Positions 1-64,000 of a stretch of 64,000 bases of DNA are shown here, piece by piece; within the stretch, counting starts at the first letter, position 1; each line of letters begins with the position of its first letter. Both the position numbers and the translations under genes were made by a program. The notes below the pieces were generated by a model. The model was not told the DNA's origin and did not search any database. It was given only the letters and a program-made list of their open reading frames with translations. Source of the stretch: Pelagomonas calceolata (taxonomy: Eukaryota > Sar > Pelagophyceae > Pelagomonadales > Pelagomonadaceae); assembly GCA_918797485.1 (NCBI GenBank), contig CAKKNE010000004.1, positions 1,736,001 to 1,800,000 on the forward strand. Direction: 5' to 3'.

Positions 1-1692
1 CGCTCACGCTTGCCGCGCCCCCGCGGCCCACCGTCGCCGGTCCCGGCCCGACGCACAGCCGCCCGCTGTTTCCTGCCTTGCTCGACCCGGAGCTAAAGCA
101 CAGCCGCCCACTCGACCCCCCGGCGCCAGCGTTGGCCGCCGAGATGATTGCGATCCCAGAGCTCGCCGACGCGCTCGCTCCGCTCGTCGCACTCAGGACT
201 CCACCCGACGCAACGTCGCTGCGTCCAGACAACAGGCTCAACGCGCCCCCAAGCCCACTCGTCCCGCTGCCGACGCTCGCGCTCGCGCGTCCGCCCCGGC
301 CGCCGGTCGCCGCGCCGGACCCGACCCGGACGCTCCCGCTGTTGCCAGAGGTCGACGCTCCGGCGCTGAACACTAGTCGCCCGCTCGCGGCGCCCGCGCC
401 AGCGTTAGACGTGCCGATACGCAGCGCCCCGCCGCTGCCCGTCGTCCCCTCCCCGGAGCCCGCGCGGAGGGTACCGCCCGTGAGCGTCGAGCTTCGACCG
501 GACTCCAGGCTCAAGCCACCTCCAGACCCGCTCGTCCCGCTGCCCGCGCCCAGCCGAGTCGCGCCGCCTCGCCCCGACGAGGCCGCGCCAGACCCGACGA
601 GCAGCGCGCCGCTGTTGCCTTCCTTGGACGAGCCTGAGCTGAACACCAGCTGGCTGCTCGCTCCGCCGCCGCCGCCGTTCGCCGTGCGAACGTACACCGC
701 GCCGCCGCTTGTGGCCGTCCCTTCGCCCGTCTCGACGCAGACGCCGCCGCCCGTCGTCCCGGTGCTTCTCCCCGCGCCCAGCGACGTCGAGCCACCCAAA
801 CCGCTCGTTCCACTACCGACGGAGACGCGCGCTACTCCGGCCCGCCCTCCAACGCTCGGTCCAGAGCCGAGGGCAACCGCTCCACTGTTCCCGTCCTTGG
901 ACGACCCGGAGCTAAATGCCAACCGGCCGCCCGACCCACTCGCTCCGCTGTTTGTCGACCCGAGACTGAGATACCCGCTGCTTGAACAGGTGCCCTCGCT
1001 TCCCTCTAGGAAAAGCGCGCCCCCTGATGTCAAGATGCCGCGTCCAGTGCACAAATGGACGGACGAACCACTTTCAGTATCACTACTGCTACCCGCACTG
1101 ATACATACTAGTCCAGCTTGCCCACTTGACGCAGCTCCTGCAGATATGAGTACTGCTCCAATGTTGCCTGATTGAGAAGATCCCGAGCTGAACGTCAGCC
1201 TACCACTCGAACCCTGCACGCCAGAGTTACAGCCCTTGACAGTAACGGCACCACTGCTCACCGAACTGCCTTCCCCTGAAGCTATGTTGGTAAAACCTCC
1301 ACTACTAACGGCGCTTTGACCCGAGTCAATGCGAATGTGAGCTGCTGAACCACTAGAGCCGCTCCCAGCTTCTATACCCATTGTTCCCCCATGACCACCA
1401 GACGCTGTTCCGGTACCAAGTGTGAGCCATCCAGAGTTCCCTGCCATACTAGAACCAGTACTGAAAGTAAGCCTCCCGCTGCTGCCGCCAACACCGCCGT
1501 TTGTGACCTTGACTGTGATAGATCCACTGCTTGTTACGGTGCCTTCTCCTGCACTTACACTGAGCAACCCACCGCTTAATGCGACGGCACGACCAGGGAG
1601 AGCAAGGATGCCTCCCCCTAGCGCGCTGGTGCCAGTTCCGACGCTGATGAAAACATTATTGCCACGCCCCTCGGTCGCAGCCCCGGATCCAA
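1..1692 (-). repeat. Duplicate block, clean copy
   Basis: Nearly identical to 2725-4402 but with no frame-breaking changes. The match ends sharply after the shared GGATCCAA near 1685-1692 (4395-4402 in the other copy). The offset falls from 2,724 at the left edge to 2,710 at the right end, showing 14 bases net missing from the other copy. The block may continue beyond the window start. Confidence 0.85.
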
Positions 1693-2805
1693 TTTCAACT
1701 GCCCCCGTGTTTCCGAGCCCCGCTGAACCTGAGCTATATGCAAGCCGACCACTGATACCCCCAACCCCCCCATTTGTTGTCGACACAAAAATGCTGCCAC
1801 TACTGCTCGTTGCTCCAAATCTACTTGAGATTGACAGGTCGCCACCGCTCTGTAATTGACTCAAACCAGCACACATCTCTAAACTATTCGATTTGCCACT
1901 CATGCTTTTGCCTATATTAACGGACACTATGCCACCTTGGCCATTCTCCACACTCCCAGAGGAACACGCAACAAGGCCACTGTTACCGTTTCGACAGGAT
2001 CCAGTACTAAACAAAATGGAACCTGTACTTGTCTTAGCGTTTGAGCTGGCTAGAACAAGATAACCACTGCTTTGTAGTGAGCCTTCACCAGATGAAATAG
2101 AGATGTGACCTCCCGAGTCAATAGACAACCCTGAAAAGAAATGAAGCGAGTTCGCAATACCATTATGACTGCAGCCCACACTCGCGCGAACGCCGCCTCC
2201 GCAACCTCCTGTCGTCGAGCCAGATCCGACGAGCACCTCGCCGCTGTTTCCTCCGGCGGCCGTTCCCGAGCTGAACACGAGTCGGCCGCTACTTCCGGTC
2301 GCTCCGGCATTGCCGCTTCCCAGGACCAGCATGCCGCTACTCGATGCGGTTCCGTCCCCGCTGTCGACGCTGAAAGCCCCACCGCTGACCGCCGCGCTCC
2401 GACCCGCCGCCGCGATCGCCGATCCCCCAGACCCGCTCGTCCCGCCGCCCGCGCTCACGGCCACGACGCCGGCGCGACCTGCCGTCGACGTGCCGGACCC
2501 CAGGCTCGCCGCCCCTCCGTTCCCGGCCGCCGCGCGCCCCGAGCTGAACGCGAGCCGACCGCTGGCGCCCGCGGTTCCACCGTTTGCCGACGTGATGCGC
2601 ACCAGGCCACTGCTTGCTGCGGTTCCTTCGCCCCCGACGGTCAGCACGCGCCCTCCGCTCGACGCGATGCTGCGCCCGGCCGCAAACGTCAGGCCACCGC
2701 CCGACGCGCTCGTCCCACTTCCCGCGCTCACGCTTGCCGCGCCCCCGCGGCCCACCGTCGCCGGTCCCGGCCCGACGCACAGCCGCCCGCTGTTTCCTGC
2801 CTTGC
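1..2805 (-). CDS. Continuation of the giant repeat protein, open at the left window edge (partial)
   Basis: One minus-strand frame is free of stops from about 2805 to position 1. It carries the same unit order as exon 6 (GTSGSGGSAIAAAGRS, SGRLVFSSGTA, GNSGEVLVGSGS and so on). It has no start codon context of its own and is not in the same frame as exon 6 as assembled, because the block at 2806-3790 carries small indels with a net loss of 14 bases relative to its twin at the left edge. The simplest reading is that it is the downstream part of the same gene. It could instead be part of a neighbouring paralogue or an assembly duplication. Confidence 0.6.
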
Positions 2806-4402
2806 TGACCCGGAGCTAAAGCACAGCCGCCCACTCGACCCCCGGCGCCAGCGTTGGCCGCCGAGATGATTGCGATCCCAGAGCTCGCCGGCGCTGGCGC
2901 TCCGCTCGTCGCGCTCAGGACTCCACCCGACGCAACGTCGCTGCGTCCAGACAACAGGCTCAACGCGCCCCCAAGCCCCCTCGTCCGCTGCCGACGCTCG
3001 CTCGCGCGTCCGCCCTGCCGCCGGTCGCCGCGCGCGGACCCGACTCGGACGCTCCCGCTGTTGCCAGAGGTCGACGCTCCGGCGCTGAACACTAGTCGCC
3101 CGCTCGCGGCGCCCGCGCCAGCGTTAGACGTGCCGATACGCAGCGCCCCGCCGCTGCCATCGTCCCCCCCGGAGCCCGCGCGGAGGGTACCGCCCGTGAG
3201 CGTCGAGCTTCGACCGGACTCCAGGCTCAAGCCACCTCCAGACCCGCTCGTCCCGCTGCCCGCGCCCAGCCGAGTCGCGCCGCCTCGCCCCGACGAGGCC
3301 GCGCCAGACCCGACGAGCAGCGCGCCGCTGTTGCCTTCCTTGGACGAGCCTGAGCTGAACACCAGCTGGCTGCTCGCTCCGCCGCCGCCGCCGTTCGCCG
3401 TGCGAACGTACACCGCGCCGCCGCTTGTGGCCGTGCCTTCGCCCGTCTCGACGCAGACGCCGCCGCCCGTCGTCCCGGTGCTTCTCCCCGCGCCCAGCGA
3501 CGTCGAGCCACCCAAACCGCTCGTTCCACTACCGACGGAGACGCGCGCTACTCCGGCCCGCCCTCCAACGCTCGGTCCAGAGCCGAGGGCAACCGCTCCA
3601 CTGTTCCGTCCTTGGACGACCGAGCTAAATGCCAACCGGCCGCCCGACCCACTCGCTCCGCTGTTTGTCGACCCGAGACTGAGATACCCGCTGCTTGAAC
3701 AGGGCCCTCGCTTCCCTCTAGGAAAAGCGCGCCCCTGATGTCAAGATGCCGCGCCCAGTGCACAAATGGACGGACGAACCACTTTCAGTATCACGCTGCT
3801 ACCCGCACTGATACATACTAGTCCAGCTTGCCCACTTGACGCAGCTCCTGCAGATATGAGTACTGCTCCAATGTTGCCTGATTGAGAAGATCCCGAGCTG
3901 AACGTCAGCCTACCACTCGAACCCTGCACGCCAGAGTTACAGCCCTTGACAGTAACGGCACCACTGCTCACCGAACTGCCTTCCCCTGAAGCTATGTTGG
4001 TAAAACCTCCACTACTAACGGCGCTTTGACCCGAGTCAATGCGAATGTGAGCTGCTGAACCACTAGAGCCGCTCCCAGCTTCTATACCCATTGTTCCCCC
4101 ATGACCACCAGACGCTGTTCCGGTACCAAGTGTGAGCCATCCAGAGTTCCCTGCCATACTAGAACCAGTACTGAAAGTAAGCCTCCCGCTGCTGCCGCCA
4201 ACACCGCCGTTTGTGACCTTGACTGTGATAGATCCACTGCTTGTTACGGTGCCTTCTCCTGCACTTACACTGAGCAACCCACCGCTTAATGCGACGGCAC
4301 GACCAGGGAGAGCAAGGATGCCTCCCCCTAGTGCGCTGGTGCCAGTTCCGACGCTGATGAAAACATTATTGCCACGCCCCTCGGTCGCAGCCCCGGATCC
4401 AA
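2725..4402 (-). repeat. Duplicate block, copy with many small indels
   Basis: Matches 1-1692 almost base for base, but 2806-3790 carries about a dozen one- to four-base gaps and one insertion, mostly in C or G runs and GC-rich dinucleotides, plus a few substitutions. The part 3800-4402 is essentially identical to the clean copy. The clustering of gaps in homopolymers of one copy looks like uncorrected sequencing or assembly error rather than selection-free decay, where substitutions would be expected to outnumber gaps. Confidence 0.8.
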
Positions 4403-7400
4403 ATGTCAAAATGCCACTATTGCCGCGTCGTGTTGACCCTGTGCTAAACGAGAGCTTTCCGCTTGATCCACTTGCTCCTGTATTTGAGCTTACACACACT
4501 ACAACGCCTCCACTTGATCCTGTGCCTTCACCCGCTTCAGTTATGACATTTCCGCCTGAGTACCCCGATGAACACCCAGAGTCTAGCGAACAACCCCCCC
4601 CTGATACTGAACCACATCCAACAGCAAGAACGATGGATCCGCCACGCGCGGTTGAGGAATAGCAAGAACCAAAGTATACTGATCCACTATTTCCAACTCT
4701 TGTAGTGCCTGAACTAAACGAGAGCCTCCCAGTCACACCATTAGTGCCACCGTTAGCTGCTAACACGCACACAGAGCCGCTGCTACTTGCAGTGCCTTCG
4801 CCACTAAATGCATGCACCGTTCCTCCCGAAGTCGATGCACTACGCCCTGCTGCAGCCCCTAGAATTACACTCATGCCGCTCGTTCCACTCCCAGCGGCAA
4901 TTCGTATTGCTCCACCACTTCCTTGGGTAGCAATTCCTGTGCTCAACGCGACGCGCCCGCTGTTTCCACTTGACGCGGTGCCACTGCTAAACAGTAGCCG
5001 CCCGCCTGAACCCTCACCGCTGTCCATGCCCAATATGCAAACAGAACCGCTACTAAACAAAGCCCCCCCCCCTGCGTTGGCACGAATCATCCCCCCGGTC
5101 GCTAGAATATTGCGGCCGGACAAGGTAGCCACGGGCGTCCCAATGCCACTTGTCCCACTGCCAGCACTCACGATAACCCTGCCACTGCGTCCAGTCCCAG
5201 TTGCGGCACTTGAGCCTATGCATACAAAGCCACTATTTCCGGTCACCGACGAGCCTGAACTAAATCTAAGGAAACCGCTGGCTCCTGAAATACCACTGTT
5301 TATGGAATTAATTTTGATCACGCCACTACTTGTTGCTGTGCCCTCTCCTGCGCTAATGAAAACACAGCCACCACTCGAGCCCGTGCTTTGACCAGCAAGA
5401 AACAATGCACATCCTCCAGATCCACTTGTGCCGCTACCAACAGCCATCCTCACTGCTCCAGCGCGCCCCGCTGTCCCGACACCAGAACTTACACAAAACG
5501 CACCACTGTTCCCAAGCCTGGATGACCCTGAGCTGAACGACAGACGTCCACTACAACCCGTCGCACCTGGGCTTACGCCCTGAACACACATCGCACCAGA
5601 GCTTGATGCCCTGCCTTCGCCACCGGCCATATTTATCGATCCACCAGAACGCAAAGCACTCTGGCCAGAATTCAGACTCAAAAGACCACCGCACCCGCTT
5701 GTGCCGATTCCCACAGTGAAACTGAGAGCTCCGCCGCAACCAACCGAAGCCATGCCGGAACCCAATACAATTTGTCCACTATTTGCTTCGTGTGATATAC
5801 CAGAGCTAAAAACAAGGCGCCCACTTAATCCATCTATCACGCTATTTTGCGAAGACACCAACACTGCACCACTGCTCCCCCCCCCGCCTTCCCCCGTGAG
5901 CATGTTTAACGAGCCACCTACATGTGTAATACTATCTCCCGCGGCAAGACGCGCCTTTCCGCCAGAACCACTATCGCCAGAACCAACGCAGAATTTGATG
6001 GTGCCTCCGAGACCATGTGTAGAAGCACCCGTACCCAAAAGTATGCTTCCTGTATTTCCACACCACGATGAGCCGGAACTGAAGACCAACCGACCGCTAC
6101 ATCCGTATGCACCACCATTGAGGGATGTTGCAAAGATAGAACCACTCGTTGCACCCCTTCCAGCCCCAGAGTATACTTGCACTGCACCACCACTATAGCC
6201 TTCAGCTCTGCCAGAAATTACTGTGGTACAACCGCCAGCTGCACTTCCTCCATTGCCTACATTATATCTGATGTCACCACCAGACCCGCTGATTGCTCCT
6301 GCTGTTCCAAAGCGAACGAGACCGGTATTACTTGAGCTGGTAGTTCCCGAGCTAAACGTCAGCCTACCCGAGGATCCAGAGTCACCACTATTTGAAGAGC
6401 TTATGCTTAAGCTCCCGCTGCTCGACTGAACCCCGGTTGTGGTCTGAATAGTTATGCTTCCACCGCTCATGCTATTTGTTCTTCCTGGTTGAATATGAAG
6501 GAAGCAGTTCTGTCCGCTGGTGCCACTGCCAACAGCTGCACAGAGAAAACCGCCACTACCGCCTGTCGAGGCGCCAATGCCCAAGAGCAATTCACCACTG
6601 TTTCCCCCGGCGGCTGTTCCTGAACTGAAGGTCAGACAGCTGCTACTTCCCACCATTCCCGTATTGCTGCTTCTCATTGATAATTGGCCGCTACTCGACG
6701 CGGTTCCTTCTCCGCTAACAAGGCCCGCCAGACCTCCTGTACCTGCAGTGCTCCGCCCGGCCGCCGTGACCAGAAGCGCCCCTAGCCCACTCGTTCCAAC
6801 TCCAATGCTCACTACTAATCCGCCTCCACGACCTGCTGTTGCCACCCCTGATCCCAGCGTCACCGAGCCACTGTTCCCGGATAAGGCACACCCCGAGCTA
6901 AGCACAAGACGGCCGCTAATGCCTAATCTACCATTATTCGCAGACATCACACTCACAGCCCCACTGCTCGCTGCACTCGCCCCTCCAGCACGAACTGCTG
7001 TATCACCACCGGTGAGTGAGATAGTTTGACCAGCCCAAACCACAATGCTGCCGCCAAGAGCACTGGTGCCGCTTCCAGGACTTATACTAATGGCGCCGGC
7101 CCGCCCGTTGAGCCCGGCACCGCTACCAATGCATACTGCGCCACTGTTGGATATACTAGCGAAGCCAGAGCTAAACAGCAAACGGCCACTACCCCCGTCT
7201 AGACCGGTGTTAACACAGCACAGTGAAATCGCACCTGAACTAGTCGTTGTGCTCTCGCCACCCCAGACATCAATGGAGCCGCCCGTGGAAACATCACATT
7301 GGCCGGAATATAGCCTTGCAGAACCACCAAATCCGCTCGTGCCACTACCGATTGCCATCGATATTGAGCCTGTTGCGCCTCCGGTCGCATAACTCGTCGC

Positions 7401-10400
7401 GAAACTAAGGTGTCCACTGTTGCCACGTTGTGATGCGCCAGCACTAAAGAAGAGGCATCCGGATGACCCTGTCGACCCGACGTTTGATGTAGATGCCAGG
7501 ATCACACCGCTGCTGGTTGTCTGACTGCCATCACTGAACAGGCAAACGACACCACCAGTCGAGCCGCCGTAGCTTTGACCAGAATGCAATGCAACAGAGC
7601 TCCCACTGCCACTGTTACTACTGCCCACAGCTGCTCGAAGACTACCCCCGCGACCTCCAGTCGACCTGCCGGTCCCAACTAACACCGGACCGCTGTTTCC
7701 CCCAAAAGTAGTTTCTCCTGAGCTGAACACGATTCGGCCGCTACTTCCTGCCACTCCCGTGTTCATGCTTATTGCTGATAATCGACCACTACTTGACACA
7801 GTCCCCTCCCCGCTGCCAATGCGTGCTGCACCCCCACTGGCAATCGTGCTCCGCCCAGCTGACGTGGCCAACAGTCCGCCCAGACCGCTTTTTCCACTTC
7901 CGATGCTTACATCCAATGCGCCCGCGCGACCTGCTGTCGCTGCGCTGGACCCAATGGCCACCAACCCACCATTCCCAGCTGCCGTGCGCCCTGAGCTGAA
8001 TGCGAGTCGACCACTTGTCCCTGCATTGCCAGTGTTCCCCGACATAATAATAACGAGGCTGCTGCTTGTCGCGGTTCCTTCTCCCCCAATGATGGGTACA
8101 CGTCCTCCACTCGATATTCTGCTGCGTCCAGCACTGAACGACACGTGACTGCCCGATCCGCTCGTCCCACTTCCTGCGCTCATACTCGCAGTACCTCCCC
8201 GCCCGACTGATGCCGGGCCGGACCCAGCACGCAGGTCACCACCATTTCCTAAATTGGTTGACCCAGAGCTGAAGCACAGTAATCCACTTGACCCAACGAT
8301 GCCAGTATTTACAGTCAGAGCTGATACAATTCCACTGCTATACGATGTCCCCTCCCCGCTGAGCACCCTCAGGGAACCTCCGGAGGCTACGGCGCTGCGA
8401 CCTGACAATATTTGGACGACACCACCACTAGAGCTTGTGCCTCGACCAACAGATATGATAATACAACCGGTAGCTCCTGTGCTAGCGGCGCCTGTGCCAA
8501 ATACACACGCACCCGCATTACCTGCTTCACTCGATCCTGTCGAAAATGTCAAAAGGCCCGATGTTCCGAGATGTTTGGCATTGGTAGATCGAATCGAAAC
8601 ATGGCCACTGCTCGAGATAGTTGTCTCTCCGGTCGATATCGTGCAAGGTCCACCCGTACCCGAGACACTACGGCCGCAGCGAAGACAAATGTTCCCGCCT
8701 GGTCCGCTTGTCCCGCTTCCAGCAGTGATAAACAGAGATCCAGCGTGTCCAGATGCTGCTGCGGTTGCTGCAAGTATACAACCACTATTACCATCGCTGG
8801 CGGTGCCTGAGCTAAATGTGAGGCGACCGGTTGTGCCAGTATATCCTCCGTTGGAAGTGCGTACTACTGTGGTGCCACTGCTAGACGTCGCGCCTGCCCC
8901 ACTCAACTTCGCGCAGTTGCCCCCTGTTGATGTGAGACTTGTGCCAGCACATAGGATTAATGGGCCACTTTGGCGGCTCGTTCCGCTCCCAACAATGAGC
9001 TTGACTACCCCGCCTCTGCCCAGGCTGGATGCGCCACTCCCCGCATGAATGCTTGCGCTGTCGCCTCCAACAGCACTCCCTGAACTAAAGCTAAGTCTTC
9101 CACTGGACCCAGCGACCGCAGCATTAGCAGCTCTCAGTACAATCACACCACCGCTGGACGCGTCACCCTCGCCAGCCGAGGTGTGCACGCCACTTCCGGT
9201 GGCTGTTTTTGCTTGACTCGCTGCCACGAGCATCTGCCCGCCCGTTCCACTGGTTCCACTGCCAACAGCGAGTTTGAGATGGCCGCCACAGCCGCCGCGA
9301 GCAAATGCAGTGGCCAAACTTAGTTGACCTGCATTTCCTTCGGTTGAAACACCGGAACTGAAAGTAATGACTCCAGTTGTTCCCGTCACACTTCCGCCAT
9401 TGGTAGACGTAACTCGCAGAGAGCCACTTGTCGACGTTGTTCCCTCGCCAACATGAAGGCGCAGATCGCCGCCAGTCGTCACAGCCGCATAACCGGCCTG
9501 AAGTACGGTGGCCTCTCCAGCACCACTGTTGCCACTCCCGACGCTCAGGGAAACCGAGCCTCCACGACCTATAGCTGTAGTCCCGGAGCCAATAGAAATT
9601 TGTCCACTATTACCTACGCTAGCAGCTCCCGAACTGAATGAAAGGCGTCCGCTGGACCCACCCGGGCCAGCATTTGCACTTAAGAACGAGACAATACCAC
9701 TGCTGGCTACCGTGCCTTCACCACTTAGCATGTATGCGGAGCCTCCGGTCGCGATGCTTTGACCCGCTTGACCATGAATACACCCACCAAAACCGCTGCT
9801 TCCGCTACCTGCACTCACAGCGATTGAACCTCCACGCCCTGTTGATGAAGCACGACTACCGACTCTAACCTCACCAGCATTTCCTGCGCATGCTGTGCCG
9901 CTGCTGAATGTTAGGCGCCCGGAAGCACCGCCGACACCGCTGTTCGCCGTCCGTACCAAGAAGCTGCCGCTACTGGCAACTGTGCCTTCAGCCACGCCAA
10001 GATCAACCGTTCCGCCAGTTGATTTCAAGCTTCGTCCCGATGCGATTCCGAGAGAGCCACCAATGCCCGATGTACCGCTACCAACCGCGAGGCGCACCGC
10101 CCCGCCACATCCACGCGTGGCTGCGTATGAGCCTAGTGTGATGCTTCCTGAGTTGCCACCCCTCGAGATGCCTGATGAAAAGAGGAGGCATCCGCTTGCA
10201 CCAGATCCGCCTGATGCTGCCCACGACTGGACACGGACATCACCGCTGCTAGACACGGTGCCTTCGCCAGCTCGCGCTGAGACACATCCACCACTTTGCC
10301 CATTACTGCGACCAGATTGGAATAGTGCGCGACCCCCAGATCCCGTTCCTCCGCCAGCCGTCACTATAATGCTACCACCTCGGCCCACCTGCCCAGGACC

Positions 10401-13400
10401 AGATCCCAAAAGAATACAACCCGAATTACTACGGACAGCTGACCCGCTGCTAAACACGAGATGACCACTCGCTCCAGATCTTCCAGCATTTGACGATCGC
10501 ACACAAGCAGCGCCGCTGCTTGCTGTGCTACCTGTCTGGGTCGAAAATGTGAAATGACCCCCCGTGTGCGACACGCCTCTCCCCGCTGCCAAAGAGATGG
10601 CACTGCCTGTTCCAGAGGTCCCGCTACCAGATGATATCACTACATGTCCACCGTGCCCGGCTGTCGTAGAACCTGAACCAAATAGTGCACTCCCAGCGTT
10701 ACCAGCGATTGCACCGTGCGAGCTAAAGATGAGACGACCAGCCGCTGATTTTGAGCTCCCAGCGTTGCTGCTATGTACAACGACCGTGCCCGCAGAAGTC
10801 GTTGCGCCTTCTCCTGCAGTCATTACCACGAAGCCTCCGGTTAACACAGTACTGCGGCCACTGTGTAGGGCGCCAAGACCACCAGCCCCGCTGCCGCTGC
10901 TCCCTACAGCCAAGGTCACGGCACCGCTTCTCCCGCCACTCGCTGAGCCCGTTCCAACGCGCATCATGCCGCTATTTCCGACTGAAGTCGATCCGGAGCT
11001 GAAGAGAAGACTACCAACCGAACCAAAGACGCCGCCATTTGATGTGCGCAACGCAACCGCCCCCGAGCTTGTCGCAGCAACGCAGCCAGAAAACACAGTA
11101 AGTGCGCCGCCTGTCCTCTTCGCTGGTGCCACCGACCGACCCGCCGCTATTACGATCGTCCTCTTTGTACCACTCGAGCCCCTACCCGTGATAAAGGATA
11201 TTGAACCTCCACTACCAGCAGTTGCGTCTCCAGACCCGAGGCAAAGTTTCCCAGAATTGCATGTTTTGGCCGTTCCAGAGCTGAACGCGAGACAACCACT
11301 AGATCCCAAAAAACCACCATTTGCCCCTATAATTGTGATAGACCCACTGCTGGAAGCACCGCTCTCGCCGGCTATCAGCGTAGCCTTCCCTCCTTCCCGA
11401 CAGACCGTGCGACCTGACTGACATACGACGAGGCCTCCCATACCACTCAAGCCTGGACCGGAAGTGACAAGTATTGCGCCTCCAGCGCCACCTGTGACCT
11501 GACCGGTGCCTAGCGACACGCCTCCGCTGTTGCTGCCATTTGGCAAACCTGTGCTAAAGACCAAATAGCCACTAGCTCCAGACGCCCCAGCATTAGCAGA
11601 ACAAACTACCATTTTACCCGAACTTGTTCCGCCAGAACCACCAGCCAATAAACCAACTAATCCCCCGGTTGAATCACATGTGCGCCCTGCAGCTGCTAAA
11701 ACAGCGCCAGCGCGCCCACTCGTTCCGCCACCAACAGAGGCACGAAGTAATCCGCCTGCTCCTCCTGTCGATCCACCCACGCCAACGCTGATCATACCAC
11801 TGTTGCCGCTGTATGCAGTGCCTGCACTGAATTCCAAACGACTGCTGGTACCACCAGCACCAGCATTTACCGATTGTAGGGCAATCGTGCCAGTTGATGC
11901 GGAGATGCCAGAAGCTGCGAGGGCCGCAAGGGAGCCCCCTGTGCGGTAGCCGCTACGTCCAGCTCGTGCAACTAGCTGACCCCCTATGCCGCTATTGCCG
12001 CCACCGGCTACGACTAATATCGAACCACCGCAACCGCCTGTCGCGGCAGCAGACCCTAATCTCAATGCGCCAGCATTGCCATCGTCGCTGCTACCACTAC
12101 TAAAAACAAGAGCACCGCTGGTGCCCGACACGCCACCATTTGTAGTCTGAAGGTGAAATGCACCCGATGTTGTGCCTGCCGCACCACCACCAGCAAGAGC
12201 AAATAACCCTCCTGTTCGTTCAGCCGTGCGTCCAGCAAGGAAAATTTCTGCGCTTCCTACGCCACTTTGGCTACTCCCGACACTAACGTATGTTCTGCCA
12301 GCACGGCCTGCGGAAACCGCACCGCTCCCAATAATTAGAGAACCGGAATTGCCAATATTGGCAGACCCTGAACTGAAGCAGAGACGGGCACTTGCACCAG
12401 CCCTACTCCCGCCGTTTGCGGTTCGAACACGAAACACACCACTAGTTGCTCTGGTCGAGTCTGTAGTCTGCATCAGCAGCTTACCACCGGACGCGGCAGA
12501 GCTTCGACCGGCCACGAGCATGGCAGAACCGCCAGAACCCGAGTCGCCATAGCCGACCGTCACGCTAGTAAAGCCCCCACTACCACCAGTTGCGATGCCA
12601 GAGCCAACCACACAAATGCCAGTGTTCCCAGACGAAGCTGTGCCAGTACTAAACGTCATGCTGCCGCTGACCCCTTCAGGACCACTATTTGCCGTTGCTA
12701 CCCTGACAGAGCCACTTGTGTGGAGCGTCCCTTCAGTGGAAAATAAGTTAACAGAGCCACCTGTACGGCTGCGACTGCGACCAGCATCTACCGTTGCCTC
12801 ACTGCCCGTGGCACTGGTACCGCTACCGGCCGTCAGGCGCACGAGGCCTGCCCGACCGCCAGTCGCTGCCCCTGAACCGGATTCGATGGCGCCCGCATTA
12901 CCATGTGATGCTGATCCTGAGCTAAAACTAAGTGCGGCCGATGAACCTCTCGTCCCTGCATTTGCAACCGTCACGCGAACAAAACCACTGGTTGTGGCTG
13001 CTCCTTCGCCGGTTGCTGATGCGAGGCAGCCTCCTGTTCCACTCCAGGTGCGCCCCGCCACGGTGCAAGCCACGCCACCTGTGTACGCACCGCGACCAAC
13101 GCGAGCAAAAATAGAACCGCCACGGCCGCCAGTCGCCGCGCCCGTACCGAAGACGAGCTCGCCTGAGTTGCCACGGGATGTCGTGCCGGTACTAAACCGG
13201 AGACTCCCACTTGCGCCACGCGTGCCCGCGTTGGGTGTGTATACGCGGACGCTGCCAGAGGAAGATGAAGCACCCCCAGCCGCGTTAAAATAGGCACGAC
13301 CACCGGTGCCTTCGTCGCTTCGGCCCGCCCTGATGGTGATATTGCCGCCGCGGCCGGACGTGCCATCGCCTGCACTCAGGACCAAGGCCCCCCCACGACC

Positions 13401-14410
13401 GCCAGTAGCAGCACCCGATCTGAGATTTATGCGACCAGCATTTCCACAGGTGCCGCAACCTGTCCTCATGTCTGCAAAACCAGAGACACCTCTGTCAGTA
13501 CTCTCTGCCGTCGCCAGAGAAATCTCGCCTGAGGACGTGCCGCGTGCGGAGCCACTGCGTAGATCAATAGAACCTCCAGACGCCGACGCGCCGTCACCCG
13601 CAGCAATAGTCCCGTCTCCGCCCCGTGTGGCAGCACCTGCTGCAACGCTCACGCAGCCGCCACTATTTCTGCGGTCTTCCTCTTCCGCTGCTGTGATGCC
13701 TGCGGTCACACTTATGCCACCCCCAATTCCAGAACGCCCCTGACCTACAATGCAGCACACGAAACCACCAGTCCCTGATGCCGCAGTTCCGGTCTCAAAG
13801 TTGAGTCTACCAGAGTTGCCGCAGGACGCGGTGCCCGATGTAAGTGCCAGCTCACCAGAAGCACCACCGGAACCAGCATCAGTTGTACGGAGCAAAATTG
13901 CCCCGGATGTTGACAGTACGCTCATTCCGCTATAAATATAGAACACGCCGCCAGAATCTGTGCGACCACGTCCTGCGCCACACGTCACACTACCTCCGGC
14001 CCCGAAAGCAACTGCATGGCTCCTCCCTGCCGAAAGTGCCATCAAGCCTCCTTTGTTGGAACTACGAGATGCGCTTCCTGCATATATTGCCGCGTCCCCT
14101 CCGTTTCCACTGTCTCCCACACCAACCGATGCGACAAAAGAGCCGCCTCCGCCACTTTTGGCAACACCTGAACCTAGACAGATCGCGCCAGAATCACCGA
14201 GGCTTGCCGTTCCAGTCGCTAGGAAATGCGCTCCACTTGTGCCTTTGATACCTGCATTTTGTGTCAACACGAGTATTCGACCGCTCTCTCCACTAGCTCC
14301 AGCGCGCCCGGAGCCCGAAACGAAACAAACATTCCCACCTACTGTTGACTTTCCCGTGACAAATGCTGACCGAAGCAGAGATTCGCCAACCTTGAGCACC
14401 AGATCTCCGC
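3741..14410 (-). CDS. Giant gene exon 6: regular 91-residue repeat array
   Basis: This 10,670-bp exon encodes about 3,550 residues. The units are about 91 residues long, each made of six sub-modules in a fixed order, with cores GTSGxGG, AGRSxxxTGG, GEGTxxSSG, NGGxxGxSGRLxFSSG, GNSGxxxxGSG and GRGGxxxxxVGSG. That gives roughly 39 units, well diverged from each other. The sub-module length of about 15 residues suits one turn of a beta-solenoid; this is inference. The frame closes at 3741 within the indel-bearing duplicate block, and the last 17 or so codons no longer follow the repeat, so this stop is likely not the natural end. Confidence 0.75.
3741..14410 (-). repeat. Tandem protein-coding repeat array, period about 273 bp
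   Basis: The exon is built from about 39 consecutive units of about 273 bp (91 codons). Unit boundaries can be followed by the recurring words SGRLxFSSG and GRGGxxxxVGSG in the translation. The opposite strand shows a matching chain of proline-rich open frames broken at similar intervals, a by-product of the codon bias (GGN, AGY, GCN) of the coding strand. Confidence 0.75.
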
Positions 14411-17400
14411 CTATAGTGTATGGTGTGTAATCGGTAGCCTGTCTACTTGCAAAAACACAGGTATAGCGCCTGATCCCGAAACAGCAGTGCCTGTCGTCAA
14501 GCTGAGGGCTCCGCTGCTACCTGCGCTCGTCGAACCTGTTTTGAGAGCAACAGCGCCACTTGCTCCGGTGTCCGATCCCGCAGCCGCTGTTGCCATGACG
14601 AGATTACCACTATCGCGGTCTACTCCCTTTCCCGTGGCCACGCGGACGTTGCCACCACTGCCGCACACAGTTCCACCGCCATCTACTGATATCATGCCAG
14701 CACGATCAGAAAGCGCTGCAATCCCGGCTAGAATACGAAACGAACCACCGGCTTGTGCAGCGCCGGTTGCCATGCATAGGCACCTGCGGGAAAATGGCTG
14801 TTAGGCAAGATGGAAGGCAGCATATTCTTATATACTCACCCAGAATCGCCGCGACACGTAGTGCCCGTGGCAAGTTGTAGCGCACCGCTATCGTCCTCGT
14901 CACCTGAATCAGCTGTGCGTAGCACAAGATGTCCGCTACCAGATGAGGTTCCCTGGCCCGTGGTAATATTTACCTATGATGTTCAATTAATCACGCCACA
15001 CGACTCAGATTCCAGATGGAAACACGGCGCTGGTGAGAGACATCGCCCCCTGGGTAACCCGGTCCACCAACGAGCGTCAAGGCGCCGCCTTCGTCTCGGT
15101 CGCCGCCAGAAGGGCAACAGAGCGCAATTTCACCTCCACTTGCCCGAGTTCGTGCTGATGTGTCACCGGCTGCAACACACAAGTCTCCAGCTGAGCCACC
15201 GCGCGCAGTTCCGACGCAGAGAGTCAAGCGCCCGCCTGTTGCCCCCTCGCCGTCTCCCGATCGCAAGTTGACAACTCCTGAGTTACCGTTTGACGATGTT
15301 CCGGAACCAAATCGTAGCATCCCTGAGGTACCTTCGCCCTCGACTACATTCGAACTCAGGAGCACTGCACCGGACGTGTCGCCGTCTCCGCCTTTCGCAC
15401 CAAGGTTGCCTCCAATTGCGATTGTCGCGATGCCGCCCGTGACTCTCGCTGCGCCACCAATAGTGCTTGGACTTGCTGAAGCTGTGGATAGCGCTGCTCC
15501 GGCTTCGAGGATCACGATGCCTGCGGCGTTGCCACGGGTCGCTCCAGCTGCAAGACTTGCGTTTGCGCCGTTTCCCTCGTCGCTGTGTCCGGCGGCAAAA
15601 GTAGCAATACCACCCGGGCCCTTGTATCCATTGCCAGCTTTTATCCGTGCCATGCCTCCACGTGCTCCATAGCCCGCCAATGCAATGGCATCTCCAGGAT
15701 GTCCACGGCGACTTGCCACACTGCTTGACCCGATCTCAATTGAACCGCCACCACTTCCCGCTGTGACAAAAGTAGTCCCTCCACGGCCGTCTGCTGGCCC
15801 GCCTGTTCCCAGGCGAGCAGAGCCTGATGATGCGCCTAAAAGTGTATCCGACAAGTCAGCAGAGCCACTAGTCAATTCTGCAGCACCGCTATTTCCGCTA
15901 GCGGCGGCTGCTTTGAATGAAATACTCCCGCTCGCGGCATCTGCACGTCCCGCGCCAGATGCAAATAGGGTGGACCCACCACGGAACGTACCTTTTCCCC
16001 CGGCCATCATAACGCAGCCACCACATGCACCGCCGTCGCCGAGGCACGCACTTGTGCAAGTGCTTTGACCGGCACGAAGAAAAAAGGTGCCCGATGGCGC
16101 TTGCATCTCCGTAGTGTCGCCCGCATTCGCAACAATGCACCCTTTAGCTTCATTCCCCCCCGATGGACTGCGGCGGACTCCCACCCCCCCCGCGCGAGCA
16201 CACGCACTTTTTCTTGCGGACATTGTGATGTGACCGACATCTGAGGCTGCACTAGTCTCAAGAGTAATCGCGCCACCCACAAGTGCAGCTACACCTAGAG
16301 AACCGCTATTTCCCCGCTCACTTTCTCCGCTTACTATGGTCACAACACCACTGACTTGTCTGCCACCGACGCCGCTGACGAGGCTAACAGTCCCACCATT
16401 TGCGCATGAAGATAAACCCGCGCTAAGGCTCGAGGAGCCACCTAAGTCCCCTGCCATTCCAGCATGTACCAGCGCACCCCCCCCCAGATCGCTAGCGCTA
16501 CCTGCTTGACACCCAACCTGGCGACCAGGGGCGCTGCCGCCGCCGCGACCACTAATCCTGACTCGACCGCCGATGGTGCCGCACCCTGCACTAAGTTGCA
16601 AGTCTCCTCCAGACATTGCAGAGCCTCCTTCGATGGTGACATTACCGCTCGAGTCACGAGCACATCCTGCCGCAAGACACAGTGCCCCAGAGGCACCGAG
16701 CAACGGACAGCCTGTGCCGAGGACAGCAGACCCGGAGCTACCCTGCTTTGCCTCGCCGGTCTGTATGGCGCAGTTTCCTGTACCACCACCGCAAGATCCT
16801 GCGGCAGGCGAACGTATGGCAGCGCAGCCGCTCCATGCATTATCACCGCCGCCTGTGCTCAGCACAACATGACCGTCCCCGTCTTGCCCACACTTACCCG
16901 CAGAAATGTTCGAACTACCGCCGTGATAGTTCGACTGGTCACCTCCTAAGAGCAGAATTGCGGAACCGATAGCAGTATGCGCGTTTGACATGCCCGTCAG
17001 AGAGATACTCCCGCCACCTGCGAGGTGACCTGACGTACCCGAACATAGATAGATTCTTCCAGCACGTTGCGCAGCGCCGGTACTGAAGGTACCTACGCCC
17101 GAATTGCCGCCTACGGAGCAGTCACCTGTCGAGACAAAAGCATGGCCGCTCGCAACATTGGCAGCCGTGCTGAGCGCAGCACTCCCTCCAGGCCCGGTCC
17201 CGATGACAAAGTTGCCAGCTGCTGAATCAGTGCTGGCACCAGCATAGAGTCGATGACAGCCCCCGCCTTTGCCTGCACGGAGGGTTGCAGTAGCGCCACT
17301 GCCTTGGGTCGAATGGCCTGCTGAGACTAGCATTCGTCCACTCTGATCGCGGGTAGCTGACCCGCCCATCGCACTGAGATCTCCACTATCTCCCGCGGCT

Positions 17401-20400
17401 TGCCCACTTCTCACGAATACGGCACCGCCTGAACAACCCTTGCCAGCAGCTAGTCCCAGCTTACCACCAATGTCGCCTTCGCCAGAGTCGAACCCCAGGC
17501 AGCCCCCGTTGAGCCCCCAACCGGAGGAAGCCCTGAAGCCTGGACCCCGATCACCCTGGCCCGTGCGAAACGACACGGCGCCAGATGCTTCGCCACTTCC
17601 CTCCGTTGCCCCACTCCGCAACAAACAGCGCCCGCTCTCTGCTTCACCAATGCCAGTTGCGCTCGTCATTAATATTCTCCCACGGCCATGCCCGTTCGCC
17701 ATCGCCCCTCCAGTTCTGACGCACGTAGCTCCACCAACCTTTGCTGACGAGCCTGCCAATAGAGAAATGGACCCACCGTCACCCCGTCCAAGGGCTCCAC
17801 CAGCTAGTGCCACTGCGCTACCGCCACCCTTCTGCGCCTGCCCCGCGCAAGTGACGACAGCACCGCCAGTATCGACGGCCAGTCCAGAGCTTAGCACGAC
17901 GCTGCCTCCTCTCCCGGCTCTACCAGCACCCGTCAGAATGGCCAATCTGCCAGATGCGCCTCCAAAGTCAGTGCCTGTCATCAGGTCTATCTCACCGCTG
18001 CAAAGCGCACGACTCGTTCGCAGGGCAAAATTTCCGCTATGCGCTGTGCCCGCCCCGGCGATCATCTGGATACCGCCACCGTGACCGTCTCCAGAAGCGG
18101 CGCCGGCAGTCATGACGAGCCCCCCGCCGGTCGCCAAGCCCGCGCCCGCAGCAAGTTCCAGTTGGCCACCATGACTTGAGGCTGTCTCTCCGCCAGAAAG
18201 CTGTGCCTGGCCACCCAAACCCGAGGTGGAACTGCCAGCATTAAACGTATTACTCATTGGCTTTGCTACAGTGTTGCCAGCAGTAATTTGGCCATCTCCA
18301 CCGCGAGTCCCTGAACCTGTGCGAGCTAGTAGCATACCCGCACGAGCCGTGGCCATGTCATCACCGAGGCTAGGGTTGTGACCAGCAGCGGCGATCAAGG
18401 GACCTGAGGATATTTTGCTTGGCCCAGAAAAGAACACGATGTCTCCCATACATCCGTTGCTACTTTGGCCCGTGACGCAGCTGATGCCGCCAGAAGAACC
18501 AATGCGGTGGCCAGTGTATATCCCCAGGCACCCGCCATCGTTTGTTGGCGTCGCTGCTGTGCGCATGTGTATGTTGGCGCGATGTGAATTTGCCGTCTGC
18601 GCTCTCGTCCGAACGATGAGCTCGCCACTACCGGGCACGCCGGTCCCTCGACCAGAAACAAGGTCAAACTTTCCACCGTTGTCCATGCCCGTACCTGCAA
18701 AGAGTCGTGCGCTCGTCCCAGTAGATTCTGTGCTGAGCTGGCAAATTTCGGCTTGACTAGACTCGAGACCAACACTACCACCGTCGTTGAGCATCGACGT
18801 GCCCACACTGATGCAAGTTAGGCCGCCACGTCCACTAGCCCCGGCACCAGATGACATGTCGAGCTTGCCCACACTAGGAGCAGCTCCCGTCGAAGTCACT
18901 ATATTCCCGGAAGCCTCGGCCGTAGACGATGTGACACCAAATTGACCGCTCACACCCAAGGTGCCTTGTCCAGCACCCATTACTATTCCTCCTCCAAGTG
19001 CTAAACCTTGCCCAGTCTGCGTGCCTCCTACTATCATCGTTGTACCTCCTTTAACGCCAGATATTTTAGCGCTGCCGCTGACAAGGCAGAGGGCACCACC
19101 GACAGACGCGCTCTTGCCCGCTCGACAAGTGACTCCTCTGGAAACACCAAACGACGTGGGGGGTGAGTGTACTGCGTCAGCACCGATATTCATGTCGCCG
19201 CTAATTGCGCCGTTTCCACTTGAGAATACGCAGCTCCCACCTGTTGAGGCCGCGGCGCCAGAGTAAAGTCCAACGCTTCCTGGGCGCATGTCTGGTCCAC
19301 AAGAACTCCCAGCCTTAAGTGAGACGTTTCCACTGCCGCTACCCGCATATACATCACCAGAACTGATGCGGATTGTGCCGGTCATGCCGCTGGCAGCCGC
19401 TGCTTTGAAGTGCACTGCTCCAGATCCTCGCGTCAGCGTCGATCGTGTCTTGATATTTAGGGCGCCCGTGCCGCCAATTGAACTTCTGCCACTCGAAATG
19501 CCAATAGAGCCACTTACTGTTTCGCCTGTAGCTGCGCTCAGGTGTAGCACCCCACCACGCGACAGCTGGCCGTTGCCAGCCAACAGTCCAACTCGACCGC
19601 CAATGTCAGCCGCACCAGCAGTGACACGTAGCAGCCCCGCGGCCGCGGCGGCACCTCCGGCGTAGATATTGGTGTTTCCACCGGTGATTCCTCCGCTGCT
19701 ACTGCCGCAACCGAGTCCCGCATCGCCGACGATTTGAGCACAACCAATCCCGAGTTTAATCATGCCAGAAGACCCAACAACTGCACATCCCGATTGGCAC
19801 GAAGCTGATCCCGACGTATATGTGGATTTAGATGTAACCGCAGACATGCGCCCTGATTTCGTGGTCCCCTTGCCACTCTGGGCACAAGCACTCGCTCCCG
19901 GTCCGTATGCGGATGAACCGCCGAGTAACTCAATGCGCCCGCCATATTCCCCACCAGAACCGGCTACCATGACAAGCGGGCCAGCTGCCTGAGCAGCGTC
20001 ACCGGTTGCAATCCGCACAGCCCCCCCACTGGACATCAGACTGAGGCCCGCAATGAGCGTGATATTGCCCGCCTTGAGGCTACCCTGTCCGCCGCAAAGG
20101 TGTATCCCCCCGCCCCTATGGGTACCTCCCCCTCCAAACAAAGACGCCGAGCCACCATTCGCACCCGTGCGCGCAGCCAGAGAAAGCCGCACATTGCCAC
20201 CTCCCTTGCCCGTTGCGTGGCCAGCAGAAGCTCGAATGTTACCTGACAATGAAGCTGCCGAGCCTGTGGAGACTCGAATTGCACCCGTATCTGCAACTGT
20301 GGCTTCAGTTACCACTAGAATATCCCCGCTTTTATCCCTGGAGACTCCGCCCGTCGTCAAAGCAGCTGGTGCACCAATCTCACTTCCAGCTCCTGTTTCT

Positions 20401-23400
20401 AGTTCTATCTGTCCCCCGTTTTCAAAACCATTGCCGCTACGCATACATATTGCGCCGCCTCCTCGTCCACCGTTGATTTGGGCATCACCCGCGGCTGAGC
20501 CAGTGCCACCAGTGCCGGTTCTCAACAAGACGCCGCTTGCGGCTGACCCATCACCAGAGCAGAGCATAGTCGGAGGTATCGCATAGTCTGAAGAGGAGGA
20601 ACTTAATTCAAGAAGACCGCCACCACGAGAGACTAAGTCAATGCGTCCTGAACCAACGTTCGATCGACGCGTTTGCAAGAATGCACCAGATTCTTCTCCG
20701 GCTACCGCCCTGAACTCGTCGTCTGCGTATGCCACAGTGGTGCCGCCGTACGGAGCTGAGCCAGTGGCATCATGCCCAATCGTCACACATCCCGTTGCCG
20801 GCGAACCACAACACAAGGACCCACCACCGGTGCCCCCACCTGCCTCGATGCGTGCAGTACCACCTACCAAAGAGCCAACGCCAGCAAATGCTAGCGCTGC
20901 GGCCCCGTGATATTTACCTCCCCCTGCGGCGAAGCACACACGCCCCCCCAGGCCACTGGTGCCCATCCCGCTGCTGCACACCAGATTATTTACACGGTAG
21001 GCATGACCGGTATTCAAAACGCATGCGCCACTGGCGCGTGCTGAGCCAGTGATCATGTAAACGGAACCCGAGTTGCCCTCTGATGATATACCCGTCTTCA
21101 GATCGGCGGTCCCAGAGGCCCACGACGTCGCAGTCCGGGCAGTAAGACTTCCGTCACTGCAACTAGAAGTATAGCACACGTGTTTAGCCTGCAGTGCACC
21201 TATTAGGTCGAGAACTAAACCCTGTTTGTCAACTTTGAACATCTGATCTAGTGAGAAGGCGCCGTCTTCGTAGTTGGACACACCCACGTGAACACCTAAA
21301 GAGTCGACGTGGTGGAGCTCCTGCGCAATCACACCACGAGCTGAATGGCCCCTGTCGATTCCGCGAAGGGATGCCCACGCCTCTGAATACTTGTAAGATG
21401 CTAACGGCACTCTGGTGAAGCCTTCGTACACTGCCCCGAGGTTGACGTTATACCTGCAGCAGCACAATCAAGAAGGTTTAGGAGCATTAATCAGTAAATG
21501 ACCCGCGCTTCGTCCGCATGTTATTCAGGACGCTGGAAATTACGAGATGTCGCGCTTGATGCGGCTGTCAGATGAGTACGTCAATTCTGTCATTCTTAGT
21601 GGAAGACAGGCCACCGCAGAAGCCCCGTCCCCTTCTTGACGAAGGTCAAACTTGGTACCACAAGCTCGATCGTTGATGTGCATTGAAATATGGCTACGAC
21701 TGTCACCGAGTTCAATGCTATTGACGCGGTGATGATTCGACCTCGAAAAAAAACGAGCTCCTTGCAATTGGATTTTCGCATCATCAATAGTCAGCGATGA
21801 CGTCCCTCGCGCGAGGGTGACATGACCCACACCACCACAATGTCCAAGGCCAGAGCGGACGGCGACACACCCGCCTTCGCCACCAGAGAGGATGTCAACA
21901 TTACTGCTGGAGCCCGACTTGCCCGCGCCAACTATGACAGAGCCACCGGTTGAGCTATACGCACGCCCAGCGTCCAACAAAGTTGCGCCATTAGCTGAGT
22001 GGCCGGATCCGGCAGCGACCCAAAATGAACCGCCAGTCTGACCATCGCCACTGTAAAATGTGCAGTCGCCGCCCGCCACGCCACTACCAGCGCAAAGACT
22101 CGACATACCACCTCCCTGGGTATCGGAGCTCCCCGTTAGTATATTACACGCCAAAGCAGTCGCTGCATGCCCCGTGCCCAGGCGCACGGGGCCCGACGTC
22201 CCGCTGGCCGCTTTTCCGCTCGACACGCGAGCGCTACCGCTGTTTCTCATGCCTGTGCCACTGCCGATCGCGACGCTACCACTCGAAGCTGTGCTGCTAG
22301 TGCCCGAGGACATGGCGACGGTTCCCCCTGGAGCCTCCCGACCGTTACCTGCCGCGAGCTTGAGATCTCCGCCTTGACGGCCATGGCCGGCTCCGCCACC
22401 AATACACCCACCTGCGCCACTGTGAGGAGTTCCGCTTCCAGCACGGACCGCGACGCCGCTCCCGTCGACGTCAAACGACGAGCCGCCGCAGAGATTCACC
22501 GCGCCAGCTCTTCCGGCCGCACCACTTCCTAGATGCACACATCCACTCGTAAACGTGGTCGCAGGCTGCGATGCTACGTTTATACGCCCGCTGGTCTGCT
22601 CGGCGTCCTGGAAGACCGTGCACAGTCCAATAGTTCCGCTTCTTTGGCAATTGGCACCGCTCATTGCAATCGCAGCCCCGCCCCTCTTACCTTCGCTTGA
22701 ACCCGCATGGCCGCTCAACGTCGATCCAGAGTCTCCAGATACTAAAAGACAACCAGCTTCGCCATGCAAAGATGTCTCGCCGGCACAGAAGGAGATACTC
22801 CCCGCACGCATCTTTGCCTCAGCCCCAAGCAAATGGATGGCGCCGCCAATACGTCCGCTACCACTTCTCATTTTTATGCTGCGCAAATTGTCGCCTGCTG
22901 TTGAACTCACACGCACGCTTCCCCCCGTGCTCAAGAAGCCCCTCCCTGTAGATAAGCAGCAGCCATTGACATTGGCATCGTCCCTCGAACTACCAGTCGA
23001 AATGCATGTGGGGCCGCTCGAGTGAGACCGACCGCTGCTTACGTACAAATCTCCTGTCTCTCCGACTTTCGTTGAGGATGCTCCACTCAAGACGCCGATA
23101 GTGCCAGAGTCGCCACGAGCGCTCTCGCCGCCACAGATTACCAAGCACGAGCCGATAGCGTCACCGTTCCCCGCACTGGCAATGAAGTTTCCTCCTCGAT
23201 GGGTGCTATGAACCGCCTCTCCAGCGCCAATTCTCACACCACCACCTCCACCGTCTGGGTTTGCACCGCCGCCACGCAGTAGAACAGAACCGCCAGATCT
23301 GGCTGCTCCTGCACACCCGTCAATTTCACCTGGAGTGTAGGCCGTGCTCTCGGTCTTTAGGAATATCATGCCAGGTGCAGTCTGGCTTCGGCCGGAAGAG

Positions 23401-26400
23401 ACAAGCACTGCCTGTGCTGCATTTATAGAGGTAGAACCCCCTGATGACATTTTGCTCCGACCACCCCCCACCACCAACTCGCCACCGGTTTGTGAGTTCC
23501 CAGTCCCCGCGCCCACAAGCAACGGCCCGTCTCTCTGCTGCCCAGAACCAGAACGCAATGAGGGGGCGGCACCAACACCCCCTCGACCAACGAGTGATCC
23601 TCCCGCGCAAATCTGGATGCTTCCTCCAAGGACTGATCCTCGACCTGCTAGTTGCACCAAGGTGCCACCCTTTGCACCAGCACCGCTTGAACCAGCCTCA
23701 ACTCCTACACCGCCTCCCTCGCCCACTAGCGCAGTACCTGCATTCAAGTTTACTTGTCCGCTTCCGCCAATACCACTCGACCCCGTGCTAAAGAAACCGT
23801 GGCCAGATCTATTGTGGCGGTTTTCTCCCTTTGTCTGTATGCAGTAGTCCCCGGACTGGTGCCTTAAGCCGCTTCCTCCTGCTATCTTGATAGCCCCACT
23901 CATGTGACCAGTGGCTGTCTTTATCAGTGCCGTGCCGCTAGCTCCAGTCTCGCTCTTGCCGCTGCAAAGACGCACATCGCCGCCCGCCCCCCGTGTCCCA
24001 CTACCGCTCAACACTCGAGCTCCTCCGCCAGTGGATCCAGCACCAGCAGTAGCCCGGATAAGCCCAGCACTGGCAGCGCCTGATCCTGATCGTAGGCAGA
24101 GTTTCCCCCCAGCGTCGAACCGGGACGCATACATGAAGGCCGTTATCGAGCCTGTTGTCTGGCTGTTGCCACTCTTAAGCTCTAGGGACCCCCCGACCTC
24201 ATTTTGCGGACGGACCTGACCCGACGTAATGCAAATGCCACCGCTTGTCTCATCTTCTTCTCCCCGATAAGTGTTCGTTGTTGTCAATGCAATTGCATCA
24301 TCGCTACTGTCGCGACCAATCCCAAGCAACTTTATGTTACCACCGATTCCGTTTATGCTGTGACCTGACTCGAGTATTAGCATGCCACCCTCACCAGCAT
24401 TGCCGGCCTTCATGCCAATCGAGCCGCCCGCACCGGCGTTGCCCGCGGACGCGCCTCCACTCTCCAGCAATATTACCCCAGGGACAAATTCCGAGGCCCC
24501 TCCATTCAAGAACACGTCCCCGCCAAATTCGCCAGTTCCACCGTGTGCACAGACCTCACCTTTGCCATGAATCCTCATCGCTCCCCCAACAACAGCTGCC
24601 CATGGACTAGTTGTGCTGCCACTTGACTGCCCAACACGCAATGCCATTTGAAAGTTGCCGCCTCCTTGCGACAGACTTGGTTTTGTCTGCAAGCTCACAT
24701 GGCCAGAAGTCTCAGATAGTCCACTGGCCACCAACACCCGCCCACTTTTCTCAATTCCGGGATGGATCTCCGAGCCGCCACTCTTGAAATGCACCTGGCC
24801 ACCTGTGGTACTGGCTGTACTCGAATCTGCTCCGAAGCACACGCCGCCACCCTCGGATATGCTACCTGCACCTCCCCTGACGTAAATATCGCCACCACCA
24901 GACAAACAGCTTTTACCTGCGTGAACATCTGCAGATCCACCGCGCCAACTCCTCCTGGGCCCGCTTCCTGCCGAGGCCACAATCGCCCCCCCCCGACAGC
25001 ATTCGCGTCCAGACACAATGCCAATGTGCCCAGCTTCTCCAAATGGGACATTCCCGGTCTCCATTTTCACTGAGCCCGAGTCTCTGCTTTGATTTGTGAC
25101 AACATTGAGTTCAGCGGAGCAGCCGGCAATTGTCCGAAGCAAGCCACCAGCAAAGGATGCGCTGTTTCCCCCGCGGAGCTGCACATTGCCGCCAGAGCCC
25201 CGACAGCAACTAAAAGCTGCCCAGAGACGAAGGTGACCCGCTGACTTTCCAGGGGCACTGGCGACATAGATATCGCCGCCTTGCGATCCATCAGAAAGAC
25301 CCGCGTCCAGTTTTACCCGCCCCGCAGCGGCCCAGGCCCCAGACCCGCCGCTGACCGATACCATACCGCCAGACAGCCCGCGCCCGCCGAAGACATTTCC
25401 GGTACCACCTTGTCCGTCTGGCGTTTCAAAGCGGGGGATCGAACCAGCGCCCAGAGATAATAATGGAGATGCTCGATCACTGCCGACCCCGCCATCCACG
25501 GTGATTGCCATGCAGCCGGAAGCTCGTGTCGAAACGCCGGTACCCAGGCGCACGGGGCCGGACGTCCCGCTGGCCGCTTTTCCGCTCGACACGCGAGCGC
25601 TGCCGCTGTTTCTCATGCCTGTGCCACTGCCGATCGCGACGCTACCACTCGAAGCTGTGCTGCTAGTGCCCGAGGACATGGCGACGGTTCCCCCTGGAGC
25701 CTCCCGACCGTTACCTGCCGCGAGCTTGAGATCTCCGCCTTGACGGCCATGGCCGGCTCCGCCACCAATACACCCACCTGCGCCACTGTGAGGAGTTCCG
25801 CTTCCAGCACGGACCGCGACGCCGCTCCCGTCGAAGTCAAACGACGAGCCGCCGCAGAGATTCACCGCGCCAGCTCTTCCGGCCGCACCACTTCCTAGAT
25901 GCACACATCCACTCGTAAACGTGGTCGCAGGCTGCGATGCTATGCATACAGCGCTCTTCTTGCCATAGCCATTAATGGCGACTTCACCTCCATGCGTCCC
26001 TCCCGAGACTACTGCGCTGCCACCTGGACCGCACCCTTTCGAATTACCACTCAGGATGGAAAGTGTAGCTTCGGACGGTCGCGAGCAACCTAGGATACTT
26101 ATTGAGCTCGACTCACTCCGATTGTGCGGTTTCGATGCTCGAAGGTAAATTGAGCCCGCCTGTGCATCTTTGGGGGCATCCGCACGCCCGGACGACATGA
26201 GAGTGTTGGCTGCTTTGCTCATAATATCAACATCTTCATTTGCCCGAAGGACTACTTGTGTAGATCTGGATTTTATATGGCCGAAACCGGACCTTAGAGC
26301 AACGTCTCCCGCTCTGGACGTGTGAGAGCAGTGTGACCGTATAACCACAGCACCCGAGTTCAAATTTCCTCGGCCAGAACCTAAGCTTATGTCACCACTT

Positions 26401-29400
26401 TGCAGCGACCCAACCTCAGTACCCAGAGTAACACTGGCGCCAAGGAGGTCGAAAGAACCGCTATTCATCTGGCCGTTTCCAGCCGTAACCGTTGCTTCGC
26501 CGCCGTTGGGAGAGGAACGGCCCGCCGAATATCCAATATCACCACCTGCGCATACTTCAGAACGCCCAGAGCCGCAAACGACGTCACCACCGGTCGCGAC
26601 GTGCCCTCGACCAGATAGCAAAGTCAAAGACGCCCCATTATTCCGCGCACGACCAAGAACCACGCCGCAGTTGTTCAATTCAGCAACTATTCGACTGCTA
26701 CGATAGCCGCCACCAGCATTTAGCGCAAGGCAGTCATTCGCAGAAATGGCCAGGGCCCGTTCGCCAATCCCCGCACAAAGCCTTGCCTCCCCGGCAGTTC
26801 GTGCGTTGTCACTGGTCAACAGATCAATGCTGCCGCCACGTATTCCACTTGCAGCATCGCCAGCACGAAAGTGTATGCCACCAGACGACGCATCTGAGGC
26901 GCAACCTGTCTCAACGGAGAGGTCGCCACTATGGGCGTGATTATCCGAGCGAACTCGCAGGTTCGAAGAGGCGCGATCGCTTCCCATTTCGACTCGATAT
27001 CGTCCAGCCTGTGCCTGAAGGCCGGCAATAGAGTCCAGTGCAAGCGACAATGTATTTATCTGATGAAAGTCTCTCATTTCCATGTCCGTATCGGGTAAGG
27101 AGCACGAGGGAAGTACGTCGACGTGTTCTGGGAAAACGTTGCGTAATTCCTGTGCAATAAGTCCGCGGACCAAGGTTTCGTTGCAGGCATGCATAGAACA
27201 CCACGCGTTAGCATAACCATATGTCTGGAGCCCAACTTTTCCGAGCCGCCTGTGAATGTCATCTATATCAGCGGCAAAAAGATCCTTTTTAATACGTTGG
27301 TCCGATCCATCGGTCGCGTCGGGTGTATTCACGTTCACGTCCGATATCAGTTCTATAATACCACTTTCGTTTTTCTCGAGACGTACACGCTTGGCTCCAA
27401 TTCCAAATCCGATGCATCCATCTAAAGAAATTATTCCAAGCTCGCCTTTTGTACCAGCAATAAGCTCAACGTCACCCTGACTCAAGCACGCTTCCGCTGA
27501 TTTTTCATCCCCTTTCATTCCTTTCATCGAAAGAGTACCCGTGTCGCCAGTGGCGCACAGAGCGTCGCCAGTTGCGCTTGCCTCCGAGTCACGCATTCCC
27601 GTGGCGGTGGCACTGCCATGGCCAGAGCTAGCGCCAGAGCTTGTGCCTGTTTGAAGACTAACTGTGCCACCTTTCCCTGCGGAATTGCCAGTTAATATGC
27701 TGACAATTCCTGTGTCTGCTGACGATAAAGAGTCCGAGGTTGCAACGGTCACAGCTCCCGTGGCACCGCCTTCTGTTTTCCCGGATGACACGTTTACCTC
27801 CGGCGCAGTCGTTTTTTTTCCAGCGCGCATGTCAATGATACCACCGTCGCCAACCCTCAATGTCCCAACGTTATTCGCAGCGCCAGTCATAACGATTATG
27901 CTGTTTCCCGATGCAGCACGGGCCTCCCCGCCGGTGCCGCTCTTGGCTGCGGCCGCTGCAACGCGCACATTGCCGCCTGTGAAAAGCATACTACCGCCGT
28001 GACCTTCCTTTGAAACGTTTGCGCAACACAAACATGCTGCGGCCTCGGTACCACCAGTGATGGCTATATCACCATCAGGACTCGACTCTATCACGGCCGA
28101 CGCACTGGCAGCATCGGACTCGCCCATGGCCATTTTCACGCAGCCACCATGAGTTTCTGCATCACTAGTTCTTAGTGTTGTCCGTCCCTTAGCCCCTGCG
28201 CCGACTCGGACAGCACCAGCTGTCGTAATGATTCGAGCGGCACCGCCTGTCCCGGCACAAGAGCTTCCGCTCGAAACAAGAACTCCGCCGCATGAAGCTA
28301 CACTTACGTTGCCTCTCTTTTCTACCGTGAACTCTATGTCTCCCGCAACACGCGAGCTCCCCGTTTCCACGAAGACGGCACCTGCTCTGCCCGCGGTCCC
28401 GGAGCCCATGCGTAACTTGCCCGTAGCTCCAGATGCTGTCTGAGATTGTATTGAGACGCCGCCGGTCAGAGCCGCATCGCTAGTGCCCGACATGAGCTGA
28501 AGGGCGCCTCCAGTGACCTTTTCTGTGGCCCCGGCGCCCAACGCGATCCCAGCAGCCCCAACGCCCGATTGGCCACATGCAAGGCTTAAACCGCCTGAAA
28601 CGTAAGCAGAATTACCAGTTGCAAGAAGAACCGCCCCGGACCGTTTTTGTCCTGTCCCAGAACGCACAAAGATGCGGCCGGAATTTCCCGTGGTAGGACC
28701 GTTGGACGTCTCAATGTTCACGTCCCCACCAAAATATCCCGATGCACCCGAAGCGGCTGACAGGTGGATAGATCCACCCGAGTCGACGCGTGAAAACCCG
28801 GCAGCGAACGAGGCGCTGCCACCACAAAAAGTTGAGTCATCGCCCCCAGTGACCTGCGAACAACAAGGATAATAAAGAAAAAGGTCAAAGACGCGGCAAA
28901 TCAGGTGGTGACATTATGCGTAGCGCCAGCCGTTACACAAATGGATGCGCCTTGACCTACCTGAGACCGACCAGCAATGAGGGTGAAGTTCCCTCCACAT
29001 GTTCCATTTCCCGTCTCTAGGGAGAAGGTGCCAGAATTTAAAGCTTGCGCGACGTTTGTGCTACTCCCCTTGTCTGTCGCCAGGAAAATATATCCCGACG
29101 TGCCCTCCTCCAAGATCTCACCTTGACACGCACCTGAAATCAAGGCCATACCCTCTGAGGCACCTGCGTTTCCAGTGGCGGAAGCCGGATTCCACAAGCC
29201 TCCGTTAAAGCGAACATTTCCGCCACATGCGCCGAACGTCGTATTGCCTATGCAGACCGCAACCGTTCCCGTCGAAGCAGAGCTCGATGCTCCAGTAGAT
29301 AGAATAGCGTCGCCAGATGTGGGAGGTGTACTGCCAGTTGCACATGCCAGCAAGCCACTCGACGCGGCATCGCCTGTCGAGACCCGTGCGGATGCATTCG

Positions 29401-32400
29401 AGGCCAGGCCGCCCATGGCAGTGAGTTGACCGCCGACGCCACTTGGTGCAACTGAGCCTATAATTGCGACTGTGCCAGAGCAAGAGCCAGAACCAGAGCC
29501 GGAGCATATCGTAATGGCGCCCGCAGCAGCTGCCAAGTCACCGCCCATATTACTAGTGGTAGTCCCGCTCGCAAGAATTAGACTACCTGAGCCAGCACTG
29601 GAGCCGACACACGAAGTATTAAAATATATCACTCCAGTACCTTGGGCAGTGGATGATCCGGTGACTAGAGCGACGGTTCCGGCGACGGCCTCCTGGGTAC
29701 TACCCGATGATAGAGAAAGATTGCCAGAATAGTCTCCGGAACCCGAAGACAGGTTGAGTGAGCCGCCGGGTCCCAGAATGGAGACGGCGCCACCGGGGGT
29801 ACCTCTCCCTGCCTGCAGAGACAAAGCTGCATTAGACTCTGTAAGAGGATTAGTAGTATCCCCGACTCTAAAGCAGATGTCACCACCATCACTTTGTGCA
29901 TTACCTGCTAAAAGTGAAAAGTTGCCAGACGCAGACGCATCTCCAGAGCGCAGGGATATGTCCCCGGCTTCGAGCCGCGCGCTTCCACTCGTCGTACCAC
30001 CGCATCCAGAGCAGATGGATACACCTGCAGCGACCCCGGCCCCCGTTCCGACAGCGACACAGATAGCTGCACCAATACCCGAACCTCCAGAGCCGACGAG
30101 CAAGCTAATCGCACCGCCCTGGTCGCCAGTGATCGCATCACCCGAGCTGAGGCGCAGCATGCCCGAGTTTCCGGTCCCTGTAGGCGCGGTCAAAGCATCG
30201 AGTGCACCTGTTTGGGCGTTTGTGTGCGCCGAGGAGAAACTAGCTGCTCCCGTCTGAGAGGACCGCCCGTCACCGCTGATGCACTTGACATCACCACCCT
30301 GAAGTGTCGAAGACCCGCCCGTGATCACGAACTCTCCACCTTCTGCCGCCGACTCCCGAACCGTTCGAAGTGAAACCGCGCCCCCAGATTGGTGGGCATA
30401 ACCAGCCACAGCGATAAAAGTTGCAGTCTCACCGCAAGCACTCATGTTGATAGCGCCAGCGGTGCCCGTCGTTGCGTTCCCTGATTTAATTACGATTGAT
30501 CCAGAGGTTTCTGACGTAGCGGTGCCACTCTGAAATTCCAGGCTTCCACTCGAACCCGCCTCGCCTCCCGAATTAGCTGATGCTACAAGCACTGCTCCGC
30601 TAAAGTGTGCACTTTCGCCAGAGCGCAGAATCACAGAACCTCCCGTGCAAGTTCCGCTCATTCCACCGGTAAGTGTTGCAGCTGCACCGGCGCCACTGTG
30701 TGCACAACCACAGGTAACGCATATTTCGCCCGGTTGCTTACCTGCACCTGTTGCGACAACTACTGGCCCAGAGTCGCTCGTGGCATTCCCCGTGCAGATA
30801 CTTAGTTGCCCTGTGCAGGCGCCAGTGCTGGATAGGCAACTCACGACCCCGCTCCGAGTTGTTGACCCCCCTGACTCAAGGTTTATGCCCCCACCTTGAG
30901 GACTGCTTCCACCACCGGCGCCTAACAGAACCTCACCGCCCGAATCATCCTTTGCTAGGGTGGCACCGGCCAATACCGCCAAATTTCCAACCAGCTCGCT
31001 TGAATTGCCGGTCTCGAGAACGACTGGGCCGCTACTAGTCTCGGCTGCTCCAGTTGCAATGACATATGTGCCCGTGGCATGACCAGAACCTGTTGATGCG
31101 TTTAGGTTGCCAGAAAGTAGATTTCCGCTCCCGCCCAAAATGGTAGCCGAGCCGCCATTTCCCAAATTTGCAGAGCCCAAGCGCACCTGGACACCACCAC
31201 CATTCCCATTCGTGGCACTGCCGCCGCTCATTATCATATTTCCGCCAAAAAAACCGGCACCACCAGCGGAGCCCACTACCCGACCACCCTGGTCTCCGAT
31301 ACCGGCCATAGCAGACACGCTTCCACCAACTTTTGCATCTCCAGCAGCAAGGCCCACAGCACCGCCGCCTGGCGAGTCTGAAGTGCCGGTCACGAGCCGA
31401 ACCGCACCACTGAATTCCCCGGAAGTCGAGTGTCCAGACAGCCATGTGACGTTTCCAGAGTTGACTGCAGTGTTGGACATGACCTTAATCATTCCGCTGT
31501 CCTTGGCCGTGCCACCCTGTAAGCAGACGCCACTTGCTGAATTGTCCGAACTTCCACCGTCCGCAACTATAGCATTTGTTGCCTGCCCATGCTTGGCGCT
31601 ACCCGCAGAAAGCGTGATACCCCGAGCCAAACTTGATTCGGTTGGTTTTGAGTTTCCCGTGATGAATTCCACAGTTCCTACAATGCCTGACGCTGCGTTT
31701 CCCGTGACAAAGGCGAGTTTCCCTGTCGCATCGGTGCCCCCCTCCACGACGTCAGCTGTTCTAAGACAAGCGAGCCCAGATGTACCAAGAAGACCGAGAC
31801 CAGTTGCGAGGGCCACGGTACCGCCGCTATCCGCACCGCCGCCCGTGGCTACCACGTTCCCCCCCTCAACATCTTGCATGGTTGATAATGCTGCGGCGAT
31901 TGAAAGATCGCCTCCCCTCGCACCACCGTTACCAGCAGTCAAGTTAATGGCACCAGCAGTAAACGATGCCGCGGTTGGGCCCGTGGCCAGAATGACGCTC
32001 CCGCTAGTGACGATATCAGACCCTGCAACAGCGTGGCCGGCGCGGCAGTTTACACCGGCAGATGTCGCTTGAGCTTCACCTACACGTGCCAGGACCTCTC
32101 CAGTACTTCTTACGGTGGCAATTCCGGTGGCGAGTAAGAGTTTTCCACTCGAGGTAGAGGGTACGCATTTGTTGGCAGTGAGTAGAGTAATATTGCCGCT
32201 TGTTGAACCGACGCCGCTCCGGGCTTCAACTGGACCACCGACCGCGTTGGAAGATCTACCTGCTACTGCGGCAATGAAGCCACCGACGGCGTTCGTGTCT
32301 TCTGCCCCGCCTGCATGTATGATGAGGTCACTATCGGCGCTACTTGAGCTGGCATCGCCAGTTGAAAAGCGTATCATCCCAGAGTCCGTTCCTAACGCTG

Positions 32401-35400
32401 CGCCGCTCGCAACGAGAACACTTCCAGACGCGCGAGTGGGTCCGTCGGTTTCGACGCCCAAGTTGCCTGACGACTGACGTATAGCTCCACCAGACACGGC
32501 TGTCGCACTCCCACCGAAACTTCCGGAACCTGCTTCGCCAACCGAAGCGCCTGCTGTTAAATTAATGGCACCACCGGAACCAATGCTACCCGCACCGATG
32601 GCCAGAGCGATATTGCCACTACGCCCGCCTGCGGCGCAGCCAGTGGCTAGTACTGCCTTGCCGGACTCACCAGCAGTAGCAGTCTTTGTGTCGCAAAAGA
32701 TTGTGCCCGAAGTTCCACAGGTCCCAGCATTCTTGGTGTTGAGATTAACGGCGCCGCTGGTGGTAGTCGTCGAGGCACCTGTGGCGATTATGACAGCACC
32801 ACCAGACGAGGTAGGAGCCTCGCTGCTGCCTGCAATCAATTCAGCAGAACCTCCAGATGCGCCGTTTGACCAACCGGCCACCGCAATAGCGCGACCACCG
32901 GCCCCTGTGAAAGGTTTGATATTGTCACCACCTGCTGCACGTACGAAACCACCGTCGGCAAATTCACCCGATGCTGTCCCTCCAGAACAAGATAAGTCAC
33001 CAGCGCTCGCCGAACCAGTTCCAATCAAGAGCATTAAGGAACCAGCAACACCGGTCGCAGTGCCCGTTGAAAGTTCTAGAGACCCAGATCTACTAGAAGC
33101 AGAACTTCCAGTACGACAAAGAATACGACCCGATACCATGTTGGCTGGACACGTCGTGACGTAAATATCGCCAGAGGTTGTTGACAACGACTTTCCAGAA
33201 GATATATAGATAGCCCCGCCGTTGGCGCCGTCATCCCCCTGGCAGCCGCCGCCTGATCTTAGTGTTGCATTGCCACCGGCACCGCTCGTACCGCCCCCCA
33301 CACGAAAATCTATGAACCCTGCGGTACTTTCCAGGGCGTCACCAGACAACAGAGACAGCATGCCCGAATTTCCGCCGCGCGCAGAGCGGGCAGAAGTCGT
33401 GCCTGTAGCAAACCACATGGCACCGGATACACCTGATTTGCCGGCATTTGCAGTGTAGAGCAGAATACTGCCACTAGAACTCTCGCTCCCCCAGCCAGAT
33501 CGTAAATCTATGTCGCCTCCCACCCCTTCCTGCGAAAATCCTCCGTAAAGGCGAGCACTGCCACCGACATCAGTGGCGCCGCATCCCCCTGCTGTTCCTC
33601 CGGAGACATAAATAGCACCGCCCGAGCCGCCTTCTGCGTCGACTGCAGTGCCAGGCCCACCGCGAAGACCGACGTCACCACCGCAAGCAGCAGCGTCTTC
33701 TGTCTCGCCCCCACGGATTGACAAAGCACCGCCTGCTGCCGAGTCGCCGGACCCAACAGCAAGGTCAATATCACCACCAATACCTACAGTCGCAACTCCG
33801 GAACTGACCAATGAGTGACCCGAGTTCCCAAAGGAAGCCGAGCCTGTCCTCGCGATGGTACTTCCAGATGTACCGTCACTACCAGAAGAAGCGGTCGCAA
33901 CACGGAAGATGCCCGAGGATGTTAATGTACCGTATCCAGAAACAAAATTGAATGTGCCGCCCGAAGAGTATGCAGCTGTCCCGCCATACGCACGTACGTT
34001 TCCGCCAACATCATCCTCCTTGCAAAGTCCGGACGCTTGACCCCCACAGACGTAAAGACCACCACCGCTACCACCGCCATAGCCGTACGTACTGCTACCG
34101 TGACCAGCTACGATGCAGACTGCACCGCCGATAGCTTCGTCAGCGGAGCTTTCGCCAGCAAGAGCGAGGACATCACCGCCGTCACCCGAGTTGCCCACGC
34201 CAACAAACATCTCCACTGATCCGCCCATACCTTGCGTGGCCGGTCCCGATGAAGTGATAAATCGGCCTGACGCTCCATCAGAAGTTGTGCCTGTAGCAAA
34301 GTGGATCGATCCTGAAACTCCCGACATACCGGCATTTATGGTATCCAAGGAAAACGTTCCTGATGTTGTCATCGCCGATTGCCCAGATACCACTCGCACG
34401 CCCCCCCCCGTCTTATCTGCAGCTCCACCACCACTGGCCGCAGAGGCGCTCGTACTTGAAATTATCACAACATCTCCCGCAGTACCTGAAGTCCCACTTC
34501 CGACTGCAAGGTGGACGTACCCTGCACGTCCCCGGGTGGCAGTTGATGTGACTACCCGGCACGACCCAGTTGCGCCACCAGCAGCTTCCTCGTCAAGTCC
34601 CGTTGCACCGGTCGAGAGATCAATGGCGCCAGACACACCAGCCTCGCCGGCGTTCGCAGTTGCGAGATCAATAACACCCGAAGACCCTCCTTCACCATAA
34701 CCACTGCGCGTTAGCAAGGAGCCACCACAGCCCGTTCGTGCAAATCCACCAACACAAGAAACACTGCCACCATCGTCGACGAATGCACCGCCTTCTGCAC
34801 CTCCCCCCAGAACACAAATAGCACCACCACAGCCTCCACCGCTTATCTCGTTGTCGGAACTTCCTGCACCGGCAGAGATAGATATGGCGCCGCCCACCAT
34901 GGCGTCTGCGGTGGTCTCACCTGCAATTACAATGACACCACCACCATCACCCGAATCGCCTATACCAACTCGCAGCCAGATATTTCCGGCGGCACTGCCC
35001 GAGGATGAGTCACTTCCACTATTGCAACTGGCTTCGCCTGAATATAGGGAAACACAACCAGAAGCACCATCACTTGCCGTGCCCGTTTCTACATTGATTC
35101 TACCTGAAGTCCCTCTCGCCCCGCCATCCGGAGTCGCCACATCCAGCCGCCCCGAAGTCGTGACCGTAGACGATCCGGCAACAAGCCCCAGGTAACCACC
35201 AGTAGATTCGGCCGAGGTTTGACCAGCTGCTATTTGTCCAGCTCCACCTTCACTTGAGTCCCCTAGACCAACATGTACGAAAATAATGCCACCAGTGCCG
35301 GAGGTAGCTGATCCAGAGGCCAAAAATAGATATCCGCTGCATCCTAAGGCACTTGATCCCGTTGAGAGGGTGATAAGTCCGGAGACACCCTCGTCGGCCA

Positions 35401-38347
35401 CGTTACCTGAGCTCACTAACAAAGGCCCCGACGATGCAGCACAAGCCGCCGTCGTTCCTAAATGAACTGCCCCTCCGTGGCCTGCGTGCGCGCGCCCACC
35501 TTGCGCAATAACGCCACCGCCGAAGTCTGCAGCGCAAGTTCCACAGGCTTCGCCACCAATAACATCTACTTCGCCGCCATCACCACCATCATTGCTCTGT
35601 GAGCCAGTGCCATCACCGGCAAGGACTCGTACGGCTCCACCGCTGTGTGCCCAAGCCGTCGTTCTTCCCCCAGCGAGATCAATCGTACCACCATCTGCAC
35701 GAGAAGAAGTTCCCGTTGAGACAATAATTGCGCCACTGATGCCGCCCACCACTGATCCCGTCCCAACACCAACAATCCCACTTGACGCCCCGCAGCCGCG
35801 GCCTGTAGTCAGCAAGAATCCGCCGCTTGCTGCGATTGCAGAGTTCGTGGCAATAATGGAATCGCCTGTGCCGCTGCCGTGATTGGCCGCTCCAGCGTCG
35901 ACTCTAACTGTGCCGCCGCCGCCTTCAGTTGAACTTCCACCGGAAATGCAAATGGGGCCTCCGCGATCACCAGACGCTTCGCCAAAGGCCGAACCTCCAA
36001 GAACCTTGATGGATCCACCATCGCCGCCAGATGCTGCATCCGAAGAGCAACCGGCTCCACCGATCACGCTGATGTCACCGCCAGTTGCTCGCCCTGCGCC
36101 CGATGCAATGCCGACTGTCGTCCCATCATCGATTGCACTCGTGCCAGCAAGGGCTAGAGCATCACCCGCATTTGCGCCAAATACTCCATCACCGGACCGT
36201 AGCGCGATATTGCCTTCGGTATTCTTCCCGGTGGCGAGGTGAATTTTGCCACTGTGACTATTCAATGCTGTGTTTGTTGTCATCAAGCGGCAGGTACTAT
36301 CCATATCGGTTGCAGAAGCGCTGCTCCTGACCGCCACACGGCCACCCGCAGCGGTACCGTGCCCCCCAATAGCGTGTATGCATCCGCCGCTTGAGGCAAG
36401 GGCGCTACCCGCTGCGGTAAAAATAGAGCAGCTTGGCGACGATGCACCGCCGCCAGCCGCGCAGTTTATTTGCCCGCTACAACCATTTGCGATGGAAAAA
36501 TCAACTGCCCCCCCCACGGACGTACCTCGGCCTGCGCTTAGGGCAATGCGCCCAGCTAGTTCAGCAGCACTTCCAGTTACACAGACAGGGCCGGCATCTG
36601 CGATAGCATTGCCCGTGGCTGCGGCAAGACTTCCCGTCTGCGAGACACCGGAACCGGTCTGCGCGGTAATCCTGGGTCCGTCACGATGTGAGCACGGCGT
36701 GTCAATAATGCAACTACCTGTGGCCTTTCCCGCTGACGTTCCGGTTCCCAGTACAATATCCGCTCCATCTCCACTAGCAAGGCACGTCATTCCGGCCTCT
36801 ATGTGTATACCTGCTGCGGTAATTTGTCCTGAGCCACCTGCGAGGCTGACAGACCCCCCCTTCTTTGTCAGGCTACTACCGGCGGACAGGCTGATTGCAC
36901 CAGACTTATCTCGTGTTGAACTACCAGTGCCCACCACCAGAGAGCCACTCAGTCCGCTGGGACCTGAATTTTTTGTCTCAAGAAACACGTGACCAGACTG
37001 ATTTCCCCCAGTTCCAGTGAGTATTGTAGTAGTTGAAGAGATCATGTCTTCTGTGTAGCCACCCTGTAAGCGAACAAAGCCGCCAGCGCCCATCTCTTCC
37101 GCTGTGGCACCTTGCACAACAACAGCACCGCCCTGTCCCACAAGCGAAGACGAGGCATTTCCCGCCTCCAGCTTGATGTCACCACCGGGGTGACCAGTTC
37201 CCGACTCAATCGCTACGTCAGCTCCAGTGCGGTGATAGGTAGCACCTGTGTCCAAAGCAATGGACCCAGAAGTCTGCGGAGTGCTGCCTGTCTCAATTGA
37301 TATTTCGCCACTGCTCGCAGAGTCTCCACTTTTAATGAAGACGCTGCCAGAATAGCCATCAGTTCTGCTGGTATCTGCCGTGGTAACTGAGAGATCGCCA
37401 GAGTGGCCGGTACTAAATGTAATCTCGCCGGGCGAGGTCCCGCTACGACCGGCTTCTAGTGTCACCTGCCCCCCAGCCCCGGATCCAGATGCCCCGACGG
37501 CTAGAGATGCCGTGCCGGCCGCGCCAGAACTCGCCCCACAAGTTGCAAATTGCACATCACCAGTCGCACGTGAGCTAACTCCAGTGACAAAACTAAGGGT
37601 GCCGCCGCCAGCAGCGTCAAGACGTGCACTACCGCTCACTCCCTGTTGACTGTAGCCTGTTATTAGTGCGACGGCTCCGCCTGTGCCAGTAGATGAAGCA
37701 CCCCCAAGAAATGTAAGCCCACCCCCAGTGCCTTCGCGCGCAGCTCCGCCAGCAACTTGCACTGTGCCAGCAACACCATTCTTTTCAACAAATCTATACC
37801 CTGCGCCACTGCCCGCGGAGAAACTCATGTCACCACCTCCGCCTTGGAGCTCGTCGCCGCTACCTGCTTCGAGGATGAGTGCGCCACCAGCAGCGTTCAC
37901 GCCTTCTACCTCACCAGCAGCTACGGAAACATCACTGGCGGAGCCCAGCTTAATGACCTCGTCGGATACAACGAGTTCAAACGCCGTCCCCGAAGAGTGT
38001 AGCTGGCCACCACCAAAAAGGCCATCTGGTTCCAAGATGAAGTCACCCACAACTCGCGTTTCGGGAACCCAAGTAGTTGGACACGGGGCATCAAAAGTTG
38101 TTCCGTGACATTCGCGTGTAAAAATGGCGCTTACATCCAAACATCGCTGGTCGGATGCACACCAGGCACATGACTCAGCGGCTACGCAACTTCCACAATC
38201 CAAATAATCGTCGCAGGCAGGCTCTTTAGGACAACTCGCTTCTAGCCCAGATACGCCATCCAAGTCCAAGGATTCGCACTCTGCCCACGTCACCAGTGGT
38301 AAGGCATAGCTGAGCACAAGAAGTAGCCCAGTGGAACGCGTCGCCAT
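3741..38347 (-). CDS. Giant secreted Gly/Ser-rich repeat protein with two internal S74 modules (six exons)
   Basis: Exons read on the minus strand are 38347-28961, 28853-21544, 21453-15042, 14973-14840, 14783-14470 and 14410-3741. Their summed length is 34,227 bp, an exact multiple of three, giving 11,408 residues. All junction phases agree and each join continues the protein repeat pattern. Order of parts: signal peptide (1-22), PSI-like cysteine module (about 44-89), Gly/Ser/Ala/Thr repeats of 14-18 residues, S74 module (from 3646), repeats, second S74 module (from 5557), then repeats organised in about 91-residue units. The signal peptide and composition suggest a secreted or cell-surface fibre or matrix protein. 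That role is inference; I recognise no named family for the repeats. The stop at 3741 lies inside an indel-ridden duplicated block, so the true C-terminus may lie beyond the window. The ATG at 38347 is chosen because the signal peptide begins there. Confidence 0.8.
14470..14783 (-). CDS. Giant gene exon 5 (314 bp)
   Basis: This exon encodes CLCMATGAAQAGGS through GTAVSGSG. Its 3' boundary is best placed at TCAG|GCGCTA, a GC donor. The intron is 59 bp (14469-14411) and ends CACTATAG. No GT in the neighbourhood gives the right phase, while this junction produces GSGGDLVL, a typical repeat word. The alternative is that the short tail reading to 14411 is the real C-terminus and exon 6 belongs to a second gene; the seamless repeat register argues against that. 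Confidence 0.62.
14840..14973 (-). CDS. Giant gene exon 4 (134 bp)
   Basis: The exon is bounded by ATCATAG| at its start and GATTCTGG|GTGAGT at its end. It encodes VNITTGQGTSSG through GTTCRGDSG, a run of repeat words in the right frame. It joins in phase 2 to exon 5 across a 56-bp intron (14839-14784) that ends CCCGCAG. The upstream intron (15041-14974) is 68 bp. The exon is too short to stand out as a reading frame alone and was found from the splice signals and repeat pattern. Confidence 0.7.
15042..21453 (-). CDS. Giant gene exon 3: end of S74 module 2 and long repeat region
   Basis: This 6,412-bp open exon (residues 5566-7703) starts inside the second S74 module. It then encodes Gly/Ser/Ala repeats with less regular spacing than exon 6, such as GGxVxLxSGxG and SGNITLIAG-type words. 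Acidic and aromatic residues are rare and cysteines scattered. The 3' end is taken at GGCGAT|GTCTCT, phase 0, because it continues GYPGGD into VNITTGQGTSSG of the next exon. This donor is weak, so the junction could be a few codons away. Confidence 0.72.
21183..21572 (-). other. Peptidase_S74 / intramolecular chaperone module 2, split by an intron
   Basis: The module begins at SDSRIK (Ser about residue 5557) in the last codons of exon 2. It continues after the 90-bp intron as YNVNLGAVYEGF, YKYSEAW, RGVIAQELHHV and ends LDLIGALQAK. The order of motifs matches module 1 (YGYANAW / GLIAQEL / SIAGLQAQ), so the two are paralogous. The Ser and the Lys five residues later are again kept. Removal of the intron makes the domain continuous and is strong support for the splice call. 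Repeats resume directly after LQAK. Confidence 0.78.
21454..21543 (-). other. Intron 2 of the giant gene (90 bp, GT-AG, phase 2)
   Basis: The donor is TC|GTAATT and the acceptor GCTGCAG|GTAT, with a TTTACTGAT branch-like word between them. Splicing joins the two halves of the second S74 domain. Without splicing the frame stops at the second codon position of the intron (TAA). Confidence 0.75.
21544..28853 (-). CDS. Giant gene exon 2: repeats, first S74 module, repeats, start of second S74 module
   Basis: This 7,310-bp exon (residues 3130-5565 plus two bases) is open throughout. It opens with Gly-rich repeats, carries the first S74 module at 27305-27003, then returns to about 1,800 residues of Gly/Ser repeats. 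Just before the exon end comes a non-repetitive phage-fibre-like stretch (IELGDSRSHISM) leading into the second S74 start, SDSRIKRDI. A 400-bp block inside the exon occurs twice (22177-22576 and 25543-25942), in frame. The donor is ATCTC|GTAATT, phase 2. Confidence 0.78.
22177..22576 (-). repeat. 400-bp intragenic duplicate, copy 1
   Basis: Almost identical to 25543-25942 (only a few mismatches, one changing Val to Phe in the word SSFxxDGSG). It encodes ASQPATTF, GSGAAGRAGAVNLCGG and so on. The offset of 3,366 bp is a multiple of three, so both copies are read in the same frame of exon 2. Confidence 0.85.
25543..25942 (-). repeat. 400-bp intragenic duplicate, copy 2
   Basis: Partner of 22177-22576. 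Both boundaries are abrupt, with unrelated repeat units on each side. This points to recent unequal exchange or gene conversion inside the giant gene, while surrounding units have diverged strongly. Confidence 0.85.
27003..27305 (-). other. Peptidase_S74 / intramolecular chaperone module 1
   Basis: The module starts at SDQRIKKDL (Ser about residue 3646) and ends after DSIAGLQAQ, about 101 residues. It shows the family hallmarks: SDxRxK at the start, then YGYANAW, then GLIAQEL-x-NVFPEHV, and a C-terminal helix ending LQAQ. In phage tail spikes and neck appendages this domain trimerises the upstream beta-structure and then cuts itself off at the N-terminal Ser, aided by a nearby Lys. Both the Ser and a Lys five positions later are present here. 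The module is preceded by a non-repetitive segment (GDVELIAG, RVRLEKN, VNVNT) of tail-fibre flavour. Being internal, with thousands of residues after it, is unusual for the family. Confidence 0.78.
28854..28960 (-). other. Intron 1 of the giant gene (107 bp, GT-AG, phase 0)
   Basis: The donor is CAG|GTAGGT and the acceptor TTCGCAG|GTC. Joining the flanks gives AGRSQ followed by VTGGDD, which restores the AGRS...TGG repeat word found throughout the gene. Both flanking exons are then exact in phase. A pyrimidine-rich stretch lies before the acceptor. Confidence 0.8.
28961..38347 (-). CDS. Giant gene exon 1: signal peptide, PSI module and first repeat region
   Basis: This single 9,387-bp exon encodes residues 1-3129 and is open throughout. 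After the N-terminal cysteine module the chain is built from short Gly-rich modules of the form GG-x(6)-G-x-G / SG-x(6-8). They alternate small residues with beta-branched or aliphatic ones (for example SISLLVGSG, GAIDLSTG), a pattern typical of beta-solenoid or beta-roll coils. Longer super-units recur around DSGDGG, ATANAGE and SGASGRF/L words. Cysteines are scattered through the repeats. The donor CAG|GTAGGT at 28961/28960 matches the usual eukaryotic consensus. The reading frame runs a further 60 bp into the intron before a stop, so intron retention would truncate the protein after residue 3129. Confidence 0.8.
38081..38347 (-). other. Signal peptide and PSI-like cysteine-rich module
   Basis: Residues 1-22 have the layout of a cleavable signal peptide: MATR, then a hydrophobic core (GLLLVLSYALPLV), then TWA before a possible cleavage site. 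Residues 39-89 hold nine cysteines (39, 45, 51, 54, 60, 63, 69, 80, 89) with the spacing CxxC-x5-CxxC around C51-C63. This is the signature of plexin-semaphorin-integrin (PSI) domains, small disulfide-knotted folds found on extracellular proteins. A non-repetitive linker up to about residue 135 precedes the repeats. The PSI assignment rests on the cysteine pattern and the AWC word. Confidence 0.7.
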
Positions 38348-39597
38348 GGTATAAAAAGTGATATCCCGGATCCTAACCTTAAACCTTATTACTACTGCGG
38401 TACCGTAGGTACCTACGGTACCTACGGTACATGGCCGCGGCAAGTGGTACAAGTGGTACAAGTGTACAGTGGTACCGTGGTAAAAGGTACTGGAATTACC
38501 CTGGTTCCCTTCCTTGTGGGTTTTCTCTCTCCTAATCCTCCTAGTACTACCCACCTCAGGCTTGAAGCCTGAGCCTGAGCGTAATGAGTCACACTCCCCG
38601 GGCCCGCCGGCCCGCCGCCGGCGGGCCGGGCCGGGGGGGCGGGCCGCCGAGTCTGAGGCTCTCTTTTACACCAACTTGGCATCTTGAAGTCGCCAAACTC
38701 ACCGTGACCGTCACTCATGGTATCGCCGAAAGTACCAAAATCATTATGATTTTGCGGGTATGGATATTTCCTAGGAACTCTGGGGATTGATCCAGCTCGG
38801 TGAGATACGTCGATTTCCGGTCTCAGACTAGATCGACTACAAGACGACTACGAAGGCCTCTGAGGCATCGGACGCAGGTGCTACCCCCCACGCGGTCGAC
38901 CGTGCCCGCCCCGGGACCGTCATGGTGACTCCGGCTAGATACTTATCTATACTTTACAGCCGTAAGACTCCGTAGAAGCAAACTTGAAATTGCCAGTGAT
39001 TTCGGACCGTGACGCGGGTAACAGGGCGGCCGGCCCAGGACGCCACGCGTTCCGAGTCCGACTGAGTCTCAGGCTCCTGGGCCCTGGTCGTACAGGTTCA
39101 GTGTGGATTGCTTGCCATGGGTTTGGGTTTTCAATTTACTACGGCGGTCTCAGGCTGAGCGAAGCCTCAGGCTGCCAGTGAGCCTGAGGATCATAATGAC
39201 TATTTGACCTTCACTGGCAAGCCGCCTGAGGACTAGCTCCGACTCGGAGTCCGCACTGGCAGGAAGAGAGTGCGTTACTTACCTACCAGCGGGGGTAAAC
39301 CCCACCCGATAGTAACTTGAAGCAACCCCGAGTCTCTCTCTCGTGTCCAGCCCGGGGGGGGGGGGGCTGAGGTACGCCTCCATCTACTACCCCCCCTCTA
39401 GTAGGCTCTACCACCCTCTATACCCCCCCAGGCCTGACACTCCGAGTCAGGCTGTATAACTGGCAATTACCCGAGGCGGCTGTATTTCGACCCATGTTGA
39501 CCCACACTAGTTTGGCTGGGCTTAGTAGTTAAGTAGCAGGCAAGAGGATTCGGTTTTGGTTGGGCTTCATATAGGTTGGGCTATCATTATAGAGATC
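38348..39597. other. Intergenic region between giant gene and RSP4/6
   Basis: No coding region seen. Besides the palindromic block at its left end, it holds a very GC-rich hairpin at about 38598-38645 (GCCCGCCGGC against GCCGGCGGGC), CAGGCTGAG/CCTGAGG words in both orientations at 39148-39230, a 14-base G run near 39355-39368, and C-rich runs at 39390-39430. Confidence 0.5.
38397..38490. promoter_or_regulatory. GGTACC-rich palindromic block upstream of the giant gene
   Basis: Starting 50 bp upstream of the ATG at 38347, the sequence is a chain of overlapping palindromes built on GGTACC and CCTACGG/CCGTAGG. Further GTGGTAC and TGTAC words follow up to about 38490. The 24-bp core at 38399-38422 (GGTACCGTAGGTACC and its continuation) recurs exactly at 57148-57171 upstream of the HTTM-like gene. 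Position and recurrence suggest a binding site for a dimeric regulator. A TTTTTATA word lies directly next to the ATG (38348-38357), too close to be a usual TATA box unless translation starts further in. Confidence 0.5.
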
Positions 39598-40899
39598 TCA
39601 CTCTTCTTCTTCAGTGTTCTCGTTGGGAGATGGGCGTGTGGTGCGGTCCTCCTCTTCGAAAAGTGCGCTAATTTCTTCGTCTACAAGGGCCCATTCTGGC
39701 TGAATACCGGGCGTGGCCGGTATCTTGTACGATACACCTCGAAGAGAGGGACAGCCAAAGCCACAGTAGATATTTGTGAACTTGTTACCAAAGGCGACGG
39801 CATATGCACCGGGCCACTTAAGGCTTTTCACGCATACAGTGCTGTCTGGAGAGTCACCTGTACCAGGGCAGGCAGATATTGTCCACGCCGGACCATCTAC
39901 AACTTCGTCTTCGGCAATAGATCCTAGAATTGGTTGATTCTGAAGCTCCTGCTCGGGTCTGGAGTCCTCATCTTCGTTCATCGGCGGCTGGTTGCATCGT
40001 CCATTCCGATCGATGAGTAACTCGTGGTGAACCCATGAGCTTAACTCTTTAAGCTCGTCGATGGTCCTGTGTTCACTTATTTCCTCGACCTTCTTTATTG
40101 CTTTGATTCCCTCGTCGACGCCATCATCTTCAATATAGAACCCACTGGGCGAAATGCTGCACTCGGCTGTGATCTGTGCAATCTGGGAGCGAAGAAGATG
40201 TGCTTCCGTGCCGCCAGGGAACGGTGGATAGGAGGGCACCGGTGCATTCAAATCTCCGGTAAAGAATCTATTGATATTTCTTCCGACAATAATTGCGTCA
40301 GGCAGCACATTTGGGAGCTTGGTCCATTCCCCGCCTATCTTACTGCAGACCCAAAACGCATACTTGTTCGCCCCCTCCATACCTTCAATGATATTCACCT
40401 CTTCTGCGGGTGGTGGTTCAGGGTTTACCCCTTGAACTACATAGTAATCACTAGATCTTCCGAATATTTTGCCCCAAAACCGAAGGCTGCTTGCTTCGAC
40501 TTTTGCTTTTTGTTTGATTGCGAGGTAAAGCTGGTACACCTCGGTGCGGCCAAAATTCACTCCAGTCCACTCAAATACATTCGCCTCCGTCATTAGATCT
40601 GGATACGAAATCTCAGCTGCCTCGTTTTCAGTTGGAGTAAACAGGTGACACGCAATCCTACACCATTCTAGCTGTGAGATCTTTTCTGCATCGAACGGCT
40701 CCGTATCGAGTTCAGTCAGCAGTGAGGGAGCGTGCTGAGTGATCTCTCGGAGGTCTTGAGATAACTGTTCAAACACGGCGTTGGCATTGTGCGGCTTTTC
40801 AACTATTATCTTTAGCAAAAGTCGCGAAAGATGCTCATATAACGAGGCCCCCTCCTCATCCTTGCCACGCAGATATTGTTTAGCTTCCTCGAACGACAT
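39598..40899 (-). CDS. Radial spoke head protein RSP4/6 family (RSPH4A/RSPH6A-like)
   Basis: The 433-residue intronless product belongs to the radial spoke head family, which forms the spoke head of motile cilia and helps regulate dynein activity. Seen in the sequence: an N-terminal helix-rich part with SLYEHLSRLLLKIIVEKP, then LEWCRIACHLFTP. The conserved core follows: GANKYAFWVCSKIGGEWTKLP, the hallmark NINRFFTGDLNAPVPSYPPFPGGTEAHLLRSQIAQI, then SPSGFYIEDD. The C-terminal part has PAWTISACPG and the domain-typical VKSLKWPGAYAVAFGNKFTNIYCGFG, ending in an acidic tail (EEEE). Family members are usually longer (roughly 450-700), so this is compact. The ATG at 40899 directly follows a GGTACC word. 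It is divergent from the helicase gene at 42180. Confidence 0.92.
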   Translation of the reverse strand: MSFEEAKQYLRGKDEEGASLYEHLSRLLLKIIVEKPHNANAVFEQLSQDLREITQHAPSLLTELDTEPFDAEKISQLEWCRIACHLFTPTENEAAEISYPDLMTEANVFEWTGVNFGRTEVYQLYLAIKQKAKVEASSLRFWGKIFGRSSDYYVVQGVNPEPPPAEEVNIIEGMEGANKYAFWVCSKIGGEWTKLPNVLPDAIIVGRNINRFFTGDLNAPVPSYPPFPGGTEAHLLRSQIAQITAECSISPSGFYIEDDGVDEGIKAIKKVEEISEHRTIDELKELSSWVHHELLIDRNGRCNQPPMNEDEDSRPEQELQNQPILGSIAEDEVVDGPAWTISACPGTGDSPDSTVCVKSLKWPGAYAVAFGNKFTNIYCGFGCPSLRGVSYKIPATPGIQPEWALVDEEISALFEEEDRTTRPSPNENTEEEE

Positions 40900-42179
40900 G
40901 GTACCAAAGAGCGTTAGTCAACGTCTGGATATCTATTGATGTATCGATGTATCGATGTATCTTATAGTGTTATACTTGACTCGGACTCGGGTTTTTTTTA
41001 CCGTCACGACGACTGATTGGCGTACCAGCAAGCTTCCGGCTACCACGGACTCGGATTCTGAGTCGTGCTCCGAGCCGCCTGCCAGTGGGTCAGGCCGGTC
41101 ACCGTGACGGTTGCAACTTGAATGTCACAGCGGCCTCAGGCTCCTCAGGCTGAGTGGAACGTGAAGTACACGTCACGGTCACGGTCTCCGACTCAGCGAG
41201 CCAGGCTCAGGCTAGCCTGAGCCTGGCTCTGGCTCGGAGTACTAGTACCCGGCCGTGACTGCCGCGGCGGCGGCGGCCCGGGTAGCCTGAGGATTCCAAC
41301 TTGCCAGTGAATGTAGAAGAGTAGCCTGAGGAGGGACTAGTATGATAGGATTAGGGGGCATATTCCTCGCAAGAGGGTTGCACCCAGCCTCATCGTTATG
41401 GCTGAGCACGTCGGTGATCCAGCCATCATCCTATCATGATACCCTTCCTTTATACACTGGCACTTCAAGTTACACACACCGTGACCAACCACGTAACGTT
41501 GAATGTAACACCTTTACTCCGAGCAAAAACTAGATACTGCAATTTAGGTAGCTCACCGGCGGACTATCCCAGCCGCTGCACTCCGAGAGCCTGAGTCCCA
41601 AACTTGAAGGTGCGCCGTACCCGGGCCCTTTGGTCTCGCGTCATTCGCAGGCCGCGGCCGTTATGGTTTCTCAAGACACTCAGAGGCTCGTCAATCAATG
41701 ACCGGCGACTCGGGCGAGCTAGGCTCAAGGGCGCCTAGAGCCTGAGCGGTCGTGGATCATCATGATGCGGCCGCGGCCTCGAGCCTCCGAGTCCGAGTCG
41801 GCCCCGGGCCGCCCGGCCCGGGGCCGAATCCTCCTAAAATACTAGTGGACTCGGAGCGGCACTCAGCCTGCCAGTGACTTGGAGGCTGGCGGCACTCAGG
41901 CTCAGGCCCTGAGGCTTGCCAGTGAAATCATCATCATGATGATGATCATTGCTCATTGTAGAATTTTTAATTTTGTGTTTAAGTTCACTTTAATCGCTTG
42001 CGAGAGGCGGCCCGCTTGTGGGCGGCGGGGAGATATGCGCTACGTCCGCCCAGAGGTATATCCCTTACGGGCGTATTGCTCAAGCTCTAGATACAAGCTC
42101 GTATATACCGACGTGTTTATTGTACTCATAGCATTATTATCTTTCGAAGCGACGAGGTGTTGCTTGTCTAGTATTAGGC
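40900..42179. other. Intergenic region between divergent RSP4/6 and DDX6-like genes
   Basis: No coding region or RNA gene seen. It contains three tandem GATGTATC units at about 40938-40962. It is also dense in recurring words: GCCAGTG, ACTTGAA, AGCCTGAGG/CCTCAGGCT (about 41100-41340, 41830-41920), and ATCATCATGATGATGATCAT at about 41927-41950. GC content swings from AT-rich near the genes to very GC-rich around 41260-41285 and 41760-41830. Confidence 0.5.
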
Positions 42180-43430
42180 ATGACGGCGCTTAGTTCTTCA
42201 CATGCATCGCCATCGCCAGACGAAGAATCCTGGCGCAAAAATCTCAATTTGCCAGCAAAGGACAACAGATACCAGACTGAGGATGTCACTTTGACGCGAG
42301 GGCAGGAATTCGAGGACTATTTTTTGAAGCGCGAACTGCTAATGGGTATCTTTGAGAAGGGTTTTGAGCGGCCTTCCCCCGTTCAAGAGCGGGCAATCCC
42401 CATAATTCTGCAGAATCGAAATGTTCTTGCGCGGGCTAAGAATGGCACCGGCAAGACGGCAGCATTTATCATTCCCTGCCTCGAAAAGACTGACCCCGTT
42501 AAAAAGCACATTCAGGTGCTCATTCTCATTCCGACCAGAGAGTTGGCGCTCCAGACATCAGCAGTTGTCCGTGAGCTAGGAAAGCACATGAAAGTTGAGT
42601 GCATGGTATCAACAGGCGGCACATCACTCAAGGACGACATCATGCGCCTGTACAAGCCAGTCCATGTTCTCGTTGGTACCCCTGGGCGCATTCTCGACCT
42701 CTCGGAAAAGGGTGTGGCAATTCTAACCCAGTGCCATACCCTTATCATGGACGAGGCAGACAAGCTCTTATCTCCAGAGTTTGAACCTTTATTAGAAAAA
42801 CTCGTACTACACTGCTCTCCCGAACGTCAAATTTGCCTCTTTTCTGCAACATTTCCCGTCAGTGTCAAAAAGTTTAAGGACAAGTTTATCCACCACCCTT
42901 ATGAAATCAATTTAATGGATGATCTCACTCTGAAAGGCATAACCCAGTTTTATGCTTTCGTAGAGGAGCGTCAGAAAGTGCATTGCCTACATACACTTTT
43001 TACTAAATTGGAGATAAATCAATCAGTAATATTTTGTAATTCTGTCAACCGAGTTGAGTTGCTTGCTAAAAAGATAACAGAATTGGGCTATTCATGCTTC
43101 TATATCCACGCAAAGATGCAACAGTCTCACCGAAACCGTGTGTTCCATGAATTCCGCAATGGATCCACTCGCCATCTTGTTTCCTCTGACTTGTTTACCC
43201 GTGGTATCGACATTCAGTCCGTTAACGTGGTTATCAATTTCGATTTTCCAAAGACATCAGAGACATACCTTCATCGAATTGGTCGTGCTGGTCGATTTGG
43301 TCACCTGGGGCTTGCTATAAATTTGATCACCTTCGATGATCGATTCAATCTCTATCGCATAGAATCAGAACTGGCCACTGAAATCAAACCAATCCCACCG
43401 ACGATTGACCGTGAACTTTATTGCAAATAG
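42180..43430 (+). CDS. DEAD-box RNA helicase, DDX6/Dhh1 family
   Basis: The 416-residue product is a complete two-RecA-domain helicase of the DDX6/Dhh1/Me31B group, which represses translation and promotes mRNA decapping in P-bodies. Motifs: Q motif around F61-Q69 (GFERPSPVQ), motif I AKNGTGKT (86-93), Ia PTRELALQ (118-125), GG at 146-147, Ib TPGR (167-170), II DEAD (191-194), III SAT (222-224), IV SVIFCNS (282-288), V RGIDIQ (341-346), [10 protein letters not shown] (365-372). The stretch from [12 protein letters not shown] to EIKPIPP is almost invariant in this family and separates it from eIF4A. The N-terminus (1-40) is short and variable as usual. There are no introns. The ATG at 42180 is the first in frame. 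Confidence 0.95.
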
Positions 43431-43991
43431 GACTCACAAGGCGACATGGCGACATGTTTGTGCCTCAGAGATGAGTCAGTTCGAGCACTTAATTCCACGC
43501 AACCTAATCGTGCTGAGAACCGCATCTTGGAGCCGCTGCGTTTTTTTTGTCAGTCTCTAATCTTCCATTCGTCGCGCAGTATGACACTAAAATGCTGCAA
43601 TGGAAATACACGATGATGATTAAAGATGTAGCAAAAATTACACCATTTTCGGGATTTTAGAGGTCAATTAAGCCCTGTTTGCTGCGCTCATAGGAAATCG
43701 ACCTCTAATCTCAAAAATGATGATGATTTCAAGTTTCGTTCCAACCAAAACTTGAAAAATATGACATCACCCCCGCCCCCGGCCCTTCCTTACCGTGACA
43801 AAACTAGAATATACTATAGTCACGGTATACTAGTAGAGTCACGGTATAGATTTTTAGATCATCGTGATGGCAGTGAGTGATTCGAGTTTTTAAATTTATC
43901 ATGATATTTTACATCTCAGGCTTATCTTATCATGATGATGTCATGACAGATTCGGCCTAGACAGAGAGAGTAGGGGGATAGGATCATTGAA
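43431..43991. other. Intergenic region downstream of the helicase
   Basis: AT-rich, with no gene seen. It holds an imperfect inverted repeat around TTAGAGGTC (43658-43668) and GACCTCTAA (43699-43709), and two direct copies of GTCACGGTATA at about 43820-43848. Several ATCATGATG words lie at 43860-43945. Confidence 0.45.
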
Positions 43992-44581
43992 TTTTGCTCC
44001 GTTGGAGCAAAACCCCATTCCCCAATGAAATAGTCCAATGAAACCGTGGTTGGAGACAGTTCTGAGTGCTATTGGAAGTCCCTCAAAAAACCGATTTTCC
44101 CCAATAAGTACGATTTTTGGTTTTATTAAAATTGATTACGAAACCCCTCCCCCTTTTTGCCCAAAACCCCTTTTTGCCCTTCTCAAACGTTTGGTAAGAG
44201 GCAACGCTGTATTTTCACGACGAAATACGGCATAATCCGGTTGTGCGTTTCATCGCCATGAAGTTCAATCCCCATGTCATTCCAACGACGGAAACGTGGA
44301 CAGCCTGAGAAACCGGATAGAAGGAACAGAGTCCAACCCTTGGAGATCCACTTGAGCTGCGCCATGACGCGCTTGTGGTTCTTGTGGCTCTTCGGGTCGC
44401 GGTTGGGCAAAAAGGGGTTTTGGGCAAAAAGGGGGAGGGGTTTCGTAATCTAAATTAAACCGTACTTATTGGGGAAAATCGGTTTTTTGAGGGACTTCCA
44501 ATAGCACTCAGAACTGTCTCCAACCACGGTTTCATTGGACTATTTCATTGGGGAATGGGGTTTTGCTCCAACGGAGCAAAA
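43992..44581. mobile_element. Foldback / long-TIR DNA element, 590 bp, non-autonomous
   Basis: The arms are inverted repeats: left 43992-44179 (188 bp), right 44405-44581 (177 bp). They are near-perfect apart from about a dozen bases missing or changed in the right arm opposite 44112-44135. Each tip is itself a near-palindrome (TTTTGCTCC-GTT-GGAGCAAAA). The 225-bp centre is unlike the arms. No transposase is present, so the element would depend on enzymes from elsewhere, as MITEs, foldback elements and small Mutator-like elements do. A clear target-site duplication is not seen; TTGAA flanks the left tip and CTTGAA the right one. The near identity of the arms points to a recent insertion. Confidence 0.85.
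44180..44410 (-). other. Centre of the foldback element with a short possible captured coding fragment
   Basis: The minus strand reads about 75 codons without a stop through the centre, including RVMAQLKWISKGWTLFLL and SGFSGCPRFRRWNDMGIEL. It looks more protein-like than random sequence. I do not recognise it. It may be a captured host exon, as in Pack-type elements, or a remnant of a longer parental element. It has no sign of being a gene by itself. Confidence 0.3.
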
Positions 44582-45122
44582 CTTGAACTTGAATCCCGGG
44601 CCGCCTATCATCCCCCTACTCTCTCAGAAGCCGGAAATTCCCTTTGAGCCCTATATAAATATGGTACGCTAGGAGGATGGGTCAATTTCTTATTCGAAAA
44701 AAAATTACGGCAAGGGGCGGGGCCTAATGGCACTGGCAGATGAGTATATGTGTGTGGCGCGCGTCCGAGTCACGGTCTAAGTGTCCGCGTCGCGCGTCGG
44801 CGGCGTGTGGCGCGCTTCGCACACGCCTCATAGACAGCGAACCGCAGCGTGGGTACACGTCCGCTCGCGCATCATGATGGGTGCGGAAGCAATGCTACCG
44901 GCGAACTTGAACTCAGTCTCAGGCTGCGGCAGAGCCGCCGAGCCTGAGATCCCCAGAAACGGGCCCCCGCACCGATACTTCCGGCGTGTACGCGGCGCGC
45001 GGCATTCATGCTACCACTGACGCGCCCGGGGGCGGGGGGAAGGGGGATCCTAAAGTGTTTTGGGCTCCCTTAGGCTAAACCCCCCCCCCCGTGGACTAAT
45101 TGAGGCGGATCGAACATTGAAC
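44582..45122. other. Intergenic region upstream of glutamyl-tRNA synthetase
   Basis: No gene seen. It contains a TATATAAATA word at about 44653-44662, a CGCGTCGGCGG-rich stretch around 44790-44820, and a 10-base C run at about 45081-45090 just ahead of the coding start. Confidence 0.4.
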
Positions 45123-47051
45123 ATGCGTGTGATTGGCATGGTGCTCCTGACGGGAATATCGAGGATAAGGGGTTGGCGAGTTGGTACACGCTCTCCAACT
45201 ATGAGCACCGGGGGAAATACGATAAAGGAACTAGCCGCTTTCGAAAGAGATGGGAGCCCGCGCATGCGGTTTGCTCCATCACCAACCGGTTCACTACACG
45301 TCGGTGGTGCGCGGACCGCGCTGCGCGTTTCCAGTGTCGTCTTTAGCCCTGTGAGTGGCACTTGCTGCGGCAGGTACAATTGGCTTGTTGCACGACAGGA
45401 GCAAAACGGGAAATTCCTCTTACGCATTGAAGATACAGACCTAGCGCGTTCAACAAGGGAGAGCGAGGAGAGCATGCTAGCAGACCTTGAGTGGCTTGGG
45501 CTTGACTGGGACGAAGGGCCTGGGGTTGGTGGACCATGTGGTTCATACCGGCAAAGTGAACGCTCACACATCTACAAGGAGGCGACCGACTTTCTCGTAC
45601 GCGCCGGTCATGCGTACCCGTGCTTTTGTACGGAAGAGGAACTAGAGACGAAGCGTATAGCAGCCAAGATGGCGGGGTCACAGGTTGCATACGATGGGAC
45701 CTGGCGGGGGGCTGATGCCGACGAGGTCCAGCGTCTTCTTGAATCGAATACGCCACATACGTATCGATTTCGTACACCAAAGGGCAAGATTGTGCGTGTC
45801 GATGACCGGGTGCGAGGGCATGTTGAGTGGGACGTGCAGGCTACGATTGGTGATTTCATTCTACTCCGGTCAAATGGCGTGCCTGTATACAATTTCTGCG
45901 TCGCTGTGGATGATGCGCTCATGGGTGTCACAACAGTTGTACGTGCAGAGGAACACTTGACAAACACGGTCCGGCAGCTACTTGTGCTTGAAGCTCTTGG
46001 CTTTAAAGAACCATCCTATGCACACGCGTCACTCATCCTTGGTAGTGATAAATCAAAATTGAGTAAACGACACGGGGCCACATCCTGTGGCCAGTTCCGC
46101 GAACGTGGTTACCTTCCCGACGCTATGATAAATTATCTTGCTCTCCTAGGCTGGAATGACGGCACCGACAAGGAGGTTTATTCACGCGAAGAACTCATCA
46201 AATCCTTCGATTTGTCGCGTGTGACCGCTTCGCCTGCAATGTTTGATGATGCCAAGCTCCGGTGGCTCAATGGCCAACATCTGCGCTCAATGTCGTTGAA
46301 GAGGCTGCTTCCGCTTGCAAGGGAACACTTCAAGGCTGGTGGTCTTCTGGACGATGCAGAAACAAATTCTGCAGCGGTCAATGATTTCATTAAAATCGCA
46401 GCAACTTCAACCCAACCTAAGGCTGAGCTTGTTACTGACATGGTTGACCTGACTCGATCCACTCTCGCTTATCCACTGTTGGAGACAGTCAAAATTCAGG
46501 ATTGCAATGAGGAGGCTTCGGTGCTTGCAAAGACAGTCACCAAGGTACTTGATGATGACTTCATATCATTCTCTAAAGCACTTATTGATTCATACGATGC
46601 ACGCGAGGCACCTCCATTCTGCTACGACGCAGCGTTGGCAGCTGATGCTAATCCATCCTCTGTCCTGGAGTGGCTTGAAGCGCTTGGTGGTAGGCTTGGT
46701 CGCTCTAAAAAAAATCTCCTAATGCCAGCTCGCATTGCGCTTACTGGCAAGACTACTGGTATGGATATTCCCTCACAGCTAAAAATCATCCAATGCGCTA
46801 TACACGCCAATTGTGCCCGCAGTATCTGTGTCTCAATTGACCAGCGCATGGAGATACTTCGGGCCTATGGGGGCAGCGCCCCCTGCTCCTTCGACGGTAA
46901 CACTACGCCCGAGGGAGAACTCGAGCCAAAAAGGAACATGAATCTTGCGACATTCTCTAAGCTGAGGCGGGTCTATGAGTCAAATCGCCGCACTGCCTCA
47001 GATGACATAACCATGTTCGAGATTCTCAGAAACGCCTATGAAGGACTATAA
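45123..47051 (+). CDS. Glutamyl-tRNA synthetase, bacterial/organelle type
   Basis: This class I synthetase charges tRNA(Glu) with glutamate. The catalytic core is clear: RFAPSPTGSLHVGGARTAL (HIGH-like HVGG at residues 59-62), LRIEDTDLARST, YRQSER, FCTEEEL, the editing-free Rossmann insertion with GDFILLRSNGVPVYNF, VVRAEEHLTNT, and SKLSKRHGA (KMSKS equivalent, 295-299 after splicing). The C-terminal helical anticodon-binding part ends with LLMPARIALTGKTTGMDIP. The extra N-terminal 47 residues rich in Arg, Thr and Ser suggest import into plastid or mitochondrion. The first ATG in frame is 45123. A 51-bp insert at 45323-45373 has GC...AG ends. Removing it gives RTALYNWL, the family consensus, and a 625-residue protein. 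Confidence 0.93.
   Translation: MRVIGMVLLTGISRIRGWRVGTRSPTMSTGGNTIKELAAFERDGSPRMRFAPSPTGSLHVGGARTALRVSSVVFSPVSGTCCGRYNWLVARQEQNGKFLLRIEDTDLARSTRESEESMLADLEWLGLDWDEGPGVGGPCGSYRQSERSHIYKEATDFLVRAGHAYPCFCTEEELETKRIAAKMAGSQVAYDGTWRGADADEVQRLLESNTPHTYRFRTPKGKIVRVDDRVRGHVEWDVQATIGDFILLRSNGVPVYNFCVAVDDALMGVTTVVRAEEHLTNTVRQLLVLEALGFKEPSYAHASLILGSDKSKLSKRHGATSCGQFRERGYLPDAMINYLALLGWNDGTDKEVYSREELIKSFDLSRVTASPAMFDDAKLRWLNGQHLRSMSLKRLLPLAREHFKAGGLLDDAETNSAAVNDFIKIAATSTQPKAELVTDMVDLTRSTLAYPLLETVKIQDCNEEASVLAKTVTKVLDDDFISFSKALIDSYDAREAPPFCYDAALAADANPSSVLEWLEALGGRLGRSKKNLLMPARIALTGKTTGMDIPSQLKIIQCAIHANCARSICVSIDQRMEILRAYGGSAPCSFDGNTTPEGELEPKRNMNLATFSKLRRVYESNRRTASDDITMFEILRNAYEGL
45323..45373 (+). other. 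GC-AG intron (51 bp) in glutamyl-tRNA synthetase
   Basis: Exon ends GCGCT|GCGCGT and resumes GGCAG|GTACAAT. It is a multiple of three and has no in-frame stop, so unspliced RNA would still give a protein with 17 extra residues right after the HIGH motif helix. Family alignment (TALYNWL) supports removal. No GT donor in the region restores the consensus. Confidence 0.7.
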
Positions 47052-48907
47052 CCCAAATTAGGGTCCCTAGACTGACTCCACATAGGATTGACAAATTACC
47101 CCACTGGCGGATCTTTCACTGCGTGCACAGCTTCCACCCTACAAAAAAATAACTTGTTGTGTTGGTACTACCGTCAAGCATTGTCCATCGACGTGCTGAA
47201 GCTGTTCACGGACGCCGTCCTAAGAGTTGACAGGGGTAATTAAGGAAGTATACTATAGGTGTGTGCAGCTCTGAGCGGAACCAGGAGCCGTCCAATTATT
47301 GAGCCGCTGGTTCAAGTTGAAGAATTTTGCTCAGGCTCTTCCGAGTCTAAGCATATTTCGCATATCCCTCAGGCTCATGTCGTTGGACACGCCCCCAATT
47401 GTTGAGCGGCTTATTGAAAGAGGCTGCGCGACTAAACATACGTTGGATATTAGTTACCTCCTTGTACCTCCTTGGACACCGCTGTTCCATTTATCGATAG
47501 CCTGAGGCTGGTTGGAGGATCATGGGATCATTATCTTGCTAGGTCTTACTTGCTAGGTTGAGGTGAGGAACGCTTGGTGAGGATTCGGTTCGAGTTCTAG
47601 GTTCGAGTAAGGGTTGGGATTGGGTAGGGTTAGGGCTGGGCGACGGGTTAGAGCGGGTCCTAGTGTCGGTGGCAGTTTCGCGGCAGCATCGTCTCCGATG
47701 GTCTTGAAAAGGTGCTCATCGGAACGTGGGGGCCGAGAGAATCGTTTTTAGGCGGGTGGAAAGGGCGAGCGGCGAAGAACAGCGTTTCGGCGAGCGGCGC
47801 AAACACACTGGGGCCTGTGAGCCCCGTACAGTTAACGATATGAGCCTGAGGCATCATCATGATGTACAAAAGGTATCTTAGTGCGCTACGAATAGAGCCC
47901 ATTGTCATCTGAAACACGCACTACCCTAGCACATAAAATCTACATCAGACTCGGAGTTTCAAGTTCCAGTGCCGTCGCGTCGTCGCGAAGTAATGGGTAC
48001 ACCCCGTTTTCACCCATCACTCCTTCATGTTGAGCCCTTTTTGAAAGCACGTCTTCATGGCCCTTAAGGGTGTTTAGGAGTTTTCCGATGAGGTTCCGAG
48101 CGGTGTCACGGTTGCACGCTCCTTTGCAGCTATTCCAGCGCTGATAGTCCGCCAGTCGTGCGGTGCTGCCGCGAACGACCCAAACGGGGCCAAAGCGGCC
48201 ACCAGGAGCCCATCCGGCCCCAAAATCGCTTCAAATTGCCATTCGACCTCGTTTCGGTATTAGCCTGAGTATGTTTTTAGATCATCACAGCCCGAGATCC
48301 CGGCGCCTCCCGGTAAAGTATCTCTGTATATGCCTCATAAACCCCACCGGTGCAACAGATGCTAGAACCCGATTGGGTCTCAGGACAAATAGTGCAAACC
48401 TGTAGATAGGAGGTCCGAGGGGCCCAGCGCCGGGTACTAGTGGGGAGCGATGCTACGAGCCGACAGATTCGCCGAGATCACCGACACGGCCCGGGCACGG
48501 CGAAACTCCTGCCGCGCATACGTCGCGGCGCGCGGCGCGTCGGACCCAAGTCATCTCTGGCGGTCGCTCACAGTGGAGAAATCGTCCACACGGGGCGTAT
48601 AGAGGGCTTGTAAACCGCAGGTGGTGGTTGCGTACGCGGACTCATTTTTTAACTCGTACCTACTGGCGAACTAGCAGAGCTCGGTGCGCGACGCGAGCGG
48701 CGCCTCTGCGGAACTCGCGGCCACTAGCCGAGTTTGGCACCCAAAGGTCGGGCCTAAACAAAAAATCGGAGCCATCGGTTTTGCGGCACGTGGGCGCCGG
48801 CACGGAAGGGTGGACGTGGAGCCCACACCCTGAATTACTATCACCCTGTAGGGTATTATTGGTGGAAGACGTGCGCGATCCGCGTAAGACTTTTCATCAT
48901 CAGAAGG
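47052..48907. other. Intergenic region between glutamyl-tRNA synthetase and Rab7
   Basis: No convincing gene. A G/T-rich tract at about 47575-47650 contains GGGTAGGGTTAGGG, but it is short and irregular. GC-rich at 48420-48830. Only short unconvincing frames are present. Confidence 0.45.
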
Positions 48908-49659
48908 ATGTTGCTCAAGGTAGTGATCTTGGGTGACTCGGGCGTAGGCAAGGTAATTCTCCACCAGTAGCAAACCAAAACGCAAGAAATGTCTTTTAGA
49001 CTGCTTTATTGAATCAGTTTGTCAATAATCGATTCTCGACGTCCTACAAGGCAACAATCGGAGCTGATTTTCTGACTAAAGAGGCATTTTGCGGTGCAAA
49101 TGCAAGATCAGTTGCTGTAAAGCATTCTTCAGGTCGCGATCGATGAAACCTTGGTAACCTTGCAGATATGGGATACCGCAGGTATCACAAAGCATAAAAC
49201 AACGTACACGTGATGAATGACTATTATATAGGTCAGGAACGCTTCCAGTCTTTAGGGGTAGGGTTCTACCGTGGTGCAGATGTCTGCATTCTGGTGTATG
49301 ACATCACGCAACCCAAGTCTTTTGAAAATCTTGATACGTGGCGCATTGAATTCCTAACTCAAGCATCGCCCTCTGATACCCAAAACTTCCCGTTCGTAGT
49401 CATTGCCAACAAGCTTGATCGAGAGAATGATCGTCGTGTCGCAACACAAAGAGCACAAACTTGGTGCGCTAAAAATTCAACATCAATATTGCCATTTTTT
49501 GAGACTTCGGCGAAAGCAGCTACGGAGGTCGAAGCTGCCTTTCGAAAGGCAGCTCAGCTAGCTTTATCTCAAGGAACTATGCAGGCTGATTTCATTCCAG
49601 AGACCATCAGCTTCAGAGGTTCTCCTGCAAATGGGGATTCCAAGAGCAGCTGCTGCTAG
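48908..49659 (+). CDS. Rab7-type small GTPase (four exons)
   Basis: Exons are 48908-48952, 49000-49083, 49133-49181 and 49232-49659, giving a 201-residue protein. Rab7 directs transport to late endosomes, lysosomes or vacuoles. Motifs: P-loop GDSGVGKT, switch [14 protein letters not shown], switch [23 protein letters not shown] (Rab7-specific RFQSLGV), NKLD and ETSAK for guanine binding, and a C-terminal SSCC for double prenylation. Length and every block match Rab7 (about 205-207). The start is the ATG of [15 protein letters not shown]; families often have a few residues more before it. Introns are 47, 49 and 50 bp; the second has a GC donor. The three small exons are too short to be noticed individually and were placed from the protein consensus. 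Confidence 0.93.
48953..48999 (+). other. Rab7 intron 1 (47 bp, GT-AG)
   Basis: Donor GGCAAG|GTAATT and acceptor TCTTTTAG|ACT. Joins GVGK to TALLNQF, phase 0, splitting the P-loop. Confidence 0.85.
49084..49132 (+). other. Rab7 intron 2 (49 bp, GC-AG)
   Basis: Donor AAAGAG|GCATTT and acceptor TTCTTCAG|GTC. Splicing yields [22 protein letters not shown], the exact family consensus. Using the nearby GTGCAA instead breaks the frame. Confidence 0.8.
49182..49231 (+). other. Rab7 intron 3 (50 bp, GT-AG)
   Basis: Donor GCAG|GTATCA and acceptor TATATAG|GTCAG, phase 1, joins DTAG to QERF inside switch II. Confidence 0.85.
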
Positions 49660-51738
49660 ACCCAGCAAAGCTTGTGTTGCCCGAAATGGACAAGGGAAGT
49701 GTCCATGTAGGGTTGGTATCTTGCATATTGCACCCAGAATCGATTTCTTACTATACTTTATATTGAGCGTTGTGGTGGCGAGTTCACTGTCCGAACGAGA
49801 ATCACTAATTCGCGTGGTCTCCCAGGATGTCATCAAGGGACTCGTTCATGTGGGTCAACATCAAGATGCATCTGATGGTGCTTCCAAATTGCGTCTATCA
49901 AGGACGACGCCATGGTCTGCAAGTTGAGTCTCACTCTCCATTGCGCCATTGCTTTGTATTTTCTTTGTCCCATTGTGTTTTAATCAAAGTCGCAGACCAT
50001 GACGTGCCAGTGTTAGAACAGATACAAAAAGGAGCAAACACGAGGGGGGGGGGGGCAACCGGACGCCTTTTAGCCCTTGATGTTTACAGATCCTGTCCGG
50101 GCGAAGAAGGAGTGGTTTTGTCACTTCAACTGGTCATCCGACCTGCCTCGTAACCAAAAAGCCCCCCCGAAATTACCGAAAATGCGCAAAATCATTTACG
50201 GGATTCGGACGCCCTTCTAAGGCTTCTTCCCAAGTCCCTAGACCGTGACCTCCTTGTATCATTTGGAATATAGTAAGCAGGGCCCGGGCAATATGCCAGT
50301 GTGTAGTTGAACACTAACAAGCCGGTAGTCATCCCACGCCATACTAGTGCTATAGTACACCCAATTCGCATCATCGCATGGTATCTTCCATCTTACACTT
50401 GCAACTTGAACACATTGCATGTCACAGTCACGACTTATCTCTCATTACCTTCGTCCGACTCTGAGTCAGAGGGGGAAACCAGACTCTGGGTAAGTCTTAA
50501 TCGACCCAAAAGTGCCAGCTTCTTTGCGCATTGGCATAAAATAAAGCCTCCCGACGGAGGTCGGTAGGGCCTCCCTGGGAAGGCAGCGGTCTGTACAGAG
50601 GACCGGAGGACGATTAAAGCGCGAGCGAGGGCTCTTAATTCGTCACAAGCTCGTTTTCATCCGGCCTTGCGGTAGTATATGTGCCGACCGTGCGGCCGAC
50701 GCCAACCCTCGGGGCAGCCAGTGTCAATCTAGCCCCCCAGGGCCGTGCCTTTTTCTTGAAGAGAATAGCGAAATGGCGGCCATAGTCACCAGGTTAGTTA
50801 CCGCCCCAGGGCGAACCGACGTCCCCGTGCGAGCCCCTGACCTCATCCGGCTCTTACAAGGTTCGCACGAGCCCCGGGTCGAATCAGGCTGCTTGGGCGC
50901 TGGTCCCGGGCTTCGCGCAGCCTATCTGCCCGATCAAAAGTCCAGATGATAAGTTCGAGTCCCTACATGCCCACAATACGACGCTAACCCGCCTCGGACA
51001 TGGGCCCCGGGCTAGAGCCCCGGGCCAAAAATGTAGCAGTGCCCGACCCCCAAGTCCGATAAGCCAGCTAGGGGCCGCTGCTCAAATAACGCATGATGCC
51101 CTTTGCAATTATGATGGCAAAGTGGCACTGTCGTTGGAGCTCAGCGCTGGATGAGAGAGAGAGGGAAACTACTGCCTAGTACTCCAGCCTGAAAGCATTA
51201 GGACTTACTCTCCTTTGATCGCTTGGCACTTGCTTCTACTTGCCTTTACATGTTTGGCTTTAGATCTTACCTTGAAGCAGGTAGAAGCGGGTCAAGGGGC
51301 AGCTTGCGCTGTGTATTGTTCCCATTACCTCCTGCAGCTTGATGTGCCCATGTCCTCAGTACATTGGGAGTGTTAGCGTGCGTCTCTACTTCGCGCAGCC
51401 TATCACAAGTATGATACGCACGTGCTAATTGACCCTAATACGCACGTTGATAGGAGGAATTCACGATGTTGTTTTGATGAAGAATTCAAAAAAAAGTCCC
51501 TCTGCATTCTTTGATTGCCTTTCTCATCTCTGACACTCTTTGTTGCAAAAACTTTATTCAGGTTTGGCTGATTACTATATGGGTTTAGGGTATGTGCATT
51601 TGAACTTTTATCAAAACCTCCTGGGGGGTGTTGCTGGATCGAACGGAATGAGGTGGCAAGATGGGCAAGAGGATGTCCTTTCTGCAAGTGCGCGCTACTA
51701 ACATCGTTGAAAAAAGATTTTTCTGTGCACATGAATTT
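49660..51738. other. Intergenic region between Rab7 and the minus-strand cysteine-pair protein gene
   Basis: No gene recognised. A G run at about 50045-50055; GC-rich, structured-looking sequence at 50560-51070 with no tRNA or rRNA I can identify; AT-rich toward 51738. Short frames present have no family features. Confidence 0.45.
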
Positions 51739-53256
51739 TTATTTTTGCTTATGTGAACAATTGCTAAACCCACCTCGTTGGTGAATAATTGCACCGACCG
51801 ATAGTCCATCACTATAGTTTTTACTATCAAAATATGGCGAGCCCGTATTTGCTCCTGGAACACTGTATATTGGAGCCGGTATCGATGGCATCAGAGGCTT
51901 AGCTGTTTGTCTGTTGAGGGTTTTATTACCATTGTTGGCGGCTAAGTTTTTCTGAAGGGCCTCGTCTGTGTTTGTCTTTGTCTTCGCATTTGCTTTTGTA
52001 GTATAGTCGAGCTCACTGTATTTTCGTGAGCTCGCTGCAGTTACAAATTCTGCGTAGACAAGGTAACAATTTTCGCACACAGCTGCACTTTTGTACATAA
52101 AAAGTGGGTCTCGCCGGTATCGTTTGTAAATTTCAGGTGATAATTTTGGATGAATCTGTTTTATTATAGGAGGAATTACAATCCCTGCACCCCTGAGTGG
52201 AATCCCTGCGCAGTCTTTTGCCTTGCCAAACCCCACGCCCCCAGACGCTTCCATGATCAAGGGTTCGGGATAGTACTTCGATGTTTGACTTTTATCCACA
52301 ATTGCAGCAAGAGCTCTTTCAAAATGGGAAATTATAGTTTGATATCGCACCTGATGAAACTTGTCTGAAGTTGCTGATTTCCCACAACTTATACATTGCA
52401 AGCAGTTGAGGGGTTTAAATTCACCTTGAGAATGATTTGGCTTGTCTATGAGCGTAACATCGGCGGGTAGTTGAATAGTTCGGTTGATATCAATCGGTGT
52501 ACATATTCGTGGCAGATCCTGAGACTTTCCACAACTCCTCTCGAGTCTAATAGAATCACTCCAAAGAAACCATATTCGCCCTCTTGAGTCCACCTTGAAG
52601 TTAGCAACCATACGTGCAACACGGCACTTTTGAAAGGAAACTTCAGTGACGTGTGCGACAAGGTTCTCACAAAGTCGCTGGATTTGACTTGGCAAAGCAG
52701 TCCCACGCAGTGGCGAGGCTATACTAAAGTGTTCTGGTCCCTCATATGTCACCGCACGCTCATACAAACCATATCTTTGGTCGTAGAGCTGCTTAGAATT
52801 AACCCGTCTTTCCAAGAGGCAAACCTTTGGTGACCATATCGCTCTAATGATTGCGTTGTGGACACCCTTTGGCTCAACAAAATGCTGGAGGATACCATTA
52901 TTCTCTTTCCATCTGTTGTAGAGAAACTCGTGCAAACCTCTGCGATCAAAGTATTCAATTGCTGTAACTTTCTCCCGGCGACCTTGCACAGCCATCTCAC
53001 TCATGTAGTACGCAACAACTTCACTGTTCCTTTTATTAAAAACTTCTTCAATGCGTACATTGGCTAGATTCTGTTTATTCTTTTTTTTAAGCTTACCACT
53101 TACACTCGTAAAGTACCAGTGGACAGGCTGACCGAATTTATAGACTATTGTGTCTGGCATTCTCAAAGAAGGCCCATAACCTAGTTCGTCTTTTGTGTGG
53201 AGCCAGCTTAGTAGGACATCCGATATCCCGTCCCCTTCAAGCCCCACGACGCTCAT
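51739..53256 (-). CDS. Protein of unknown function with two cysteine pairs
   Basis: The 505-residue intronless product starts at the ATG at 53256; a longer reading begins with TTG and is not preferred. I do not recognise the family. Visible features: a soluble N-terminal half with RIWFLWSDSIRLE as its most motif-like word, two cysteine clusters (CLQCISCGK about residue 270 and CENCYLVY about 395) that could bind a metal together, a glycine-rich stretch (ASGGVGFGKAKDCAG), and a low-complexity Asn/Thr/Lys/Pro-rich tail after about 425. No membrane segment or signal peptide. Normal composition and an unbroken frame suggest a real gene. The cysteine-pair layout and tryptophan-rich core suggest a conserved protist protein, but that is inference. 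Confidence 0.7.
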   Translation of the reverse strand: MSVVGLEGDGISDVLLSWLHTKDELGYGPSLRMPDTIVYKFGQPVHWYFTSVSGKLKKKNKQNLANVRIEEVFNKRNSEVVAYYMSEMAVQGRREKVTAIEYFDRRGLHEFLYNRWKENNGILQHFVEPKGVHNAIIRAIWSPKVCLLERRVNSKQLYDQRYGLYERAVTYEGPEHFSIASPLRGTALPSQIQRLCENLVAHVTEVSFQKCRVARMVANFKVDSRGRIWFLWSDSIRLERSCGKSQDLPRICTPIDINRTIQLPADVTLIDKPNHSQGEFKPLNCLQCISCGKSATSDKFHQVRYQTIISHFERALAAIVDKSQTSKYYPEPLIMEASGGVGFGKAKDCAGIPLRGAGIVIPPIIKQIHPKLSPEIYKRYRRDPLFMYKSAAVCENCYLVYAEFVTAASSRKYSELDYTTKANAKTKTNTDEALQKNLAANNGNKTLNRQTAKPLMPSIPAPIYSVPGANTGSPYFDSKNYSDGLSVGAIIHQRGGFSNCSHKQK

Positions 53257-55102
53257 CCCGTCCAAAACCCGTCGATCTACCGCGCTTTACACACAGATAT
53301 ACACACAGATATATATCTAGAAACGGTTGCCAGTCTGGCACTAGTAGTATGTATGTTGCCCGGCGTTTCTAGAAGTGGTTGCCCGGCATTTCTAGCCAAG
53401 GCAAGAACGTCGTCACACAACATGCTCCAAAATGATCTCTAAAGTCTGCGAACTTGAACATGCCAGTGACCGCACCGCCGTTACTCGGACATAGCGTGAC
53501 GGTGGCCTTTCACGCCGGCGGTGCTGGACCATGATGCGCCAAGGCGGCCGTTATTCTAGATGGAGTGCCAGCCTAAGCCTGGGCCCGAGACTCGGAAGCG
53601 CGGCTTCAAGTTGAACGCGGCGGCACGACGTTCGAGGGCCCGGCCAACGTGACCGGGCTCAGGCTGCAAAATCGATGGATCCAAATCGTTTGATGGTGTT
53701 AAGCCACTGGACCAGTTTCTTGGTCGTCACCAAAATAGCGACGCCAACTTTATATTGTTACCCAGTATACTCTTCAAGTTCTAAAGTGAACTTACTTAGG
53801 TTCACCCCGGTGTTTTTACGGCGGCTACTTAACGCCGGGCTTGATCCACTTGGATAAGCAAGAAGATACGGGATATAGGGAAATACCGGCTCCGGGCACG
53901 TGCCGGCTGGCATAGCGTGCTGAGAGGCGAGAGTAACGTAGCCATAGTTCAGGCAATAGGGGGCTATGGCGTTGAAGATATATATCTAGGGGAGTTTTCA
54001 CCTCAGCCTGAGTTCAGAAAGCCGCCAGCCTCAGGCTGCCAGGCTGGTCCGTGCCAAGAGTTTCGCTGCTTGCGACGCTGCAACCCAAAGCCGTCTTAGA
54101 TGATGGTGTCAAGCCGGTTTTTGGTCGCTACCAGCAAAGCGACGCCAACTAGGGTTATCTTCAAGTTTATCCGGCCGTGTTGTCTCCGAGTCCCCCTTTG
54201 TCAAAAGGGTGGGGATGGACGTAAGGCCCAAGGGTCGATTATGATAATAGCCTGGGTTATCATGCCTACGTATGTACGAATTGTGTCATGCCCCCCCCCC
54301 AGCATGTCCCTCCCCGCCAGGTGGGGTGTCGAATCTGGTTTCCCTCCTTTCTTGACGAGGATCGTGGCCCGAGTCAAAGCCGATAGCGCATTAACGACAA
54401 CAGCGCCAATAGGAGCCAAAACGGTGTCTACTAGTACTTGTAAATTAGGACCGCGTACGTATACCGTTTCAACCACAGTGTGACCATTATGTAGGACTAA
54501 CACCCTCGCAGACCATCTAGCATTCTCTGATGCACCTTTATTGTACAGTAATTGGCTGTGCTATTTACGTACATAGTTGCCTAGTACAATTAATGGAGCT
54601 CAAAGACTCAATTCTGACAGCGAGGTCCAGTATGAGGTAGAGCTCATCGCAGCCTTATCTGCCAGTGATAAGTTGCTATGGTAGTTCTACAAGAAGCCCT
54701 ACCATTCTTATTCGGGCACACACTGGCAACGTCCCCGGTTTCTCGGGTTTTGCTTGCGGACAATCTGGAGAGGTCTTTTGCTATACAATCGCTGTCCGTA
54801 CACGACAGTACTAGTCTGTAGACTACATCGCTGATTCTGGCATCCACACTCATCATAGCTTGGCTACAGACCCGGCCCTCGGTTAAATAATATTTCCAAG
54901 TTCACAGCGAGTCTAGTACTGTGAGGACCATGAATGCGGATGGAGTCTCTTCAATTATGATTTGCCTTCGCCTCTCTGGCACACTGCCAAGTATTGAGCT
55001 GTCCAAACTGGTATTGTCATGCTCAAAAGAAATTAGCGAGTCATATTCCTTGTCTTGTCTCTTCCATTTCTGCTGGCGTGCTAGCTCTCTTCATCCAAAA
55101 AA
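53257..55102. other. Intergenic region with degenerate direct repeats
   Basis: No convincing gene. A degenerate direct repeat is seen at 53687-53744 and 54101-54150 (GATGGTGT-AAGCC ... AAGCGACGCCAACT). A short inverted-repeat word TGAAC-TTACTTA-GGTTCA at about 53785-53803 recurs almost exactly at 56856-56874. Words GCCAGTGA, ACTTGAA and CCTCAGGCT recur, and a C run lies at about 54290-54299. Confidence 0.45.
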
Positions 55103-56626
55103 CTATTGACGACAAGAATATTGTGGGGCTTCATCATACATGGACTTGTAGGCGTGTTGAATGACGATATCTGAAACCGGAAATCCTAGTGCTAAGATGA
55201 CCTCATTCAACTCAGCTTCGGCTGCCATTTTCGTTTTGCGCGGGTACGGAACGTTTTTGGGGTTGGAGTTTCGCAAAAGACCGTGGCTGCGCTGAGCTGT
55301 GTTAGTAAAGAAGTGCGGATATTCGCGATCTGAGATACGCGAAACCTGCGAAAACTTTGATGTACCAAGTACATTTACAGCGGCAACACGAAACTCCATA
55401 GCAGTAAAGACCGGGCTTCGGCCAGAGTCGGAGTTTTGGGATTTGCCAAGGCCCAAAGTCTGGCGTGCCAAAATGACAGATTCTGGGCACAGTGCTGGTG
55501 CGCGAATCAGACACTCTGGAAGCATACTTGCATGCACCACACGCCACGGCGTCCATTTTTGCAACAGCCCCGAGTTCAGTGGGAGAGCATGGTGAGTGCG
55601 TCCTGTTTTGAGTGCGAGTGCGTTTTTGTTTGGCGCATTATAAGCACATGGTTGATTGAGGACTAAATCTCGTTGCTGTAGAATATATCTCTGGATAGGG
55701 TATCCATTATTTGAAGGCTGTGACCAGGAAATGCGCAAACGACAATCGCTAGCTTTTAATGTTGGTCTTTCATCCATTGTGTAGTTCATGAGGCTACATA
55801 GACTCCGCGCAGTCGCAGGTAGAGCAACTAAGGGGTCATAATTGGGCATCTGTTTCTTGCCATTGGCACAAGTCTGCTCTTGGATAATCCTTGGCTTAGG
55901 TGTAGGCATGTCAGGAATTCCACATCTGGTGGAAACTAGCACGGGAGGACCGAATGCAGCGAATTTTCCACAACAGGACACACGTAAGCGCATGTAGTAC
56001 CATGTTGCGGGCCGTAAGTCTATCACTCGAACGCCACCCACGCCGTCAACAGCCTTAAGAGGAAAGAATGCCGTCGTCGTGTTATTCCCGCTTGTCCTCC
56101 GTGCGTCGAATATCCGTTGTTGATACCTTTCAGAACTTGTCAGTCTTAGCTTTTGCTGTTGCACTCGAGCTGGCTGCCAAGCTGGTCCCTCCCTTACTTC
56201 GACCTGGAAAGCCGCACCAACATAGAGATCCCTTCGACAGCCTTCGATTTTTGGCCATCCAAGCACTACCTCCCGCGCGGCGGTGCTCAAAACATTGGGT
56301 TCACCAGGGTCACTTAGCCACATAATATCACGCGGGCCAACAACATTCCCTGCAGGGCTCTGTTGCGCATGCGAAGAACTGATTATGCTACAGTACTCAA
56401 CTCGGTATATCTGACTACAGAGTGGTGCTGGCGACAAGGAGGCGATCCAAGTAAGGTCTAGTTGTTTCGACGGTCCTCTGTAAATAGTTACCCACTCTTC
56501 TTTCGACGATAACGCCAAGATAGTGATCCATTGATCGCGTCGCAAGTCTCCAAGCAGCTCTCCAATGAGTTTTGTACGTGCTGATTTTAGACAGCGAATA
56601 TCGTTTCCAATAATCTCCGGGTCCAT
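55103..56626 (-). CDS. Fibronectin type III domain protein
   Basis: The 507-residue product starts at the ATG at 56626 (a longer frame opens with TTG). It has two regions with the FN3 pattern. The first spans about 105-235, from REVVLGWPKIEG to ATWYYMRLRVSCCGKFAAFGPPVLVST. The second spans about 300-420, from DCRLRISWSQPSNNGYPIQRYILQQRD to MEFRVAAVNVLGTSKFSQVSRI. Both show the start W, the Y-x-L/V core strand and the closing A-N-x-x-G-x-S. FN3 modules mediate protein binding. The N-terminal 100 residues are helix-rich and lack a signal peptide, so an intracellular scaffold or ciliary role is as likely as an extracellular one. The second domain has an insertion of about 75 residues between strands. 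Divergent from the membrane protein gene at 57210. Confidence 0.8.
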   Translation of the reverse strand: MDPEIIGNDIRCLKSARTKLIGELLGDLRRDQWITILALSSKEEWVTIYRGPSKQLDLTWIASLSPAPLCSQIYRVEYCSIISSSHAQQSPAGNVVGPRDIMWLSDPGEPNVLSTAAREVVLGWPKIEGCRRDLYVGAAFQVEVREGPAWQPARVQQQKLRLTSSERYQQRIFDARRTSGNNTTTAFFPLKAVDGVGGVRVIDLRPATWYYMRLRVSCCGKFAAFGPPVLVSTRCGIPDMPTPKPRIIQEQTCANGKKQMPNYDPLVALPATARSLCSLMNYTMDERPTLKASDCRLRISWSQPSNNGYPIQRYILQQRDLVLNQPCAYNAPNKNALALKTGRTHHALPLNSGLLQKWTPWRVVHASMLPECLIRAPALCPESVILARQTLGLGKSQNSDSGRSPVFTAMEFRVAAVNVLGTSKFSQVSRISDREYPHFFTNTAQRSHGLLRNSNPKNVPYPRKTKMAAEAELNEVILALGFPVSDIVIQHAYKSMYDEAPQYSCRQ

Positions 56627-57209
56627 ATGCAGCGCAGTTGTTTTTTTAGGATACAAAATCTTATGCTTGTATATGCAGTGGGAGGGAGGTAGGTCACAGG
56701 GTAGGGGGGGTACCCGCCTAGACCAGCCGGCCTAGCGCCAGATATTTGGTACTCTCAATCCGGATACGAGGCGTGTGACCTGAAGGGTCCTTGAGGCGTC
56801 GGCATGTGTAGAGCGATTGTGCTATCATGATGATCCAGTGCCAGTGAAGTGAACTTACTTTAGGTTCATTGGCGCGGAGGCCGCCAGACAGCCTGGGCAG
56901 TCTAGCGAACTGAAAAGGACCACTAAGTCTCCCGAGTCCTAGGAACCCCCCCGACGAGTCCCCTCGCTCCCGTCACTGGCACGGTCTACTAGTATGCAGG
57001 GGCACCGTGACTCAGCTGATCAGGCTGGCTCAGCTGAGTACCCCGACTCGTGCCACCATAAGACTCTGACATAAAACGTCTAATCGCGGGTTATTACCTT
57101 GCGTCCTCTGTCCTCGATGTGCGCCAGGTAACTTATTTGTGACCTACGGTACCGTAGGTACCTACGGTACCTTACGGTATGCAAATAGGCTGCCTGGCCA
57201 CTGGGGGCA
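56627..57209. other. Divergent promoter region between FN3 and HTTM-like genes
   Basis: No gene. A G run near 56706-56712, the TGAAC/GTTCA inverted word at 56856-56874, GCCAGTG and CAGGCTG words, and the GGTACC palindromic block close to the right end. Confidence 0.45.
57142..57179. promoter_or_regulatory. GGTACC palindromic block upstream of the HTTM-like gene
   Basis: Overlapping palindromes CCTACGGTACCGTAGG and GGTACCTACGGTACC end about 30 bp before the ATG at 57210. The 24-bp core (57148-57171) is identical to that at 38399-38422 upstream of the giant gene. The palindromic core reads the same on both strands apart from its ends. Confidence 0.55.
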
Positions 57210-58922
57210 ATGATGATGAAAAAAATACGGAATCTCTGCGGTACCATATTTCTTGGTTTCTGCCTGTGGTGGTTGCCAAATGGAAATCGGATGAAGGACG
57301 GTGCAAGCCAACAGCTGGCCCGTGTGACATGTGCTGCCTTTTTGCTCCTTCTCTGTATGTCAGATTTCTCACTCCGAAATAGAGGCAACCAGACAACCCT
57401 CTTCTTTGAACGTTACGTTGGTCCTGCATCTGCACGTTCGCTTGCAGCTATGCGCATATCATGCTCGGTCCTGTTATTGACTTTCACATCGGATCACATG
57501 ACATCTCCACTCGCGGCAACTGCACAGGTCCCCCGATGGATGTGTCGACCTACGGGCATAATTCGACTGCTCAACGAGTGTGGTGTACTCGGCGGGCTCT
57601 TCGAGGATGCACGTTCACTCTGGCGGCTTGAGCAGCTCACACGGGCAGCACTAGGCTGCGTCGCGATGGGTCTAGGGACGCCTGTTGTTGCTCCATGCGC
57701 TTCCATACTTTGGCTTTTCTATGGCGGTGTGTTGCGAGCGTACAACACATGGCGTGGACACTCCTTTATCGCTGCATGGTGGACTCTGGTTGTTTTGGCA
57801 TGGCGCGGTGGCGCTGCCGACGCAGCTTCACTTGACTCTTGCCTGTGTGCCTTGTACGAAGACGCAAAGCTTGCAAATGTTGCACGAGGCCGATGGTGGA
57901 CCGCCGGGAGGCCTTCCCATTGGAACAGGCGATTCAGCAGGCCTTTACCGCACACACATGCAACTGAGTTGGCACGTGCCGCTGACCGTGGCTGGACGCG
58001 ATTTCTGGTCACGCTGATTTTTGCAAACAATTATCTTATGGCAGGTTTGTCCAAGCTCTGTGCTTCGGGAGTTGCATGGGCCTCCGGAGATAATCTAAAA
58101 GCAAAACTACTGCAAACAACGCTCACGCAAACGTCCTTTGGATGCTACCTTACACTTTTCTGTAGGCGCTTTCCCGACACCTTTTTTGGTGCTCTCGGTG
58201 CATGTGGCCTTTACGGGGAGATAGCCATGGGCCTTGTGCCGTTTTTCTCATTTGCCAAGCTACTCCTCCCTATAGCTATGTGGGGGATGCACGTGAGCAT
58301 CGCTGCATTGCAACACATCATTTTTGTTGACCTGCTCTTCTTCATCCCAGCCTGGTATATTTGGCACGTGATAGATCGTAATCCAGGCAAGTTGAGGCCT
58401 CTTGCGCACGCGCAACATCCTTGGGATTGGACCCAGTGGGTCGACGATATTCATGCCTGTTGGCTTAAAGCGCGTGCTTTCAGCCAGGGACCCCGTTTAT
58501 TCCAGGCCACCCCCCGCGAGTCCGCGGCCATATTAGATAACAACCACCTTAAAGATAAAAAACTGCCTGACTTGCCCGAGGACCTGCCAACTCCCAAAGC
58601 AGTAGTGCTTGATGCCAATCCATCTCTTCCCCATGAGGATATAATCCACGCGGGTGCGAGACAAACGCTGCTCTTTATGCTTGTGTTCCTTGGCGTGTGG
58701 ACGCGGGGGGCTGAATGGTTTCCATATAATGCGTTTCGCATGTTTGCTGGCTGGACATCCAGGCCCATCCTTTATGAGCGCTACATTGCACTCGGTGGTG
58801 ACGGCTCTCGAATACGTAATTTTCACTACCATGAGATCCACCCGGCACTCAACCGAAAACGCCTCGTTGAGGCCTTTAATCGCTGCGCTGATGAGCCCGA
58901 GTCGGCTGATTGCTGTGTATAA
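57210..58922 (+). CDS. HTTM / vitamin K-dependent gamma-carboxylase-like multi-pass membrane protein
   Basis: The 570-residue product has many hydrophobic helices: about 38-52, 82-95, 150-185, 195-210, 270-290, and a dense block about 335-395 ending PAWYIWHVID, plus one at about 490-505. Between helices sits NNYLMAGLSKLCASGVAWASGDNL, matching the family hallmark aGlSKl-x-W-x-G. HTTM domains are shared by gamma-glutamyl carboxylases and many bacterial and algal proteins; some may modify secreted proteins, but function is mostly unknown. Here the typical extended lumenal carboxylase domain is absent. After a soluble segment of about 90 residues, a C-terminal part EWFPYNAFRMFAGW follows. ATG at 57210 is the first of three consecutive Met codons. 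Intronless. Confidence 0.75.
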   Translation: MMMKKIRNLCGTIFLGFCLWWLPNGNRMKDGASQQLARVTCAAFLLLLCMSDFSLRNRGNQTTLFFERYVGPASARSLAAMRISCSVLLLTFTSDHMTSPLAATAQVPRWMCRPTGIIRLLNECGVLGGLFEDARSLWRLEQLTRAALGCVAMGLGTPVVAPCASILWLFYGGVLRAYNTWRGHSFIAAWWTLVVLAWRGGAADAASLDSCLCALYEDAKLANVARGRWWTAGRPSHWNRRFSRPLPHTHATELARAADRGWTRFLVTLIFANNYLMAGLSKLCASGVAWASGDNLKAKLLQTTLTQTSFGCYLTLFCRRFPDTFFGALGACGLYGEIAMGLVPFFSFAKLLLPIAMWGMHVSIAALQHIIFVDLLFFIPAWYIWHVIDRNPGKLRPLAHAQHPWDWTQWVDDIHACWLKARAFSQGPRLFQATPRESAAILDNNHLKDKKLPDLPEDLPTPKAVVLDANPSLPHEDIIHAGARQTLLFMLVFLGVWTRGAEWFPYNAFRMFAGWTSRPILYERYIALGGDGSRIRNFHYHEIHPALNRKRLVEAFNRCADEPESADCCV

Positions 58923-59021
58923 GTCAACCAATGACGTGGATGCCCGAAACCCTCAAAATTCTCCATCTCGGCCAGGACGATGTCGTTTGGCTGGTCATGG
59001 TTAATATGACAAAGTCAGAGA

Positions 59022-59405
59022 TTACCTCCGAAACGACTCGAACTGCAGGGTCCATAAAATTTGATTTCCGCACAGGCTGACTGCGCTACATTCCTCGACT
59101 TTGCGATACCACGTGGTGCGGAAATGCGCGACCATCCGGCTGCTCTCGTCATTCAGACGCGATCTTGGGATTTTGTCGAAGATATCGACCAGACATACTA
59201 TTGTGACACCATGAACATCGTTGCTCTTGATATTGGAGCGCGCGTGGTCGACAAGCGGACCAACCTGCCGTGCGATGCGCTCGACCTTCGTGCCTGTTGT
59301 GCCTCCACCCTTGGTACCATCTAAAGTAGTCAAATGACGGGGCCCGTAATCCTCAGCGATATAAGCTTTGGTGGGTGTGTGAAATGCCAAAAAAGGTATG
59401 AACAT
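59022..59405 (-). CDS. Possible small protein or 3' exon, unrecognised
   Basis: A minus-strand frame of about 127 codons from the ATG at 59405, convergent with the HTTM-like gene and ending 100 bp beyond its stop. Words such as YIAEDYGPRHLTTLDG and GVTIVCLVDIFDKIPRSRL look protein-like, and composition is balanced. It may be the last exon of a minus-strand gene whose upstream exons are not evident, or chance. I recognise no family. Confidence 0.3.
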   Translation of the reverse strand: MFIPFLAFHTPTKAYIAEDYGPRHLTTLDGTKGGGTTGTKVERIARQVGPLVDHARSNIKSNDVHGVTIVCLVDIFDKIPRSRLNDESSRMVAHFRTTWYRKVEECSAVSLCGNQILWTLQFESFRR

Positions 59406-59533
59406 CTTCACCGTCACCAATTCCGTCACATGCCCGGAGGGCCTGGGCAGGTACTAGTAACGGTGGGGGAGTTCAACACCTGTTGTGGTGGTGGTCGTGG
59501 GAAGGGGGGGGGGGCTACTCCGCAAAGGTAAAA

Positions 59534-59788
59534 ATCCGAGTCGAAAAATCGGACGTGGGGAGCGTCCGTACGGGTTTAAGACTTTCTTTAAGTTTATCAT
59601 ATGATAAAGTTACGGGTTTCGTGGACATTCCAGAGTTTTTCGTGGCGGAAAGTGCGGAGCATTCGGCTAACGAACGGAACGTTGATTTTCTCGCGGTGAA
59701 ACTTGCTGACGGAACGTCAGTACGCTTTGCGGCAAAGTTTGACACTTTGCACCAAGCGACTCGTGGCGAGGGCTTCCTATTCCTTTGA
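59534..59788 (+). CDS. Possible short reading frame, unrecognised
   Basis: About 85 codons (VEKSDVGS through GEGFLFL) without an ATG at the start of the plausible part. Balanced composition with alternating hydrophobic residues. No family recognised. It may be an exon or chance. Confidence 0.18.
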   Translation: MRVEKSDVGSVRTGLRLSLSLSYDKVTGFVDIPEFFVAESAEHSANERNVDFLAVKLADGTSVRFAAKFDTLHQATRGEGFLFL

Positions 59789-60388
59789 ATCTATTTCAAA
59801 GAAATCGACGAGCTCCTGCCATTTTTCACACCACCTTCGCTTTGCCTTCCGGGGCTCCTCAGCAACAATTATCATTCACAGGGGTTAATCGTACCCTCGA
59901 CGCCTCGAGCCTCAGGCTGAGGCCCTTTGTTTGGTCGTTTGAGTGCCTTTAGTCGACTGCGAGACGGTCCCGACCGCGACACATAATACGACACTATCTC
60001 CAGCTTCTCGAGCGCTCGAACGCGACCGCAGTGTCCGGGTACCCCACGCATGTACCCGACTCGGACCCTTGCTTCTTTCGGGCATGCCGTCTAGCGATTT
60101 CTGCTACGACGCGCCGCGGGGCGGTACGCCGCACATGATCTCAGCGACGGAATGGCGCGAGGATGGATAAATCCCGACCCCTTACAATGAGGTCATAATT
60201 TTTACGCGCCGTTTCCAGTATCTCAATGAGCAAGTTGAGATACATCCTTGAGTAGAAGAGGCTTCTAATGGACGGGGGGTAGAGCCTCTAGCTAGATATA
60301 TACCCTGGGGCTGGATGCAAGAACGACCGTCGTATGTTAGTACCCGTCGTTTCATAGTCACCCCCAGTGGCTAGCCCGACGGGCACGG

Positions 60389-63300
60389 ATGCGGGTTGCA
60401 ATCATGCTCGCGGTGGCCATATTTGTGCGAGCAGATCTGCAGCAGGCAGCAGAGACTGCTAAGTTAGAGATTGTCGGTGGTTCGAGAGACGATGTAGCGT
60501 ACCGCTTCGAAGAGTCGCTGGAAGGATGGGCGCTCGCCTCGTCGTCAGAGATGCATCTCGATGTGGCAGCTCGTGGTGGAAACCTAGTCGGAACCATAGT
60601 GGGTGAAGCTACTTCGGATCCCCATTTTGATTCGCCGCTGCTCGAACTCCAATCCGCAGGGCGGCAGACAGTAGTCATCCGAATGAAATACCAGAGTGGC
60701 AGTTTCCGGGACGCACGGCTCGTTGCTCAATATGGTGCTCACTGGGTGGGGTCGCAGCAGCAACACAGGAGCAATGTCAATCTCTGTGTGGAAATCAACC
60801 CCTCTACGCCATCGAGCAGACCCAGTTACTGGGACGACATCGCGTCGATGATGTGATTTCCACACAGGTCGACTGGACCCCGCGACGACCACCGGTGCCT
60901 ATCACTGCTAGCGGCATCCCTTCAGGCTCTCCAATCAATGATGACAATGCAGGTACTGTGTGGAAAGGAGCAGTCGGCGAGGGGCAGTGTGCAAATCGGG
61001 GTTCACGGCTCCTTCAAACTGGAAGAACCTCCACGCCATCGACGCGACTTTGTGTGATAGCATCTGCTCGATGGCGTAGAGGACGACGCCAGTACCCTCC
61101 GGACCGCCAGCAATCTCGGTCGCGCTGTTCGTCGACACGATTCATCTGGATAACCTAATTCACTGGTTGCTTTGCACACAGGCGAGGGGGTGACGTTTGC
61201 CTTCTGGTCAGCGAGGGAACTCGCCATCCGGCAAGGCACCTCCACGGGCCACGCCATCACAGATCTTGAAGTCCGATGCGTCGTTGGCTTCTGTCCAATG
61301 TCGCTCGACCTACGGGTTGGCACAACAAACAAGACTGTTTTCTCGGCTACCGTTCTAAACGAAAGTCGTTTGCAATACTTCTCGACGTCTCTTTCATCCA
61401 ATGAGCGACACCATCATTGGCGAGTTGTTTTTCTTAGTAGCTACGGGGGACGAGATGTCCGCATACGCGAGCTCCGACTTCTCCCCGCTGTGCTCGAGGC
61501 TCATTTTGGGATTTCACCAAATCCCGACTACAAGTCGTACATCATTCCAATTTGGCGTAAAGCTGCGACTGCAAAGCTCGGTGGCGACGAGCGGACATCT
61601 TATAATTCACCGCTCCTACTGACGCGCCTTCGGATCTACTTTGGCGGCGTCGTGCTGGCGCCCAGCGAGAAGCGCAACTATGACGCAAGTGCAAACTCAG
61701 CCTGTGCAGACTGGCAAAAAAATGAACAAGCTGGCTTTGGTAAAATAGCATGGGCTGCATTATTTTGGCGCCTGCGACTCGACCACGAGCGCGTTGGTCC
61801 CTGGGTAGTTTCTGAACTTACCATGCAAATTGCCGGTGTTAGAAAATTTGTTGATCTTCAACGCAATTCCACGGCTCAGGTATGAGGATCGTGCTTGCTC
61901 GGAACAAGCATCGCTGATTCACATCGACGAGGGCTATGTAACATCTTCCAATGGCGCCATTGCATCAGTATGGTCGGGTGGCGCAGGTGGTTGGGTGCTG
62001 CGGGATGGCGAGTGTCTCGTGGGAAATCAGGAGGTTCGCGAGAATGCTGGCGGCGAAACAGGACGAGTCTATGTCTCTGGGGCTGCCATTGGGGGTGAAG
62101 AGACTACAGTCAGCACGTGGTTAGGTTATGCTTTTGAGCAACCTGTGGCAGTGAGGTGCGTTATTATCTGTCAGAGCGAAGACATTGCGACACGTGCCGA
62201 GACAGCTTTCCTAGAACGGAGCCATGATGGCGAGCGTTGGATTCCGCATGCAACACTAGCGCTATCAGCGGCTGCGAATGTGATCCAGGCGAATCCATGC
62301 AAATTAAAGTACGAAAGTGAGGACTTGGATCAGAAGCAAAAAAAAGCTTATCATTGGTCAGCGGGGGCTTTTGGGGGGGCACATCAGACTCTTGGCACCA
62401 ACACAGCACGTGATGCCTTCTTAATTGATTCGATTGTCATCGCGTATCCGCCGCTTGTTAGATCTGTGACTGGATGCATAGATATATTTTGGCCTGCACA
62501 GGAGCCAAAGCCTGGGGCAGCGCCCATACTAGACCATCAAACTGCCGTGGCACAGATGGAAGATGCAAAGCAATTGGAGAATGGCTACCTTGGGCGTGGG
62601 TTTGCGAGGTTTGACGGTAGACCTCTAATGAACAACACTAAAAAAATGAGCGTTTATGCAAATACCTACGCCTGTCCTATTGTCGGTAACCTCCGCATAA
62701 CACTGAGGGGTGAGCGCCTAGGATCATCGGAAAGACCCACGACTATCGTTGTCGGCGGCCGACCATGCCTGAATGTTACGTACCACAGTTCAGGCGCCGG
62801 CGACTCGCAGTACAGCCGAGCCAATTCAGACGAGGTCAGCTGCAAACTACCGGCTGGGGTTCCATCAGTCAGCGGTAAGCCTGTGGACGTCGTAGTGGCA
62901 CGTGGTGACACTCCGGGGCTGCGAGACACAGTTCAGTACCTCGCATACCAGGGTCCACCGACACGGGCGGCCATTCCTCGCATCTCCAACATAGCGGCAA
63001 GGTCAGTCGACCTGTGCTGGGTACCACCGGCTCTTAAAGGTTCGCAAGTGGGATCGTCATCTGGGCTTTTAGGTGCACTACAGACGACTGGTTACATTAT
63101 TACTTATCATGTCGTCTCCGACCAGCAAGCAACTGACGCAAAGACGGAAGAAATCAAGCAGAAGCTCCAAGCGCGCCATGATAACGCCCGGATTATACAC
63201 AACGTCACTCTGGGAAATGTAACAGCAACTACAATTATTGGCCTGAAGCCAGACACTCGCTATGTGTTTGCCGTTGCTGCTGTCGTCGAAGACCGCTTTA

Positions 63301-64000
63301 GTGACCAATTATTTATTGACACCGTCGACCTCTATGGTCGGCGGTCGCATCTACCGGGCGCTTTCGTTGGCCCTTTTTCTGATTTCACTAACGCAACAGC
63401 CACACTTCAATACGATGTTAGCTTTAACATCTTCAACGCTAACGCGACTGTGCAGCACGGGCCGGCAGACGAGCGAGCGACGCTTGGGCCCACGGGTCTC
63501 TTTGGTGGCGAGGGAAGTTACGGTCTCCTTCTCGTTGGTAGTGCAAATATAGAAAATTGCAATGCATCAACCGCGTGCTGTGATGGCTTCAATGTCCACC
63601 AATACGAGGCTGTGGGGGATGGCTGCGGAGGAAAGCACCTTATTTGTGTCGAAATGGCGACACCTAATTTTCACAAAGCCGAACCCGAGACAGCCCTTCG
63701 CAAGCCTGCCATCAATGATCCACAATTTCCTCAAAACGATCGCGTCGAAAAGCGCATTGTTCTGGTTGAAGAGATTAGCTCGCTTGCACTCACTCTGCCC
63801 CTCCAACCAACCGCAAGTTGCGGACCAGCTATCCGATTAACGCCATCGCTTCCCCGCCACGCTGGAGCCATGTGGTACGCACGCCGTCTCAACGTCCGAG
63901 AGGGCTTTGATACTACCATTGTGTTTCGTACGTCAAACCCATCACAGCGATGTAATCTCATGGATGATGTTTACACTTCCTGTCAATCACGTGGTGGCGA
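60389..64000 (+). CDS. Large secreted/surface protein with discoidin-like, IPT/TIG, FN3 and legume-lectin-like domains (partial, multi-exon)
   Basis: Starts at the ATG at 60389 with a signal peptide (MRVAIMLAVAIFVRA). Exon 1 covers a beta-sandwich-like module (FEESLEGWALASSSEMHLDVAARGG, FDSPLLEL). Coding is clear again from 61182 to 61796 and, after a likely 46-bp intron (61797-61842), from 61843 to the window end without a stop. In the last exon: F5/8 type C (discoidin)-like modules (GGWVLRDG, TWLGYAFEQPVAVRCVI, RSHDGERW), an IPT/TIG-like module (TTIVVGGRPCLNVTY), an FN3 domain (SVDLCWVPPA ... TGYIITYHV ... LKPDTRYVFAVAAV), then the start of a legume-lectin-like fold (AGAMWYARRLNVREGFDTTIVFR). 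Such proteins bind glycans or other surface ligands. Exons between about 60780 and 61181 are not resolved. Confidence 0.72.
60785..61084. repeat. Nested inverted repeats inside the surface protein gene
   Basis: Two inverted-repeat pairs share this stretch. CCTCTACGCCATCGAGCAGA at about 60800 pairs perfectly over 20 bases with the stretch at about 61063-61082. TGTGTGGAAATCA at about 60785-60797 pairs over 13 bases with TGATTTCCACACA at about 60853-60866. They lie where coding frames are unclear, so could be intronic structure or coincidental in exons. Confidence 0.6.
61797..61842 (+). other. Probable 46-bp intron in the surface protein gene
   Basis: The frame ending in HERVGPWV and the downstream frame LLIFNAIPRLRYEDRACSEQ are joined in phase by removing GTCCCT...GTGTTAG. 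A CTGAAC branch-like word lies inside. The length fits the 47-51 bp introns of nearby genes. Other junctions within 100 bp do not keep the phase. Confidence 0.5.

Follow-up and report, generated by a model that had tools for sequence, protein, structure and literature searches.

The window, that is, the whole stretch of 64,000 nucleotides analyzed here, corresponds to positions 1736001 to 1800000 of contig C4 of Pelagomonas calceolata, a tiny, common picoalga abundant in the open ocean; the genome was searched as 8 contigs totaling 32,445,274 bases. A giant gene occupies window positions 3747..38347 on the minus strand. After removal of five short introns of 107, 90, 68, 56, and 59 bp, splicing of the window joined the exons 38347-28961, 28853-21544, 21453-15042, 14973-14840, 14783-14470, and 14410-3747 into 11,407 codons with no stop. 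Introns 1 and 2 are well founded, and the last three exon junctions were inferred from the frame of the repeats, the last of them as a putative GC-AG junction. The frame of the first exon is open upstream of the Met at 38347, as far as 38665.

Similar repeats extend below 3747, in sequence that is richer in G+C and often changes frame. Giant-type repeats with G+C-rich units and broken frames were seen in C4:1716001-1736000 and in window positions 1-3747, running 20 kb past the window. The broken frames may reflect an assembly error, decay, or unseen introns, and either the complete protein could greatly exceed 11,407 residues or the assembly could be wrong here. The downstream flank is the giant gene's own repeat tail. 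Among seven frames scanned on the upstream flank, three matched cellular enzymes or a flagellar protein in Pfam (radial spoke protein, DEAD helicase, and class I tRNA synthetase), one carried a TIG domain, and three were without a family. The flagellar protein is radial spokehead-like (PF04712, E 1e-88), and its gene lies at 39601-40899, adjoining the giant.

The giant protein starts with a Met and, on visual inspection, a putative signal peptide, MATRSTGLLLVLSYALPLVTWA, at 38282..38347 on the minus strand, and this signal-like start suggests a putatively secreted protein. It is followed on the same strand at 38123..38215 by a PSI-like (plexin repeat, PF01437) Cys-rich stretch with a Pfam E value of 1.6e-4 and 22.4 bits, just below the curated cut-off of 23.1. 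The Cys-rich N-terminal stretch is 57% identical over 56 residues to the start of a paralogue on contig C1, and the N-terminal 449 residues gave a best E value of only 0.13 against PDB sequences. The spliced frame, with the modules described below and 106 upstream codons counted in, consists of 22.5% Gly and 15.1% Ser. Over the whole protein, 15 residues is the strongest lag both for Gly and for hydrophobic residues, and both modules are, as read from the sequence, embedded in this 15-residue Gly/Ser-rich repeat. The coding repeats between the modules contain a 400-bp duplication on the minus strand, one copy at 22177..22576 and the other at 25543..25942 with 3 mismatches, a product of recent duplication or gene conversion. 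Hydropathy detected no clear transmembrane segment in the modeled residues, which extend as far as 3747; all 19-residue windows above 1.6 were Gly-rich repeat stretches.

Two Peptidase_S74 (ICA) modules are located within the chain. Module 1, at 26985..27305 on the minus strand, comprises residues 3646-3752, with the Ser codon at 27305 and a predicted cut between G and SDQRIKK; it is preceded by a shaft-like region at 27306..27473 (minus strand, residues 3590-3645). Module 2, at 21168..21572 on the minus strand, comprises spliced residues 5557-5661, with the Ser codon at 21572 and a predicted cut between S and SDSRIKR; the region before it spans 21573..21773 (minus strand, residues 5490-5556). 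The initial annotation had placed the cut-site Ser residues at 3646 and 5557, and independent splicing with the Met at 38347 returned the same numbers. It had also proposed a profile search, and both modules exceeded the curated cut-off of 22 bits for PF13884, module 1 with 32.4 bits (E 1.1e-7) as a 289-aa slice and 27.4 bits (E 4.1e-6) within the whole 2,436-aa exon, and spliced module 2 with 26 bits (E 1.1e-5). The six-frame PF13884 search of the genome found module 1 at 35 bits and did not find module 2, because a 90-bp GT-AG intron on the minus strand (21454..21543) splits it right after SDSRIKRDIS. Similarity to the C1 paralogue resumes after this intron. Module 2 was considered as a broken remnant, which was rejected as splicing restores the PF13884 match.

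The sequence marks named in the initial annotation (SDxRxK, GxIAQEL, and LQA) were all found in both modules, the core reading GLIAQEL or GVIAQEL. In 11,407 residues, 0.03 occurrences of SDxRxK are expected from composition and two were observed, each where an S74 match begins, and chance motifs were rejected on this count.

S74/ICA modules form the last domain of phage fibers, and the chain of the MYRF regulators contains a single internal one; in viruses and in MYRF three chains are joined and then cut. The annotation's statement that S74 is normally C-terminal was examined in a set of 41 S74 loci, viral and bacterial, which two narrow searches (A5 and A7) had supplied and which covers less than the whole family. 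Three were cut off by the locus end, and in all 38 with a readable stop (12 viral, 5 of these duplicates; 26 bacterial) the distance from Ser to stop was 98-224 residues. Three other P. calceolata S74 proteins end 94-112 residues after the Ser. The statement thus held for viruses and bacteria in this set, but a comparison with phages only was incomplete, since the domain of MYRF/MrfA is internal. The giant does not carry S74 last in its chain: 7,761 modeled residues follow the Ser of module 1 and 5,850 that of module 2, so the described mid-chain position stands, and the layout is kept in the paralogous giant. The observation of two internal S74 modules is confirmed and stronger than first noted.

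Internal self-cleaving S74 in eukaryotes is represented by MYRF (PMC3742443). The ICA domain of MYRF/MrfA (PDB 7dc3) shares the internal position, but the giant has two modules per chain, a signal-like start, and thousands of residues behind each module, and the trimer helix of its module 1 is apparently half as long in the predicted model. No DNA-binding or other MYRF family was detected by Pfam at E ≤ 0.01 in the modules and the four main exons of the six (7,701 + 3,554 aa). According to the same paper (PMC3742443), the MYRF N-terminal part is on the cytoplasmic side of the ER, whereas the modules of the giant would have to work in the secretory path. A bacterial-type relative, P0005, also starts with a signal-like stretch, as judged by eye.

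In the chaperones of phage endosialidase, T5 tail fiber, and neck appendage (3gw6, 4uw8, and 3gud) the domain ends the chain, in contrast to the internal modules of the giant. Bacterial S74 proteins like P0005 and P0002 (loci L050-L067, from Bacteroidota in nearly every case, with L065 from Verrucomicrobiaceae) resemble the algal modules in SDRRIKKD...Y.Y...KKGVIAQE...DFHSVDYD, but their S74 is C-terminal, with a longer helical tail. These loci also carry an insertion, estimated by eye at ~70 residues, that separates the IAQE core from the DFHSVDYD helix and that the algal modules lack. The S74 fiber proteins of polinton-like viruses, as described in PMC12220804, are likewise large, modular, and fiber-like and occur in protists including algae. 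They carry one S74 copy in at most 3.9k residues, compared with two internal copies in more than 10,000 residues in the giant. Among the matches listed in a search of open-licence PMC papers, there was no algal or giant S74 polyprotein and no two-copy internal S74 in a giant secreted protein, in agreement with the initial view that such an arrangement is not described in algae.

The six-frame PF13884 search of the genome gave seven matches at E ≤ 0.001 and an eighth, weak one at E 0.03. On C1, two S74 matches (49.3 and 42.7 bits as slices) lie within one 2,804-residue frame, which belongs to a second giant whose start is PSI-like; with the N-terminal 315 residues as a query, 9 matches were listed, every one of them within the C4 or the C1 gene. 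The modules are spaced by 1,911 residues in the C4 giant and 1,913 in the C1 paralogue, and the paired modules are 43 and 48.5% identical. The last 60 residues before module 1 are 39% identical to those of the paralogue and the region before module 2 is 25% identical; 300 random repeat-to-repeat comparisons gave 30.8 ± 4.9%, and therefore only the region of module 1 stands out, that of module 2 being no more similar than random repeat pairs. Elsewhere in the genome, two weak S74 matches were found, one of 27.8 bits in a 1,201-residue frame (C4:2030974-2031129) and one of 20 bits, below the cut-off, in a 706-residue frame (C6:2455949-2456077). Another protein encoded in this genome, with S74 at its C terminus (locus L012, 3319-5163; C6:1771318-1773162), contains Cys/EGF-type stretches that match the PDB 9ufe chains "Tubular mastigoneme protein" and OCM3/5/6 (best E 1.4e-10), and S74 may also serve flagellar hairs in P. 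calceolata.

Outside the genome, two homologue searches yielded P0001 (source tag eukprot, 2,635 aa) and P0004 (jgi, 532 aa), in each of which repeats of this kind flank a single internal module, and P0003 (ENA, 560 aa, 35 member sequences), which matches the C1 gene at 100% identity throughout the query region; P0002 and P0005, from the same searches, are bacterial-type proteins with a C-terminal S74. A third search with a long carrier query gave none among 95 candidates at E ≤ 0.01. In viral contigs, 0 of 242 pattern stretches were confirmed with A1 and 3 of 49 with A2, and in bacterial and archaeal contigs 0 of 44 with A2. The tree has 16 rows, with one starred branch of 13 and most branches weak. 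The six giant modules lie on one side of a branch supported at 71/86, not starred; the modules 2 of both genes join (92/93) and the two modules 1 do not pair. From this topology, the order of the two modules is probably older than the duplication of the gene. Whether the algal modules derive from MYRF, bacteria, or phages is not settled by the tree.

The Ser-Lys dyad, five residues apart (SDxRxK), and the IAQ core are identical in all six giant modules, as are both pocket Tyr, at a mean identity to MYRF of 27%. Across the 12 columns named at the cut site in the MYRF paper, each window module keeps seven, and positions 621, 657, and 667 differ from MYRF in 6/6 modules. Four more printed columns (634, 647, 671, and 678) were left out of this count and are kept in 0, 5, 5, and 0 of the six modules; mean pocket conservation with them included would be 60%. 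Module 1 has Thr at the equivalent of MYRF K671, and the MYRF mutant K671A still cleaves; module 2 is without an equivalent of E647.

A first AlphaFold2 model of module 1 from five rows (mean pLDDT 37.8) was left out of the structure search, and the 32-row alignment A8 with bacterial S74 loci, which misplaced the C-terminal helix across their insertion, was unused. The model taken further is a monomer built from the 11-row alignment A9, and in it module 1 has the ICA fold. MYRF was the best match both of this model among PDB structures and of a four-module profile against the PDB; module 1 alone gave no match to PDB sequences at E ≤ 1. The dyad sits in the weaker blocks of the model (51 and 69), and the helix after the core extends over 18 residues, with low confidence beyond. 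In the other five modules no long helix-like stretch after the core was seen by eye, so that nothing like MYRF N670-K705 is evident in any of them. This stretch is the a4 helix of MYRF, in which L692A or R695A alone abolishes cleavage (PMC8326128). The MYRF family is marked by a C-terminal coiled coil of four heptads and by a transmembrane segment behind the ICA. The apparently short C-terminal helix is the main weakness of the mechanism favored below and a reason for caution about cleavage; flanking repeats might stabilize the trimer instead of a long helix.

By sequence and predicted fold, the giant thus carries two internal MYRF-like ICA (Peptidase_S74) modules with intact Ser-Lys dyads. 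We favor, with a probability of about 0.58, the reading that the gene encodes a secreted giant fiber precursor in which these modules trimerize, fold, and cut. Three chains would meet at each module, which would register and fold the stretch upstream. Trimer formation would move the cut site into the pocket, where Ser3646 and Ser5557 would attack the preceding bond with the Lys at +5 as the base. The expected products are an N-terminal part of ~3,620 residues, a middle part of 1,911 with the first ICA at its new N terminus, and a C-terminal part of at least 5,851 residues carrying the second. Internal modules could in this way split the folding of a very long trimer into sections, each cut once finished.

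The favored precursor competes with two further readings. In the first, cleavage would leave the segments attached to each other as a nicked trimeric rod, with the ICA trimer gripping the end of the upstream shaft and the cut locking the folding but releasing no fibers. The cleaved MYRF strand threads the ring of its neighbor like a "cable" through a "donut" (PMC8326128), and the downstream side of the giant, 5,850-7,761 residues, is no small disposable cap. The two products separate in endosialidases and MYRF, however (PMC3742443), and we regard the rod as unlikely. Somewhat less probable still are modules that no longer cut and are kept as trimerizing or folding nodes on one continuous fiber. 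Such nodes would suit the short-looking helix, seen in the module 1 model and by eye in the other five, and the three divergent pocket positions, but would have no need of Ser and Lys, and these residues and both pocket Tyr are kept throughout despite the low identity to MYRF.

An integrated viral fiber gene, for example of a polinton-like virus, or an assembly artifact is very improbable. In PMC12220804, S74 genes are described as occurring throughout the polinton-like viruses in most groups of eukaryotes, often in large modular proteins, yet the ochrophytes are excepted and viral S74 domains are given as single copies, frequently at the C terminus. The introns and the signal-like start, the cellular genes on the upstream side, and the paralogue on another chromosome argue against this origin, and from these together the giant is read here as an algal gene; the paralogue also has an independent record in P0003.

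The self-processing fiber polyprotein first proposed for this locus is therefore partly supported, with MYRF needed as the first comparison. In its full form, it would be a self-dividing eukaryotic polyprotein, a giant secreted chain whose serial MYRF-type chaperone-proteases trimerize and then cut the chain, with no external protease, into several very long trimeric fibers; each internal chaperone would assist the preceding segment and cap the following one, in a layout probably older than the gene duplication. This fuller version is somewhat more doubtful than the cutting precursor itself and is put forward tentatively. If true, serial internal S74/ICA copies would represent a third use of the module, assembling and dividing very long fibers, and would raise a question open to testing, namely how trimeric proteins longer than 10,000 residues are folded in cells. 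As the nearest solved relative is MYRF, the finding would bear on the origin of the internal ICA of animals, and it would offer an initial hint about the surface of this common picoalga.
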